Part shown: piece after piece, positions 1-64,000 of the stretch
Layout: each line of letters begins with the position of its first letter
How positions within the stretch are numbered: position 1 is the first letter of the stretch
DNA from: Euphorbia lathyris
Lineage: Eukaryota > Streptophyta > Magnoliopsida > Malpighiales > Euphorbiaceae
Assembly: GCF_963576675.1 (NCBI RefSeq)
Contig: NC_088911.1
Location: 60,783,756 to 60,847,755, forward strand
Direction: 5' to 3'
Length of the DNA stretch: 64,000 bases
The notes under the pieces: generated by a model
Seen by the model: the letters and a program-made list of their open reading frames with translations, nothing else
What the model was told of the DNA's origin: nothing
Databases searched by the model: none
Position numbers and translations under genes: made by a program

Positions 1-844
1 AAAAATACATAAGTACGAGAATCAAAAGTGAAATTAATATAAGAATTAAAAAAATAAAATAAAATAATATATGGAAAAAATTAAAAATTAAAATAGAAAC
101 TAAAGTAAAATCTTATAAAATAGTAGAATTTCAAATTAGTAAGAAATGAGAAAGTGAATAGAAAATCTTAAGAGATTGAGAAATAGAATTAAAGAAGTTC
201 GATGTAAATCTAGAATTAAAAAAAAATTAAAATAGATATTAACAAATCGAAGGAAACCTTTTTTTTTATTTTTCTCTAAAACCTCAAAACAAATTGTATT
301 AAAAATTGGACTATTTATATTAAAATCATATATAATTATAATTAAATCATATTATAAAATTTAATTCTCAATATATCATTATTTTATATATATTATAAAT
401 AAAATATGATTTTATGTTATAATTTATAAATTTTAGATGTAAATTCATAAATCTTAAATCCATATTTCATAAAACATAATTTTTAAAACATAATTTTCTT
501 AGAGAAGGCCCACAACATAGGAAAAAGCCCAATTTAAATTAAAATAATTGTATTAGCAACAATACGCCTCTTTACAGCGAAATATCTGCGTGCGGTCGAA
601 GGAAAAACTAACTAACACTAACACGGTATGTGTCTGTTAATAATCGAATTTTCATCCAAGAACGCAGCTTCATCCTTATTGTCCTAAAGGACCATTATAC
701 CCCTCACTCTAAGTACCAACAACAGTTGTTAAAATAACAAGGGGTAGTATAATAATTTCGGTATATCTTTCCATCTCTATCTGCTTTCCTATCACCCAAA
801 GAAAAAGAATTGCATTCCATTGCATTGTCTAGCAGATCATATCA
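1..844 (+). promoter_or_regulatory. Upstream region and 5' leader of the ATG18a-like gene
   Basis: Very AT-rich sequence with no convincing ORF lies upstream of the ATG at 845. Candidate plant promoter words are two site II-like elements bound by TCP factors in other genes (GGCCCA at 507-512 and AGCCCA at 526-531) and an evening-element-like AAATATCT at 580-587. A pyrimidine-rich stretch at about 765-800 would fit a 5' leader. No clear TATA box was seen at a fitting distance. The words are short enough to occur by chance, so the regulatory reading is weak. Confidence 0.4.
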
Positions 845-3800
845 ATGGCGACTCTCTCTGCTTACTCCTCTCCACCATGGCCAAATTCCAACCCTAACTC
901 TAACCTTCTTTCTACGCAAGACGCCGTTGAAGGACTCGAGCCACAATCCCAATCCCAATCTTACGACTCTCTTGCTTCCATTATGCCTTCAGATCACCAC
1001 GCCGATCATCTTTCTTCTGCAAAACCTAACTCCAATTTCCACGCTGCTATTTCTTCACCCACCGACTCCACTTCCCCTCCATCGCAGATTTCCCTACTCC
1101 ATCTCTCCTTCAACCAGGACTATGGATGTTTTGCCGCTGCTACGGACCACGGCTTTCGGATTTACAACTGCGACCCTTTCCGGGAGATCTTCCGCCGGGA
1201 CTTTGATCGCGGTGGCGGTGGTATAGGAGTCGTTGAGATGCTTTTTCGTTGTAATATTTTGGCTCTTGTTGGCGGTGGCTCTGACCCACAGTACCCTCCC
1301 AATAAGGTTATGATCTGGGATGATCATCAGAGCCGCTGCATCGGAGAGCTTTCCTTTAGGTCTGAGGTTCGATCGGTGAAGCTTAGACGAGACAGGATTA
1401 TCGTCGTCTTGGAGCAAAAGATTTTTGTCTACAATTTTGCGGATTTAAAGCTTTTGCATCAAATTGAGACAATTGCAAATCCCAAAGGGCTTTGTGCAGT
1501 GTCGCAGGGAGCTGGTTCATTGGTGTTGGTTTGTCCAGGATTGCAGAAGGGTCAGGTCAGGGTGGAGCATTACGCATCAAAGCGGACTAAATTTATAATG
1601 GCACATGATTCGAGGATTGCCTGTTTTGCTCTCGCGCAGGATGGTCAGTTATTGGCCACCGCCAGCACGAAGGGAACACTTGTTCGGGTTTTTAATGCCG
1701 CTGATGGCACCCTGCTACAAGAGGTGTGTATTTTATTTTCTTCATAGATGATTTATTTATTTATTTTTATCTTTTGTCATACTGTTGAACTCAACCTGGC
1801 AAATTGGTTAGCTGTATTGAGTTTGATGTCGTTGGGTAATGTATAAATTGAGGTTGTTATCAGTAACCATTCATGCAATGTAGTGTTGGGATCATCCTCT
1901 CAATAGGACAGAAAGAAAGAATCTTCCTAGGAGGAACCTAAACGCATTCTGAAAGCACCCTTTACTTTGTTGTTCACAGTAGCAGCTGACCACGCTACCA
2001 CCAAAATAAAAGAAGGTCAACCAAAGCCCAATGCCTTAACCAATACACTGACCCCCTTCTCCTCCTAATGGTCCTGGGATCATTAGAGCTTTGACTCCCC
2101 CTCCAGCAGTAATTCCTGTTGGAGGAAGAATTCCCAAAAAGCTAAAGCTAAAAGCGCAGTGCTGTCTTAAAAGAGGGAGCGAAGTGACCTTGACTAAGAA
2201 GCTACGGGGGCATGAGCGTGATAAGAGGGATTGCTTTCTATGCAAGGGATTGCTTTCTACGCAATTTCCCGCCTCTTTTCCTTGGGAATCCAATCAGTTG
2301 CAGGCTGTTATTTTGTTGTCTTCACTAACAATGGAGCTTAATTTTCACTTTCAAGCTTACAGAAAGACAATTGATTTTTTTTAATATTATTGTATGAATC
2401 GTCTTAACTTTCATGTTGATAATTTAGGAAAATAGTGTTTAGGATCAGTTATTGTTTTCATGTTATGGTCACAATAAGATGCTGTGGTTGAACATTGTCA
2501 TTAAGAGTTGGGTGTACTTTGTTTACACTACTTTGTTATCAATTTCACTAATTTTTGCAATAGCACATTCCAACGTCTATTATTGGGAGGATTTCACTCT
2601 GCATTCTTTGTGAAGCCTCTCTTCTAAAGAAGGGATCTGACACAATTGATCAGTTGAATTGCTCATTAAGCGTGTAATGTGCTACTCACTATGTCTAATT
2701 GCTTATTCTAATATTTAAAAATGAGCTCGCTCTTGTTTCAGCAAATAGATGACGTTTATTCTGTATTATTGGCTATCTGTTGAATATCTTTATTTTACTT
2801 CATATTGTTATCAGTTGCTCATTTCACTTTTAGAATTAGACCCAGCCATAGTAGTTAAAGGCTCGCCTCAGGTGCGCCTGAGGCGCCCCTCACTCAAGGC
2901 TCAAGGTAGTGAGCCTTGATTGCAGAAAGTGAGGCCCTGTTTAAAAGGCTCTCGCCTTGTGCGCCTCGCCCGGGCCTCGGAGCCTGAATCAATGTGCGCC
3001 TGTGTGTTTTCACTAAGGTTTTTTTACTGTTATGTGCAAAACAAATATTTGACTAATCTCAGCCACTAATCTAATTTAAATAAGATTGGTCTTAACCCTT
3101 GATCTAAATAAGAATATCAAGACACATAACTAAATATAGAAAGACTAGAGATGGATTAAGAGCGGTCACGTATAGAAGTCTCCTCCACTTCACTCAAACC
3201 GAAATTCGACAGACACACAGACAGAAGAATTTCAAGTGACAATGAATAGTTATTAGTTAGGTACTTAGGTTTAGACGGTAAGTATATGTTAATGTCTCTA
3301 TGATGTATGAACTTAACTTGGTGTTTTTTGGTTTATGCTTTAACTAGTTAAAGAGTATATATATTTTTTTTTCTGCGCCTTGTGTTCCTCAGGCCCGCGC
3401 CTTGCGTTGCGTCTTGAGCCTAGCCTCCAGGACCTCTTAGTGCCTTAATGCGCCTTGTGCCTATAACAACTATGGACCCAACCCAAGCTACTTGCTCTCC
3501 CCATCTCTCACAAAATGTTTTCAAACTAGTTATTTTTTTTAACTTTGTGAATGCACCATTCTGGTCACGTCCACTGAACTTTTTATATGTTGTTGGTATT
3601 GTGGGAAATAAAATTTGGTGTTCTTGATGAGACAGATTTTGGTTTTGATGACAGCTTTCTGATTGTTGATATCAACTATGTGATTTTTGCTTCCTTGATA
3701 TTTAACTCCAGGTAAGGAGGGGTGCAGATAGAGCAGAAATTTATAGTTTGGCATTTTCTTCAACTGCCCAGTGGCTAGCAGTCTCAAGTGACAAGGGCAC

Positions 3801-4832
3801 AGTTCACGTTTTTAGCCTGAAGAATAATTCAGGGATTCTTGTTGCTGACAAGTCACCAAACACGGCTGATTCTATTGGTGCTTCCAATTTACCCTCCTCG
3901 TCTTTGTCCTTCTTTAAAGGTAACTTCACAGTTTTTGCACCCTCTACAGAAAAATATTCATCAGTTATAATGTGATGAGAAATGCTACCAGTGACTAATT
4001 TCTGTGTGGTAATTCCTGCGATGTGACTTCCACTCATGTGCTAACAGTCACACATGAGGAAAAAAAAACAGTCACACATGAGAAAGGCTCGGATATGTAC
4101 AGTTTCACATTAAAGTGAACCATTTGTACTGAAGTTAAAAATAAAAAACAATTACCCTTTCTGAATGCTGCAAGGACCATAATTAGTTAATGTGAGTTTT
4201 CCCCCCAATTTGTTGGATGCAAATAAAACTTTCCCCATCTTGAGTTGATGGGATAAATGCCCTTGCTGACATTTGATATACATAGAAAGAATAGAAGGGG
4301 GAAAGCCAATTATTTGTTAGATGGAAGGGTGTGGTGGAATAATTGATATATTTTGTGGCAACTGGATCTTAACTGGGTTTTTACATGCAGGTGTTCTACC
4401 CAAGTATTTCAGCTCAGAGTGGTCAGTGGCTCAGTTTCGTTTGGTTGAGGGTTCTCAATACGTTGTTGCTTTTGGCCACCAAAAGAATACAGTGGTTATT
4501 CTTGGGTTGGATGGAAGGTAAGTAAAGAGAATGATGGTTTGGGGATAGATATAATATAAGGGAGTTGTTTCATATATTGGTTTAGGATACTTACTTATGC
4601 ATCACTTTTATATTTGATTAGTTTATTTCTTAAACCGTATCTATTCTGGTGAATGACACTGACAATACATCCGCCCTGTGTAATTTAGATTAGTTTCTCC
4701 GGTGGGCTGAATTTTTGAAATAAATTTGGTTGTGATTGCAGCTTCTATCGGTGTCAATTTGACCCAGTGAATGGGGGAGAGATGTCTCAACTGGAATACC
4801 ACAACTTCTTAAAGCCAGAGTCGGCCTTCTGA
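845..4832 (+). CDS. ATG18A: Autophagy-related protein 18a-like PROPPIN (WD40, PI3P-binding), 4 exons
   Basis: Exons are 845-1723, 3712-3919, 4391-4517 and 4742-4832, all with GT-AG introns, joining in frame to 434 codons plus TGA, close to the roughly 425 residues of Arabidopsis ATG18a. The N-terminal 85 residues are Ser/Pro-rich. A seven-bladed WD40-like propeller follows ([20 protein letters not shown] onward). The conserved R-R-G of the phosphoinositide-binding F/LRRG motif is formed at the exon 1/2 junction ([12 protein letters not shown]). Family knowledge: ATG18/WIPI proteins bind PI3P on the forming autophagosome and act with ATG2 in phagophore growth, under nutrient and oxidative stress. 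Intron 1 is about 2 kb and carries a MITE. No damage to the reading frame was seen. It is the only ordinary host gene found here. Confidence 0.94.
1905..2310. other. Unassigned insertion-like stretch in ATG18a intron 1
   Basis: This part of intron 1 has a more balanced base composition than the surrounding AT-rich intron and contains short open frames on both strands. It resembles a transposon or organelle-derived fragment, but I cannot assign it. It has no splice-site pattern that would make it an exon of the ATG18a gene. Confidence 0.3.
2847..3474. mobile_element. hAT-like MITE in ATG18a intron 1
   Basis: A 628-bp non-coding element begins CATAGTAGTTAAAGGC and ends GCCTATAACAACTATG, imperfect terminal inverted repeats. 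It is flanked by an 8-bp near-duplication, GACCCAGC (2839-2846) and GACCCAAC (3475-3482). Internal sequence near both ends is rich in GCGCC/GGCGC words and the centre is AT-rich. An 8-bp target duplication with short inverted repeats is typical of hAT-derived MITEs. No transposase is encoded. It does not touch a splice site. Confidence 0.75.
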
Positions 4833-5229
4833 GAAGTTCTCGCTCGTATTTTCATTTTCATTTTGGTTCCGTATTATATATTTCACTTACTTTTTTGTGT
4901 TTTACATCGTATTTAATTATATCTAGAAATGGCTTCTTTAACATTGTAAATATGTAACTATGGATTTGTAAAGTATGTTAATGATAGGGAAAAAGAAAAA
5001 AAGAAAATTGACAAGTTAATTTTGTGTTTTTGTTATAATTACATTATTATGGCCTTGTTTGTGCATTTTAATCCTTAATCATTATTGTTATTATTATTTT
5101 CTTGGCCCAATGATGCTTATGTTAAAGAGGTGTGAATGTCCTCAGCAATTATCGAAACTAGCTAACCTGGCATAGTAAAAAATGAAGAACTACTAGCATT
5201 AGTTTGTCTATCTGCTCTATTAGCTAATC
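4833..5229. other. ATG18a 3' UTR and intergenic AT-rich spacer
   Basis: T-rich and A-rich sequence after the stop codon. The first 150-200 bases probably hold the 3' UTR and polyadenylation region. Nothing else recognisable was seen before the LINE remnant begins. Confidence 0.5.
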
Positions 5230-8200
5230 TAGGAACATACGTCACCGTGTGACGTTGCATCTGCTATAACCTTTGCATCAATCTCAGAAGGTACCATATC
5301 CAATTCATGATCTTATGCCCAATAAAGATCCGCCTCTAGCGCCATTAACCTATTCACATTAGCCATGAACCATCCCTCTTCATTGCACACAATAGCTCCC
5401 CAACCATTCCAATTTTGTGCTTGAAAAATTGCTCCATCAACATCAATTTTCCACCATCCAATAGTTGGCCGATTCCACCGCTCCTTTGTTGCTGCCCTGG
5501 TCGAACACGGTGTCCCCTTCCCTACTGTTGTTGTACGCGACCTCCATCACTGATGTCGCTCTCTTTCGTTAATCGGCCATTATAATTTCTTCCCCACTGC
5601 AGAACTGTAACGCTATCAGACTTGCACTCGGGCGTGTTCTGCTGCCACACCCATATACAGCTACTATTGTCCACATTCCGCTGCTGTCTCAACGAACCTC
5701 CATTCGCTGCTGCCCCATATCCCCTCCATGACCACTCCTTGCCACTCTATGCTGCAACCCCACATCAGTCTGTCTAAGTTTTTCGTCTGACGAAAGCCGC
5801 AACTCCCCTGAATCCCTGCTCCTACTCCTTTCTCGCTGCCACTCTGACACAAATTGTCTAATCGTCCTAAATCCGACTTCAGCACTTCTCGGACTATTCT
5901 TCCACAATACATCATTTCTATGTTGCTAAGTATTGTATAAATCACAGATAGTTAGAACCAAAACCTCATTAGCAACTGAAGTACACTTATCAGAAAACCA
6001 AGCTATCACATCCTCATAATCCCCATCAGTTACATTCATACATGCTTCTTGCCAGCTCATTACTGCATACAGGTAAGCACAGAATAGATGTCAGCTGTAT
6101 TCCACATCTACTTCACACACAACACAATTATTAGGTATAACTATATGCCTTGACCTCAGTGGTGATCTCATTGGCAGACACTGAGAACACATCTTCCACA
6201 CAAACATCTTAATTTTTGGTGGAATCCTTAATTCCCATATTCTTCCCCAAGGCACCTTAGTCAGTCTACCCCATCATTACTCTTCCAGTGATCTATACCC
6301 TGACTTACCTGAGTAGGAGCCATTCTTTATACCCTACTAAATTAACCTATCCGGAATGTTGCGAAAAGAAACCACAATTTTAATAATAGCTTCTACCTCT
6401 TGAGTAGAAAACAAGTTCGCCAGCTTACCCCTATCCCAAATCTTAGACCCCTCCATAAATAGCTCCTTTACTCTCATCTCTTCCATTCCTACTGGACCCT
6501 TGGATATAATCAGAGAATGATCCCTTCCCGCAACCCAAGGGTCCCTCCACAACAGTATCCTCTCCCTATTTCCCACCTTCCACCTCAACTCCAAATTCAA
6601 CACACCTATCGATTTCCACAATCCCCTCCAAATAAAACTAGGATTAATGCCCAGATTTGAAGTTAAAAACGTATCAGTAGAGATATCTTTGGCTTTGAAT
6701 AATCTACTGACTAAAGACTTTGGATTCGATATCAACTTGCAACCCTGCTTATCCAACAAGGCCAGATTGAATAAGTATAGCTACCTATACCCCAACACTC
6801 CCTGACCTTTAAGCCTGCACAACTTATCCCACCCAAACTAATGAATACGATTTCTACCATCCTCTTTCCAACCCACCAAAATAAATTCATCATTCTCTAC
6901 AATTCCTCATAAATAGATTTAGGTAACAAGAAAGTACTCATACAAAACGTAAGTAATGCCTGAGCCATAGTTTTAAGGAAATTTATTTACCTGCACTAGA
7001 AAGAAATTTAAACAACTAAATCTCTTCCTCAATATATCAACTAGGAATGAGAACACTCCCTTTTTAGATCTCCCAATTAGAGATGGTAAACCCAAGTATC
7101 TTCCCGTGTTCAAAGGTGACCAAACATCAAGTAATGCACACACACCCCATCCCCGATATCTTGTTTGACATTAGAGCCAAAGAAGATACCTAATTTATGA
7201 ACATTGATTGTCTGCCCTGAAGCCTATTCATAGACCTTGAGTATGCCTAAAATCACTTCTTCTTCCTTCATCGATGCTCCAAAAAATAAAAAGCTAACAT
7301 CATCAAAGAATAGGTGAGAGAAACCACCAGGGTCCCCCCTACACACACGACATCCCTTAATTAAGCCCGACCTCTCCGCTTGGTAAATGAGTTGTGATAA
7401 CACCTCAGCATAGAGTATAAACAAATACAGTGACAAATGGTCTCTTTGTCTAAGGCCCTTTCCCGGTGTAATTGGGCCCATCAATTCTTTATTGACCGAA
7501 ATTAAGTACGATACAATTGTCACACATAGAAGGATCAATTGAACCCATTTCTCTGCAAAGCCCAATCTTAGCAAAACAGCTTCAAGAAACTCCCAATCCA
7601 CCCTATCATAGGCATTGCTGATGTCAATCTTAAAACATTTCCATCATTGCCTCTATTTTTCCTCTTCATATAATGAATAGATTCAAAGGCCACCTACACA
7701 CTATCAACTATTGAATTTCTAGGGACAAAAGTAGATTGACTCTCACTAATCAAATTAGGAAGAATGACCTTCAACCTATTACCCAAAGCCTTTGAAATTA
7801 TCTTATACAATACATTACATAGAGAAATTGGCCTGAAATCTGCCACTCTTCTTGAATTATCATTCTTTGGTATCAAGGCCACCACAATATCATTCAAATT
7901 CGCTGGAAGCTCCCTCCTTTCCAACCAACTTGTACAGGCTTTACACGCATCCTGGCCAATATCTTTCAAAAAATGTTGATAGAACCTCGAGTTTAGAGCA
8001 TCTAGTCCCGGAGATTTTTCCAGATGCATTTGGAAAACTCCAACCCTGAACTCTTCTAAAGTGAATACAGCCACCAACATCCTGTTATCCCTTTCTGATG
8101 CCCCTAGGGAAAGCACATCTACCGTCTCAGTGTTACTCTCCCCAGCCCGCACATACACTTTTTGGAAATATCCCTGCATATGGGTGGAAACATCTTTCTG

Positions 8201-8998
8201 ATTCTTTAGCAAATGACCTGTGTCATCCTCCAATGCTAAGATCAAATTTTGTTTGCATCTGGCCATCACACATGAGTGAATTTTTTTTTTTTTGTATTCA
8301 AGTCACCACCTTTTAACCACAATTGCTTTGCTCTTTGTTTCCAATGACTATCCTCTTGTTCCAGAACCCTATCCAACTGACTCTGAATCTCCGCTACCCG
8401 ATGGACTGATTCCCCATAAACTCTGTCTCTATATTTGTAAAGTAGCCATTTTAAATGGTCAATTTTTTTTGGGTAAAACGACACCTATAATCCACACCAA
8501 ATTTCTCCATATCCGCCACACAAGCTACAAGACGATCCTGGACATTCCTAGCTTTATTCGCTACCAGCTCTGCCTTACCAGCTCCTCAAACTCCGGTTCT
8601 TGAATCCATGCCTGCTCAAACTAAAATCTCCTTTTTCCCCTCGTGTCTGGAAATTCTGAGAGGGATAACACTAATGGGTAAGGATCAGAATATGCCGACA
8701 CAATATTCCACAGTTTATACCTTAGGAACCGACTCAACCAAACAACATCCCTTAAAACCCGATCCAACTTCTCCCTAACCTATCTCTTTGTACCTCTACT
8801 CCTTTCCCATGTGAACAAGCTTCCTCCATGTCTTAACTTAGATAAACGACACTCATGAACCACAATACTAAATCTTCTGATAAGGTATTCCGGATACTCA
8901 ACCCCTCTATGTTTCTCCCCCGGTCTAGAATACAATTGAAATCATCCATAATCACCCAGGGCAACGAGGACTCTGGTGCGTTAAATATGGACTCTAGC
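5230..8998 (-). pseudogene. Decayed L1-type LINE: endonuclease end, reverse transcriptase, RNase H
   Basis: Read on the minus strand, three blocks follow in the expected order. An endonuclease fragment lies at about 8850-8998 (PWVIMDDFN, GDFN-like). Reverse transcriptase blocks lie at about 6340-8480; visible motifs include the Pro-Lys-Asn...FRPISLCN block at about 7764-7890 and a degenerate FFDD catalytic box near 7300. An RNase H domain lies at about 5290-5480 with its metal-binding Asp (IDVDGA) and Glu (ALEAD). Stops and frameshifts separate the blocks, so nothing is translatable as one ORF2. A C-terminal RNase H is known in one group of plant L1 LINEs. The 5' part is cut off at about 8998 by the neighbouring LTR-like repeat. 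The 3' end is unclear. Confidence 0.78.
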
Positions 8999-9480
8999 AA
9001 GTGTACTAGGTCGGGTGTAGTTTTGGTAAGACCAAGTGTCGTATTCCATAGGGATTGAATCAAGTTGATAAAATGAGTTACCTTAACCGTTAGAAGCAAA
9101 TAGTTGGTTGAGTTGGTTTTAATACTAGTGGCATGAAGCAAAATGACGAGATAAAAATAATATGGAAATATCAGATTAAACAAGCACAGGCCTAACACTA
9201 CGCCCATGGGCAACTGCACTCATATTGTTCCATACAACGAAGTAAATCCACATTCCTGATTTGAGTCTCTTTCTCTAGATTCACCAAGGTCCGGTGTCCC
9301 ATTTCCAAAGATTCTAAGCATATAAATTAACCAAGTGTCCTTGTGTTAAGCACATGTAAGCATTAAGCCCCAGAAAGAATTCATTAGATGAAACCTCAAT
9401 ACATGGTTGTTTTTGTGTCCGTCCACAACGATGTAAGCCACATAGTTGGTTCCATTACTTTGGAGCACCGTCTTGCCATC
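8998..9480 (-). repeat. LTR-like repeat X, distal part (interrupted by Athila-1)
   Basis: This stretch and 18851-19458 become one continuous repeat once Athila-1 and its CCATC duplication are removed. The reconstituted repeat matches, in opposite orientation, 47055-47880. The minus-strand end (cttggtcttacc...tagtacacttgc) resembles the end of Athila/Tat-group LTRs, which have a similar block after the TATA/R region. The lineage is uncertain. It cuts into the LINE at its left edge. Confidence 0.55.
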
Positions 9481-10626
9481 TGATAGCGCGGCGCCTAGTG
9501 TGAGCTTTTCTTACGACGATTAAATGTGTATTGCGGTGGATGTGCTATGAATATGGATGTGATCTTTTAAATGTTCTTTAACTCTACTAGACGCTACGAC
9601 TACTTAGGGGCAAGTGTACCCCGTCGTATCAAGTAATAATCCGGTTAAGACCGGGTATCGAATCCACGGGATTTATAATTACAAGTATTAGACGACTCGG
9701 TTTCGTATGTTATTTAAGCGGTAATTACTTTGGGGTTAAGTAAGACACAACTACACACTATTCCTCACTATTGGTGACACAGATTTATGTAATGGAAAAC
9801 TCCACGGAGTGATATGGGTGACGATAAGTTATAAATATAATATGCAATAACTCCGAATATATTCGGTTGACGATTTACTCTTGCAAAGACGACTACGTGT
9901 AGTTCGACCGACCCGTGAAGTACTTAGACTACGTGGTTCCTAGTCAAGGCGTGTCTAATGCTGGGGACCAGAAACTAGGGCCCGTAAGTTTCGTGGCTTG
10001 TCAATTCCTACGGTTTCCGGTTTGTCACTTCCGGTAAGGCAACACCTATATGAGTCCCTAAAGATAGCCCGAATGGCGTCGGAAATCGCGTTCCCCGACA
10101 CAATAGTCAATTATGAGTATCAAAACAAGCAATAAACATCAACACGTATATAGAAATGGAAATTGCAAATCATATATTATAAATATGGAAAGCGTAAATG
10201 CAGAGTACAACCAAGCCTAGTACATAGGAAGAGTGCAAGCTAGTTAGCAAGTGAAGAGGGAAGAATCGGCCCTCGGAACTAGCTAACCGGACTCAAGGCC
10301 GTCTCTTAGGTCTTGGAGGTGGAACTCTCGAGCTTGGTGGACGAGGATGGAACAGAACTTTGACGAATGACGGATCAAATGAACAAGCTCTCAAGGTGGT
10401 AGAGTTTTATTACATAAAAACTGAATCTAAAACTAAAACAACAAGAATTCTATCAAAAGAAGTAAAATGTAGCTATGTACGAGGTTCCAAGAGATCAAGA
10501 GATAGAAGGTAGAAGGTGTCTAAATGAGTGCTAGTCACTCTTATTTATACATCAAGCTAGGGGTAGAATTGTAACTTCACAAGGTACAAGTATGGAGCAA
10601 CATTATTTGGTGCAGAAATCCCATGA

Positions 10627-11005
10627 TACGCCCCGCGTAAGGTGATATACGCCCCGCGTAAGTGCCCATTCCGTCAGAAATCTCCTGCATATGGACCAAT
10701 TCTATGTCTAATTGTCTCAAATACGCCCTGCGTAGCTGAAGTACGCCCCGCGTAAATGAGTCTCTAATCTTTTTACATTGAAGAACTACCTTTTATGCCC
10801 TACGTAAATGGTGATACGCCCCGCGTATGGAGAGTTGACTCCGGGAGACAATGCAATCTGACTTTCAGGATTAGGCCAATTATTTTTGACATGTGTCATA
10901 CGCCCCGCGTATGCTGAGTCATTTCCACATGGTGCCTGCGGATAAGGCAATTATTTCTGACACCATGTTTTACGCCCCGCGTAAATAATGATACGCCCCG
11001 CGTAT
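10627..11005 (-). promoter_or_regulatory. U3 array of paired TACGCCCCGCGTA inverted repeats (Athila-1)
   Basis: Nine motif copies are seen. Four pairs have start-to-start spacing of 21, 20, 21 and 21 bp. Pair starts are 95 and 72 bp apart on the TATA side. The nearest motif starts 78 bp from the TATA box at 10542-10549. The role is inferred from position only: upstream promoter element of the LTR. Confidence 0.7.
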
Positions 11006-11166
11006 TTGAGTAGATTTTCACTCCTTCCTCGTACCTGAAATACAAATCTTGAGAGCCGAGTTAGCTTGACGTTTTATTTTCTAATACAACAACAACAACA
11101 ACAAAGCCTTAGTCCCGAAATGATTCGGGGTCGGCTAACATGAACCATCATATAAAACCGTGAAAA

Positions 11167-13383
11167 TCAAGTCGTGTCAGCGACACAGATTCGCTCCCTC
11201 CACTCCGTCCTATCCACTACCATATTTTCCTCAATTCCCAATAAACTCATATCACTCTCGATCACCCTCCTCCAAGTTTGCTTAGGTCTTCCCCTACCCC
11301 TCACCACTACATCCCTTTGCCACTCTTCGGTTCTCCTAACCGGCGCATCAAGCGCTCTACGTCTCACATGGCCAAACCACCTTAGTCGGTTTTCTCTCAT
11401 TTTATTCTCAATAGATGTGACCCCTACTTTTGTCCTAATTATTTCATTACGCACCCGGTCCTTTCTCGTGTGACCACACATCCATCTCAACATACGCATC
11501 TCCGCCACCGACATCTTATGGATGTGGCAGTGTTTCAATGCCCAACACTCCGTACCATATAACAATGCTGGTCTAATTGCCATCCGGTAGAATTTTCCCT
11601 TCAATCTATTAGGCATGCCGGGGTCATAAAGGAAACCCGTAGCACTCTTCCACTTCGACCAACCAGCTTTAATCCTATGAGCAACATCTCCATCTACTTC
11701 TCCATCCGTTTGGATAATAGATCCTAAATACCGGAAGCAATCCGAGGCCTGAACAACTCTCCCATCTAGGATGATTGTCCCTGCCTCCCTACTCCTACGG
11801 CCGCTAAACTTACACTCCAAATATTCTGTCTTACTTCGACTCAACTTAAAGCCTCTAGATTCTAGAGTTTGCCTCCATAGTTCCAACTTCATCTCCACTC
11901 CTTCTTTCGTCTCCTCAACCAACACAATATCATCTGCAAACAACATGCACCATGGTATACCATCTTGAAGTGAACTTGTTAGTTCATCCATAACGATGGC
12001 AAAAAGAAATGGGCTTAGTGCGGAACCTTGATGCACTCCAATCGTAATAGGAAACTCTTCAGTCTTCCCAACACTAGTACGTACACTCGTGCATACTTCC
12101 TCATACATGTCCTTTATGATGTCAATATATTTCCGCGAAATGCCTTTCCTTATCAAGGCCCACCAAAGTACTTCCCTTGGTACCTTATCATATGCTTTCT
12201 CCAAGTCAATGAAAACCATATGCAAGTCTTTCTTCTTATTTCGATAGTGCTCCATTAATTGTCTCATTAGATGGATGGCTTCCATAGTTGATCTTCCCGG
12301 CATAAAGCCAAACTGGTTTTCCGAGATCTTCACCGTCCTCCTTAGCCTTTGTTCAATCACTCGCTCCCAAAGTTTCATAGTGTGACTCATTAATTTGATT
12401 CCCCGATAGTTGGCACAATCTTGGACATCGCCTTTGTTCTTATACAAAGGGATTAAGGTACTTTTCCTCCATTCTGATGGCATCTTATTGTTTCTCCAAA
12501 TTTTGTTGAAGAACGTCGTCAACCATTCGATTCCTCTTTCTCCCAAACATCTCCAAATCTCAATAGGGATGCCATCAGGTCCTACTGCTTTCTTCAACTT
12601 CATCTTACTTAATGCCATTTTGACTTCACCCTTTTGAATTCTCTGCAGGCATTCATGATTTATCATATCGTGATGGATACTTATATCTCCAACATCTTGT
12701 TGGCGATCTCCATTAAATAAGTCATCAAAATAGGACCTCCATCGTTCCTTGATATCCTTATCTCCAACTAGGACTTTTTGGTCCACATCCTTCACACATT
12801 TAACTTTTCCGAGATCTCGCGTCTTCCTATCTCTCATCCGAGCAATTCTATATATGTCTCTTTCCCCTTCTTTCGTATCCAATCTTGTATACAGATCCCG
12901 ATTCACCTTTGCTCTAGCATCTCGTATGACCTTCTTTACTTCCCTTTTAGCCTCTTTGTATTTTTCGTAGTTCTCGTCACTCCTATATTTCCCTAATAGT
13001 TTATAGGATTCTCTCTTACTCTTTACTGCTTGTCGTACTTCTTCTGTCCACCAAGATGTGTCCTTACCCGGTGGCATGCTACCTTTAGATTCCCCTAGAA
13101 CTTCCTTCGCTACTTCCCTTATACTATGCTCCATCTTATTCCATATCGAATCTATATCTGAATCCATATTGCAAGTCCAAATATCTTTTTTGGTCATCTC
13201 ATCCATAAATTTTTGTTGATTCTCCCCTTGCAATTTCCACCACTTAATCTTAGTCTCTACTTGAGGTGTTTGTTTTCTTATACATTTCCTACTTCGAAAA
13301 TCTAGCACCACTACTCTATGTTGGGTTGTCGTACTCTCACCAGGGATCACCTTTACAATCAATATAACTCTTTCTCCAAGCAC
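11167..13383 (-). CDS. RTE LINE reverse transcriptase part
   Basis: A 738-codon frame with a long linker (residues 1-250), then a non-LTR reverse transcriptase: [53 protein letters not shown] and the catalytic FADD box at about residue 490. A C-terminal region with a Cys/His-rich stretch ([12 protein letters not shown]...GHTRKDR) and GHVRRR follows. All RT boxes look intact. The true start is the endonuclease frame upstream; the Met used here lies inside the fused ORF, after a frameshift. Apart from that break the element appears young. Confidence 0.9.
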
Positions 13384-14236
13384 TCCTTACTAAGAAGAAG
13401 TCAATTTGGCTCGCATTACCGCCACTCCGATAAGTCACTAAGTGGGATGTTCTCTTCATAAACCATGTGTTCATGATACTCAAGTCATAGGCTGATGCGA
13501 ATTCCAAAATATCATTTCCTGCTTCATTCTTATCTCCAAAACCATACCCTCCATGAACACTCTCAAACCCATCTCGCCTAGAACCCACGTGTCCATTGAG
13601 ATCACCCCCTAGTACCATTTTTTCATCCCTAGGAACCTGTTGCACCACTTCCTCTAAGTCATCCCAAAAAGCCTGTCTTATAGACACATCTAATCCTATT
13701 TGTGGCGCATATGCACTAATGACATTCACAACCTCATCCCCTATCACTAGCTTAACACTCATAATTCTATCGCTCTTCCTAGACACCGCTACTACCTCAT
13801 CAATATACTCCCTATCAATAAGAATACCTACTCCATTTCTACCCTTATCCTTTCCTGAGTACCAAAGCTTATAACCCCAAGGAGCTATCTCTCTAGCCTT
13901 AGCTCCAACCCACTTGGTTTCTTGTAGGCATAATATATTTATTCTCCTCCTCTTCATAACATCTACAATTTCAGCTAATCTTCCTGTCAAAGAACCTATG
14001 TTCCATGTCCCAAAGCGTAACCTACTACCCTTACCCCTACCCCTACCATTACCGTGGACTAGCTTATTTACCCGCAACCCTTGCATATTTGACACCACCC
14101 CCGGGTCCTGGGGTGGCGCGCCGCTTCGGGGCGACGACCTAGCAACCCTTGCACATTTATCACTACACCCGGGTCTAGGAAGTGCAGCGCGTCGCTGAGT
14201 AGGGAACGCCCCAACGGTATTTATATTATGGTTCAT
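13337..14236 (-). CDS. RTE LINE endonuclease part (APE-type)
   Basis: A 299-codon frame. After a Pro/Arg-rich leader of about 75 residues comes an exonuclease-endonuclease-phosphatase fold with recognisable blocks: FGTWNIGSL (Asn), LCLQETKW (catalytic Glu), VISAYAPQ and GGDLNGHVG (Asp/Asn). It would nick target DNA to prime reverse transcription. The frame runs out at YIDCKGDPW, where the downstream ORF (to 11167) continues in another frame with an overlap of 47 bases. RTE elements normally have one continuous ORF, so an A-run indel near 13350 is the likely break. Confidence 0.88.
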
Positions 14237-14524
14237 GTCATAAGATGTGACTAAGTTTTACGCTGGCCGCCACAAACCTACCGCAACCCTCCTCCTTTGT
14301 CCGGGCTTGGGACCGGCTGTAAAGGCCACCAAGTGACCCTCACAGGCGGAGTTGTTTTATTTTCTAATATTAATCAAAAATAAGGAAAATTAACCGAAAG
14401 TAAGGAATTTATTTTTATTTTGTTATTTTATTAAAACACTCTATTTTTGTAATTAAACTTATTTATTTCTTCTAAAATTAAACCGTAAATCACGCTAAAA
14501 GATAGGGACGAAACGCCCCTATCA

Positions 14525-16300
14525 AACGTCCTCGGACTTTAAAGTTTTACTTGTCCTCAAGTAAAATAAATCGAAAGATAAGGGATTGAGATAATTGAGA
14601 AACAAACCGAAGGTTGGTTTTACCAAGTGCGTGATTTCAAAGTTACGGTTTTACACAAAGGTTTCGGTAAGTACCTACGCAAGCAATTGAGTACAAAAAC
14701 TTATTTGAGACCTCCATGATTAAGTTTAATAGGCGATATTAACGGGAGCCGATCATTTTTTTGAGAACTCGGTAGTACCTCACCAAGGAATTTCACTCTT
14801 ACGCTCAATTTTTGGTGGGTCGGTGTTTTAGCACTCTTCTTTGCACTTACTCGAGATCATGTTGAATTTGCATTTTCATCCGGGTTTTTCCTCCTAAAAT
14901 ATGGTTAGGCAATATTAAAAATGAACCCGGAGGGGGGTTGTAATGTGGGTGGCTTCTTTAGTGGTTAGTTTAAAGAAACTTGAGCTCAAAAATACCGTTT
15001 TGTGATTGCACCATATTTTTGTTTATTTCGGCCTTGACGAATTTTACAAAATATACTTCAAAATTGCTCGGGTAGAGGTTGAGAATGCCTTTTTATTTTT
15101 ATCGTATCCTTTGTTTTGATAGAGGCACAAAAACAATATTTTGAGAACTTATGGTGCTCATTTGCTAAGGCCGTGACTTATTTCGGGTAATTCGGGTGCA
15201 ACTTGGTTATGTCGGTATTTGGACAAGAGGAAAAAGGGTTAAATGTTAAAAGGATATTAACAAAAAAGTGGGTTAATAGGCTCGAAGGGGTTTCCTAATG
15301 TTTAATGAAAACGAGAAACATAAATTAAGAAAAATTAGCCTAAGTGGGTTCGGTTTATCATCTATTGCCTTTTTACCAAAAATAAGTGTACTTAACCCGG
15401 TATTGGATGCAAATTCTATGAGTCGAGTGAAGTCAAAGCTCTCGAAAAATTGTGAAAGAATTAGAGTTCTCGTACGAACTCTTTTAGGCTCAAAAATACC
15501 TCACAAAGATTCGGGTTTAAATTGTGTACTATCAAGTCTTCGCTAAATTCTCAACTATCCCATTTTTATTGCCTTTTTAAAGTTCATTATGGAGATGACA
15601 TGTGAGTTAGGACTCAATGCTTTTGTTTAGTACTAGCCTAAGCTTTTCATAAATTCCCTAACTTCAAAACCAAGACTAAAATCTCTTAATTGAATCATTC
15701 CTTTATGTTCCGACGCTTTTATTTTGACGACAAATAACAGAACTTTAGTTAATTTCCGAAGGAGGGATAGTGTGTCGGGAAAATTTAAAAGAGTCAATAA
15801 ATTAGTTTAATTATTTTGTTGTTATTAAATTTTTATTTTTGTTTTTGATAGTGCAAACCAAACTAAGAGTGCAGGGTTGCACGTCCCTCCGCGTTATTTA
15901 AAATGACGCCTATTCCAAGGGCGTCGCAAAAAGAAAACAAAACAAAAACAAAAATAAAGAATGACAAAATAGGACTCTTAGAGTTTAGGTCCTACGCGAG
16001 GCGTGCCCAAGGGGGCGCCCCGCGTAGGAGGTGCATGTCGAGCTGTTTTTGGCCAGAAACTCAAATACGCGAGGCTCACGAAGAGGGGCGCCTCGCTTGT
16101 TTCTATCTCTGAGCCATTTATACAAGAAAAACGGTGGACACGCGGGGCGTAAAAATGGAGTACGCCCCGCGCGGCTTATTTTCTTTTGGAAAAAGTGGGA
16201 TTTGTTTTTCTTTTGATTTTTTTTTATTTAAAAGAAATGACATGAGTCGGTAGGAAAACGAAATGCGGAAAATAAAAGCTGGGAAAGAAAAACTCCCTTA
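14525..16300 (-). other. Athila-1 3' region between coding remnant and 3' LTR
   Basis: No supported protein. On the minus strand it runs from the gag remnant through a motif cluster (15993-16175) to the polypurine tract next to the LTR (CGAGGACG at about 14528-14537). Sequence of the same order and clear similarity occurs at 31782-33240 (Athila-3) and 41220-42680 (Athila-2). A short open frame at 15298-15546 is shared in part by the copy at 32590-32889, but it is not consistently open, so I treat it as non-coding. Confidence 0.7.
15993..16175 (-). repeat. Athila-1 internal motif cluster (73-bp modules)
   Basis: Three pairs of the TACGCGGGGCGTA-type motif start at 15993/16014, 16066/16087 and 16139/16161. 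Within-pair spacing is 21, 21 and 22 bp, and the pairs are 73 bp apart. Spacer sequences differ between modules while the motifs are kept. Confidence 0.75.
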
Positions 16301-16367
16301 TTCGAGCTTGGGTTGCCTCCCAAGAAGCGCTACGTTATAGTCGGTGAGCTCGACTTAGCGTTTCCCA

Positions 16368-16892
16368 CTAGGTGTATGCTTCCATTCGCGTGAGAAATGC
16401 AAATTCTTGAATAAACAATTCGTACCTACAAAACAGATTGTTAGCTTCAAAGAAATTTAACAAAAACCAAAAACTATATTTACAGAAATTATTGAAGAGT
16501 TTCGTTTGCTCCCTTTTTGACTCCTTTGGTAGTTCAAAAAGAGTGAAATATTCCGAGGTAGAAGGAACCTTAAACTCTTCTAGCTTTGGATTTATTTCCA
16601 TGGGCCCGCACACAACCGGCTTATCGATTAGGATTTCCGGCTCTACATGACTTGGGGACTCCTTTTGAGAGGGCTCAATTAACTCGACCTCTACATGTTG
16701 ATCACCTGGATTGGTGTCTCGAATTGATTCGTCCGCGGTTGAATCGAGACGAGACGTCAATCTAGTGATTTGATTTCCCAAATCCCTGCAATATGCCTCA
16801 TTGTTAGATAATCTCACTTGAATATCTTTAAGCATAGAGATTACCACATAGAATTGCGAGGACGATTGTTGGTGCGAACATTCGTCACCCAT
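16368..16892 (-). pseudogene. Athila-1 gag remnant
   Basis: A 174-codon frame. Residues about 15-50 (LKDIQVRLSNNEAYCRDLGN) match the C-terminal gag stretch of Athila-3 (LLKEISSRLANNEAFCRDLE, at about 37740-37810). The capsid-like domain, zinc knuckle and all of pol are absent. The rest of the frame has no recognisable domain and is probably chance read-through into non-coding internal DNA. Its start lies 149 bp from the primer site. Confidence 0.65.
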
Positions 16893-17040
16893 GAGATCGT
16901 CCCACAGATGACAACTATAATACCATGGAAAAGATTATTAGTATGAAATAAAATAAATTATTCACAAAAAGAAAGTAATATGTACAAATGCTTAGACTAA
17001 CAATAAAACGTTTTTGTCTAATATTGCAAGAAATTATAAA

Positions 17041-17058
17041 TCCCCGGCAACGGCGCCA
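17041..17058 (-). other. Athila-1 primer-binding site (tRNA-Asp type)
   Basis: The minus strand reads TGGCGCCGTTGCCGGGGA, complementary to the 3' end of plant tRNA-Asp including CCA. It sits just inside the 5' LTR, which starts at 17065. Confidence 0.9.
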
Positions 17059-17064
17059 AAAACT

Positions 17065-18845
17065 TGATAGCGCGGCGCCTAGTGTGAGCTTTTCTTACGA
17101 CGATTAAATGTGTATTGCGGTGGATGTGCTATGAATATGGATGTGATCTTTTAAATGTTCTTTAACTCTACTAGACGCTACGACTACTTAGGGGAAAGTG
17201 TACCCCGTCGTATCAAGTAATAATCCGGTTAAGATCGGGTATCGAATCCACGGGATTTATAATTACAAGTATTAGACGACTCGGTTTCGTATGTTATTTA
17301 AGCGGTAATTACTTTGGGGTTAAGTAAGACACAACTACACACTATTCCTCACTATTGGCGACACAGATTTATGTAATGGAAAACTCCACGGAGTGATATG
17401 GGTGACGATAAGTTATAAATATAATATGCAATAACTCCGAATATATTCGGTTGACGATTTACTCTTGCAAAGACGACTACGTGTAGTTCGACCGACCCGT
17501 GAAATACTTAGACTACGTGGTTCCTAGTCAAGGCGTGTCTAATGCTGGGGACCAGAAACTAGGGCCCGTAAGTTCTGTGGCTTGTCAATTCCTACGGTTT
17601 CCGGTTTGTCACTTCCGGTAAGGCAACACCTATATGAGTCCCTAAAGATAGCCCGAATGGCGTCGGAAATCGCGTTCCCCTACACAATAGTCAATTATGA
17701 GTATCAAAACAAGCAATAAACATCAACACGTATATAGAAACGGAAATTGCAAATCATATATTATAAATATGGAAAGCGTAAATGCGGAGTACAACAAAGC
17801 CTAGTACATAGGAAGAGTGCAAGCTAGTTAGCAAGTGAAGAGGGAAGAATCGGCCCTCGGAACTAGCTAACCGGACTCAAGGCCATCTCTTAGGTCTTGG
17901 AGGTGGAACTCTCGAGCTTGGTGGACGAGGATGGAACGGAACTTTGACGAATGATGATCAAATGAACAAGCTCTCAAGGTGGTAGAGTTTTATTACATAA
18001 AAACTGAATCTAAAACTAAAACAACAAGAATTCTATCAAAAGAAGTAAAATGTAGCTATGTACAAGGTTCCAAGAGATCAATAGATAGAAGGTAGAAGGT
18101 AGAAGGTAGAAGGTGTAGAAGGTGTCTAAATGAGTGCTAGTCACTCTTATTTATACATCAAGCTAGGGGTAGAATTGTAACTTCACAAGGTACAAGTATG
18201 GAGCAACATTATTTGGTGCAGAAATCCCATGATACGCCCCGCGTAAGGTGATATACGCCCTGCGTAAGTGCCCATTCCGTCAGAAATCTCCTGCATGTGG
18301 ACCAATTCTATGTCTAATTGTCTCAAATATGCCCTGCGTAGCTGAAGTACGCCCCGCGTAAATGAGTCTCTGATCTTTTTACGTTGAAGAACTACCTTTT
18401 ACGCCCTGCGTAAATGGTGATACGCCCCGCGTATGGAGAGTTGACTCCGGGAGACAATGCAGTCTGACTTTCAGGATTAGGCCAATTATTTCTGACATGT
18501 GTCATATGCCCCGCGTATGCTGAGTCATTTCCACATGGTGCCTGAGGATAAGGCAATTATTTCTGACACCATGTTTTACGCCCCGCGTAAATGACGATGC
18601 GCCCCGCGTAAATAATAATATGCCCCGCGTATTTGAGTAGATTTTCACTCCTTCCTCGTACCTGAAATACAAATCTTGAGAGCCGAGTTAGCTTGACGTT
18701 TTATTTTCTAATATTAATCAAAAATAAGGAAAATTAACCGAAAGTAAGGAATTTATTTTTATTTTGATATTTTATTAAAACACTCTATTCTTCTAAAATT
18801 AAACCGTAAATCACATTAAAAAATAGGGATGAAACGCCCCTATCA
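17065..18845 (-). repeat. Athila-1 right LTR (5' LTR)
   Basis: Terminal TGATAG/CTATCA. It matches the left LTR over its length with scattered differences and a local (AGAAGGT)n expansion near 18090-18120. The minus-strand TATA box is at 18148-18155. The array of TACGCCCCGCGTA motifs lies upstream at about 18232-18640, with one extra motif copy (near 18596) compared with the left LTR. Confidence 0.92.
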
Positions 18846-18850
18846 CCATC

Positions 18851-19458
18851 CTTAATAACTAAAACATAGATTTGATCCTAATCTACCCATTTAGCATACT
18901 ATTGACAAACAATCATGGATAGAAATACTTCATTGATAAAACAATAAACTTATAGTCGCCATTTATGGCTGGCTAGGCCTGAAAAAAGGAACTACTCACT
19001 CATTTTCATGAGTGAACATTTTGTTCTAACTGAAATATTCCTTCCGACAAAAGTAAAAGTGCAGAGAATAAAAAGGTGGCTGAAAACGAGGTGCCGACCT
19101 TAAGCTACATGATAATGTATTTATATGCAACAAAATGAACCCTAAAATAAAGGGAAAAAGATCAACACCCTCCACTTGGCATAAGATGGATGTCGCCTTG
19201 CAATCCACGTTCTCTTCTCTCATTTGTCTTGCCTGACCCGCACGTTAATCCGTAACCCACTATTTTGATCCATTTCTGATGTTGTTTATGTTGTTATGTT
19301 CCTCATCCTAGCTGTTCAAGAGGAATCCTTCTTGAACTGTCATTTTTTGTTGTTCCCCCCAATTTTGGTTGAAAACTAGATCATTGAAGCTCTTTTCCAT
19401 GAACGTTTAGCCTCGTAATCTTGTCCATATTACTCGTATTAGACTCATCTACCACTAA
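18851..19458 (-). repeat. LTR-like repeat X, proximal part
   Basis: Continuation of 8998-9480 on the other side of Athila-1. On the minus strand it holds a TATA-like box (TATAAATACATTATC near 19117-19131) followed by an R/U5-like stretch. It matches 47055-47700 in opposite orientation. No protein was seen. Confidence 0.5.
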
Positions 19459-19920
19459 TGTTGAAACACAATTTCCATAAGTTTTTTACTACGACAAAAA
19501 TAATTAATAAGGAAACTAGATCCCCAAAAATATTTAATTTAAGAATTAAATTAAGTTTGATTTATGCTAATGAGTTTGTTGAATGATAATTATTACTTAA
19601 GCATTAAATTGAATACAAGGCAAAAAGGCCTTAGAAGAACAAAGGCCCAAAGCCTTACCTCTGGTCTGGAAATAGAAGCCCAAATTCCAAAAGTCTAGAA
19701 GCAAGAAGGAACAAGGCAGATGTTGACATGTAGTCACATTATGCCGTTCCTAAAATAACAAAAAGGACAAGCTACAGAAGTCATGTCCCCAACGACTCTC
19801 TTTTGATACCAGAAATAGAAAGATTACAGACTGCAAGTCTGCCATACCAGAAGATAGAAGAATGAGTGGCTCAAGAGATAGAAGACAATGCATTGTCAAT
19901 GGTAACCTTTTAGACTGTTG
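19459..19920 (+). repeat. SIRE-type LTR fragment
   Basis: Begins TGTTGAAACA, the start of the SIRE LTRs at 44386-45003 and 59789-61201 (both inverted). Similarity continues through the first part, including AAGGCCCAAAG-like text near 19643-19656. The end is lost where copia pol sequence begins. No TSD can be defined. Confidence 0.55.
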
Positions 19921-20315
19921 GCATTGAACTCAAAGCCTTGCTCGACAACAACACTTGGACCCTAGTACCTCATCCCAAAGACCATAATGTTATTATTTAT
20001 CGTTGGCTATTTCATATGAAAACCAATGTTGATGGCACCATCGAGCGTCATAAGGCTTGGCTTGTTGCACGTGGCTTCATTCAACAGTCCGGTCTTAAAT
20101 ACAGAGAAACATTCAACCCCATTGTCAAAGCTACAACATTTCGTATCATTTTTACTCTTGTTGCGGCTCATCGCTGGCACATTAACCGATTAGATGTTTC
20201 GAATGCCTTCCTACACAGGAATCTCACTGAAACAATCTATATAGAGCAACATCGGGGCTTTCGTGACCCGGATAAACCCAATCCTGTGTGCCTATTTAAA
20301 AAATCACTGTATGGT

Positions 20316-21712
20316 TGATAAGTCCAAAATATACCTAAACTTGCATGCATAAATATGTCAATTTCATGTAAAAAAATATATTAATTATATTATTTTGGAA
20401 AGATTTCATGTTGGTATTTGTTGTTTGTGTGCAAGGTGTTAATTATTTGGAAAAATCCAAATAGGAGCAAAAATAGAGTAGAATTGGGTGAGAAATCAAG
20501 CTTTAGTAAAAATCACATACGAGAATTAGAAATCACGTCTGAGAATTGAAACACATAAACAAAGGAGGAAAAGAAGAGTAGCGAATCACGACCGATATTC
20601 TTAAATCTCGACCGCAACACGCCCTAGGAACAGCCACGCGCGCCTTCCTTCCCTCTTCCCCTTGTCGCGTATGAGATTCTTGAATTTCTACAGGGACAAC
20701 AAGCTATTTAAGCACATTTCACATGTTTATTTCTCCAAACGACGCATCCTTTCATTCGGATAGAGGAAACCCTTCACCGACGGACACGTCTCTTCAGCGT
20801 ACCTCTTGGAGATTATAAATAGAGGAAGAATTCAGAGTTTTAAAGAGTTACATAAATTAATCAATTGTGATTAAAGTATAAATAGTTAAAGATACAAGAT
20901 ACAAATTTTATTGTTTACATTAGAGTTTACTCAAGTCGAGTTTATTCTTCGTAGATCGATCGAGAGGTGCTATTTCGAAGATTCAGCGAGAAGAACCAGG
21001 ATTGGGGGCGACCCACGGTCTGACAAACCTACGAAGTTGAGTTAAGGATTGAGAACCCGGAACTCATACCTAGTTAAATGTCATTCAAACTTCTTCTTCT
21101 CTATTAACTTGAGATGTTTATAATTGAAACTAATAAATATCTTTTAATTCAATTCCATCTTCACTGTTGTTTTATTTTAAGTTTGATCTAGCGATACTCT
21201 TTAAGTAATTCTAACGGGTGTTTTCATGCAAAAGTATTTATAAAGAGATTTTGGTATTTTCTCATGCAAACTTCGTTGAACACTTAAGCAAATTCAGATT
21301 TATATTTGGTCATTAGGATAGGTCGATTAATTGGTTATAAACACCGAATTTGATTAAGGTTTTCAGTCTTAAGCCGAGAGGAAAGATCGATTACAGTTTA
21401 ATTCCCTTAAATTGAGTAAATTGGTAATTTATTATATCTTTTCTAAACAAATCAAAGTTATAAGTTGTGTTTTTGCTTAGTATAAATTAACCTTGAAATA
21501 AGCTTTAATCTAAATATAATCTCTATAAATTGTGGTCATAACTATAACCAAAATTAGAATTAGAAACCAATTTAAACCATAAACGATTTTCTATTAACCT
21601 CGAGAAAACGAATTTAATCAGAACAGTAATTTTTATCATCAAATTTTCTCTGTGGGTTCGATATCTTTTATTACTACAAGCGAAACCGTGCACTTGCGGA
21701 ATTCGTCCAACA
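20316..21712 (+). mobile_element. Solo LTR (Athila/Tat-type Ty3), inserted in copia RT
   Basis: A 1397-bp sequence starts TGATAAGTCC and ends CGTCCAACA, flanked by the 5-bp duplication ATGGT (20311-20315 and 21713-21717). The end (GGTTCGATATC... CACTTGCGG) is typical of Athila/Tat-group LTRs. A TATA box is at 20814-20820 on the plus strand. No internal region remains, so it arose by LTR-LTR recombination. No palindromic array is visible upstream of the TATA box. Confidence 0.9.
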
Positions 21713-22055
21713 ATGGTCTTAAACAGGCTCCTCGGGAATGGTTCATATGGCTCAAGGAGTTCCTTCAGAGGATAGGTTTTCTAATGTCTTGCACTGATAA
21801 CTCTCTCTTCATTCGTCACACTCCCATAGCCAAACTCTTCATCTTTTGCTACGTTGATGACATTTTAATCACACGGACTAATCCATATCTCATTCACCAA
21901 ACAATCCAAGAAATTGATCGAGAGTTCCCTATTCGTAATCTTGGTCATGCCTCTTACTTTTTGGGCCTTGAGATTCTTTACACTACACATGACATTCATT
22001 TATCTCAAACAAAGTATGGTGGTGAAATTTTGAGCGAGTCAACATGAGTGATTGT

Positions 22056-23524
22056 TGATGCGCCCCCGGAGCTATCGCTCCAAAGGACTCACTAAGGGAT
22101 AAGTGTACCCCCATCGCTACCAAGTAATAATCTGGACAAGTCCAGGTATCGAATCCACAGGATTTATACCGCAAGTACTAAACTACTAGGCTTCTAATGT
22201 AATCTAGGCTATGGGGGGTTTGAGATTTAAGGTTTGTAAGTTAAACTACTCCTAATCAGATTGAGGCTACTCCTAATTAAGTTAAACCTACTCCTAAGTG
22301 ATCCTTAACAATGTAAATTAACCTGGAATGATATGGGGTGATACGATAATACCAATTTCAATCCTATTTTATCATTCAATTGTAAAACTAATCTAAGTCA
22401 CTTGTGCCTAAGGCGATTAACCCTACTTATCCTTATATGGTTCCTAGCGCGTGATTCCCTTGTAAGGATGAAACTAGCTCTAAGGCTCAGAAATTTGGGC
22501 TTAATCTTCCATGAGATTGTCAATCTTATATGCTCTGACTAGGTCAGATTCAGCTCGCAATATGTGCCAAGTTAATGTTTGGATTTATGAATGAGTTAAT
22601 CTAGAAAAGCAAAGCGTAATACTTAGAATAATAATAACAATAAACTGAACAAAATAAAACTTGAATTAATATTAAAGATGGAAAATATTGTCACGAAGAT
22701 ACAATTACCCTAGGATTCATAGAATGGATCAGAGGCAAACAGAATGTAAAAGAGAAAGAAATCCCTTTTAGGGAACCTGTCGACCAATGCAGACGTCTTC
22801 CTAGGACTTAAAGCATAGAGCCTTAAATAATCTTTGGGGAGCACGGAGATTGAATGTCCTTCAATGGCAAACGAAAGGAAGAGGAGGATTCTTCAAGGAT
22901 GGAGGCTAGGGTTTCTTTACAAAGTTAAGCGATCTCTAAAAATAAAGATACAAAGTCCTATTTATAGTTGTAGTTTCGTGCCTAAACCTAATCTGACTGG
23001 TTTCCCAATGCAAGTGGAGACATGGGACGCGAAACGTGAAGACGTGGGGCCGGGAATCAGTCAAAAGACTGATTCTTGCAGGCCAGCTCGTCGAGCTGGC
23101 CTATAAGGCCAGTTTAACGGGCTGGTAATGCCCAATTCACCGAGCGACTGCCGGGGGTCCTTGAAACGTGATGTCTGCCCAAAATTGATGCCATTTTAAC
23201 CTGCACACGCACATAAACTCCAAATGATGTTAGCCCAAAGGATAAATTAACCCACCAATTGTTAGATTTGAGTAAAAACTCCATTTGGTGGATCAATTAG
23301 CCAAAATAAATAGGTGATAGTTCACGTGTGTGCTATTTTGGCAATATTTTACCGGAAAACAATAAGAAAATGGCTAGAAACTACAAAAGTAAATAAAACA
23401 TATACTAAAACTAATAATCACGTGCACATGCATAAAAGTGCGAGAAATTCTCGCTTATTGAATGAAAACTAATCAAAACTATCCTAAGAACCGTACCTAA
23501 AGATAGGGTTTTCGACCCCTATCA
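22056..23524 (-). mobile_element. Solo LTR (Athila-like, second subfamily), inserted in copia RT
   Basis: A 1469-bp sequence starts TGATGCGCCCC and ends ACCCCTATCA, with a 5-bp duplication ATTGT (22051-22055 and 23525-23529). The 'AAGTGTACCCCC... GTATCGAATCCACAGG' block at 22100-22160 is shared with the Athila-1 to -3 LTRs. The minus-strand TATA box is at 22959-22968. Upstream of it lie three palindromes (23055-23124) unlike those of the other Athila LTRs. Confidence 0.9.
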
Positions 23525-24404
23525 ATTGTAAACCATGTTCCACCCTAATGGCTCAGACTTCGCCTCTTTCCAAGGATTATTGCACTCGTCTAACTTCGGG
23601 TGAAGATTACAAGAGCATCATTTGAGCACTTCAATACCTTACATTAACATCATCTAATATTGCCTTCAATGTTAACAAACTTTGTCAATTTTTGCATTGT
23701 CCCACGGATGAACACTAGAAGGCTGTCAAACGTGTTCGTCGGTATATTCATGGCACTCAGGATCAAGGTATACTCTTTTCTACCAACTCGATCTGTATGA
23801 TTCATTTTTATTCAAATAGTGTTTGGGGCAGATGTCTAGACGATCGCCGCTCCACGGGTGCTTTCCTACCTTGGTAACAGTCTTATATCTTGGCATACTC
23901 GGAAACAACCAACGATTGTCCGATCCTCTACTGAGAGTGAATACAAAGCAGTTACTAATGCCACATCATAACTTCTCTGGATTCAATCTCTACTTCAAGA
24001 ACTCTAGTTTCCCATACCACATCTGGTTCAACTATAGCATGACAATGTTGGCGTTTATATCTCACGGTTAATCTGGTCTTTCATGCACGTACAAAAACAT
24101 ATTGAGTTGGACTATCACTTTGTGCACGAACATGTCGCCAATGGCTTTCTCTTAGTTCATTTCATTCCCACTGATGACCAAGTTGTTGGTGTCCTCACTA
24201 AACATTATCGAACTCTAGGTTCACTACTCTTCGTCAGCGACTTTATATACGATCTCGATATCGACTTGAGGGAGGCTATTAAAGTATATAACCCTCTCTG
24301 TCAAATAGACTCCATTTTTTACACAACGTCTTCTCTCACTATCATGTAAATCTCTTATCACGTTTTGCATCATTAGAGTTGCACTAGGTTTACTCTTCTC
24401 TTAG

Positions 24405-24896
24405 GTCCCATTTGGTAAGATGTAATGACATTTGTAATGGAATGACCATTATATTGAAAGCCTATTATCATGTTTGGTTGCACATTATAATTTTGTTGTA
24501 ATGGAATGAGAAATCCATGAGTTAAATCTTGTTCAACGAATCTTGTAATCCTCATTACATAAAAAAAAATGACTTGAATTTTCATTATATCCAAAACATC
24601 CAATCATAGTTCATACTTTCAAAACCCCATCTAACCTCCCATTTATCAAATCTCACATCTCAATCTAACCTCTCATTCTTGTCAAAAATGCAAAAAGTAG
24701 AAAAACATTTAATCTAATTTTATATTTGATTTTGACTCGACTTTTTGCATTTTTCATGTTTCTCACAGTTTTATTTTTTTTATTGATTTTAATTATGTAA
24801 ATAAAATTTTATGATTACATTTAATTAGAAAAACATAAGTATTGTAATGGTAATTACATTCCATCATTTTCTTTTTTATTTATCAACCAAACATGG
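24405..24896. mobile_element. MITE-like element with TTTGGT ends
   Basis: AT-rich and non-coding. The left end CCATTTGGTAAGATG is mirrored by the right end (minus strand CCATGTTTGGTTGAT). The body repeats words such as TGTAATGGAATG. A related copy lies at about 45575-46895. The target duplication is not clear, so boundaries are approximate. Confidence 0.5.
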
Positions 24897-26088
24897 TATA
24901 GACATCACAAAGGGCATTTATCATTTCCTTTCTAAAGACAGGAAGAGATGTTACCTCAAGATTATGAATTTCATTTTTAGAGGCAATTGATGGTTCTACT
25001 TCATCTGCACTCTTCTCTTCTGTCTCTTTAGCCATGAAGCAAACATGTGATGTCTTAGCAGCATCAGCTTCTAAGGAGGAAGACTCATCGCTATTATTCC
25101 ACATGGCTACCATAGCCTTCTTCTGAGACTTCTAGTCCTTCTTTGGTACTGGACAGTTAGACTTGCATGTTGATGGCATTCAAAACAGGTGATGGGTTTG
25201 GAAGAGTCCTTTTGAGGTTTGCTTTCACTATGTTCTCTTCTTGGTCTCTCAGACCTTCTGTATGGCTTCTGGTATTGATCACTCTTTTGAAACATTTGTT
25301 TCAACTTTCGAATGAACATTGCCATATCTTCATCGTTAGTAGTGTTGTCTTCTAAAGAATCAGCCTTAAGCACTATTGACTTCTGTTTCTTATCTTCTGA
25401 CTTCTCTTTAGCTTGAAAATTCTTCATTGACATTTCATGAGTTAGAAAGGATCCAATCAGCTCATTATACGGATATCTTGTTAAGTCTTGAGCTTCTTCA
25501 ATGGCTGTCTTCTTTGCCTACCAACCTTTCGGAAGGCTTCTGAGAATCTTTTTAACTTGCTCCTCCTCTGAGAAGACTTTTCCAAGTCTTTTTAGCTCAT
25601 TTATGATGTTGGTGAATTAGCATTCATGTCAGAGATGCCTTCACCTTCTTTCATCTTAAAGAGTTCATAGAGTCTCATATTCTGATTGACCTTTGACTCT
25701 TTAACCTTGCTGGTACCTTCTAGCTTATCCCATATCTCCTTTGATGACTCACATCCTGAGATTTTATTGTATTATGCAACATCTAGAGCACAATGAAGCA
25801 TATTGATAGCCGAAGCATTATTCTAGAGCTTCTCCAAGTCACCCTCTGACCACTTATCATTAGTTTTCAGAGTTTTAACTCCTTCAACTGTTTCATAGGG
25901 TTCATAGGGGCCTTTCACTATTGCCGCCAAACGCTCATGTTCTTAGCTTGGATGAAATTTTTCATTCTGTTTTTCCAAAATGTATATTTCGATCCAAAGA
26001 ACAATGGGGGTCTGGTTATTGACAATCCTTCTGGGAGGATTTGAGTTGTCTCATTTCTCGGAAGGAAACATGTGCTATTTACTGCCAT
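24883..26088 (-). pseudogene. Broken SIRE-type (Ty1) gag
   Basis: The start codon is at 26088, 48 bases from the primer site, beginning MAVNSTCFLPRNETTQILPE. Recognisable gag stretches follow (GPPLFFG-like, ISGCESSKEIWDKLEGTSK near 25740) and a degenerate zinc knuckle (CFECHQHA at about 25180-25205). The region just before 24883 is a Ser/Asp/Glu-rich segment (NNSDESSSLE). Several stops and frameshifts break it. The downstream half is cut by the MITE at 24405-24896; no pol of this element is present. Confidence 0.75.
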
Positions 26089-26135
26089 TAGGGATCTGGC
26101 TCAAGATAGTTATATCTTAATAAACAGAGTTTTAA

Positions 26136-26147
26136 GCTCTGATACCA
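26136..26147 (-). other. SIRE primer-binding site (tRNA-Met type)
   Basis: The minus strand reads TGGTATCAGAGC, the common Ty1/copia primer site complementary to initiator tRNA-Met, two bases inside the LTR end at 26150. Confidence 0.88.
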
Positions 26148-26149
26148 CT

Positions 26150-26735
26150 TGTTGGTCCCTTGTGAGATAGAATCTAGTTCCAAATGGGGGGGGGGGGGGG
26201 GTGAATGAAACTATTGATAAATTTAAGACTTTATAAAATTTCTCACAGAATTAGTTCAATAGCACAAGGCTACTCGGAATCAGAAGCACAAGTTATATAT
26301 ATTTAAGCACAGAAGCAAGCAATATAAGTATGTCAGAAGCAAAGGGTTAGAGAAATAGTTACGCAGCGATTTATACTGGTTCGGCCTCCTGCCTACATCC
26401 AGTCCCCAGAATACTTTCTTCTGGGTTTTAATCCACTAGTGAACTCTTTCCAACAGGTAGAGCACAAACCCTTACGATAGATACATATGCTCTGACATGT
26501 ACCTTCCTTTACACTCAACACTCAACTATATATCTACCTCTCTTGTTGTTCACTTATAATCGAAGTAAATAGAGGAGCTTCTGAACTTTTCTAAGCTATT
26601 GATAATATGTTCTTACTCAGAACACAATGAAAGAACTAAGAGCCATTACACGAATGAATACAATAAATGTGTATAGGCTTTTGCTTTGCTTTGGAACTTC
26701 AATAATGGTTCTCTTTAAATTTCAGCGTTGATGAT
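26150..26735 (-). repeat. SIRE 5' LTR, 3' half (left of Athila-2)
   Basis: On the plus strand it begins TGTTGGTCCC next to the primer site and carries a G16 tract at 26186-26201. It stops exactly at Athila-2. It continues at 44386-45003 after the ATGAT duplication. The intact relative is 59789-61201. Confidence 0.85.
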
Positions 26736-27802
26736 TGATAGGGGCATTTTGTCCCTATCTTTTAGCGTGATTTACGGTTTAATTTTAGATGAAATAAATA
26801 AGTTTAATTGCAAAAATAGAATGTTTTAATAAAATAACGAAATAAAAATAAAATCCGTACTTTCGGTTAATTATCTTTATTTTTTATTAATTTAGGAAAT
26901 AAAAACGTCAAGCTAACTCGGCTCTCGAGAATTGTATTTCAAGTACGAGTAAGGAGCAAAAATCCACCGACATACGCGGGGCGTGGAACACCAAGTCAGA
27001 AATGATTGCTCAATCCGCAGGCACCACGTGGGATTTACCCACTGTCACGCGGGGCGTCCTACCTTACACGCGGGGCGTATGAGCAATGATAAGCTCAATC
27101 ATAAATGTTAGACTGTATGGTCTTCCAAGTCAACTGCTGTCACGCGGGGCGTCCCAACCTACACGCGGGGCGTATATGGGAAGTTCTTCAATCTAAAATT
27201 CCAGGGACTCATATACGTAAGGCGTCCGCTAGGCCACGCGAGGCGTAAAAGACTCATTTCAGGCCATTAAAGCTCAGGAGCTCAACCACGCGGAGCGTAC
27301 CCCAGTCTACGCGGGGCGTGGTTGAGACAACAAGATCTGAATTTGGTCCATATGCAGGAGATTTCTGACGGAATGGGTCAATACGCGGGGGGTCCTCTAC
27401 CATACGCGGGGCGTATCATGGGAATTCTGCAGAAATAATGTATCTCCATGCTTGTATCTTGTGAATTTACAATTTTACCCCTGGCTTGATGTGTATAAAT
27501 AAGGGTGATTAGCACTCATTTAGGCATTCAGATTTTACATAGCAAAACTCTATCACCTTGAGAGCTTGTTCGTTGATTCCGGCATTACGTCAAAGTTCCA
27601 TTCCATCTCCGTTCACCAAGCTCGAGAGTTCCACCTCCAAGTCCTAAGAGACGGCCTTGAGTCCGGTTAGCTAGTTCCGAGGGTGGATTCTTCCCTTTTC
27701 ACTTGCTAATTAGCTTGTACTCTTCCTATGTACTAGGCTTGGTCATAACGAACTTACCATAATATATATTTCATAAGCTCTACCTACGCGCCACGCGCAT
27801 CA
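26736..27802 (+). repeat. Athila-2 left (5') LTR with internal deletion
   Basis: 1067 bp against 1700 bp in the right LTR. About 630 bp corresponding to roughly 43670-44316 is missing, joining 'ctaggcttgg' directly to 'tcataacgaac'. The U3 array (26973-27416) and TATA box (27494-27501) are kept; the deleted part is downstream of the transcription start, in R/U5. Confidence 0.88.
26973..27416 (+). promoter_or_regulatory. U3 array of paired TACGCGGGGCGTA inverted repeats (Athila-2)
   Basis: Eleven motif copies start at 26973, 27046/27067, 27141/27162, 27214/27235, 27287/27308 and 27382/27403. All five pairs have exactly 21-bp spacing. Successive module starts are 73, 95, 73, 73 and 95 bp apart. 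The last motif ends 78 bp upstream of TATAAATA at 27494-27501. The core has ACGCGG, which fits the CGCG box recognised by CAMTA factors in plants; that link is only a possibility. Confidence 0.75.
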
Positions 27803-28132
27803 ATTTCCTAGGGCACGCGGGCGCCCCCTAGGGCACGCCCCGCGTATCCTAGGGGAGTTGCGAATTGCAACTCCCCATGGCAGCTTTTCCTCTTCCACCT
27901 CTCCCATCACTCTTCCCTCTTCCCCAAAAGTCTTTCCCTTTTCTCCACTCCACCTTTTCTACCCTCCAATCACATCCCATCTTTTCCAATTCAAAACTTC
28001 CTCAACCTCCCTCCATCATCAATTTTGATTTAACCACCTCTTAATTACTCTTTAAAAAAACATAAAAATATTAAATATTAATTAAAAACCATAAAAATTA
28101 CGAATATCCTTGGAAAAAACCGATTTTTTTTT

Positions 28133-28364
28133 CACGCGGGACGTATCCCTATGTACGCCCCATGTTCTTGCCTTTCTTCCACCTATTTTTGGCCAGGAGA
28201 CGCGTTACGCGAGGCGTGCCCCAAGGCACGCCCCGCGTTCGGTGGCATTTTTTGCGTTACATAAACTCAAGAGGTGGGATACGCGTGGCGTGGCCCCATC
28301 ACGCCCCGCGTACCCCTCCTAGAATTCCGAAAATCCCTTGGAATTCCACCCCTCTCCTATAAAT
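28133..28364 (+). promoter_or_regulatory. Internal promoter of the Athila-2 accessory ORF
   Basis: Three pairs of the same motif start at 28133/28154, 28206/28227 and 28280/28300 (spacing 21, 21, 20; modules 73 and 74 bp apart). TATAAAT follows at 28358-28364. The ATG is 92 bases further on, after a C/T-rich leader without upstream ATGs. This repeats the LTR design (array, then TATA), so the ORF probably has its own transcript. Confidence 0.7.
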
Positions 28365-28455
28365 TCTCATCCTTTTTCCCCAACTTCTTCCCTCACACTC
28401 ACTCTAAACCCCCCACACTCATTCACAACTCTTCCTTCCTCCTTCACTATCCACC

Positions 28456-29712
28456 ATGACAAGACGCAAGCATGTAGCCGACATGCGCCCCCCGCGGTCC
28501 ACTCGGGCCCGCTCCTCTCATTCCCAACAACACCAATCACCACCACCACCCGAACGAGAAGAAACACCGCCACTCACCCGCCAATATTGGGCTCCTTTTC
28601 ATCTCCTCACCGAAGAAGAAGCCCAATCCTACCAAACACTCTCTGCTGCCCATATCATGGAACTCCCGTACATCAACCGTAGCACTCTCGATCGCTACAA
28701 CGTCGGAGGTGCTTTCGAGGATCGCCTCCGCACTCTTAATTGGCTCGATCACTATCATGCACGCCAACACATTTATCCATCGTTCGTCGTGGAGTTCTAC
28801 ACCACCCTTGAGTCTAATGGAGTTCCCGGTGCCGCCCTCTTCAACTTCCGCCTTCACAACCGCCCCTTTTCCATCAACACACAATGGCTCCGCAACCATT
28901 TTACTATGCAAGTGGATGCCGGCATAGCACATTGGTCCGAGGGTGTCTCCCCTCGTGATTTTTGGACCTCCATCACCGGGTCCGACGATTATGACATCTC
29001 CAATCTCTGTCCCGGTTGCATCCGTGATCCCATCCTCCAACTTCTCCACCGCTTCATCAATTTTTACTTTTCGGGGAAGTCTGAAGCCACCAAGGTCAAT
29101 AAGCACGAGCTTCTGGCCCTCTATTGTTGTGCAAACGGTGTAGCTTACGACCTCTCCTACCTCGTGGCTGTCCACCTCCACCACATGCCCACCTGGAAAC
29201 GTGCCAAACTCGGGTTGGGCCATCTCATCACAATCTTCGCCACCTCCGCTCTTGGTGAAGCTGCCCTTGACCGCCTTCCTAGCTTGGAGCCGCGGCCCTT
29301 GGACAAAAACTTTTTCAAATCACTCAAGCGTCCCACCTCCGGCCCGGGTGAAAGTTCGGGGGCAGCCCAACCCCAAGAGGACGAGGGATCAGACTCGGAC
29401 ATGGGCCTAAACTTTAGCCCACCGCCTAACCATGATTTCAACTCCATATATGCCCGGTTGGACGCCTTGGAAGGCCACCAACGTCAAGATCGCGCCCATT
29501 TTGATGCTCAATTTGCCAATCTCAACACCCGTTTTGACACCCTTGAGGCCAATCGCCTCATGGACCATTCCACCTTCATCACCCGCTTCAACTCCATTGA
29601 GGCCCAACGGCGTGAGGATCGGGCCCATCTCGATGCTCGCTTCGACGCCCTCACCAACGCCTTCTCTACCCACTTTAACGTTCATGGACATCCTCTTCCA
29701 CCTCCACCCTAG
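28456..29712 (+). CDS. Athila accessory protein (ORF1/plant transposon protein type) with coiled-coil tail
   Basis: An intact 418-codon ORF. Residues 1-45 are basic and Ser/Pro/Gln-rich (TRRKH, SHSQQHQSPPPP). Residues 50-300 form a globular part (LTEEEAQSYQTLSAAHIMEL, YPSFVVEFYTTLE, NKHELLALYCCANG) of the kind annotated in many plants as Athila ORF-1 or 'putative plant transposon protein'; this is assigned from memory. After a Gly/Ser/Asp-rich hinge comes a coiled-coil tail with repeated units (RLDALEGHQRQDRAHFDAQF, RFDTLEANRLMDHSTF, RFNSIEAQRREDRAHLDARF). Function is unknown. It is the only coding sequence left in Athila-2 and is free of stops, which hints at retention by selection or recent origin. 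It has its own promoter. Confidence 0.8.
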   Translation: MTRRKHVADMRPPRSTRARSSHSQQHQSPPPPEREETPPLTRQYWAPFHLLTEEEAQSYQTLSAAHIMELPYINRSTLDRYNVGGAFEDRLRTLNWLDHYHARQHIYPSFVVEFYTTLESNGVPGAALFNFRLHNRPFSINTQWLRNHFTMQVDAGIAHWSEGVSPRDFWTSITGSDDYDISNLCPGCIRDPILQLLHRFINFYFSGKSEATKVNKHELLALYCCANGVAYDLSYLVAVHLHHMPTWKRAKLGLGHLITIFATSALGEAALDRLPSLEPRPLDKNFFKSLKRPTSGPGESSGAAQPQEDEGSDSDMGLNFSPPPNHDFNSIYARLDALEGHQRQDRAHFDAQFANLNTRFDTLEANRLMDHSTFITRFNSIEAQRREDRAHLDARFDALTNAFSTHFNVHGHPLPPPP

Positions 29713-29965
29713 TTTCCATTTGTTTTTATGTTTTTCGTTGTTATATGTCTTTCTTTTTTTTGTGTTTATGTTTTTCGTTCGTGTTTTTATGTTTTTATCT
29801 TTTATGTTTATCTTGTACTTTCCTTTACTTTAATATATATTTCCCTTTCGTATGCTTTCTCCTTGTGTTCTTTCGTTTATTTTCCATTTCCGTGTTGTTT
29901 CTTTTATATATTTATTTGAGTTACTAATGAACACGTGGGGCGTACCCCATTCTACGCCCCGCGTG
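29713..29965. other. 3' side of the accessory ORF with one motif pair at the Athila-3 insertion site
   Basis: T-rich sequence, probably the 3' UTR of the accessory transcript, then one motif pair at 29932/29953 (21 bp). Athila-3 inserted inside the second motif of that pair, duplicating GCGTG (29961-29965 and 41045-41049). Confidence 0.65.
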
Positions 29966-31781
29966 TGATGCGCCGCGAGTCTAATGGTGTAATTTACGGA
30001 TACGGAATGTTGGTGTGATATGTGTGAGCTACGGGACTATGGATTTGATCTTTATAAATGCTCTAAATTCACTAAACGTCACGACTACTTAGGGGCAAGT
30101 GTACCCCGTCGTATCAAGTAATAATCCGGTTAAGACCGGGTATCGAATCCACAGGATTTATAATTACAAGTATTAAACTACTCAGTTTCGTAAGTTATTT
30201 AAGCGATGATTACTTTGGGGTAAAGTAAGACACAATGACACGCTATTCCTATAATAGGCGACACAAATTTATGTAGCTAAAACTCTATGAAGTGGGATGT
30301 GTACGATAAGTTATAACTACGATAAATAACGACTCTAAATGTATACGGAAAATGGTTTATTCTTGCAAAGATGACTAAGTATAGTAAGACCGACCCGTTA
30401 AGTGCTTAGACTACGTGATTCCTAGTCAAGGCGTGTCTAATGCGGGGGAACTAGAAATTAGGGCCCGTAAGTTCCGTGGTTTGTCAATCCCTACGGTTTC
30501 CGGAACGTCACTTTCGGTAAGGCAACACCTATATAATTCCCTAAAGATAGCCCGGATGGCGGCGGTAATCGCGTGCTCCTACACAATAGTCAATTATCAA
30601 CGTCAAAACAAGCAATAAACATCAACGCGTAAAGGGAAATAGAGATTATGAATCATAAATTATAAATATGGAAAGTGTATAGATGAAATACAACCACGCC
30701 TAGTACATAGGAAGAGTACAAGCTAATTAGCAAGTAAAAAGGGAGAATCCGCCCTTGGAACTAGCTAACCGGACTCAAGGCCGTCTCCTAGGTCGTGGAG
30801 GTGGAACTCTCGAGCTTGGTGATGAATGATGGAGCGGGACTTCGGTGGGACGTCGGAGCAACCGAACAAGCTTTCGAGGGGGAGAGTCTAACTACAACAA
30901 ACTTGAATCTAAATTACAAGAAAGGAAAAGAGTATAGTTTAGCTCTCTAGCATATAATTGGTGTCCTTTGGAGTTGGAGAGCTACCTATTTATACACATC
31001 AAGCAAGGGTAATATGGTAATTTCACAAAGTAGAAGCATGGGGCAAAATTATTTAGTGCAGAAAACCCATGATACGCCCCGCGTGGATAGGTGTACGCCC
31101 CGCGTAGATGCCCATTTCGTCAGAAATCTCCTGCGTGTGGACCAATTCCTTGTCTATTTGTCCCAAATACGCCCTGCGTAGCTGAGGTACGCCCCGCGTA
31201 TTTTCATTTCTGAAGTTTATTGTTGGAATTGGAGTGTTTTACGCCGTGCGTAAATGGGTTACGCCCCGCGTAAATGTGTCCTTGATCTTTTTGCATTAAA
31301 GAATTGTCTTATACGCCCCGCGTATAGAGTGGTACGCCCTGCGTATAGGTGGTTGACCAAGGGGGACAATGCAGTCTGACTTTCAGGATTAGGCCAATTA
31401 TTGCCGACAAATGTCATACGCCCCGCGTAAAGTGTCATACGCCCCGCGTATGCTGAGTCAATTCCACATGGTGCTTGCGGATAAGGCAATCATTTCTGGC
31501 ACCATGTTTCACGCCCCGCGTAAGGGTTTTTACGCCCCGCGTATGTGGTAGATTCTTGCTCATTCCTTGTACCTGAAATACAACACTTTTAAGAGCCGAG
31601 TTAGCTTGATGATTTTATTTTCTAAACTAATAAAAAATGACGGATTAAACTAAAAGTACGAGATTTATTTTTATTTCTTTATTTATTCAAAATACTTCTA
31701 TTTTTACAATTAAACTTACTTATTCTATCCAAAATCATCCCGTAAATCACGCTAAAAGATAGGGGTAAAATACCCCTATCA
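29966..31781 (-). repeat. Athila-3 left LTR (3' LTR)
   Basis: On the minus strand the TATA box is at 30987-30994 and the upstream array at 31073-31545. Motif starts are 31073/31094, 31168/31188, 31240/31260, 31312/31333, 31417/31438 and 31510/31531. Spacing within pairs is 21, 20, 20, 21, 21 and 21 bp. Confidence 0.94.
31073..31545 (-). promoter_or_regulatory. U3 array of paired inverted repeats (Athila-3)
   Basis: Twelve motif copies in six pairs. Pair starts lie 95, 72, 72, 105 and 93 bp apart. The nearest motif starts 79 bp from the TATA box, as in the other two Athila elements. Confidence 0.72.
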
Positions 31782-33657
31782 AACCTCCTCGGACTTTAAA
31801 GTTTTACTTGTCCTCAAGTAAAAGAAATCGAAAGACAAGGGATTGAGAAAATTAAGAAACAAACCGAAGGTTGGTTTTGCTAAGTGCGGGATTTCAAAGT
31901 TACGGTTTTGTACAAAGGTTTCGGTAAGTGCCTACGCCGACAAAAACTCGTTCGAAACCTCCATGATCAAGATTTAATAGGCAATATCAACGGGGGTTGA
32001 TTATCTTTTGAGAACCTGATAGTACCTCACCAAGGGATTTCACTCTTACGCTCAATGTTTTTGGTGGGTTTGTATTTTATCGCTCTTCTTTGCACTTACT
32101 CGAGACCATGTTGAATTTGCATTGTCATCCGGGTTTTTCCTCCTACATAGTGGTTAGGCAATATTAAAAATGAACCCGGAGGGGGGTTGTAATGTGGGTG
32201 GCTTTTTAGTGGTTAGTTCAAAGACACTCAAGTTCGAAAATGCCGTTTTGTGGTTGCACCTTGTTTGTTTATTTCGGCCTTAGCGATTTTTACAAAATAT
32301 ACTTCAAAATTGCTCGGGTAGAGCTTGAGAATGCCTTTTTGTCTTTTATTGCATCCTTTGTTTTGATAGAGGCACAAAAACAATATTTTGAAGGCTTTTG
32401 ATGCTTGTTTGTTAAGGCCGTGACTTTTTTGAGTGATTTAGGCGCAAATTGATTTTGTCGGTATTTGAACAAGAGGAAAAAGGGTCAAATGTTAAAAGGG
32501 TATTAACAAAAACTTGGTTAATAGGCTCAAGTGGTTTTCCTAATGGTTAATGAAAAATGAAAAAAATGAATTAGGAAAAATTAGCCTAAGTGGGTTCGGT
32601 TTATCATCTATTGCCTTTTTTACCAAAAATAAGTGTACTTAACCCGGTATTAGATGCAAATTCTATGAGTCGAGTGAAGTCAAAGCTCTCGAAAAATTGT
32701 GAAAGAATTAGAGTTCTCGTACGAACTCTTTTAGGCTCAAAAATAGCTCACAAAGATTCGGGTTTTAAATTGTGTACTATCGAGTCTTCGCTAGAGTCTC
32801 GAACATGCCGTTTTTATTGCCTTTTTAAGGTTCATTATGGAGATGTCGATTGGGTTAAGATTCAATGTCTTAGTTTAGTACTATCCTAATCTTTGTACAA
32901 ATTCCATGACTTCAAAATCAAGACTAAAATTTCTTAGTTGAAACATTCCTTTATGTTCCAATACTTTTATTTTTGGGTGACAAATAACGGAACTTTAATT
33001 AATTTCCGAAGGAGAGGTAGCGTGTCGGGAGAATTTAAGGGAAACAATAAATTAGTTTAATTATTTTGTTGTTTATTTTATTTTTATTTTTGTTTTTGGT
33101 AGTGCAAAACAAACGTTTAGTGCGGGGTTGCACGTCCCTCCGCGTGATTTAAAATGATGCCTATTCCAAGGGCATCGCAAAAAGAAATGAAAACAAAAAC
33201 AAAAACAAAAATAAAGGGAAAAAGTAAGAAAAAGAAGACCCATAGGGGTTATGGGTTACGCGGGGCGTGCCCACAGGGGCGCTCCGCGTGACCAATTTAT
33301 TTTGGGTAATTGGTGGGCAGAGACTCAAATACGCGGGGCGCAGGAAGAGACGCCCCGCGTGCTTGAGTTTCTGGACCTTAGAAGACACGGAAAGGCAATC
33401 ATACGCGGGGCGTACGAAGAATTACGCCCTGCGTAAGCAATATCCCAGAAAAAATTTTGGAGTAGGGATACAAATACGCGAGGCGTGCGTAGGGGGACGC
33501 CCCGCGTACTATGTTGATTTGGGATTTGACTTTCCGCGACAGAGATACAAAAGAAGAGAAGAAATTCCAATAGATATATACAGAGGGTTTTGAGAGAACC
33601 AAACCGATGCTACGTTTAAAGTCGGAGTAGCTCGACTTTCCTTCATGATGTGCAAGC
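31782..33657 (-). other. Athila-3 3' region: polypurine tract, conserved non-coding stretch, motif cluster
   Basis: Next to the LTR is the polypurine tract (minus strand CCGAGGAGG at about 31784-31792). A non-coding stretch shared with Athila-1 and Athila-2 follows, with a stem AGAGTTC/GAACTCT near 32711-32730. Then comes a cluster of four motif pairs at 33257/33278, 33330/33349, 33402/33423 and 33475/33496, with pairs 73, 72 and 73 bp apart. Pol ends at 33658. Confidence 0.75.
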
Positions 33658-36600
33658 TTAAGGTGGTGCGAGGGATGTGGTTTCTTTTGGTTGTGGAAGG
33701 TCACTGCCGCGGTATACCTTTAGGCGGTGGCCATTGACTCGTAGGAGTGCATTGTCGGGACCTTGGATTTCAATTGCTCCGGAGGGATGCACGTTGACGA
33801 TGGTATACGGTCCCGACCACCGGCTTTTCAATTTACTGGGGAATAACCGGAGGCGAGAATTGTAGAGGAGGACTTGATCCCCCTTGGTGAACTCCCGAAT
33901 TTGAATATGCTTATCGTGCCACCGCTTGGTACGTTCTTTGTAGAGTTTGGCATTTTCGTATGACCCCAAGCGGAGTTCATCGAGAGTATTGAGTTGGAGG
34001 AGGCGGTGTTCTCCTGCAGCCTGCATGTCAAAATTTAAAAATTTCAGCGCCCAATAGGCTTTATGTTCTAGTTCTACGGGTAAATGACATGACTTTCCAA
34101 AGACTAAACGGTAAGGGGACATCCCGATGGGCGTTTTAAACGCCGTGCGGTAAGCCCAGAGAGCATCGTCGAGCTTCAAGCTCCAGTCTTTCCTAGAGGC
34201 GTTAACCGTTTTTTCTAAAATGCGTTTTAGTTCTCGGTTGGAAACCTCAACTTGCCCACTAGTTTGCGGGTGGTAGGGCGTGGAAACTCGGTGTGCAACC
34301 CCATATTTAAGTAGGAGTTGGTTAAATTGTCGGTTACAAAAGTGGGATCCCCCGTCGGTAATGATAGTCCGAGGAGTCCCGAACCGAGTGAAAATGTTCT
34401 TCTTTATGAATTTCCCTACCACCTTAGAGTCGTTTGAAGGTAAGGCAACGACCTCCACCCATTTGGAGACATAATCAACCGCTACAAGGATGTAAGCGTT
34501 GCCGTGCGACTTAGGGAAAGGTCCCATGAAGTCTATCCCCCATACGTCAAAGAGTTCACAAACTAAGATTCCCTGTTGGAGCATTTTATGTTTTCGGGAA
34601 ATGTTTCCGCTCCTTTGACAGGCGTCACATGATTTGACAAAGTTGTGGGAATCTTTGGATAAGGTAGGCCAATACAATCCACATTGTAAGACTTTTTCCA
34701 TTGTTCGACTAGGGCCAAAATGACCCCCCGGCTCTTGGGTGTGGCACATATGGAGCACATGATTAACTTCGTCTTCCGGTATACACCTACGAATAATGTT
34801 ATCAGTACAACATTTGAACAGAAAGGGTTCTTCCCAAAAATAATGCTTAGCATCGTGAAAGAATTTCTTACGCTGCTCATATGTAAGGTGCGGAGGAAGA
34901 ACATTACTGGCTTTGAAGTTTGCCATATCGGCATACCAAGGTAAAGATGTTACCGCGTAGATTGCCTCGTCGGGAAAGGTCTCCTTAATTTCAATTGCTT
35001 CTGAATTCTCGCCTTGCTCGCCTTGTAAGCGGGAGAGATGGTCAGCCACAACATTCTCCACTCCTTTTTTGTCTCTAATTTCGATGTCGAATTCTTGTAG
35101 GAGTAGGATCCACCGTATCAAGCGTGGTTTGGCGTCCTGATTAGTCATCAAGTACTTGAGAGCCGCGTGGTCAGTGTATACGATAATTTTGGATAACACA
35201 AGGTATGACCTAAATTTATCGAAAACAAAAACAACAGCAAGCATCTCCTTTTCCGTGATGGAATAGTTCTGTTGGGCCTCATTGAGCGTTTTGCTCGCAT
35301 AGTAGATAGGGCGGAAGAGTTTATCCACCCGTTGGCCCAAACATGCACCGACAGCCAAATCACTCGCATCACACATCAATTCAAAGGGGAGGTTCCAATC
35401 GGGTTTTACCATGATAGGTGCATTAATTAACTTATCCTTAAGTGTGTTAAACGCGAGTAAACATTGGTCGGAAAAATTAAATTCTGCATCCTTTATGAGG
35501 AGCTGGGTCAAGGGAGTTGCTATTTTAGAGAAGTCTTTGATGAACCGTCTATAGAACCCCGCATGACCCAAAAAACTTCGAATTCCTTTTACGTTAATTG
35601 GTGGAGGTAGTTTTTCAATTACCTCGATCTTGGCCGGGTCGACCTCGATCCCCTCCCCGGACACTTTGTGTCCCAAAACAATACAATCTTGAACCATAAA
35701 TTGACACTTTTCCCAACTAAGAGTAAGGTTAGTGTCTTCGCAACGTTGGAGGACTTTATCAAGATTGCTCAAACAAGTATTAAAGGACGACCCGAAAACA
35801 GAAAAATCGTCCATGAAGACTTCCATGAAGTCCTCAATCATTTCAGAGAATATAGCCATCATGCATCGCTGAAAGGTGGCGGGGGCGTTACAAAGCCCGA
35901 ACGGCATCCGTCTATATGCAAATGTCCCATATGGACAAGTGAATGTCGTTTTCTCTTGATCCGACGGATCAACGGGAATTTGCATATAGCCGGATAAGCC
36001 ATCGAGGGTGCAAAAGAATTTATGACCCGCCATTCTTTCCAACATTTGGTCGATGAACGGTAAGGGGAAATGATCTTTTCGGGTGGCTTCGTTCAATTTT
36101 CTGTAATCAATGCATACTCGCCACCCGGTTACCTTTCGTGTGGGGATTAATTCCCCTTGATCATTTTCCGTCACCGTTGTGCCTCCCTTTTTGGGGACAC
36201 ATTGGACCGGACTAACCCATGGACTGTCAGAGATAGGGAAGATTATACCTGCGTCGAGGAGTTTGATTACCTCGACTTTCACTACCTCCTTCATATTGGG
36301 GTTAAGCCGTCGTTGCGGCTGCACGGAGGGCTTGACTTTATCCTCCAAAAAGATGCGGTGTGTGCAAATGGTGGGGCTTATCCCTTTTATGTCGTGAATG
36401 GTCCATCCAAATGCGCCTTTGTGTTTTTGTAACACCGTGATAAGTGCTTCCTCCATTTCTGCTGTCAAAAGCGAAGAAATAACAACCGGTAAGAAATTAG
36501 GAGGTTGCAAGAACACGTATTTTAAATTAGGAGGCAAGGGTTTAAGTTCCAAAGTCGGAGGCTCCTCGAGAGAGGATTTCGGCTTTGCTCTGCCATCTCG

Positions 36601-37290
36601 GTTCAAACCCTCAAACCGGCCTCTTGCCAACAAACATCGTTCTATTTCGGAGGAGTACTCAAATGACTTGTTCAATGGCTCCTCATCCAAATGCTCATTA
36701 TTACCTATTCCCGAAGAGGTTTCCGAAAAAGTCCTGTCACAAAATTCTTCAACAAAAAGATCAATAGAGTCTACAGAATTTAGAAAGTTACAATCCACCA
36801 AAGTATTAGATGGAAATTTCATGGAATTGTAAACGTTAAATTCTACCTCTTCGTCTTGCAACCGCAGAATGAGCTTACCTTCGTGGACATCAATAAGAGT
36901 CCTACCAGTTGCAAGAAATGGTCGTCCTAGGAGGATTGGTACCGAGTCGTCTTCCGCCATATCGAGCACTACGAAATCGGCGGGAAAAATGAACTTGTCC
37001 ACTTTTACTAAGACATCCTCCACCACCCCTTTTGGTCGGGCAATGGATCTATCGGCCAGCTGGAGCGTCATATTGGTAGGCTTTGGTTCCCCCAGGCCGA
37101 GCTTCCTGAATACAGATAAAGGCATTAGATTGATGCTAGCACCTAAATCGCATAAAGCTCTTCTAAACTCAACATTTCCAATCGTGCAGGGAATAGAAAA
37201 ACTACCTAAATCCTTGAGTTTAGGGGGGAGTTTGTTTGTTATGATTGTGGAGCATTCCTCCGTGAGCGCTACCGTTTCATTATAGTCCAA
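33658..37290 (-). CDS. Athila-3 pol: protease, reverse transcriptase, RNase H, integrase
   Basis: 1210 codons in the same frame as gag. Aspartic protease has [10 protein letters not shown] at residues about 48-57 in place of the usual D-T/S-G. Reverse transcriptase runs about 310-520 with [10 protein letters not shown] and the catalytic FMDD box. RNase H follows ([24 protein letters not shown]). Integrase has its H-H-C-C zinc finger ([19 protein letters not shown]) and a D-D-E core ([24 protein letters not shown]). The GPY module (RWSGPYTI) is near the C-terminus. No chromodomain is present, as expected for Athila. All catalytic residues are present, so the enzymes could be active if expressed. 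Confidence 0.95.
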
Positions 37291-37311
37291 CTTCCTCTTT
37301 TTGGCGAGGAT

Positions 37312-39075
37312 TTATTTAAGAAACTTCGCGTATGTGGGCATTTGCTCCAATGCTTCCGCAAGGGGAATGTTAATATGAAGTTTCTTAAAGATTTCCAAAA
37401 ACTTGCCATATTGGTGATCCAATTTTTCCTTTTTAAGTCGTTGTGGAAAATGGAGCTTTGGTACGTAAGCTCTAATTGGGTCACACACATTTTTATTCTT
37501 TTCCGAGGAAGTTGCGTGTTCTGGACTCGAACCGGGGTTGCTTACCACTTCCGGTTCATTACTTACCTGTGGAGCTTGGGGGGTCGCCTTCGGAACCGGT
37601 GGTTCCAAACCCTTACCACTACGGAGAGTTATTGCTTGTGCGGTCTCCCAATCTTTCGACCTCGGGTCTTGTTCGGTGTTAGTCGGGGGAGACCCATGCT
37701 GTCCCTTTTGTTGGTGACCTAATTGGGCCACTTGTTGTTCCAAATCCCTGCAAAATGCTTCGTTGTTAGCAAGACGGGATGATATTTCTTTAAGAAGATC
37801 AATTACTATTATGTCTTGCGCACAGTTAGGGGGGTGTGAATTTTTTTCTTCTTGGTTAAGATAAGATTGGCCCAACCCTTGCCCCATAATTTTACCATGG
37901 GGTTCGGATGGTGGCTTCAACATGTTTCGCCTGTTATCGTAAGATGACATGTGTTGAAATCTCCATCCGTGATTGTTAATGTGTGTGTTACGATAAGAGT
38001 TATGATGAGAATTATACCTTTGTTGCTCCCCTACATAACTTACGCTTTCGAAGTCACCGGAAAAAGGGCTACCGGCTTGACAATCCTTACCTTGGTGGCC
38101 ACCACCACAATGAGAGCACATTAAGTTTTGTGCTGAGTTTTGGAGGCTCATTTGCACCATTAAGGCATCCAGTTTTTTGTTCATTTCGACCATAAAGGTG
38201 GTAGGAGCCTCGTCTTCTATGGCAAAGGTTTGGTGTTGCGAGGAGTCGGCAAGCCGATCTTCTTGCCATTGTATGCTTTTCTTAGCTAATTCGTGAATGA
38301 GCTCATATGCCTCGCTTGCCGACTTACGAAACAGATCCCCACCTGCGGCGGAATCAACAATTGCACGATTAGTCGGTGTTAGACCATGATAAAAAGTACT
38401 TACTAAATCGTGCTTAGGTATGTCGTGATGGGGACAGTTTCGGAGTAGCTTTCGGAACCTAGCCCAAGCTGAGTGAAGGGCCTCGTATCTAAGTTGCCGA
38501 AAGGAAGTGATATCTTTCTGTAATTTAACCGTTTTAGAGGGCGGGAAGTAGTAAGATAGGAATTCCTTTTCGAGTTCCTTCCATGATGTGATTGATCCCG
38601 CCTCTAATGAGTGCAACCATTCCAACGCTTGCCCTGTCAAGGAAAAAGGAAAAAGTTTTAGTTGGACGGCCTCTACCGGAACATTATTTTGCCGTGAAGT
38701 TTCGGCACACATAAGAAATTTATCAAGGTGTTCGTTAGGGTTTTCATGGGGTTCCCCTCCGAATTGACCAAATTGTTGGATTAATTGGATCATGCTAGGC
38801 TTTATTTCAAATGTGTCGACCGGAATGGTGGGGGCAACGATTCCATGGCGGATTTGAGGACGATGTGGAGCAAGAATCTCCAATATTGAACGCGTGTCGT
38901 TGCCTTCACCATTACGATCGTGATTCATAGGTTGTTCCGGCCCCCGTTGGTTGAGCTCGGGCTGATTAGCTCCATCGTGGAGATTTGTCATTCTTTCTCT
39001 ATGTAACCTACAAAGAGTACGTTCAATTTCGAGATCAATAGGCACGAGAGAATCACTTTTAGATCGGGTGTGCAT
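37312..39075 (-). CDS. Athila-3 gag
   Basis: 587 codons. The retrotransposon gag (capsid) domain is at about residues 110-270 (NPNEHLDKFLMCAETSRQNN, LTGQALEWLHSL, WKELEKEFLSYYF). A CCHC-like knuckle (CSHCGGGHQGKDC) is at about 318-330. The C-terminal region contains SSRLANNEAFCRDLEQQV, shared with Athila-1. Translation starts 130 bases from the primer site. A TAA at 37312-37314 ends it, but the same frame runs on into pol without further stops. In related elements gag and pol are continuous, so the stop is either a mutation or a read-through point. Confidence 0.92.
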   Translation of the reverse strand: MHTRSKSDSLVPIDLEIERTLCRLHRERMTNLHDGANQPELNQRGPEQPMNHDRNGEGNDTRSILEILAPHRPQIRHGIVAPTIPVDTFEIKPSMIQLIQQFGQFGGEPHENPNEHLDKFLMCAETSRQNNVPVEAVQLKLFPFSLTGQALEWLHSLEAGSITSWKELEKEFLSYYFPPSKTVKLQKDITSFRQLRYEALHSAWARFRKLLRNCPHHDIPKHDLVSTFYHGLTPTNRAIVDSAAGGDLFRKSASEAYELIHELAKKSIQWQEDRLADSSQHQTFAIEDEAPTTFMVEMNKKLDALMVQMSLQNSAQNLMCSHCGGGHQGKDCQAGSPFSGDFESVSYVGEQQRYNSHHNSYRNTHINNHGWRFQHMSSYDNRRNMLKPPSEPHGKIMGQGLGQSYLNQEEKNSHPPNCAQDIIVIDLLKEISSRLANNEAFCRDLEQQVAQLGHQQKGQHGSPPTNTEQDPRSKDWETAQAITLRSGKGLEPPVPKATPQAPQVSNEPEVVSNPGSSPEHATSSEKNKNVCDPIRAYVPKLHFPQRLKKEKLDHQYGKFLEIFKKLHINIPLAEALEQMPTYAKFLK

Positions 39076-39204
39076 AAAGTAAATAATTAAAGATTTATTA
39101 ACAGAAGAACAATGTTAGCCAATGTATATATAAACACTTTATACAAAAAGAATGCTCAAACTAACTATGAAACGTTTTTGTCTAATATTGTAGGAAATTA
39201 TAAA

Positions 39205-39222
39205 TCCCCGGCAACGGCGCCA
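39205..39222 (-). other. Athila-3 primer-binding site (tRNA-Asp type)
   Basis: Identical 18-base site to that of Athila-1 (17041-17058), placed six bases inside the 5' LTR that begins at 39229. Confidence 0.92.
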
Positions 39223-39228
39223 AAAACT

Positions 39229-41044
39229 TGATGCGCCGCGAGTCTAATGGTGTAATTTACGGATACAGAATGTTGGTGTGATATGTGTGAGCTACGGGAC
39301 TATGGATTTGATCTTTATAAATGCTCTAAATTCACTAGACGTCACGACTACTTAGGGGCAAGTGTACCCCGTCGTATCAAGTAATAATCCGGTTAAGACC
39401 GGGTATCGAATCCACGGGATTTATAATTACAAGTATTAAACTACTCGGTTTCGTAAGTTATTTAAGCGATGATTACTTTGGGGTAAAGTAAGACACAATG
39501 ACACGCTATTCCTATAATAGGCGACACAAATTTATGTAGCTAAAACTCTATGAAGTGGGATGTGTACGATAAGTTATAACTACGATAAATAACGACTCTA
39601 AATGTATACGGAAAATGGTTTATTCTTGCAAAGATGACTAAGTATAGTAAGACCGACCCGTTAAGTGCTTAGACTACGTGATTCCTAGTCAAGGCGTGTC
39701 TAATGCGGGGGAACTAGAAATTAGGGCCCGTAAGTTCCGTGGTTTGTCAATCCCTACGGTTTCCGGAACGTCACTTCCGGTAAGGCAACACCTATATAAT
39801 TCCCTAAAGATAGCCCGGATGGCGGCGGTAATCGCGTGCTCCTACACAATAGTCAATTATCAACGTCAAAACAAGCAATAAACATCAACGCGTAAAGGGA
39901 AATAGAGATTATGAATCATAAATTATAAATATGGAAAGTGTATAGATGAAATACAACCACGCCTAGTACATAGGAAGAGTACAAGCTAATTAGCAAGTAA
40001 AAAGGGAGAATTCGCCCTTGGAACTAGCTAACCGGACTCAAGGCCGTCTCCTAGGTCGTGGAGGTGGAGCTCTCGAGCTTGGTGATGAATGATGGAGCGG
40101 GACTTCGGTGGGACATCGGAGCAACCGAACAAGCTCTCGAGGGGGAGAGTCTAACTACAACAAACTTGAATCTAAATTACAAGAAAGGAAAAGAGTATAG
40201 TTTAGCTCTCTAGCATGTAATTGGTGTCCTTTGGAGTTGGAGAGCTACCTATTTATACACATCAAGCAAGGGTAATATGGTAATTTCACAAAGTACAAGC
40301 ATGGGGCAACATTATTTAGTGCAGAAAACCCATGATACGCCCCGCGTGGATAGGTGTACGCCCCGCGTAGATGCCCATTCCATCAGAAATCTCCTGTGTG
40401 TGGACCAATTCCTTGTCTATTTGTCCCAAATACGCCCTGCGTAGCTGAGGTACGCCCCGCGTATTTTCGTTTCTGAAGTTTATTGTTGGAATTGGAGTGT
40501 TTTACGCCGTGCGTAAATGGGTTAGGCCCCGCGTAAATGTGTCCCTGATCTTTTTGCATTAAAGAATTGTCTTATATGCCCCGCGTATAGAGTGGTACGC
40601 CCTGCGTATAGGTGGTTGACCAAGGGGGACAATGCAGTCTGACTTTCAGGATTAGGCCAATTATTGCCGACAAATGTCATACGCCCCGCGTAAAGTGTCA
40701 TACGCCCCGCGTATGCTGAGTCAATTCCACATGGTGCTTGCGGATAAGGCAATCATTTCTGGCACCATGTTTCACGCCCCGCGTAAGGGTTTTTACGCCC
40801 CGCGTATGTGGTAGATTCTTGCTCATTTCTTGTACCTGAAATACAACACTTTTAAGAGCCGAGTTAGCTTGACGATTTTATTTTCTAAACTAATAAAAAA
40901 TGACGGATTAAACTAAAAGTACGAGATTTATTTTTATTTCTTTATTTATTCAAAATACTTCTATTTTTACAATTAAACTTACTTATTCTATCCAAAATCA
41001 TCCCGTAAATCACGCTAAAAGATAGGGGTAAAATACCCCTATCA
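39229..41044 (-). repeat. Athila-3 right LTR (5' LTR)
   Basis: 1816 bp, the same length as the left LTR. The minus-strand TATA box is at 40250-40257 and the array at about 40336-40808. Two motif copies carry point changes (near 40524 and 40575) relative to the left LTR. Confidence 0.94.
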
Positions 41045-41049
41045 GCGTG

Positions 41050-42680
41050 CCTCGCCGTTTTTCCCGTATAACTGGCCCAGAGCTCGGAACACGCGGGGCG
41101 CCCCTCTTAGTGCGCCCCACGTATCTGAGTCTCTGGCCCAAACTGGCTTCAAACGCACCTCCTACGCAGGGCGTCCCCCTTGGTACGCCACGCGTAGGAC
41201 CTGACCTTCGGGCCATTTCATCATTTAAACTCCATCTTTATTTTTATTTTTGTTTTTCTTTTCTTTTGCGACGTCCTTGGAATAGACGTCATTTTAATAA
41301 CGCGGAGGGCCGTGCAACCCCGCACTTACCGTTTGTTTTGCACTAACAAAAATAAAAATAAAAATCAAATAAGCAACAAAATAATTAAACTAATTTATTG
41401 ATTCTTAAATTTTTTTCCGACACACTACCCCCCCTCGGAAATTAATTAAAAGTTCCGTTATTTGTTCTTAAATAAAAAGACGTTAACACAAAGGATCGGT
41501 TTGATTAAGAAATTTTAGTCTTGATTCTGAAGTTATAGAATTTATGCAAAGCCTAGGTTCGTACTAAATAAAAACATCGAGTCCTAACCCACAGGTCATC
41601 TCTATAATGAAATTTAAAAAGGCAATAAAAATGGGATAGTTGAAAATTTGACGAGAGCTTGAACGTACACAATTTAACCCGAAATATTTTGTGAGGTATT
41701 TTTGAGCCTAAAAGAGTTCGTACGAGAACTCTATTTCTTTCACAATTTTTTCGAGGGCTTTAACTCCACTCGATTCATAGAATTTGCACCTAATACAGGG
41801 TTAAGTACACTTATTTTGGTAAAAATGGCAATAGACGATAAAACGAACCCACTTAGGCTAATTCTTTTCTTAACTTATTTTTCTCGTTTTCATTAACCTC
41901 TAGGAAACCCCCTCGAGCCTATTAACCGACTTTTTTTTGTTATTACCCTTTTAACATTTAACCCTTTTTCCTCTTGTTTGAATACCAACAAAATCAAATC
42001 GCACCAAAACTACCCGAAATAAGCCAAGGCCTTAATAAGTAAGCACCATAAGCTTTCGAAATCGTCTTTGTACCGCTCTCAAAACAAAAAGAAAAAGAAA
42101 AACACAATAAAGAGCAAAAGGCATTCTCAAGCTCCACCCGAGAAATTTCGAGTTATATTTTACGAACTTACTAAGGCCAAAATAAAAACACGGTGCGATC
42201 ATCAAAATGGTGTTTGAACTCGAGTTTCTAAAAATTAACCACTAAAAATCCACCCACATTACAACCTCCCTCCGGGTTCATTTTTAATATTGCCTAGACC
42301 ATAACATAGGAGGAAAAACCCGGATGAAAATGCAAACTCAAAGTGACTTCGAGTAAGTGCAAAGGAGAGTGCAAAAAAACACCGACCCACCGAAATTTGA
42401 GCATAAGAGTAAAATCCCTTGGTGAGGTACTATCGGGTTCTCAAAAGATAATCGACACCCATTAATATTGCCTATTAAATTTGATCATGGAGATCTCAAA
42501 CAAGTTTTGGTTACTCATTTGTTTGCGTAGGTACTTACCGAACACTTTGCTTAAAACTTTAGCTTCAGTATCACGCACTTGGTAAAACCAACCGACGGTT
42601 TGTTTCTTAATGATCTCAATCCCTTGTCTTTCGATTTCTTTTACTTGAGAACAAGTAAAACTTTAAAGTCCGAGGAGGTT
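41050..42680 (+). other. Athila-2 3' region and polypurine tract
   Basis: Motif pairs at 41090/41111 and 41163/41184 (21 bp; 73 bp apart) continue the grid that Athila-3 interrupted at 29965. Non-coding sequence shared with Athila-1 and -3 follows, including the stem element near 41716-41735. The polypurine tract CGAGGAGG (42671-42678) lies two bases before the LTR. Confidence 0.75.
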
Positions 42681-44380
42681 TGATAGGGGCATTTCGTCCC
42701 TATCTTTTAGCGTGATTTACGGTTTAATTTTAGATGAAATAAATAAGTTTAATTGCAAAAATAGAATGTTTTAATAAAATAACGAAATAAAAATAAAATC
42801 CGTACTTTCGGTTAATTATCTTTATTTTTTATTAATTTAGGAAATAAAAACGTCAAGCTAACTCGGCTCTCGAGAATTGTATTTCAGGTACGAGTAAGGA
42901 GCAAAAATCCACTGACATACGCGGGGTGTGGAACACCAAGTCAGAAATGATTGCTCAATCCGCAGGCACCACGTGGGATTTACCCACTGTCACGCAGGGC
43001 GTCCTACCTTACACGCGGGGCGTATGAGCAATGATAAGCTCAATCATAAATGTCAGACTGCATGGTCTTCCAAGTCAACTACTGTCACGCGGGGCATCCC
43101 AACCTACACGCGGGGCATATATGGGAAGTTCTTCAATCTAAAATTCAAAGGACTCATATACGCGAGGCTCCGCTAGGCCACGCGAGGCGTAAAAGACTCA
43201 TTTCAGGCCATTAAATCTCAGGAGTTCAACCACGCGGAGCGTACCCCAGTCTACGCGGGGCGTGGTTGAGACAACAAGATCTGAATTTGGTCCACATGCA
43301 GGAGATTTCTGACGAAATGGGTCAATACGCGGGGCGTATCATGGGAATTCTGCAGAAATAATGTATCTCCATGCTTGTATCTTGTGAATTTACAATTTTA
43401 CCCCTGGCTTGATGTGTATAAATAAGGGTGATTAGCACTCATTTAGGCATTCAGATTTTACATAGCAAAACTCTATCACCTTGAGAGCTTGTTCGTTGAT
43501 TTTGGCATTCCGTCAAAGTTCCATTCCATCTCCGTTCACCAAGCTCGAGAATTCCTCCTCCAAGTCCTAAGAGACGGCCTTGAGTCCGATTAGCTAGTTC
43601 CGAGGGTGGATTCTTCCCTTTTCACTTGCTAATTAGCTTGTACTCTTCCTATGTACTAGGCTTGGTTGTACTCCATATTTACATTTCCCATATTTATAAT
43701 TTATGATTCATAATCTCTTTTTTTATATATGTGTGGATGTTCGTTACTTGTTTTGATATTTGTAATTGATTATTGTGTAGGGGAACGCGATTTCCGACGC
43801 CATTCGGGCTATCTTTAGGGATTCATATAGGTGTTGCCTTACCGGAAGTGACACTCCAGAAACCGTAGGAATTGACAAGCCACGGAACTTACGGGCCCTA
43901 ATTTCTAATCCCGAGCATTAGACACGCCTTGACTAGGAATCACGTAGTCTAAGTACTTCACGGGTCGGTCACACTACACGTAGTCGTCATTGCAAGAGTA
44001 AATCATTAACCGTATATATTGGGAGTCATTGTTTATCGTATTTATAACTTATCACCATCCATATCACTTCGTAGAGTTTTTGTTATATAAATTTGTCTCA
44101 CCCGTAGTTAGGAGTAGTTTGTAGTTGTTTTCCAAATCAACTCAAAGTATTCACCGCTTAGATAACGTATAAAACTGAGTCGTTTAATACTTGTAGTTAT
44201 AAATCCCGTGGATTCGATACCCGGTCTTAATCGGATTATTACTTGACACGACGGGGTACACTTGCCCCTAAGTAGTAGCGTCTAGTAGAGATAGAGCATT
44301 TAGGAAGATCACATCCGTAGTCATAACGAACTTACCATAATATATATTTCATAAGCTCTACCTAGGCGCCACGCGCATCA
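42681..44380 (+). repeat. Athila-2 right (3') LTR, complete
   Basis: 1700 bp. The array starts with motifs at 42918 and 42991/43012 (73 bp, then 21 bp). The TATA box is at 43417-43424. The AAGTGTACCCC block common to Athila LTRs is near 44250-44275 (inverted). Compared with the left LTR, one motif close to the TATA box has been lost by a short deletion near 43325. Confidence 0.92.
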
Positions 44381-44385
44381 ATGAT

Positions 44386-45003
44386 CAAGTCCAAATGAAG
44401 CAAATGATGAGGCTTTATAGTGACATTTTGAGGCTGGTTATTTCAAAATTCAAAATAACCATTGGAGGGAAACGACCCTCTTTTGTCGCTTTCATCATCA
44501 GTAGCTAGTGTACACCGCCAATGGTTGTTCTTCTCTTTTCCATTATGTCTTCAAGATGCCACACTTCTGAGTCTTGACAGAGGCAGACTGACTGTCTAAC
44601 CAAATGAGGGAAAGATTCCAAGTTGACCAGGGGTCCAAACCGTCCGGAGCTTCTACTTCTTTTCTTATTTGGTGATGCAATTGTTAGTGGTCCAGAGTCA
44701 ACATTTGATATTGTCTCTAATGCCTTGATTTTCTTTCTTCCGGAATCAATCTCTTTGTGGTATGCTTTCAGCTTCTGGATTCTTCCAACTATTGGCCTGA
44801 AGTTGATCTTTGGGCCTTTTATGCAAGCTTAAAGCCTTTATTTATATTCTTTTCTTATTACAATTAATCAAACATACACTTAACAAACACATTAGTCCAA
44901 ATAGATCAACATTTAATTTTAATGTTTCACTAAGTATAGGAATATTAACGTCTTTTGATATTTTTGTCATAATCAAAATTAGTGTGGAAATTATGTTTCA
45001 ACA
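44386..45003 (-). repeat. SIRE 5' LTR, 5' half (right of Athila-2)
   Basis: Completes the LTR started at 26150. The minus-strand TATA-like box is at 44413-44420. A palindrome with perfect 8-bp arms (GGTTATTT/AAATAACC) lies at 44436-44460. It ends TTCAACA at 45003, the mirror of TGTTG at the other end. Confidence 0.85.
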
Positions 45004-45560
45004 CACGAGTGTTTTCTACATCTATCTCGGCAATAGTCTTATATCTTGGCATACTCGGAAACAACCAATGATTGTCCAATCCTCTACTCAGAGTGAATAC
45101 AAAGGAATTGCTAATGCCACATCAGAACTTCTCTAGATTCAATCTCTACTTCAAGAACTCCAGTTTCCCATACCACATTCGGTTCAACTATGGTGTGACA
45201 ACATTGGTGTTATATATCTTACAGTTAATATAGTCTTTCATGCACGTACAAAGCATATTGAGTTGGACTATCACTTTGTTCATGAACATGTCGCCAATGG
45301 TTTTCTCTTAGTTTGTTTCACTCCCACTGATGACCAAGTTGATGATGTCCTCACCAAGCAATTATCAAGCTCTAGCTTAACCACTCTTCGTCAGCGACTT
45401 TATATACGATCTCTATATCAGCTTGAGGGGGCAGTTAAAGTATATAACCCTCTTTGTCAAATAGACTCCCTTTTCTACACAACCTCTGCTCTCTCTTTAT
45501 CATGTAAATCTCTTATCACAACCTATCTAGGGTTTATATATATACATATCATATACCCAT
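45004..45560 (+). pseudogene. Ty1/copia RNase H end, second copy
   Basis: Encodes LGNSLISWHTRKQPMIVQSS, STQSEYKGIANATSELL and IELDYHFVHEHVANGFLL in a mostly open frame with a few breaks, then the element's 3' tail. It is closely similar to 23860-24340. It starts at the SIRE LTR edge, so the SIRE element seems to have landed in this copy. Upstream pol is absent here. Confidence 0.82.
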
Positions 45561-45574
45561 GTAGTCATTAAGAG

Positions 45575-46895
45575 TATGTTTGGTAGGGCATAATGGACTT
45601 TGTAATGGAATGTTCATTACATTCTAAACTCATTACTATGTTTGGATGAAATTTATAATTTTATTGGAATGTAATGAGAATTCCATGACTTAAATTTTCT
45701 TCAATAAGTTTTGTAATCATGATTACTGAAGAAATCCATATGAATTCCCATTACATTCGACTATGTAATCCTGATTCATTCAATCTAACCTTTTCATTTA
45801 CTCTATTTTTACATCACATTATTATTAATTAAGACTAATTTCCAATTATTACTATTGTTATATATAATTATGGGAGATAAGGTGAAAAAATACTCCTAAT
45901 ATTTACAGTCAAGAGCAATTTTACCCTTAACGTTTAAAATGGTTCAATTTTACCCCTAACATTGGCAGCCAAGAGCAATTTTACCCTTAACGCTTAAAAT
46001 GGTTCAATTTTACTCATAACGTTGGAAACCAAGAGTAATTTTACCCCTAGTGTTGTCGAATTGGATCAATTTGAGAAATAATTCATCAAATTGTCTTCTC
46101 GGTCATTAATTTTGTCATCTACACTTCACATATGAGCCATTTTATCACTCATTAGTAATAGATCATAAACATATGATTAGATGTGATTTTTTTTTAAAAA
46201 AAATATGTTGTCTATTGTACGAGCTGGACAAAAAATTCAAAATATTTCGCCGATTCTATAAATATTAATCTCCAATTCTATTATTAAATCACAGAAAATA
46301 TGAAATCCTTTTTTTAAACGAATTGATATGCAACTGGTGTAGGATTAAGAATAAAATATTTGTGTTTTATAATGATGTCTGAAATTGACCCAACTTGTCA
46401 ACATTAGGGCAAAATTGAACGTGAATTATTAGTAACAGATCACAAATATATGATTAAACGTGATTTTTTTTTCAAAAAAAATATACTGTATTTTTTACGA
46501 GTTGGACAAAAAAAAATTCAAATGTTTCATAGAATTTAAAAATATTAATCTTTAATTCTATTATTAAATCACAAAAAATATGAAATCTTTTTTTAGAATC
46601 ATCTTATGTGTAATTGATACAAAATAAGAAACAAAATATTTGTGTCTTGATCCAACTTGCCAATATTGGGGGCAAAATTGCTCTTGACTACGAACGTTAG
46701 GGGTAAAATTGCATCATTTTAGACGTTAAAGGTAAAATTGCTCATTTCTATAAATGTCAATGGTATTTTTCTACCTTATCCAATATTTATAAGAGTAAAT
46801 AGAAATTTATGATTACGCATAGCAAAACAAACATGGTAATGTAATGGTAATTACATTACATCAATTGCAAAATTTTACTAACCAAACATGGTAAT
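45575..46895. mobile_element. MITE-like element with TTTGGT ends, containing a foldback insertion
   Basis: Starts ATGTTTGGTAGGGCATAATGG and ends with ACCAAACATGG. It matches the MITE at 24405-24896 in its first 150 bases. The centre is filled by a foldback element (45872-46781). Boundaries are approximate because the right end has repeats of TAATGTAATGG to about 46980. Confidence 0.5.
45872..46781. mobile_element. Foldback (long inverted repeat) element
   Basis: The left end (GGAGATAAGGTGAAAAAATA) is mirrored at the right (minus strand GGATAAGGTAGAAAAATACC). Both ends continue with inverted copies of a unit containing GAGCAATTTTACCCTTAACG. Inside, two related segments of about 290 bp (about 46150-46330 and 46425-46600) form a direct repeat. 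Non-coding. Mutator-like foldback elements in plants look like this; the family is not certain. Confidence 0.65.
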
Positions 46896-47054
46896 GTAAT
46901 GGTTATTCCATTCCATTACATTACAACATTGATTACATTACAATCTTAATTACATTATATTGCATTACGTAATGGTTATTTTCAATATACGGTTTACTTT
47001 CTACAGGATCCGACTTATATTTTTTTTTGTTAAAAAAATAAAAATAAAAGAGGA
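46896..47054. other. AT-rich spacer with ATTACATT repeats
   Basis: Simple AT-rich sequence with repeated ATTACATTAC words and a T-run. Nothing else recognised. Confidence 0.4.
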
Positions 47055-47880
47055 GGGATGATGCGAGTAAAAAGAGCAAATTTATGAGGATGATCATTCA
47101 TGGAAAAGAGCTTCAAAGTTTTAGTTTTCAACCAGAAATGGAAGAAACAGGCAGAAATTACAGTTCAAGCAAGAATCCTCACGAACAGCCTCTCAGTAGA
47201 ACAGAACAGTTTAAACAACAGCATTAACGGGCCATTTGGAAGGAAAACGGATAAACGCGCGGGTCGAGCAAGCTACAGGAGAGAGAAAGAGAGAAAAACG
47301 TGGAAAGCAAGACAGCTTTCCATCTTGCGCCAAGTGTAGGGGGATTGTTTACTTGTCCTTATTTTTACCTTTTTATGACTTTTTGCCCTTGTAATTAGGG
47401 TTGATGTAAGGGGAGTATAAATAGGAGGAATATTATTGTAATAGGGATTTGGGCATTACCGCCACCACTAGTTTTTATATTCTGTTTTTATTTTCCGTTG
47501 CAAGAATGTTTTTGGGAAGAACAAGCTGTTCACTCATGACAATGAGTGAGTAGTTCTTATGCAGGCATAGCCAGCCATTTAGATGGCGACTGTAAGTATC
47601 TTTTATCAATGAATGAAGTATTTTTTATCCATGATTGAGTGTTATTAGCATGCTTAAAGAATAGATTAAGATCGAGTCTATTTGATAGTTACCGAGGATG
47701 ACACGAAAGTGCTCCGACGTAATAGAAACAGCTAATCAGCATATGTTGTAGTGGACGGACACGAAAACTACCATATATTGGGATTTCTTTATGAATGCTC
47801 TCTGTTACTTAATGCTTGTTTGTATGTTAGCACAAGGACACTTGGTTAATATTACTTACTTAGTAAAACGGAAATTCCTA
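47055..47880 (+). repeat. LTR-like repeat X, second copy
   Basis: Same family as 8998-9480 plus 18851-19458, in opposite orientation and uninterrupted. GTATAAATAGG at about 47417-47427 would be its TATA box, followed by an R/U5-like stretch. It borders the Tat LTR at about 47885. Homology fades after about 47870. Confidence 0.5.
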
Positions 47881-47884
47881 AAAC

Positions 47885-49104
47885 GATGTTTTTATTTAAA
47901 ATATTATTTGAAAATTTCTTTTAAATTAAAAACTTATAATTACAACGTTTTCGATACCTGAACTACCTTTTTATCGGATCACGGTTCGTATTGGGATATC
48001 AAAACGAGGTTTTTATTTTAAAACAAAACCGAATTTTATTCAACACGAAATGAAAATTAAATAAATACGCTAAGTAAATAAAATGTGACAAAATAAATAA
48101 ATAACTAAATGAATAAAAACTATAGCATAAAAAAAATAAATAGAAGAAGAGAATAAATTAAATAAAATAAAGAGTCTAGTCCTCGGATAATACCTCGAAT
48201 TCGGTATCTGACAGTCGAAGCCGATTGATTCCACGAACCACGATCTTCCGTTTTTTATGAAAATTTAGTAAAAATTGAACTTTAGGAAATTTGGAATTTT
48301 TGAGAAAAAAAAATATTTTTCTAAAAAAAAATCACTCTCTCTCTAAAAATGTTTAGAGTGAGAAAGTTCTCCCAAAATTCCCTCCTCCTTTTCTCCTTTC
48401 TTTTTGCATGGGGATCCGTGCCTTTTATAGGCAAACGGGTCCCCGGACCAATGGGCGACGCCCAAAAGAAATTGGGCGTCGCCCATTGGGCTTGGGCGGC
48501 CGCCCAACCTAGTGTTGGGCTACCGCCCAACCTTGTTGGGCGGCCGCCCAACAAGAGTTGGGCGGCCGCCCAACAATGTTGGGCGATCGCCCAACAATCG
48601 TTGGGCGAGCGCCCAACGCTAGGTTGGGCGCCCGCGCCCAACCTCCGTCGGGCGTTCGCCCGACGCGGTTGGGCGTCCGCCCGACGACCCTCGGGGCGTG
48701 CCTTGAGCCATTGGGCGTGCGCATCCCGCGGCCGCCGAGCGCGCGTCCCGCGCCGCCGGACGCTCACACATCGCGGCCGCCGAACGCGCGCTTCGCGCTA
48801 CCGGGCACGTGCGCTCAGCGGCCCACGAGAGCGCGCCCCGTGCCACCGGACTCGGGCATTGCTCGGACGACGAGAGCGTGCCACTTACGGTGCGTCTGAC
48901 GGACGCCGAGCGCACGTCCCGCGCCGCCGAGAGGGCATTCGACCATTGTCGTCCGCGTGTCGGATGCCGCTAAGCACCCGCGCCGTGCCGCTAATTTTCC
49001 TTCGCTTATTATTCTTTATATATTTTTCAAAACTTCCGGAATCAATCGCTTCAACCGTCTTGTTTTCAGGTTTTCGTCACAGGTCCTCCGACTCAGTGTC
49101 TACA
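47885..49104 (-). repeat. Tat 3' LTR
   Basis: On the minus strand it begins TGTAGACACTGAGTCGG at 49104, after the polypurine tract. The left border at about 47885 (TGTTTTTATT) is tentative because no second LTR is available. The minus-strand TATA box (TATAAAA) is at 48423-48429. U3 holds a very GC-rich palindrome array (48452-48684), with a decayed GC-rich stretch to about 48960. Confidence 0.65.
48452..48684 (-). promoter_or_regulatory. U3 palindrome array TTGGGCG-NN-CGCCCAA (Tat LTR)
   Basis: Eleven palindromes start at 48452, 48472, 48492, 48515, 48536, 48558, 48579, 48601, 48624, 48648 and 48669. Spacing is 20-24 bp, mean 21.7. The central two bases vary (GC, AT, AC, AG, TT, TC) while the arms are kept. 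The array begins about 22 bp upstream of the TATA box. The arms contain TGGGC, a core of TCP site II elements, so TCP binding is one possibility. Confidence 0.75.
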
Positions 49105-49119
49105 GTTGCCCCTACTTTT
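49105..49119 (-). other. Tat polypurine tract
   Basis: The minus strand reads AAAAGTAGGGGCAAC directly before the LTR start TGTAGACAC at 49104. This fits second-strand priming at the Tat 3' LTR. Confidence 0.7.
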
Positions 49120-49337
49120 CTATTTTGACAGTGATGTGTGTGTTTCGAAAACGTTTTTTTGCTAACGTAACACATGCAATGTAAAACATATAAGAGTAAA
49201 AGACACGTAAAGAGTAGGAGGGAGCATACCTGACCTTCGCGCTGCGCGCTCTGGTGTCGTTCTCTGATTCCTTCCATCCTCGCCTCTGAATCGTCCGTCG
49301 GTGGATGTTTTTCTCTCGAAATCTAGCGTACGTTGAC

Positions 49338-49635
49338 TATGGGTAAGAATGGCTCGAAAGCAACCTCGGTTGTGGACCGTAGGTAAGATGGCTAAAAAGC
49401 TACCTCGGTCGTGAACCGTAGGTAAGATGGCTAAAAAGCTACCTCGGTCGTGAACCGTAGGTAAGATGGCTAAAAAGCTACCTCGGTCGTGAACCGTAGG
49501 TAAGATGGCTAAAAAGCTACCTCGGTCGTGAACCGTAGGTAAGATGGCTAAAAAGCTACCTCGGTCGTGAACCGTAGGTAAGATGGCTAAGAAGCTACCT
49601 CGGTCGTGAACCGTAGGTAAGATGGCTCAAGGGCA
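49338..49635. repeat. 39-bp tandem repeat between Tat LTR and antisense gene
   Basis: Units start at 49379, 49418, 49457, 49496, 49535 and 49574 and are almost identical, with a diverged unit before and a partial one after. The unit core is GTAGGTAAGATGGCTAAAAA. Tandem repeats in this position are known in Tat/Ogre elements and can seed satellites. The rest of 49120-49977 shows nothing else definite. Confidence 0.92.
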
Positions 49636-49977
49636 GCAAAGTTCTTTCTAACGATTCTGAATTCTTTTAAAACATCATTGTCTGGAGCTAGTGTCTCGGA
49701 GGTTTAATGGGAACATGTTTTGGTCTGGAATGATATAGACTAACGATTGTTTTTCTGTTGACTGTCGTCTGTACTTTGACTGGTGTCACTGTTCTATAAA
49801 AATTGGCTATTGTCTGGAGTTCATATCTTGACAGTATTGGTTGCTGTCTGAGAGAAATGCAGGCGGAAACGGACTGCAAATCGGAGGTCTGTGCACCTAG
49901 TAATTAATTATTTACTTTTTACCTTTATGTCAAATCGTACTTTTTTCACTATTTACGGGAATACCATTCCCTTTTCC

Positions 49978-49984
49978 TATATAA
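49978..49984 (+). promoter_or_regulatory. TATA box of the antisense gene
   Basis: TATATAA stands 80 bases before the ATG at 50064 and is followed by a C/T-rich leader (CTTCTCTCCCCTC) without ATGs. It gives the accessory gene a promoter on the strand opposite to the Tat genome. Confidence 0.7.
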
Positions 49985-50063
49985 GGTGGTGGGGTTTCAT
50001 TTCAACCCCACACCTTCTCTCCCCTCTTTCTCTCACTAGACTTCAATTTGGATTATTCTCGGG

Positions 50064-53000
50064 ATGGATTTAGATGAATGGGATGGCACTAGAGGCATGT
50101 ACGAGGTTTACGTAAACCTGGATAGAGTGGATACCTTTCACGACCCTACGACGCATTTGAGCAGGACACGCTGCAACGAGGTAAGTAATTTCTCACTTTT
50201 ATTCGATTCAAACTCTAGGCTTTAGCATTCCTATACGAACATGATTTGCATGCTAACCTTTAGACTGCCTTAGAGGACTTTAGCTAGAAAACGTGAATTC
50301 CTTTATTTACAAGTAACACCTGTTTATCTTTGTAAGAATGCGCGCTATATGCATGTGAATAGTGGCACTACGAATTTATGCATGCTAACAGTAAAAACGA
50401 CGTGAATAGTGAAAACGTGAATAGTGCACGTGAATAGTGTAAATGAATAGTAAAGACTTAGCTAATGCACGTGAATACTAAGAAACGTGAATAGTGAAAA
50501 CGCGAATAGTGCACGTGGATAGTAAAAACGTGAATAGTAAAAACTTAGCTAATGCACGTGAATAGTGCACGTGAATAGTAAAAACTTAACTAATGCACGT
50601 GAATAGTAAAGCCTAATCTATGCTCCTCGTCACCGCAGACGAGGGTGGATCAAAGAATTGACTAAACCTTACGTGAATGACCCTACAGGAGAGATTTTTA
50701 CAGAAAATTGGTCCTAACTGACCGGATGTCTCTAGGTTAGAAAATGAAAGAATACCTAGTCTTAACGCATTCTTATCAATTGCATGCTTTAGGAGCTGTA
50801 TTTAAATTTCCTTATCTTGTTCCTTTTTAGTTCATTGAGATTTCGGGGACCACCGCCGAGGTTCATTCGTGGTATGATAGGCTAGGCGCCGCGGCGAGAG
50901 CCCGCGTGCGTGAGTTGGGCTTCGAGCCCTTTATTACAACGCTGCCCTGCACCAACGGGGTATGCGATCCTTTTGGCCTACGGGCCTTGTGTGAGCGGTG
51001 GGTTGATTCGACCCACACCTTCCACCTTTCCTTTGGGGAGATGACTATCTCGCCTCGAGATTTTTCGCTATTGACCGGATTGCGAGGGAGCAACACTCCC
51101 GTCCCTTTCCATTTTGGTATGATGCGACCGCGGGTCGACCCTGCTAGGCTTGCTGCCTTGATTGGATCGGGAGTTCGTCTATACGCCAAGTTTACTCCGG
51201 CGAAGTTTGTTTCCACCGCGAGCCTCTTGAGTAGACGAGATTTTTGCGAGACTGACGATACCGACTTGGCGGTTCGTAGCTTCTTGGTATATGCTCTGAG
51301 TGAGACGATTTTCCGCACGAAGGGCGGGAAGGTACATGCGGGCGTCATTCAGGCGCTCAGCGATTTGGATGCAGCGGCTTCCTACGATTGGGCGGGGGCA
51401 GGCTTAGCCTTTCTTTACAAGTTTTTGGATCTGACTTGCCGGAAGCACAAGGACTTCGGTGGTTATACCTTTGCTCTGCTGGTACGTGACGCCTTCTTGA
51501 CTTATCCGTCTTATCTTCTTCGCATTTTTCACACTCCTAGTCCTCGTTTTTACCGGAGGTGTGGGCGTATGAGAGACGCATCCTTCCCAGCCGGTCTCGA
51601 TCTCGACCGAGAGTACTGAGGCCGCCTTTCATGACTCAGTGGAGGGATTTTGACTTGAGCGCCGAGAGGAGTCAGACAGTGTCGCGGCTCCTGGATCGAA
51701 TCGACTTGCTGACCCTCACACAGGTAGATTTTGCCTAATCATGCTTGGTTTTTTGTTTGAGTCTTTCTGACTTTCTCTTTGTGCATTTTTTTAGATTAAG
51801 TTCCGATGGGACGACCTTGACTTCGGCCCTGGTTATACATATGTATCGATGATCCAGGAGCAGCAGTGTGTGCTCACCGGCCCCTGCGTGCGGGCGTGGT
51901 ATTTAGGGGATCGAGGCATCACCGGAGTTAGGGACGCTCACTGGACGCCGGGCGAGATCCCCGTCTCTATGTTCGCGGTGCGGACCCTGCCACTATCGGT
52001 CATTCGTCGAACCTGACCCGTCGGTATGTTGGTAGAGCGGTGTGGATTCACGCCGGGGGCCGTGAGCCTTACTTGTCTACTTTGCTGAGCGCGAGGGATG
52101 CCCCGGCGGCGGCGATGGAGGTGGATCCGGTGGCGGATGTATTTTCGAGGGAGGCTGTCGCGGCAGTCTTTGGTCAGGAGGAGGTCCCGGTAAATGATTC
52201 CATTCCCTTTTTATTTTACCCCTTTTATTTATGAGATGTTCAGAGGTTTTATGGTGTGTTTTGTTTGCAGGAGGGATCCTGGAGGAGTGCCCACTTATCT
52301 GATTTCTTCGACGGCACTCGGGCTCAGACGCCAGTGTGCGAGCAGCCCTACTATGTTGGCGAGTCCTCCAGTTCTGCCCAACCGGAGAGATCTTCCCTAG
52401 GCATGCCTATACCAGACTATGGGAGAGATCATGCTACGATCTGCTATGACGAGTCCGGGGCACCTTACGCGGGATTTGAGGCGGCCCCTCCTATCTTCTC
52501 CTCGAGGGTCCCGTTTGATCCCTCGGACGCTTCTCTGACCACGAGAGAGACTTGTACGGATTACATGGGGCTGTCTGGTTATCTCCGAGACCGCCTCAGC
52601 TTGCGCTGCACTGATCACCTGGTACGTATCATTACTGTACTTTAGTGTAGTGAAATGTATGCATGTATGTATGATTTATTTTTCTGCCTATGCTGCCTTT
52701 TATCTGTTCTTTTTTCTTTTTCTGTAGAGTGATCTGCATGCCCACGAGCGGAGACAGAGCGAGCTAGTGCGGGAAGCTGATGCCCGAGTTGGTCATGTGT
52801 ATCAAGAAAGGAACGACCACTGGTCGGGGATGATGCGACGGGAGACTGAGGGTCGCCTTGCCGTCGAGGAGAGGGCGCGTGATGAGTCGATCAAACGCCT
52901 TGCTGCAGAGGAGAGAGCACGAGCTGCTGATGAGAGAGCACGAGTTTCTGATGAGAGAGCGCGAGTTTCTGATGAGAGAGCGCGTGCTGCTGAGGAGGCA

Positions 53001-53066
53001 CTATCTGCGGAGCGGGCATCACACCTGAGAGATTTTGAGAACTATTGGGACTTTCCTCCGTATTAG
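50064..53066 (+). pseudogene. Tat antisense accessory gene: plant mobile domain protein with coiled-coil tail, 6 exons, one frameshift
   Basis: Exons 50064-50180, 50831-51481, 51541-51723, 51795-52189, 52271-52621 and 52728-53066 have GT-AG borders and all join at codon boundaries. The intron at 51482-51540 is only 59 bases but is needed to keep the frame. Exons 2-4 encode a plant mobile domain: RARVRELGFEPFITTL, FHLSFGEMTISPRDFSLLTG, then LPEVWAYERRILP and PPFMTQWRDF. Exon 6 is a highly charged coiled coil with repeated DERARVS units. Exon 4 is 395 bases, and a one-base shift near 51975 switches the frame; otherwise it would be about 679 residues. Family knowledge: host PMD proteins MAIN and MAIL1 take part in transposon silencing in Arabidopsis. 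The function here is unknown. Confidence 0.82.
50355..50610 (+). repeat. Dispersed ACGTGAATAGT repeats in intron 1 of the antisense gene
   Basis: About 13 copies of a short unit (A/C)ACGTGAATAGT(G/A) lie at irregular 11-30-bp intervals. Several read CACGTG, the G-box palindrome bound by bHLH/bZIP factors in plants. Position in the first intron would suit an intronic enhancer. Confidence 0.7.
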
Positions 53067-53561
53067 GCTCGTTATGTATTGCTTTGTAGCTTTCATTATT
53101 GCTTTGTAGCTTTCATTGTTGCTTTGTAGCTTTTATTAGGGTTTCTCCGATGTATAGCTGATGTATAGGGAGTGGGGTGGATAGTAGGTAGGCTTTTTGT
53201 GAAAAATAGGACAAGAAATATATAACCCGTGATTCATATTACCATGCATTCGGTAGATTATAATGATTCCAATCATTCTCGTCAGATATATTCATGCCTC
53301 TATTTATTTACAAACAACAGAAATACTTAGTCTCTTATACATTGTTTTTGTAATTGCTCAAGTTATAACTATTGTTACCAGGACCCGCCTTTCGGTTTTC
53401 GGATCCCGGCGATTTTTCTCCTCCCCTTTTACTATCCCGAAATTTTTAAATGAGTGCCCTTTCGGGTTTTCACCCATTGGGATTTCCCTTATTGTTGCAT
53501 AGGTCGCCCTTTGCGGGTTTTCAACCTATCGGGAATTTTTCTTTATTTTTTTTTTTTTTTT
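53067..53561. other. Convergent spacer between antisense gene and pol
   Basis: Contains the 3' UTR of the plus-strand gene, including three close repeats of TTGCTTTGTAGCTTTCATT near 53077-53140. Three imperfect copies of a unit with GCCCTTTCGGGTTTTC lie at about 53383-53545. A T-run (A-run on the minus strand) directly follows the pol stop. It is a likely termination/polyadenylation zone for both transcripts. Confidence 0.55.
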
Positions 53562-54997
53562 TTACGAAAAGTATTTCTTAAGCCTATCCAGGTTGGTAGG
53601 TTCGGAGAATTCCATGCCGTCCATTGTGGTTAACTTCACCGCTCCTTTTCTTCGTATCTTCTTTACGACGAATGGTCCTTCCCAGTTAACCTGAACTTCC
53701 CCCTCGGGTCGGTGTGCGTCACACGGATCTGTTTCAGCACCAAATCTACTTCTTTGATAGGGCTGGTCTTGACTTTTTTATTGAAAGCCCGAGCCATCCT
53801 TCTTTGATATAACTGTACATGGTAAAGGGCTTCCATCCTTTTCTCATCAACTAAAGCCAACTGCTCATATCGCCTCTTCACCCATTCCGTTTCGGGAATT
53901 TCTGCTTCCACTACGATTCTCAACGATCGCTTTTCGATCTCAATCGGCAGGACTGCTTCTGTTCCGTATACCAAGGAGAATGGCGTTGCCCCAGTCGAGG
54001 TTCTGATTGTCGTGCGATAAGCCCACAATGCGAGTGGGAGGTGCTCATGCCAGTTCCGATGTGATTCCACCGTCTTTACGAGAATCCTTTTAAGGTTCTT
54101 ATTAGCTGCTTCTACTGCCCCATTAGCCTGTGGACGGTACGGAGAAGACCTGTGATGTTCAATGCCATATTCTCGGAAAAGATTCCTTACTTCCCCCTGA
54201 AACTGGACTCCGTTATCCGTGATCATATGATGAGGCACTCCGAACCTGGTGATCAAGTGTTTTTCAATGAACTTTCTCATCTGCTTGGATCCCAGTTTAC
54301 TAAACGACTCTGCTTCTACCCATTTGGTGAAATAATCGATGGCGACAGCAATAAACTTATGTCCATTTGAAGCGTTAGGCCTTACTTCGCCGATGATGTC
54401 AATGCCCCAGGCAGCGAATGGCCAAATAGGTGCTAGCACATGTAGTTCCATGGCCGGACGATGACTGCAATCGCCGTGGATTTGACAATCGTGACATTTC
54501 TTTGCATACTCGTTACAATCTCTTTCCATGGTGAGCCAATAGAAGCCTTGTCTGATAATTTTCTTAGCTAGTACTGCTCCTCCCATATGGGCTCCACAAA
54601 TTCCCGAATGTACTGATTCCATTGCCTCGCGAGCTTCTCCCGCATTCAAGCATCTAAGTTGTAATCCATCAACGTGCCTTTTGTAAAGCAAGTCATTGTG
54701 GATGACGAACTGACGAGCTAGCCTTCTAATCACAGCTTGATCCCTAGGTTCTGACTCTGCCGGATATGTCCCATCTTTCATGAAGTTCACGATATCGAAA
54801 TACCACGGTTTTTCATCTGTCCCTAACAGCATTACGTCCTCGTAACATGGTTTGTGAGATCTTCTCAATACCAACGGCTTCGAAGCAAGGTTCCGGGGGT
54901 TGTCCCAAACTGACACCAAAGTGGTCAAAGCATCCGCCGCCTGGTTCTGTGCTCGAGGAATATGATAGAAACGACATTCCTTGAATCTTTGTGCCAA
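53562..54997 (-). pseudogene. Tat integrase region of pol
   Basis: Zinc finger (H-H, then CHDCQIHGD), catalytic core with AAWGIDIIGE (first Asp), ITDNGVQFQG (second Asp) and AVEAANKNLKR (Glu), all present. The open frame runs to 53663. A one-base shift in a C-run near 53698 means the true C-terminus (WEGPFVVKK, then LDRLKKYFS) lies in another frame ending with TAA at 53562-53564. No chromodomain, as in the Tat lineage. Upstream it is in frame with RNase H, separated by TAG at 55061-55063. Confidence 0.88.
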
Positions 54998-55060
54998 CCC
55001 TTCTAGCTGATCTAGATATGGACGTAGCCTTTCTTCCCTTACTTCCCAGTTTCCTTGTGC

Positions 55061-55984
55061 CTATTCGATGATCAACTTGGAATCACCCCAAATTTCGACA
55101 TATGATGCTCCCAGTGCTGCTAATGACTCTAAGCCATAAATGCACGCTTCATATTCGGCCATATTATTGGTAAGAGGGAACGACAACTTCTTAGCCATCG
55201 GGATCCTTTCTCCCTCTGGTGAGATAAGTAGTACTCCAACTCCAGCTCCATTCGAATTAACTGCTCCATCGAAGAACATTTTCCACGGTATGACTTCGAT
55301 TGCGTTCAAGTGCTCATCTGGGAAACCATAACTTATCTCTTCTTCCTCTGCATTCAGGGGTTGGTTGGCTAGAAATTCTGCCACGGCCCTCCCTTTGATA
55401 ACCTTCTTCGTCACATATTCAATGTCAAACTCGGATAAAAGCAACAACCATCTGGCTAACTTCCCCGTCAAGGATGGAGTTCGGTATAGATACTTCACGG
55501 GGTCCATCCGAGAAATAATGATCACTTTATACGATTGGAAATAGTGCCACAGTTTCTTTGTCAACCATACCACTGCCACACATGTCTTTTCGATCATGTT
55601 GTACTTGAGCTCGTACTCCAGGAATTTCTTACTCAAATAATACACCGCGTGCTCCACACCGGTGTCTCCCTCTTGAGCCAACATTGCCCCAATAGATCGC
55701 TCCTCAATCGCTACATAGAGGAGAAGCGGCTTTCCTAGTTTAGGCGGTCTCAGCACTGGCGGATTAGACAAATAGCTCCGGACGCTCTCCAAAGCTTGTT
55801 GACACTTATCATTCCAAACAGCGGGTTGGTCTTTCCTTAGCAACTTAAAGATTGGCTCGCAGATTGCGGTGTGTCTTGCTATGAACCGACTGATGTACTG
55901 AACCTCCCCCAGAAACCCTCTCACTTCCTTCTCATTTCTCGGCGCCGGCATCTCCTGTATAGCCTTCACTTTATCAGGATCCAC
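55061..55984 (-). pseudogene. Tat RT end, RNase H and second RNase H-like domain
   Basis: Starts after an in-frame TGA at 56045-56047, so it is part of the same long polyprotein. It has the RT connection (VRGFLGEVQYISRFI), the classical RNase H (LLLYVAIEERSIGAML, IEKTCVAVVWLTKKLW) and a second archaeal-type RNase H start (WKMFFDGAVNSNGAGVGVLL, NMAEYEACIYGL). The dual RNase H is diagnostic for Tat/Ogre elements. One substitution is seen in the first domain, where TDH is replaced by ISRMDP. Confidence 0.85.
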
Positions 55985-56044
55985 CTCGATTCCCTTATTT
56001 CCGATTACATAGCCTAAGATTTTCCCCGACGAAACGCCGAAAAA

Positions 56045-57682
56045 TCACTTCTTCGGGTTTAACCTTAGTTTGAATTCTGCAATTCGGGCCAAAAACTTCT
56101 CGAGCGCGGCAAAATGCCCTTCTCCTGTCTCTGATTTGACCATCATATCGTCCACATAGACTTCTACCTCCTTGTGTATCATATCATGGAATAGTGCTGT
56201 GGCCATTCTCTGGTAAGTTGCCCCGGCGTTTTTCAAACCAAACGGCATTACCCTGTAACAGTATGTCCCCCACTTAGTTGTGAACGAGGTTTTCGCTTTG
56301 TGCTTTTCGGCCATCTGAACTTGCATGTAGCCCATGAAACCGTCCACATTCGTGTGTAATACACTTGATGCTGCGCTGTCGATCAATACGTCGATATGAG
56401 GTAATGCGAACTCATCCTTGGGGCATGCCTTGTTAAGATCTCTGTAATCAACGCACATTCTCACTTTGCCGTCCTTCTTTGCGATGGGCACCACATTTGC
56501 GACCCAAGGGGGATAGTCGATTACTTCGATGAATCCTGCTTCTAACTGTTTCTTCACCTCCTCTCTGATCTTATCTGCCCATTCTGGTCTCAAACGTCGG
56601 AGCTTCTGCTTTACGGGCTTCGCTTCGAGGTAAGTTGGAATGCGGTGGGTTACGATTGATTGATCAATTCCAAGCATGTCTTCGTATGTCCAAGCGAATA
56701 CAATTTCGTATTTTTTAATTATTCTCTCAAATTCTTTTCTCTCTTCAATAGTTAATGCTTGAGCAATTTGTATAAGTTTAGGATTTTCATCCGTACCAAG
56801 ATTGAAAGTTGACATTTCTATTGTATTGATTTCAAATGCAGGCATGTTATATGAATGAGAATGCATGGAATGATCATGATCGACATCAAGCAAGTAAGCA
56901 AAATCAGAATTCATTTCATTGATAGCATGGGTGATTACATCATCTGACTCAAACAAAGCAGTAATACAATTTTCATCATTAGGGCCTTCGGACTTCTCGT
57001 GAATTTTGGAGGTACTAGGCTCATCTCCCGCTCCCGCAGTCACTTCGATGGTGATGACCTGCTCCTCGGCATTTAAATCCAGCATCATGATCTCCTCGAC
57101 AAAGCAGCTCGCATTTCCTTTGCCCCAGTCGGCAACATCATTGAAGATTTCGAACCATGGCAGAATCTTCCCTTCCGTGCTAGTCCATGCCTCGGGGGTT
57201 CCTGAATATGCCTTCCCATGCCCCTCGCTCATAAAATACTTCCTCAAGCCTACTTTTCCTTCAGCACTCGCATTGGACGGACTCCCCTGCTCATATCCCA
57301 AACCTCTCCGGGTTTTTTGACTCTTAAAATCCGGAAATTCTGGCAACCCATGATGGTGTGCTCCTAAACCCATTCCTGGGATGAAACCTCCCCTGCTCAG
57401 ATCCTCGTCAGTAAATGTGATCTCAGTCTTCTTTCGGGCCATAATTGCCCCTACTAGTGCTGCCGGCTCAGTATCGGTGGAAATAACCAAATTCTGCAAC
57501 TCCTTCATCAGGTTCTCACGATGGTACTTAGAATGGCATAAAACTTCCCAGACCGTAGACTTAGCTTGCGTCTTCTTTAACTGCTCAAGAACTTGGTCAT
57601 CGGGCTTAGGAGCCGACCCTTCTCCAATCTCAGTCTCTACCATTGGTGCCTTTCCCTCGGCCACACGACCTGATCTCGTCAT
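56045..57682 (-). pseudogene. Tat reverse transcriptase with G-patch-like linker; protease missing
   Basis: 545 codons. Residues 90-130 run from KKTEITFTDEDL directly into GGFIPGMGLG. In Tat relatives the aspartic protease, with a DNGSSLN-type active site, lies between these blocks, so an in-frame deletion removed it. A G-patch-like piece and acidic linker follow. RT covers about residues 390-545 with RMCVDYRDLNKA, TNVDGFMGYMQV, RVMPFGLKNAGATYQR and the catalytic YVDD box. It ends at a TGA that interrupts the RT. A short upstream part of the same frame (57716-57910) ends at TAG 57716-57718. Confidence 0.85.
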
Positions 57683-57715
57683 TACCGCAATTTCCGGCTC
57701 ATCATCCGATTCGTC

Positions 57716-59824
57716 CTAAATGTTAATAGGAACCCTTCGATTGGCATCCTCCTCGTCCGAGGAACTCTCCCAAATGTCCACGACCATTAAATCCATGACG
57801 TGAGGAACACTCGGATTCAGGAAAAAGGGATTTACCGATCCGTACAAAGCCCAACCTATCAACTCATCATAGTCACGGAGGGACACCCGACTCATCCTCC
57901 TTGCGGCCAACAGAATAGCACCTCGTTATATGCACATAAGCTACACCTTATCGCTCATTGTCTCATTACACTGCTCATAACGGTGCCTCCACCTTCTAGC
58001 ATAATCCACAAAATGTTCCTCGGGGAATTGCCTAATCCTGTCCAGATCATCCAGGGATCCCGTCCATGGAATGTACATTTCATATCTCGCCACAAATGCA
58101 TTTCGGAGCGGTATCCAATGACCCATCTCCTCCTCTGATAGACCCTGATGCCACAATAAGGCTTCACCCATCAAGGTTTCCGGAAAATGTTCATGCAACT
58201 CACACTGCGGAAATCCGGCGTCATACATATGATTGCGAAATATCCTCGCATGCTCCACAGGATCCTGGTATCCACCATACCTAGGCATTGCTAACACCGC
58301 ATCAGGTGTTAGGTAAGACGGGGAGTCAGGGGTTTGCTCTGCCAGCATCCATACTGTATACTCCTTGATAAATCTTTTCGTCATTGCTGCCCAATCGGTC
58401 TTAACATACATCGGCAGTGACATGTACCACATTAACGGTTCACCCATCAACGAATTACAAAACAAGCTAGTGATCTCTTCTTCTTTAAAACCCAAGGGTG
58501 CCATAGCCGACAAGTAAAAATGAAGGTGTTCCATAGGATCCTTATTGCCATTATACTTGCTAACCCTCGGTAGCGGACGCTTGATAGGTCCAATCTGCAT
58601 TGCGAAGCGCTCTGCGGCCCTGTCCTCGGCTCTTTGGTACTTTTCTAAGAATAAATCTGATAATTGATCCCAATCATGCTTGCAAGAGTCGAGTAACGAG
58701 TGGAACCATTCCAAAGGCTCGCCTACCAGCGAATGATGAAACCACTGAGCAATCTCATCTACTCCGAAGGATTCAATAAACATGTTGTGCATATATTCAC
58801 GCAAGTGCACATTGGGATCTCTTCCTCCACTAAACAAACTCAAATCTGGCACAATAGTCCGAGACGACCCTTCTCCGGTCTCTTCAGCACTATCCTCATC
58901 ATACGGTGCTCCACCATCTGAACCTTCTTCCATCGGTTCATCCTCTCGTTCCTCACCCAAGAAGGACACATACAGACCTTTTCCCACATTGTTTTTTTCG
59001 ACGGAGTCCAACAACTCCTCTACATCTTCCTCAAAGGATTCCATCACTACAGTTTCTGTCAAACCAGCTCCGATCACGCTCACCCTATGATTAGGCAATG
59101 GATTGCGCCTAACGGAAGGGTTTGATGACGAAGGATCAGCTATCTTCTTCTCCTCAATCAAATCTTGGATTTCGTGTTTCAGCCTCTCGCAATTCTCAAT
59201 CGTATATCCATAACTGCTGTGGAACTCACAGTACCCTCTAGCCTGAATCTGCGGAGTAGGTTGAGCTTTGTTATACGGGGTAAGGGCTTTCAACAATCCC
59301 TTTTTCTGCAGACGCTCGAAAACTTTAGCATAGGTCTGATCGAACTTGGCGAACCGCCTCTTTTCAATAGCATTAAGATCAACCACTTTCACTGCTGCGG
59401 ATTCCGTACTCGCGCTAGGCCCTCCGGCACTATATCCAGACTTTGTCCACTTGGTATAAGCTTTCTTCAGCTCCCCATCACCTTCGACAGTCAAGGCACA
59501 ACTATACATCTGATTGAAATCCGTAAACGGCATATACCGCAACTCATTCTTGATATACGGCAACGTGTTGCCAACCACCATTCGGATCTGATCCTGCTCG
59601 AGCCGCTTTTGTTTCATCACTGCGGCCTTAGCCCTCCATCTTTTCACAAAATCGGAAAAGGATTCCCCAGCCTGCTGCTTAGTGCTCTCTAACTCCTTCA
59701 AAGTGACCTCCAGCATAGTGTTAAAGCTATACTGAGCGATGAATGACTTCGCTAATTCTTTCCAATCCCTCTTTGTCACCATTGGTAATGTTGGTCCGTT
59801 GTAAGGTTGCAAATATAGTTCCAA
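57716..59824 (-). pseudogene. Tat gag with three extra gag-like modules; N-terminus donated by SIRE LTR
   Basis: The main frame is 57941-59824 (627 codons); the same frame continues after TAG (57941) and TAA (57926) to 57716. Residues 1-12 are encoded inside the SIRE LTR, so the real gag start is beyond the insertion. Residues 13-125 are the last part of a gag domain (WKELAKSFIAQYSFN, FSDFVKRWRAKA), and a CEFHSSYGYTIENC knuckle-like motif is near 199-212. Three further gag-like modules follow at about 325-397, 417-490 and 510-582. Each has the order DP..HL....M, slvGEPLeWf.sL and W..L...F...Y, and the last is followed by FVDYARRWRHRY. This array is unusual for a gag. Confidence 0.82.
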
Positions 59825-61201
59825 GGGGGGGTTAGGAACTATTTTACCTTTTTTGAAATAATTTGGGCAGATTTCTTTTGTTTAAGAAAAGTTTATAAAA
59901 CAGCGGCACTTAACACTCAGCAATACACTGGCTCAGTCAACTAGTGACTAGGACAGCTTCGTTGCTTAGGTCAGGAAATAGCACTTAGAGTCTATTCCTG
60001 AACCTGCTCGTTTGTAGCGCACAACTCAGCTTGACCTCTTTTACTTGGTCAGTTTTAGTTTGTTTTAAGCAAGCAATATGAATAAGGAGTTAAGGTTTAG
60101 AAATACTTCACTCAGCAGATTTATCCAGGTTTGGCTTCTTCTAAGCCTACGTCCTGTCCCCGGAACACCTCCGAGATTTCAAATCCTCTACTGAGCTCTT
60201 TAAAGGTAGAGCCTCAAACCTTTTACAATATCAGCAATTGAGTATGACAAGAGTACCTTCCTCTATACTTCTACTCAATCCTAATAACCTTTTACAATAT
60301 CAGCAATTGAGTATGACAAGAGTACCTTCCTCTATACTTCTACTCAATCCTAATCTCTCCGCTGAGTACTTAAAACCGAGTACTCAGCCTCTCCTTTCTA
60401 CTTCTAGAAATGATAAAGATTTTGTCCTAAACAACAATTGCTAGAACACCTTAGATGATTGAACAACAATCACTCTAGACTTTTACACAGATATGAAAAT
60501 GTAGTGTAAGAATTTTGCTTTGCTTCTTGCTTGCAGAACTTGTAGAGATTTTGACAGCGTAATGGCTTGATCAAGTTCTGTATGTGTGAAGCTTGTGATG
60601 GCACTATTTATAGAGACGTCTGGCCGTTCGGTCATTTCAAATTTCGAAATAACCGTTGGAGGGAAACGGCTATCTGTCGTTGTCATCCTGACTTGCACAG
60701 AGCTCTTGGCCAATCACAATCGTGTATCTTCTGTCCTCGGTCAGCACAGCAGATGGTCTCTCCTTTTATGGTAAAGTCAACTGGACAGCATACTGTGTCG
60801 TCTGAACTTTGCTAAAAGAAGAAACACTTTGTCTGGAAGTTTTCCTCTGTCGGTCTGCTGTCTTGCATGCTTTGTCGAGACTACTCAGCAGCTTCATTGT
60901 GAAGTTGTTCCTGAAGGTCTTCTAGATCCTTCCGTTTGCTGAGTTGCGTTTTTGTCCAAAACGACAACGTCTTGACATACGCGGGCCGAGTTGTACTGAG
61001 TTGTTTGACTTGGGCCTTGGCTTCTGTATTGGGCTTGGGCCTTTTGATTCTTATGTCTTATAACAGTTTTAACTCAACATTGAACAAACACATTAGTAGA
61101 ATAAATCAAAGCATTTAAACTTAGTGTGTTTAGAATATGTATTTTAAATTATACTTAAACAATTTTGTCAAATCAAAATTATGTGGAAAGGTGTTTCAAC
61201 A
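59789..61201 (-). repeat. SIRE 3' LTR (inserted in Tat gag)
   Basis: 1413 bp with ends TGTTGGTCC and TTCAACA (TGTTG/CAACA inverted termini). It is homologous to the split LTR at 26150-26735 plus 44386-45003. A minus-strand TATA-like box is at 60604-60613. A palindrome (GGTcATTTC/GAAATaACC arms) is at 60630-60654. A direct repeat of about 67 bp occurs at 60223-60360. The polypurine tract (minus strand ATGGGGGAGTT, 61202-61212) adjoins it. The duplicated target would be GGTAA (59784-59788); the other side is outside the window. Confidence 0.9.
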
Positions 61202-61748
61202 AACTCCCCCATTTTGATGTTGGCAAAACTATTCAGCGAGGAACTCAGTATGAGCTCCCCCATGATAGTTGACCTAGTATAATTTAGCAAACTCCCCCGT
61301 AAGGGTTGAGCTACTGACTTAGTTTTACTCAAAACATTTAAAGGTTTAAGTGAGTAAGTCTAAGGTCAGTTTTCAGATATAGGTCAGCTATATCAACATA
61401 TTCTATTTACTCAGTATTAAGCGGAAGGTTTAGTCATATAGAGCGCGCTGAGTAATTTGTTGTTCAATGAGTTCTTATCAGAATGTTTTATAAACACATA
61501 GGTCAATGTCAAACATGTTATCAGCATATCATTTAGTCAATAAATGTTACAAGTATTAGACATAGCTGATTTAATTGAAGATACATAATGACTCAGTACG
61601 TAATAACATATATCATAACTCAGGATTTGAATAAGAGATGCACATATGATATATAGATAGAAGTCAGTAATTACATAGCAAAATTTTTATAGATAAGGCA
61701 AATAGAATTAGATTACAAGTGACTCAGTCTAAAACTGGGCTAGCCTGT

Positions 61749-64000
61749 CTATTTCTTTTTCTTGTGTTGCGATGACTGACTTCGCTCATGCTGAGCTCTA
61801 GCTGCATGTTCTTTCTCCCTCGTTTTGTCAACTTCAGGGAGTCTGAAAGCATCAGTTAATATAGCGCGAGTCAGTTCTTGGGATAGCTCCTTAAGCTTCT
61901 CAACGCTTTCATTTACGCCATAAAAAATGGCAACTCCATCAACTGATACCTCATCGGGTACTTTGAGATCAGCAGCACTGAGCATATTTACACTGAATGC
62001 TTGAGCTTTGCCTTGCCAGATAAGAGCTTCAGTAAGGCCAGCAAAGATTTGGTGGAAGGTTTTTAAGAGAGCTGTGTCGTAATACTGACGTTGAATGTTG
62101 TTATGACGAATGTGGTTGAAAGTTTGTTGTGCGAGAGTCATCATCTCGTTCTGCTTCATTGCGTCAGTATCCATCTCTTGCTTATTCAGATTAAGCAACC
62201 TTATAGCCTCACCGATTTGCTCTACTGAGCACTGACTGTAAGACACCATTTGCTCGTTGGTCTTAAGTTGCTCAGTATGAAGCTGAGCAAAGAGCATTTT
62301 GATTTCAGATGAAGTGGCATAGTCAGTGTTCACAGCTGACAATTTCTGGACTTGTTGATGGAGAGAGTTCAGATGTTGCACGGTTGTCAGCTGGATCTCA
62401 GCCAACTTGGCAATTGAATCCTGCTTAGCTTGCTGTGCTTGGAAGGATATGACGACATTCAGCAGATCCTTGAGTCCCTTAACTTCAGTGAGAAGCTGAG
62501 TGACTTGGGAAAGCTGGGTGGTCTCAAGAATTGAAGATCCAGCAGCAGGAGAAGTGGAGTGTTGAAGGTCTCTGATTAATGCTTGCACTGAGTCAATGAT
62601 CTTTTTACCGGACTCAGTGGCATTCAGATGACTTTGTGAACCTTCAGGGATATCAGTATGACCGGAAGGAGGAGGAGTGAAAGGAGTAACCTGGTCAGTG
62701 ACTGAAAAAGTATGCTTAATCTGCACTTGAGTTGTAGGAATAGTTGATTGATCGGCAGAGAGTTGAGTTGGAGAAGTTGTAATGCGAATACTGTCTGTGC
62801 TGACGACAGAGGTGTGTGGAGTCAGCACTATGCTTGAGGAAATAGCATGAACAGTAGATGGCTCAACCTGACTGGTTGATGTTGCAGAAGCATTAGGATC
62901 GGCATGTTCCTGTTGAGAAGAAACAGAGGCTTGTTTTTCTAATGGCGCCGATGTAGTGGAAGTGGATTGGCGTTTGAAAAACTTAAGTTTGACGGTAGAA
63001 GGGTCCTTAGTTGCCTTTGAGACGACAAAGTCAGGAAGAGTTGGTAGGTGCACAGGAGGTTCACTGACTAGATTCTCACTGGCCTTGACCAACTTTCGCC
63101 TACTTCGAGGTGGAGTGATAGTATGATCAGGTTCTCCTGAGTGAGAAGGGGAAGATTCTTGTTGCTCAGTATGAGGCTGGTCAGCTTGCTCTTCAGCTGG
63201 ATCAACAGTGTGTTGCACGGTTACTTGCTCAACTCCAGCGGCCAACTCAGTATCGGTATGCTCAACCTCAATCTCACTGGTCATTTCCTCAGAGTCCTCA
63301 GCGTCATCCTGACCGCTGGCTTCTTCTTCTTCTTCTTCTGTACTGTCACCGTCAAGTTCTTCCTCAACTTGAGAGATGAAGTGATCATCTAGTTGTACTT
63401 CATGTTCATCATGCTCAGCTTCTGTACTTTGACACTGGGTGAAGTGAGAGTCACCTGGTACAATGAAGTCTGTAGGTATGGCGTTTAGTGGAGTCAGTGT
63501 TGAAGACTTCTGCTTCTTCTGAGGTTGCTCTATAGCTTCCTCAGTTACAGGCTCACCTTGCCTGCTTCTTTTCTTAGCTGACTTACCAGCTGACTTCTGC
63601 CTCTTTGCTGGAGACTCAACGTTTTTGGAAGGAGTCTCATCAGTTTTCCTTTTGCGGGAAGCTAGGGCGTTAGTCCTTCGCCCTTTCTTTGGCTCAGCAG
63701 TTTCCTCAGCTTGGCCAGCAGCAGCAGCTTTACCTTTCTTCAAGGGTTGTCCAAACTTTAAGGCTCTCAGCGAGGAAGCTGTGATCTCAGTTCCTCGAGT
63801 CTTCTCCTCACCTTCGAGATCAACCTTATGGTCAATGAGGATTCTAGTGATGAGTGATCCAAGCCGCATCGTGCCAGTGCTTCGAAGGAAACCAGCAACA
63901 AGAAAGACTGGCATGTTGATGGGGGTGTGTGTCAGCATATGCCAGATAAAGCATTGCTCGAAATTGGTTGCTGATGTAGTGCAGTTGATCTTCGGGTAGA
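61749..64000 (-). CDS. SIRE accessory (env-position) ORF, partial
   Basis: The frame is open from the window edge to TAG/TAA at 61749; the first internal Met is at 63938, but codons upstream (ending NFEQCFIWH) are open, so the protein starts outside. The N-terminal part (FLRSTGTMRLGSLITRIL) looks like the end of a 'plant transposon protein' domain. Then come a Lys/Arg-rich segment with nuclear-signal-like KRQKSAGKSAKKRSR, an acidic run (EEEEEE), a long Ser/Thr/Pro/Gln-rich stretch and a C-terminal helical/coiled-coil part (LLTEVKGLKDLLNVVISFQ onward). No transmembrane segment is evident, so an envelope role is doubtful. No stops in 750 codons suggests a young copy. Confidence 0.75.
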   Translation of the reverse strand, partial: YPKINCTTSATNFEQCFIWHMLTHTPINMPVFLVAGFLRSTGTMRLGSLITRILIDHKVDLEGEEKTRGTEITASSLRALKFGQPLKKGKAAAAGQAEETAEPKKGRRTNALASRKRKTDETPSKNVESPAKRQKSAGKSAKKRSRQGEPVTEEAIEQPQKKQKSSTLTPLNAIPTDFIVPGDSHFTQCQSTEAEHDEHEVQLDDHFISQVEEELDGDSTEEEEEEASGQDDAEDSEEMTSEIEVEHTDTELAAGVEQVTVQHTVDPAEEQADQPHTEQQESSPSHSGEPDHTITPPRSRRKLVKASENLVSEPPVHLPTLPDFVVSKATKDPSTVKLKFFKRQSTSTTSAPLEKQASVSSQQEHADPNASATSTSQVEPSTVHAISSSIVLTPHTSVVSTDSIRITTSPTQLSADQSTIPTTQVQIKHTFSVTDQVTPFTPPPSGHTDIPEGSQSHLNATESGKKIIDSVQALIRDLQHSTSPAAGSSILETTQLSQVTQLLTEVKGLKDLLNVVISFQAQQAKQDSIAKLAEIQLTTVQHLNSLHQQVQKLSAVNTDYATSSEIKMLFAQLHTEQLKTNEQMVSYSQCSVEQIGEAIRLLNLNKQEMDTDAMKQNEMMTLAQQTFNHIRHNNIQRQYYDTALLKTFHQIFAGLTEALIWQGKAQAFSVNMLSAADLKVPDEVSVDGVAIFYGVNESVEKLKELSQELTRAILTDAFRLPEVDKTREKEHAARAQHERSQSSQHKKKK

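Follow-up and report, generated by a model that had tools for sequence, protein, structure and literature searches.

Self-BLAST of the window, by which we mean the whole 64-kb stretch of DNA that was analysed, revealed three related LTR retrotransposons, called here A, B and C, whose coordinates are collected in the table together with those of the arrays, promoters and open reading frames (ORFs) discussed below. Element C, which is the 'Athila-2' of an earlier note on this DNA, has no pol of its own that could be found within the window, and its 5′ LTR is shorter than its 3′ LTR, about 655 bp being missing between 27743 and 27744. The LTRs of element B are 98.8% identical over 1816 bp, and its gag and pol are in one frame with a single stop codon between them (37309-37314). 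Its target site duplication (TSD; 29961-29965 and 41045-41049) is the right arm of the element C palindrome at 29953; in other words, element B was inserted into an arm of one of the palindromes described below. A survey, in the part available to us, reports that insertion targets are slightly biased to palindromes, a bias that of four families was significant in Athila (PMC6911290). What splits the 3′ LTR of element A is a LINE-like insertion (11087-14353) with endonuclease and reverse-transcriptase ORFs.

The pol domains of element B follow the Ty3/gypsy order (Asp_protease_2, RVT_1, RT_RNaseH, Integrase_H2C2, rve), with a single RNase H region at E≤0.001 and no additional RNase H, as expected of the Athila clade (Ty3/gypsy, OTA). 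According to the accessible text of PMC6317226, an additional RNase H domain marks Tat, and most OTA elements have an extra ORF behind pol. Behind its pol, element B is without an ORF of at least 150 amino acids; element C has an ORF with a weak PF20167 match. Among the 120 relatives listed for the element B reverse transcriptase, the top identity, 92% with 87% of the query covered, was to Euphorbia lathyris P0004, which makes a spurge or a relative of the spurges the probable host. An Athila-like placement of the family, and the Athila label for its elements, seem reasonable.

Table 1. Elements, palindrome arrays, promoters and ORFs in the window (gaps in bp)
Feature	Coordinates	Strand	Remarks
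Element C	26736-44380	+	ATGAT flanking both ends
5′ LTR, element C	26736-27802	+	self-BLAST, ends and flanks read
3′ LTR, element C	42680-44380	+	self-comparison
Element B	29966-41044	-	TSD GCGTG; nested in element C
gag and pol ORFs, element B	33658-39114 (gag 37312-39114, pol 33658-37311)	-	
5′ LTR, element A	17065-18845	-	self-comparison
3′ LTR, element A	9481-11086 plus 14354-14525	-	split by insertion
U3 array, element C 5′ LTR	26973-27415	+	11 palindromes; gaps 73,21,74,21,52,21,52,21,74,21
U3 array, element C 3′ LTR	42918-43338	+	10 palindromes; 21 bp shorter at last pair than in 5′ LTR
U3 array, element B 5′ LTR	40336-40806	-	12 palindromes; gaps 21,72,21,84,21,52,20,52,20,74,21
U3 array, element B 3′ LTR	31073-31543	-	12 offsets identical to 5′ LTR
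U3 array, element A 5′ LTR	18233-18631	-	10 palindromes
U3 array, element A 3′ LTR	10627-11004	-	9 palindromes
Internal array 1, element C	28133-28312	+	6 palindromes, 3 inverted pairs; gaps 21,52,21,53,20
Internal array 2, element C, first pair	29932-29965	+	element B inserted directly behind
Internal array 2, element C, remaining 4 palindromes	41090-41196	+	gaps 21,52,21
Internal array, element B	33257-33508	-	behind pol; 8 palindromes, 4 inverted pairs; gaps 21,52,21,53,19,52,21
Internal array, element A	15993-16173	-	6 sites (16087 degenerate); gaps 22,52,21,52,21
TATA box TATAAATA, LTR promoter, element C	27494-27501	+	78 bp past array
TATAAAT, candidate internal promoter, element C	28358-28364	+	45 bp past internal array 1
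Accessory ORF, element C	28456-29712 (28456-29709 without stop)	+	from first Met

The earlier note had described eleven inverted repeats in the U3 of the element C 5′ LTR, and all eleven were located, with starts at 26973, 27046, 27067, 27141, 27162, 27214, 27235, 27287, 27308, 27382 and 27403. The motif is TACGC-NNN-GCGTA, with the core ACGC-NNN-GCGT; ten of the copies have at most three mismatches to TACGCGGGGCGTA, and the eleventh (27214) retains 8 of the 10 arm bases. Over the window, 90 matches with at most three mismatches were counted, as against the 5, 7 and 6 of three order-1 Markov sequences of equal length. The five pairs, each said to be 21 bp apart, are all so spaced (5/5), the steps of 73, 95, 73, 73 and 95 bp between module starts were recovered as stated, and the placement in U3 upstream of a TATA box, with 78 bp between the array and the box, was borne out. 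The spacing rules are, moreover, repeated in other copies within the window: TACGC arrays of 9 to 12 sites occur in the U3 of every one of the six LTR copies, and four more arrays are internal to elements A, B and C. In the U3 arrays the asymmetric GGG centre has the same orientation in every site, so that the pairs are direct; the pairs of the internal arrays consist of oppositely oriented motifs. The phase is retained with the second motif either way. Internal array 2 of element C has six sites, its gap across the element B insertion amounting by arithmetic to about 53 bp when the 5-bp TSD is not counted. A lone motif, CACGCCCCGCGTA, lies at 27834-27846, between the element C 5′ LTR and internal array 1; it is 299 bp, i.e. 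28.6 turns, before that array and thus out of register, and it was excluded from the arrays and from the phase tests.

The helical repeat of B-DNA is 10.40-10.50 bp. When periods from 6 to 20 bp were scanned, the best one fell between 10.40 and 10.50 bp in 9 of the 9 TACGC arrays tested, with a resultant length R of 0.948 to 0.999; the element B 5′ LTR stood for both LTRs of that element, their offsets being equal, and the scan used four of the six sites in internal array 2 of element C and five of the six in the internal array of element A. This agrees with the 10.5-bp period anticipated in the earlier note, as does its proposal that the motifs face one side of the helix, R being 0.98 at 10.5 bp for the element C 5′ LTR array. 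At 11.0 bp, R was 0.01-0.31 over the six arrays examined, the U3 arrays of the three elements giving 0.08-0.31. The 26 pair gaps of six arrays comprise twenty of 21 bp, four of 20, one of 19 and one of 22, and none of the 21 inter-pair gaps of the same arrays deviates by more than 0.11 turn from a whole number of turns of 10.45 bp; twelve of these 21 measure 52-53 bp and the remainder, all in U3, 72-74 or 84 bp. Against uniform random gaps the observed register has a p of 5×10−5 (the floor) to 3×10−4, and, if the pairs are kept and only the inter-pair gaps are randomised, of 0.00025 to 0.039 over the six arrays. These values are not independent and, because the arrays are related (one family, one window, common ancestry), they are not to be multiplied. 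Distinct spacings taken alone give p 0.017 for 21 and 52 bp, 0.003 with 84 bp and 2.8×10−4 with 73 bp too, although 73 is 21 + 52. The best fit is at 10.4 bp for A and B and at 10.5 bp for the element C 5′ LTR array, so coherence is sure between neighbours and less so over 450 bp.

From the centre of the last motif to the TATA box the distance is 83.5-84.5 bp in 6 of the 6 U3 copies, near 8 turns, and 51.5 bp, near 5 turns, for internal array 1 of element C. Within 400 bp past the last motif, TATA[AT]A is absent in three of the four internal arrays; in element A a TATAAAT is found inside a spacer of the internal array. The ORF behind the candidate internal promoter of element C encodes a product with a basic N-terminus and a weak match to PF20167 (E 4.3×10−5, 23.9 bits, below the curated Pfam cut-off of 45). 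In a single-sequence structural model (mean pLDDT 44) a long C-terminal helix is predicted at residues 328-409, with block means of 50-86, the rest being unreliable. None of 3369 candidates was a relative of the product at E≤0.001, and among the 120 pol relatives listed there was no match to it at E≤1; PF20167 was present in three of these 120 and above the curated cut-off in two of the three.

How the arrays came about can be read in part from their spacers. Those belonging to 52-bp gaps are similar at p<0.01 in 23 of 78 pairs, orthologous pairs included and several on the reverse strand, and the 73 non-orthologous pairs have a mean identity of 0.418 versus 0.340 after shuffling. This weak residual similarity argues for growth of the arrays by old module duplication, and a single module of some 73 bp, which underwent duplication and inversion in the distant past, was probably the ancestor of both the U3 and the internal arrays. 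A fresh tandem duplication was rejected, the within-array spacer identities by length class being 0.57/0.44 (observed/shuffled) in A, 0.43/0.41 in B and 0.50/0.41 in C for 8-bp spacers (sd 0.13-0.16), 0.62/0.51 in B (one pair, clearly above) and 0.51/0.50 in C for 39-bp spacers, and 0.54/0.50, 0.49/0.50 and 0.54/0.49 in A, B and C for spacers of 59-61 bp (sd 0.03-0.04). Local matches between U3 modules were seen in A (24 of 25 columns, p 0.002) and, shorter, in C (p 0.008). Between elements, identity in motif columns is 84% (B-C), 85% (A-C) and 92% (A-B), in a comparison that favours motifs by dropping each column with a motif in just one of the two elements, and in spacers it is 64%, 69% and 78%; the flanks have 83%, 86% and 76% before the array and 79%, 89% and 80% after it. 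That spacers are less alike than motifs between elements also speaks against fresh tandem duplication. The earlier statement that the spacers differ in sequence and were not freshly duplicated is thus partly right: they are no fresh duplicates, but they are related, as diverged copies of old modules. The U3 spacers of A, B and C are strongly depleted in CpG, with 3-4 in 277-325 bp, the motifs retain theirs and the LTR flanks are mostly not CpG-poor; the ratio of observed to expected CpG is 0.23-0.38 in U3 spacers, 1.09-1.19 in whole arrays and 0.55-2.14 in flanks.

Spacer length behaves differently from spacer sequence in the internal arrays, where 8 of the 8 inter-pair spacers measured (the omitted gap is the one interrupted by element B) are 39-40 bp long with an identity near random (0.428 versus 0.335 shuffled, 27 non-orthologous pairs). 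Under a neutral model whose indel spectrum was taken from the LTR flanks, with an estimated 0.06 indels or so per substitution, such lengths have a P of 0.008-0.06 for 6-7 modules and d of 0.8-1.2, and of 0.13-0.18 at d 0.5. Since length was kept near sequence saturation, there is moderate support for a length constraint on the internal spacers, to which this test was confined. An earlier version with 13 spacers (P 0.0025-0.02, 8 modules) was set aside as biased, its U3 spacers having been chosen by their 52-bp gap.

The arrays are, then, real, recurrent and helix-phased; in this Athila-like family they accompany promoters of two kinds, and they point to one binder for the LTR promoter and the internal promoter. 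As to what they do, we consider it fairly probable, judging from sequence and spacing, that the palindromes are putative double-stranded DNA sites for a palindrome-binding regulator at both. A dimeric, or otherwise palindrome-reading, protein would bind them and control the promoters of the element. The sites are paired two turns apart, with pairs about 5, 7 or 8 turns from their neighbours, and such near-whole-turn spacing would put the dimers on one face of the helix, able to contact one another through short loops or in a filament. The U3 row of sites stops some 8 turns ahead of the TATA box of the LTR, and the second row about 5 turns ahead of the one preceding the accessory ORF. We infer the regulator, its cooperativity and an outcome of either activation or shielding from silencing; as the sites have been kept by the element, we favour activation or anti-silencing. 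At this point we may only speculate further: it is quite improbable, though worth stating, that the accessory protein, with its basic tail, PF20167-like helical domain and predicted long C-terminal coiled coil, would itself be the sequence-specific binder, polymerising on the phased palindromes at the LTR and at its own internal promoter and un-silencing or switching on the copies that bear them, in a VANC-like, self-propagating manner in which helical register would serve as recognition code. If true, this would be an anti-silencing system of VANC type in an LTR retrotransposon.

The main alternative is a neutral history, in which a founder module had gaps of 21 and 52 bp by chance and duplication, inversion and recombination between motifs copied its spacing, the phase being unselected. 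The residual similarity of spacers, reverse strand included, and the local matches between U3 modules of A and C are what such a history would leave behind. So are the differences in length between copies, which show that recombination between motifs is active and can change length without selection on phase: in A the two LTRs differ by exactly 21 bp, in C they do likewise, and A differs from B by 72 bp. Overall, the arrays of A, B and C differ by 21, 42, 71-72 and 9-12 bp, plus 1-4 bp, mostly explicable by such recombination, and their flanks by 12, 23, 25, 54, 64, 67 and 114 bp, plus 1-4 bp (the 726-bp gap from the shortened element C 5′ LTR was left out). Indel density between B and C is also not lower in the array (8 in 418-439 aligned bp) than in the flanks (16 in 1215 bp). 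However, the founder spacing itself already fits n × 10.45 bp, as the p values for distinct spacings indicate, internal spacer length was kept near saturation, and one spacer of 84 bp in place of 74 differs inside the spacer by 10 bp, about one helical turn, which is the only one of the larger changes that cannot be explained by recombination between motifs. We therefore regard the neutral history as possible but rather doubtful.

Two further explanations seem less probable. The inverted pairs could form hairpins once transcribed, which would signal packaging or translation or give rise to small RNAs that act in silencing, in line with a proposal for Sireviruses, where small RNAs map to the palindromic regions (Bousios 2016, as described in the available part of PMC10760457). 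Predicted folding is indeed strong in two internal arrays (z -5.3 for 28125-28320; z -10.2 for 33245-33520, minus strand), as it must be, because inverted pairs have to fold; the U3 array with its direct pairs, however, folds barely better than shuffled sequence (z -1.83, with 5 of 100 shuffles as good), the outer flanks of 12 inverted pairs are but slightly complementary (5.1/10 versus 4.1 when mispaired, p 0.022), and there is no evident RNA reason for a 10.4-10.5 bp rule across hundreds of bp. We thus think a role at the RNA level unlikely, and the register predicts effects of half-turn versus full-turn insertions that separate DNA-binding from RNA-hairpin explanations. Least credible of all, in our opinion, is rotational positioning of nucleosomes, by which G+C-rich words every few turns would fix the face that the DNA turns to the histones. 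A single nucleosome can accommodate spacings of 21, 52 and 73 bp, and the earlier note had pointed to 73 bp as half a nucleosome core, but such a mechanism is not supported by the U3 arrays of the three elements, where R at 10.2 bp is 0.03-0.08, although it reaches 0.59-0.60 in three shorter internal arrays; a conserved 13-bp palindrome would, besides, exceed the specificity that a rotational signal needs.

The window contains another array that is unrelated to those with TACGC: on the minus strand at 48453-48684, TTGGGCG-NN-CGCCCAA palindromes, mostly 20-24 bp apart, precede a TATAAAA at 48429. Both kinds of array are upstream of TATA, but the GGGCG one has a best period of 11.05 bp (R 0.87, 8 sites) and no clear 10.5 register. 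It is near a Ty3/gypsy element (53663-59881), whose partial PF13456 match is read as the putative extra RNase H of Tat. Tandem repeats were also observed at 49342-49627 (39-bp unit, 7.3 copies), at 50400-50610 (an array of the ACGTGAATAGT type) and at 60217-60354 (a perfect 69-bp duplication).

Pattern searches for Athila relatives elsewhere gave 4 confirmed out of 107 matches in genome contigs and, in viral contigs, 1 and 49 stretches fitting the patterns, none of them confirmed. A pattern scan of viral contigs returned 3 stretches, the one viewed (L002) being a G+C-rich direct repeat that looks coding. Three contigs from bacterial assemblies (L004, L005 and L006) encode a plant-like Athila pol with 58% identity, probably through contamination by plant DNA; L004 and L005, which are assigned to two genera, share 99.6% identity along 9025 bp. 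In the sequence of these three contigs, which shows no LTR-like long self-match and hence no recognised U3, there is neither a TACGC motif that retains at least 8 of the 10 arm bases nor a G+C-rich palindrome arm present three times. Another contig (L007), 36% identical, has three weak hits, each of them single. Within the literature searched, the letters of the motif were found in five papers, one of which deals with plants. The lettuce tandem-repeat probe Oligo-ls350, as given in the accessible part of PMC11598091, contains TACGCGGGGCGTG, a variant of the TACGC motif, which may be due either to chance or to a related element in Asteraceae.

Among known systems the closest is that of the RM boxes of Sireviruses. 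These are likewise short CpG-bearing palindromes in high copy number. Most of them lie in the LTR's upper half, a short way upstream of the TATA box, and more copies precede the env-like ORF, as the internal array here stands before the accessory ORF; in the text of that study available to us its authors name no common binder for palindrome arrays in plant LTRs and no helical spacing rule was found (PMC2829016). According to the same text the core is CGG-CCG in all but Tnd-1 (PMC2829016), whereas here it is ACGC-NNN-GCGT and CGG-CCG is absent as a symmetric core. The Sirevirus feature of a palindrome cluster upstream of the LTR TATA was found in 6 of the 6 LTR copies, but the Sirevirus host is Ty1/copia and element B is Ty3/gypsy.

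VANDALs belong to the MULE type of DNA transposons. The target repeats of their VANC proteins are also short motifs dense in non-coding regions of plant elements, spread by tandem duplication and rapidly diverging, and they are bound by an element-encoded protein (PMC5735166, PMC10398659, as far as available), whereas the binder proposed here is a candidate. The motif YAGTATTAY is not palindromic, unlike TACGC-NNN-GCGTA, and the available text on VANDAL repeats makes no mention of spacing, palindromes or periodicity (PMC5735166). Helical phasing of plant LTR palindromes was not reported within the literature searched. The kind of array is thus already known and belongs with the palindromic cis-regions of Sirevirus LTRs (PMC2829016, in its accessible part); what is new, within the literature searched, is the helical register, the grammar of pairs and modules, and the occurrence in a Ty3/gypsy family.
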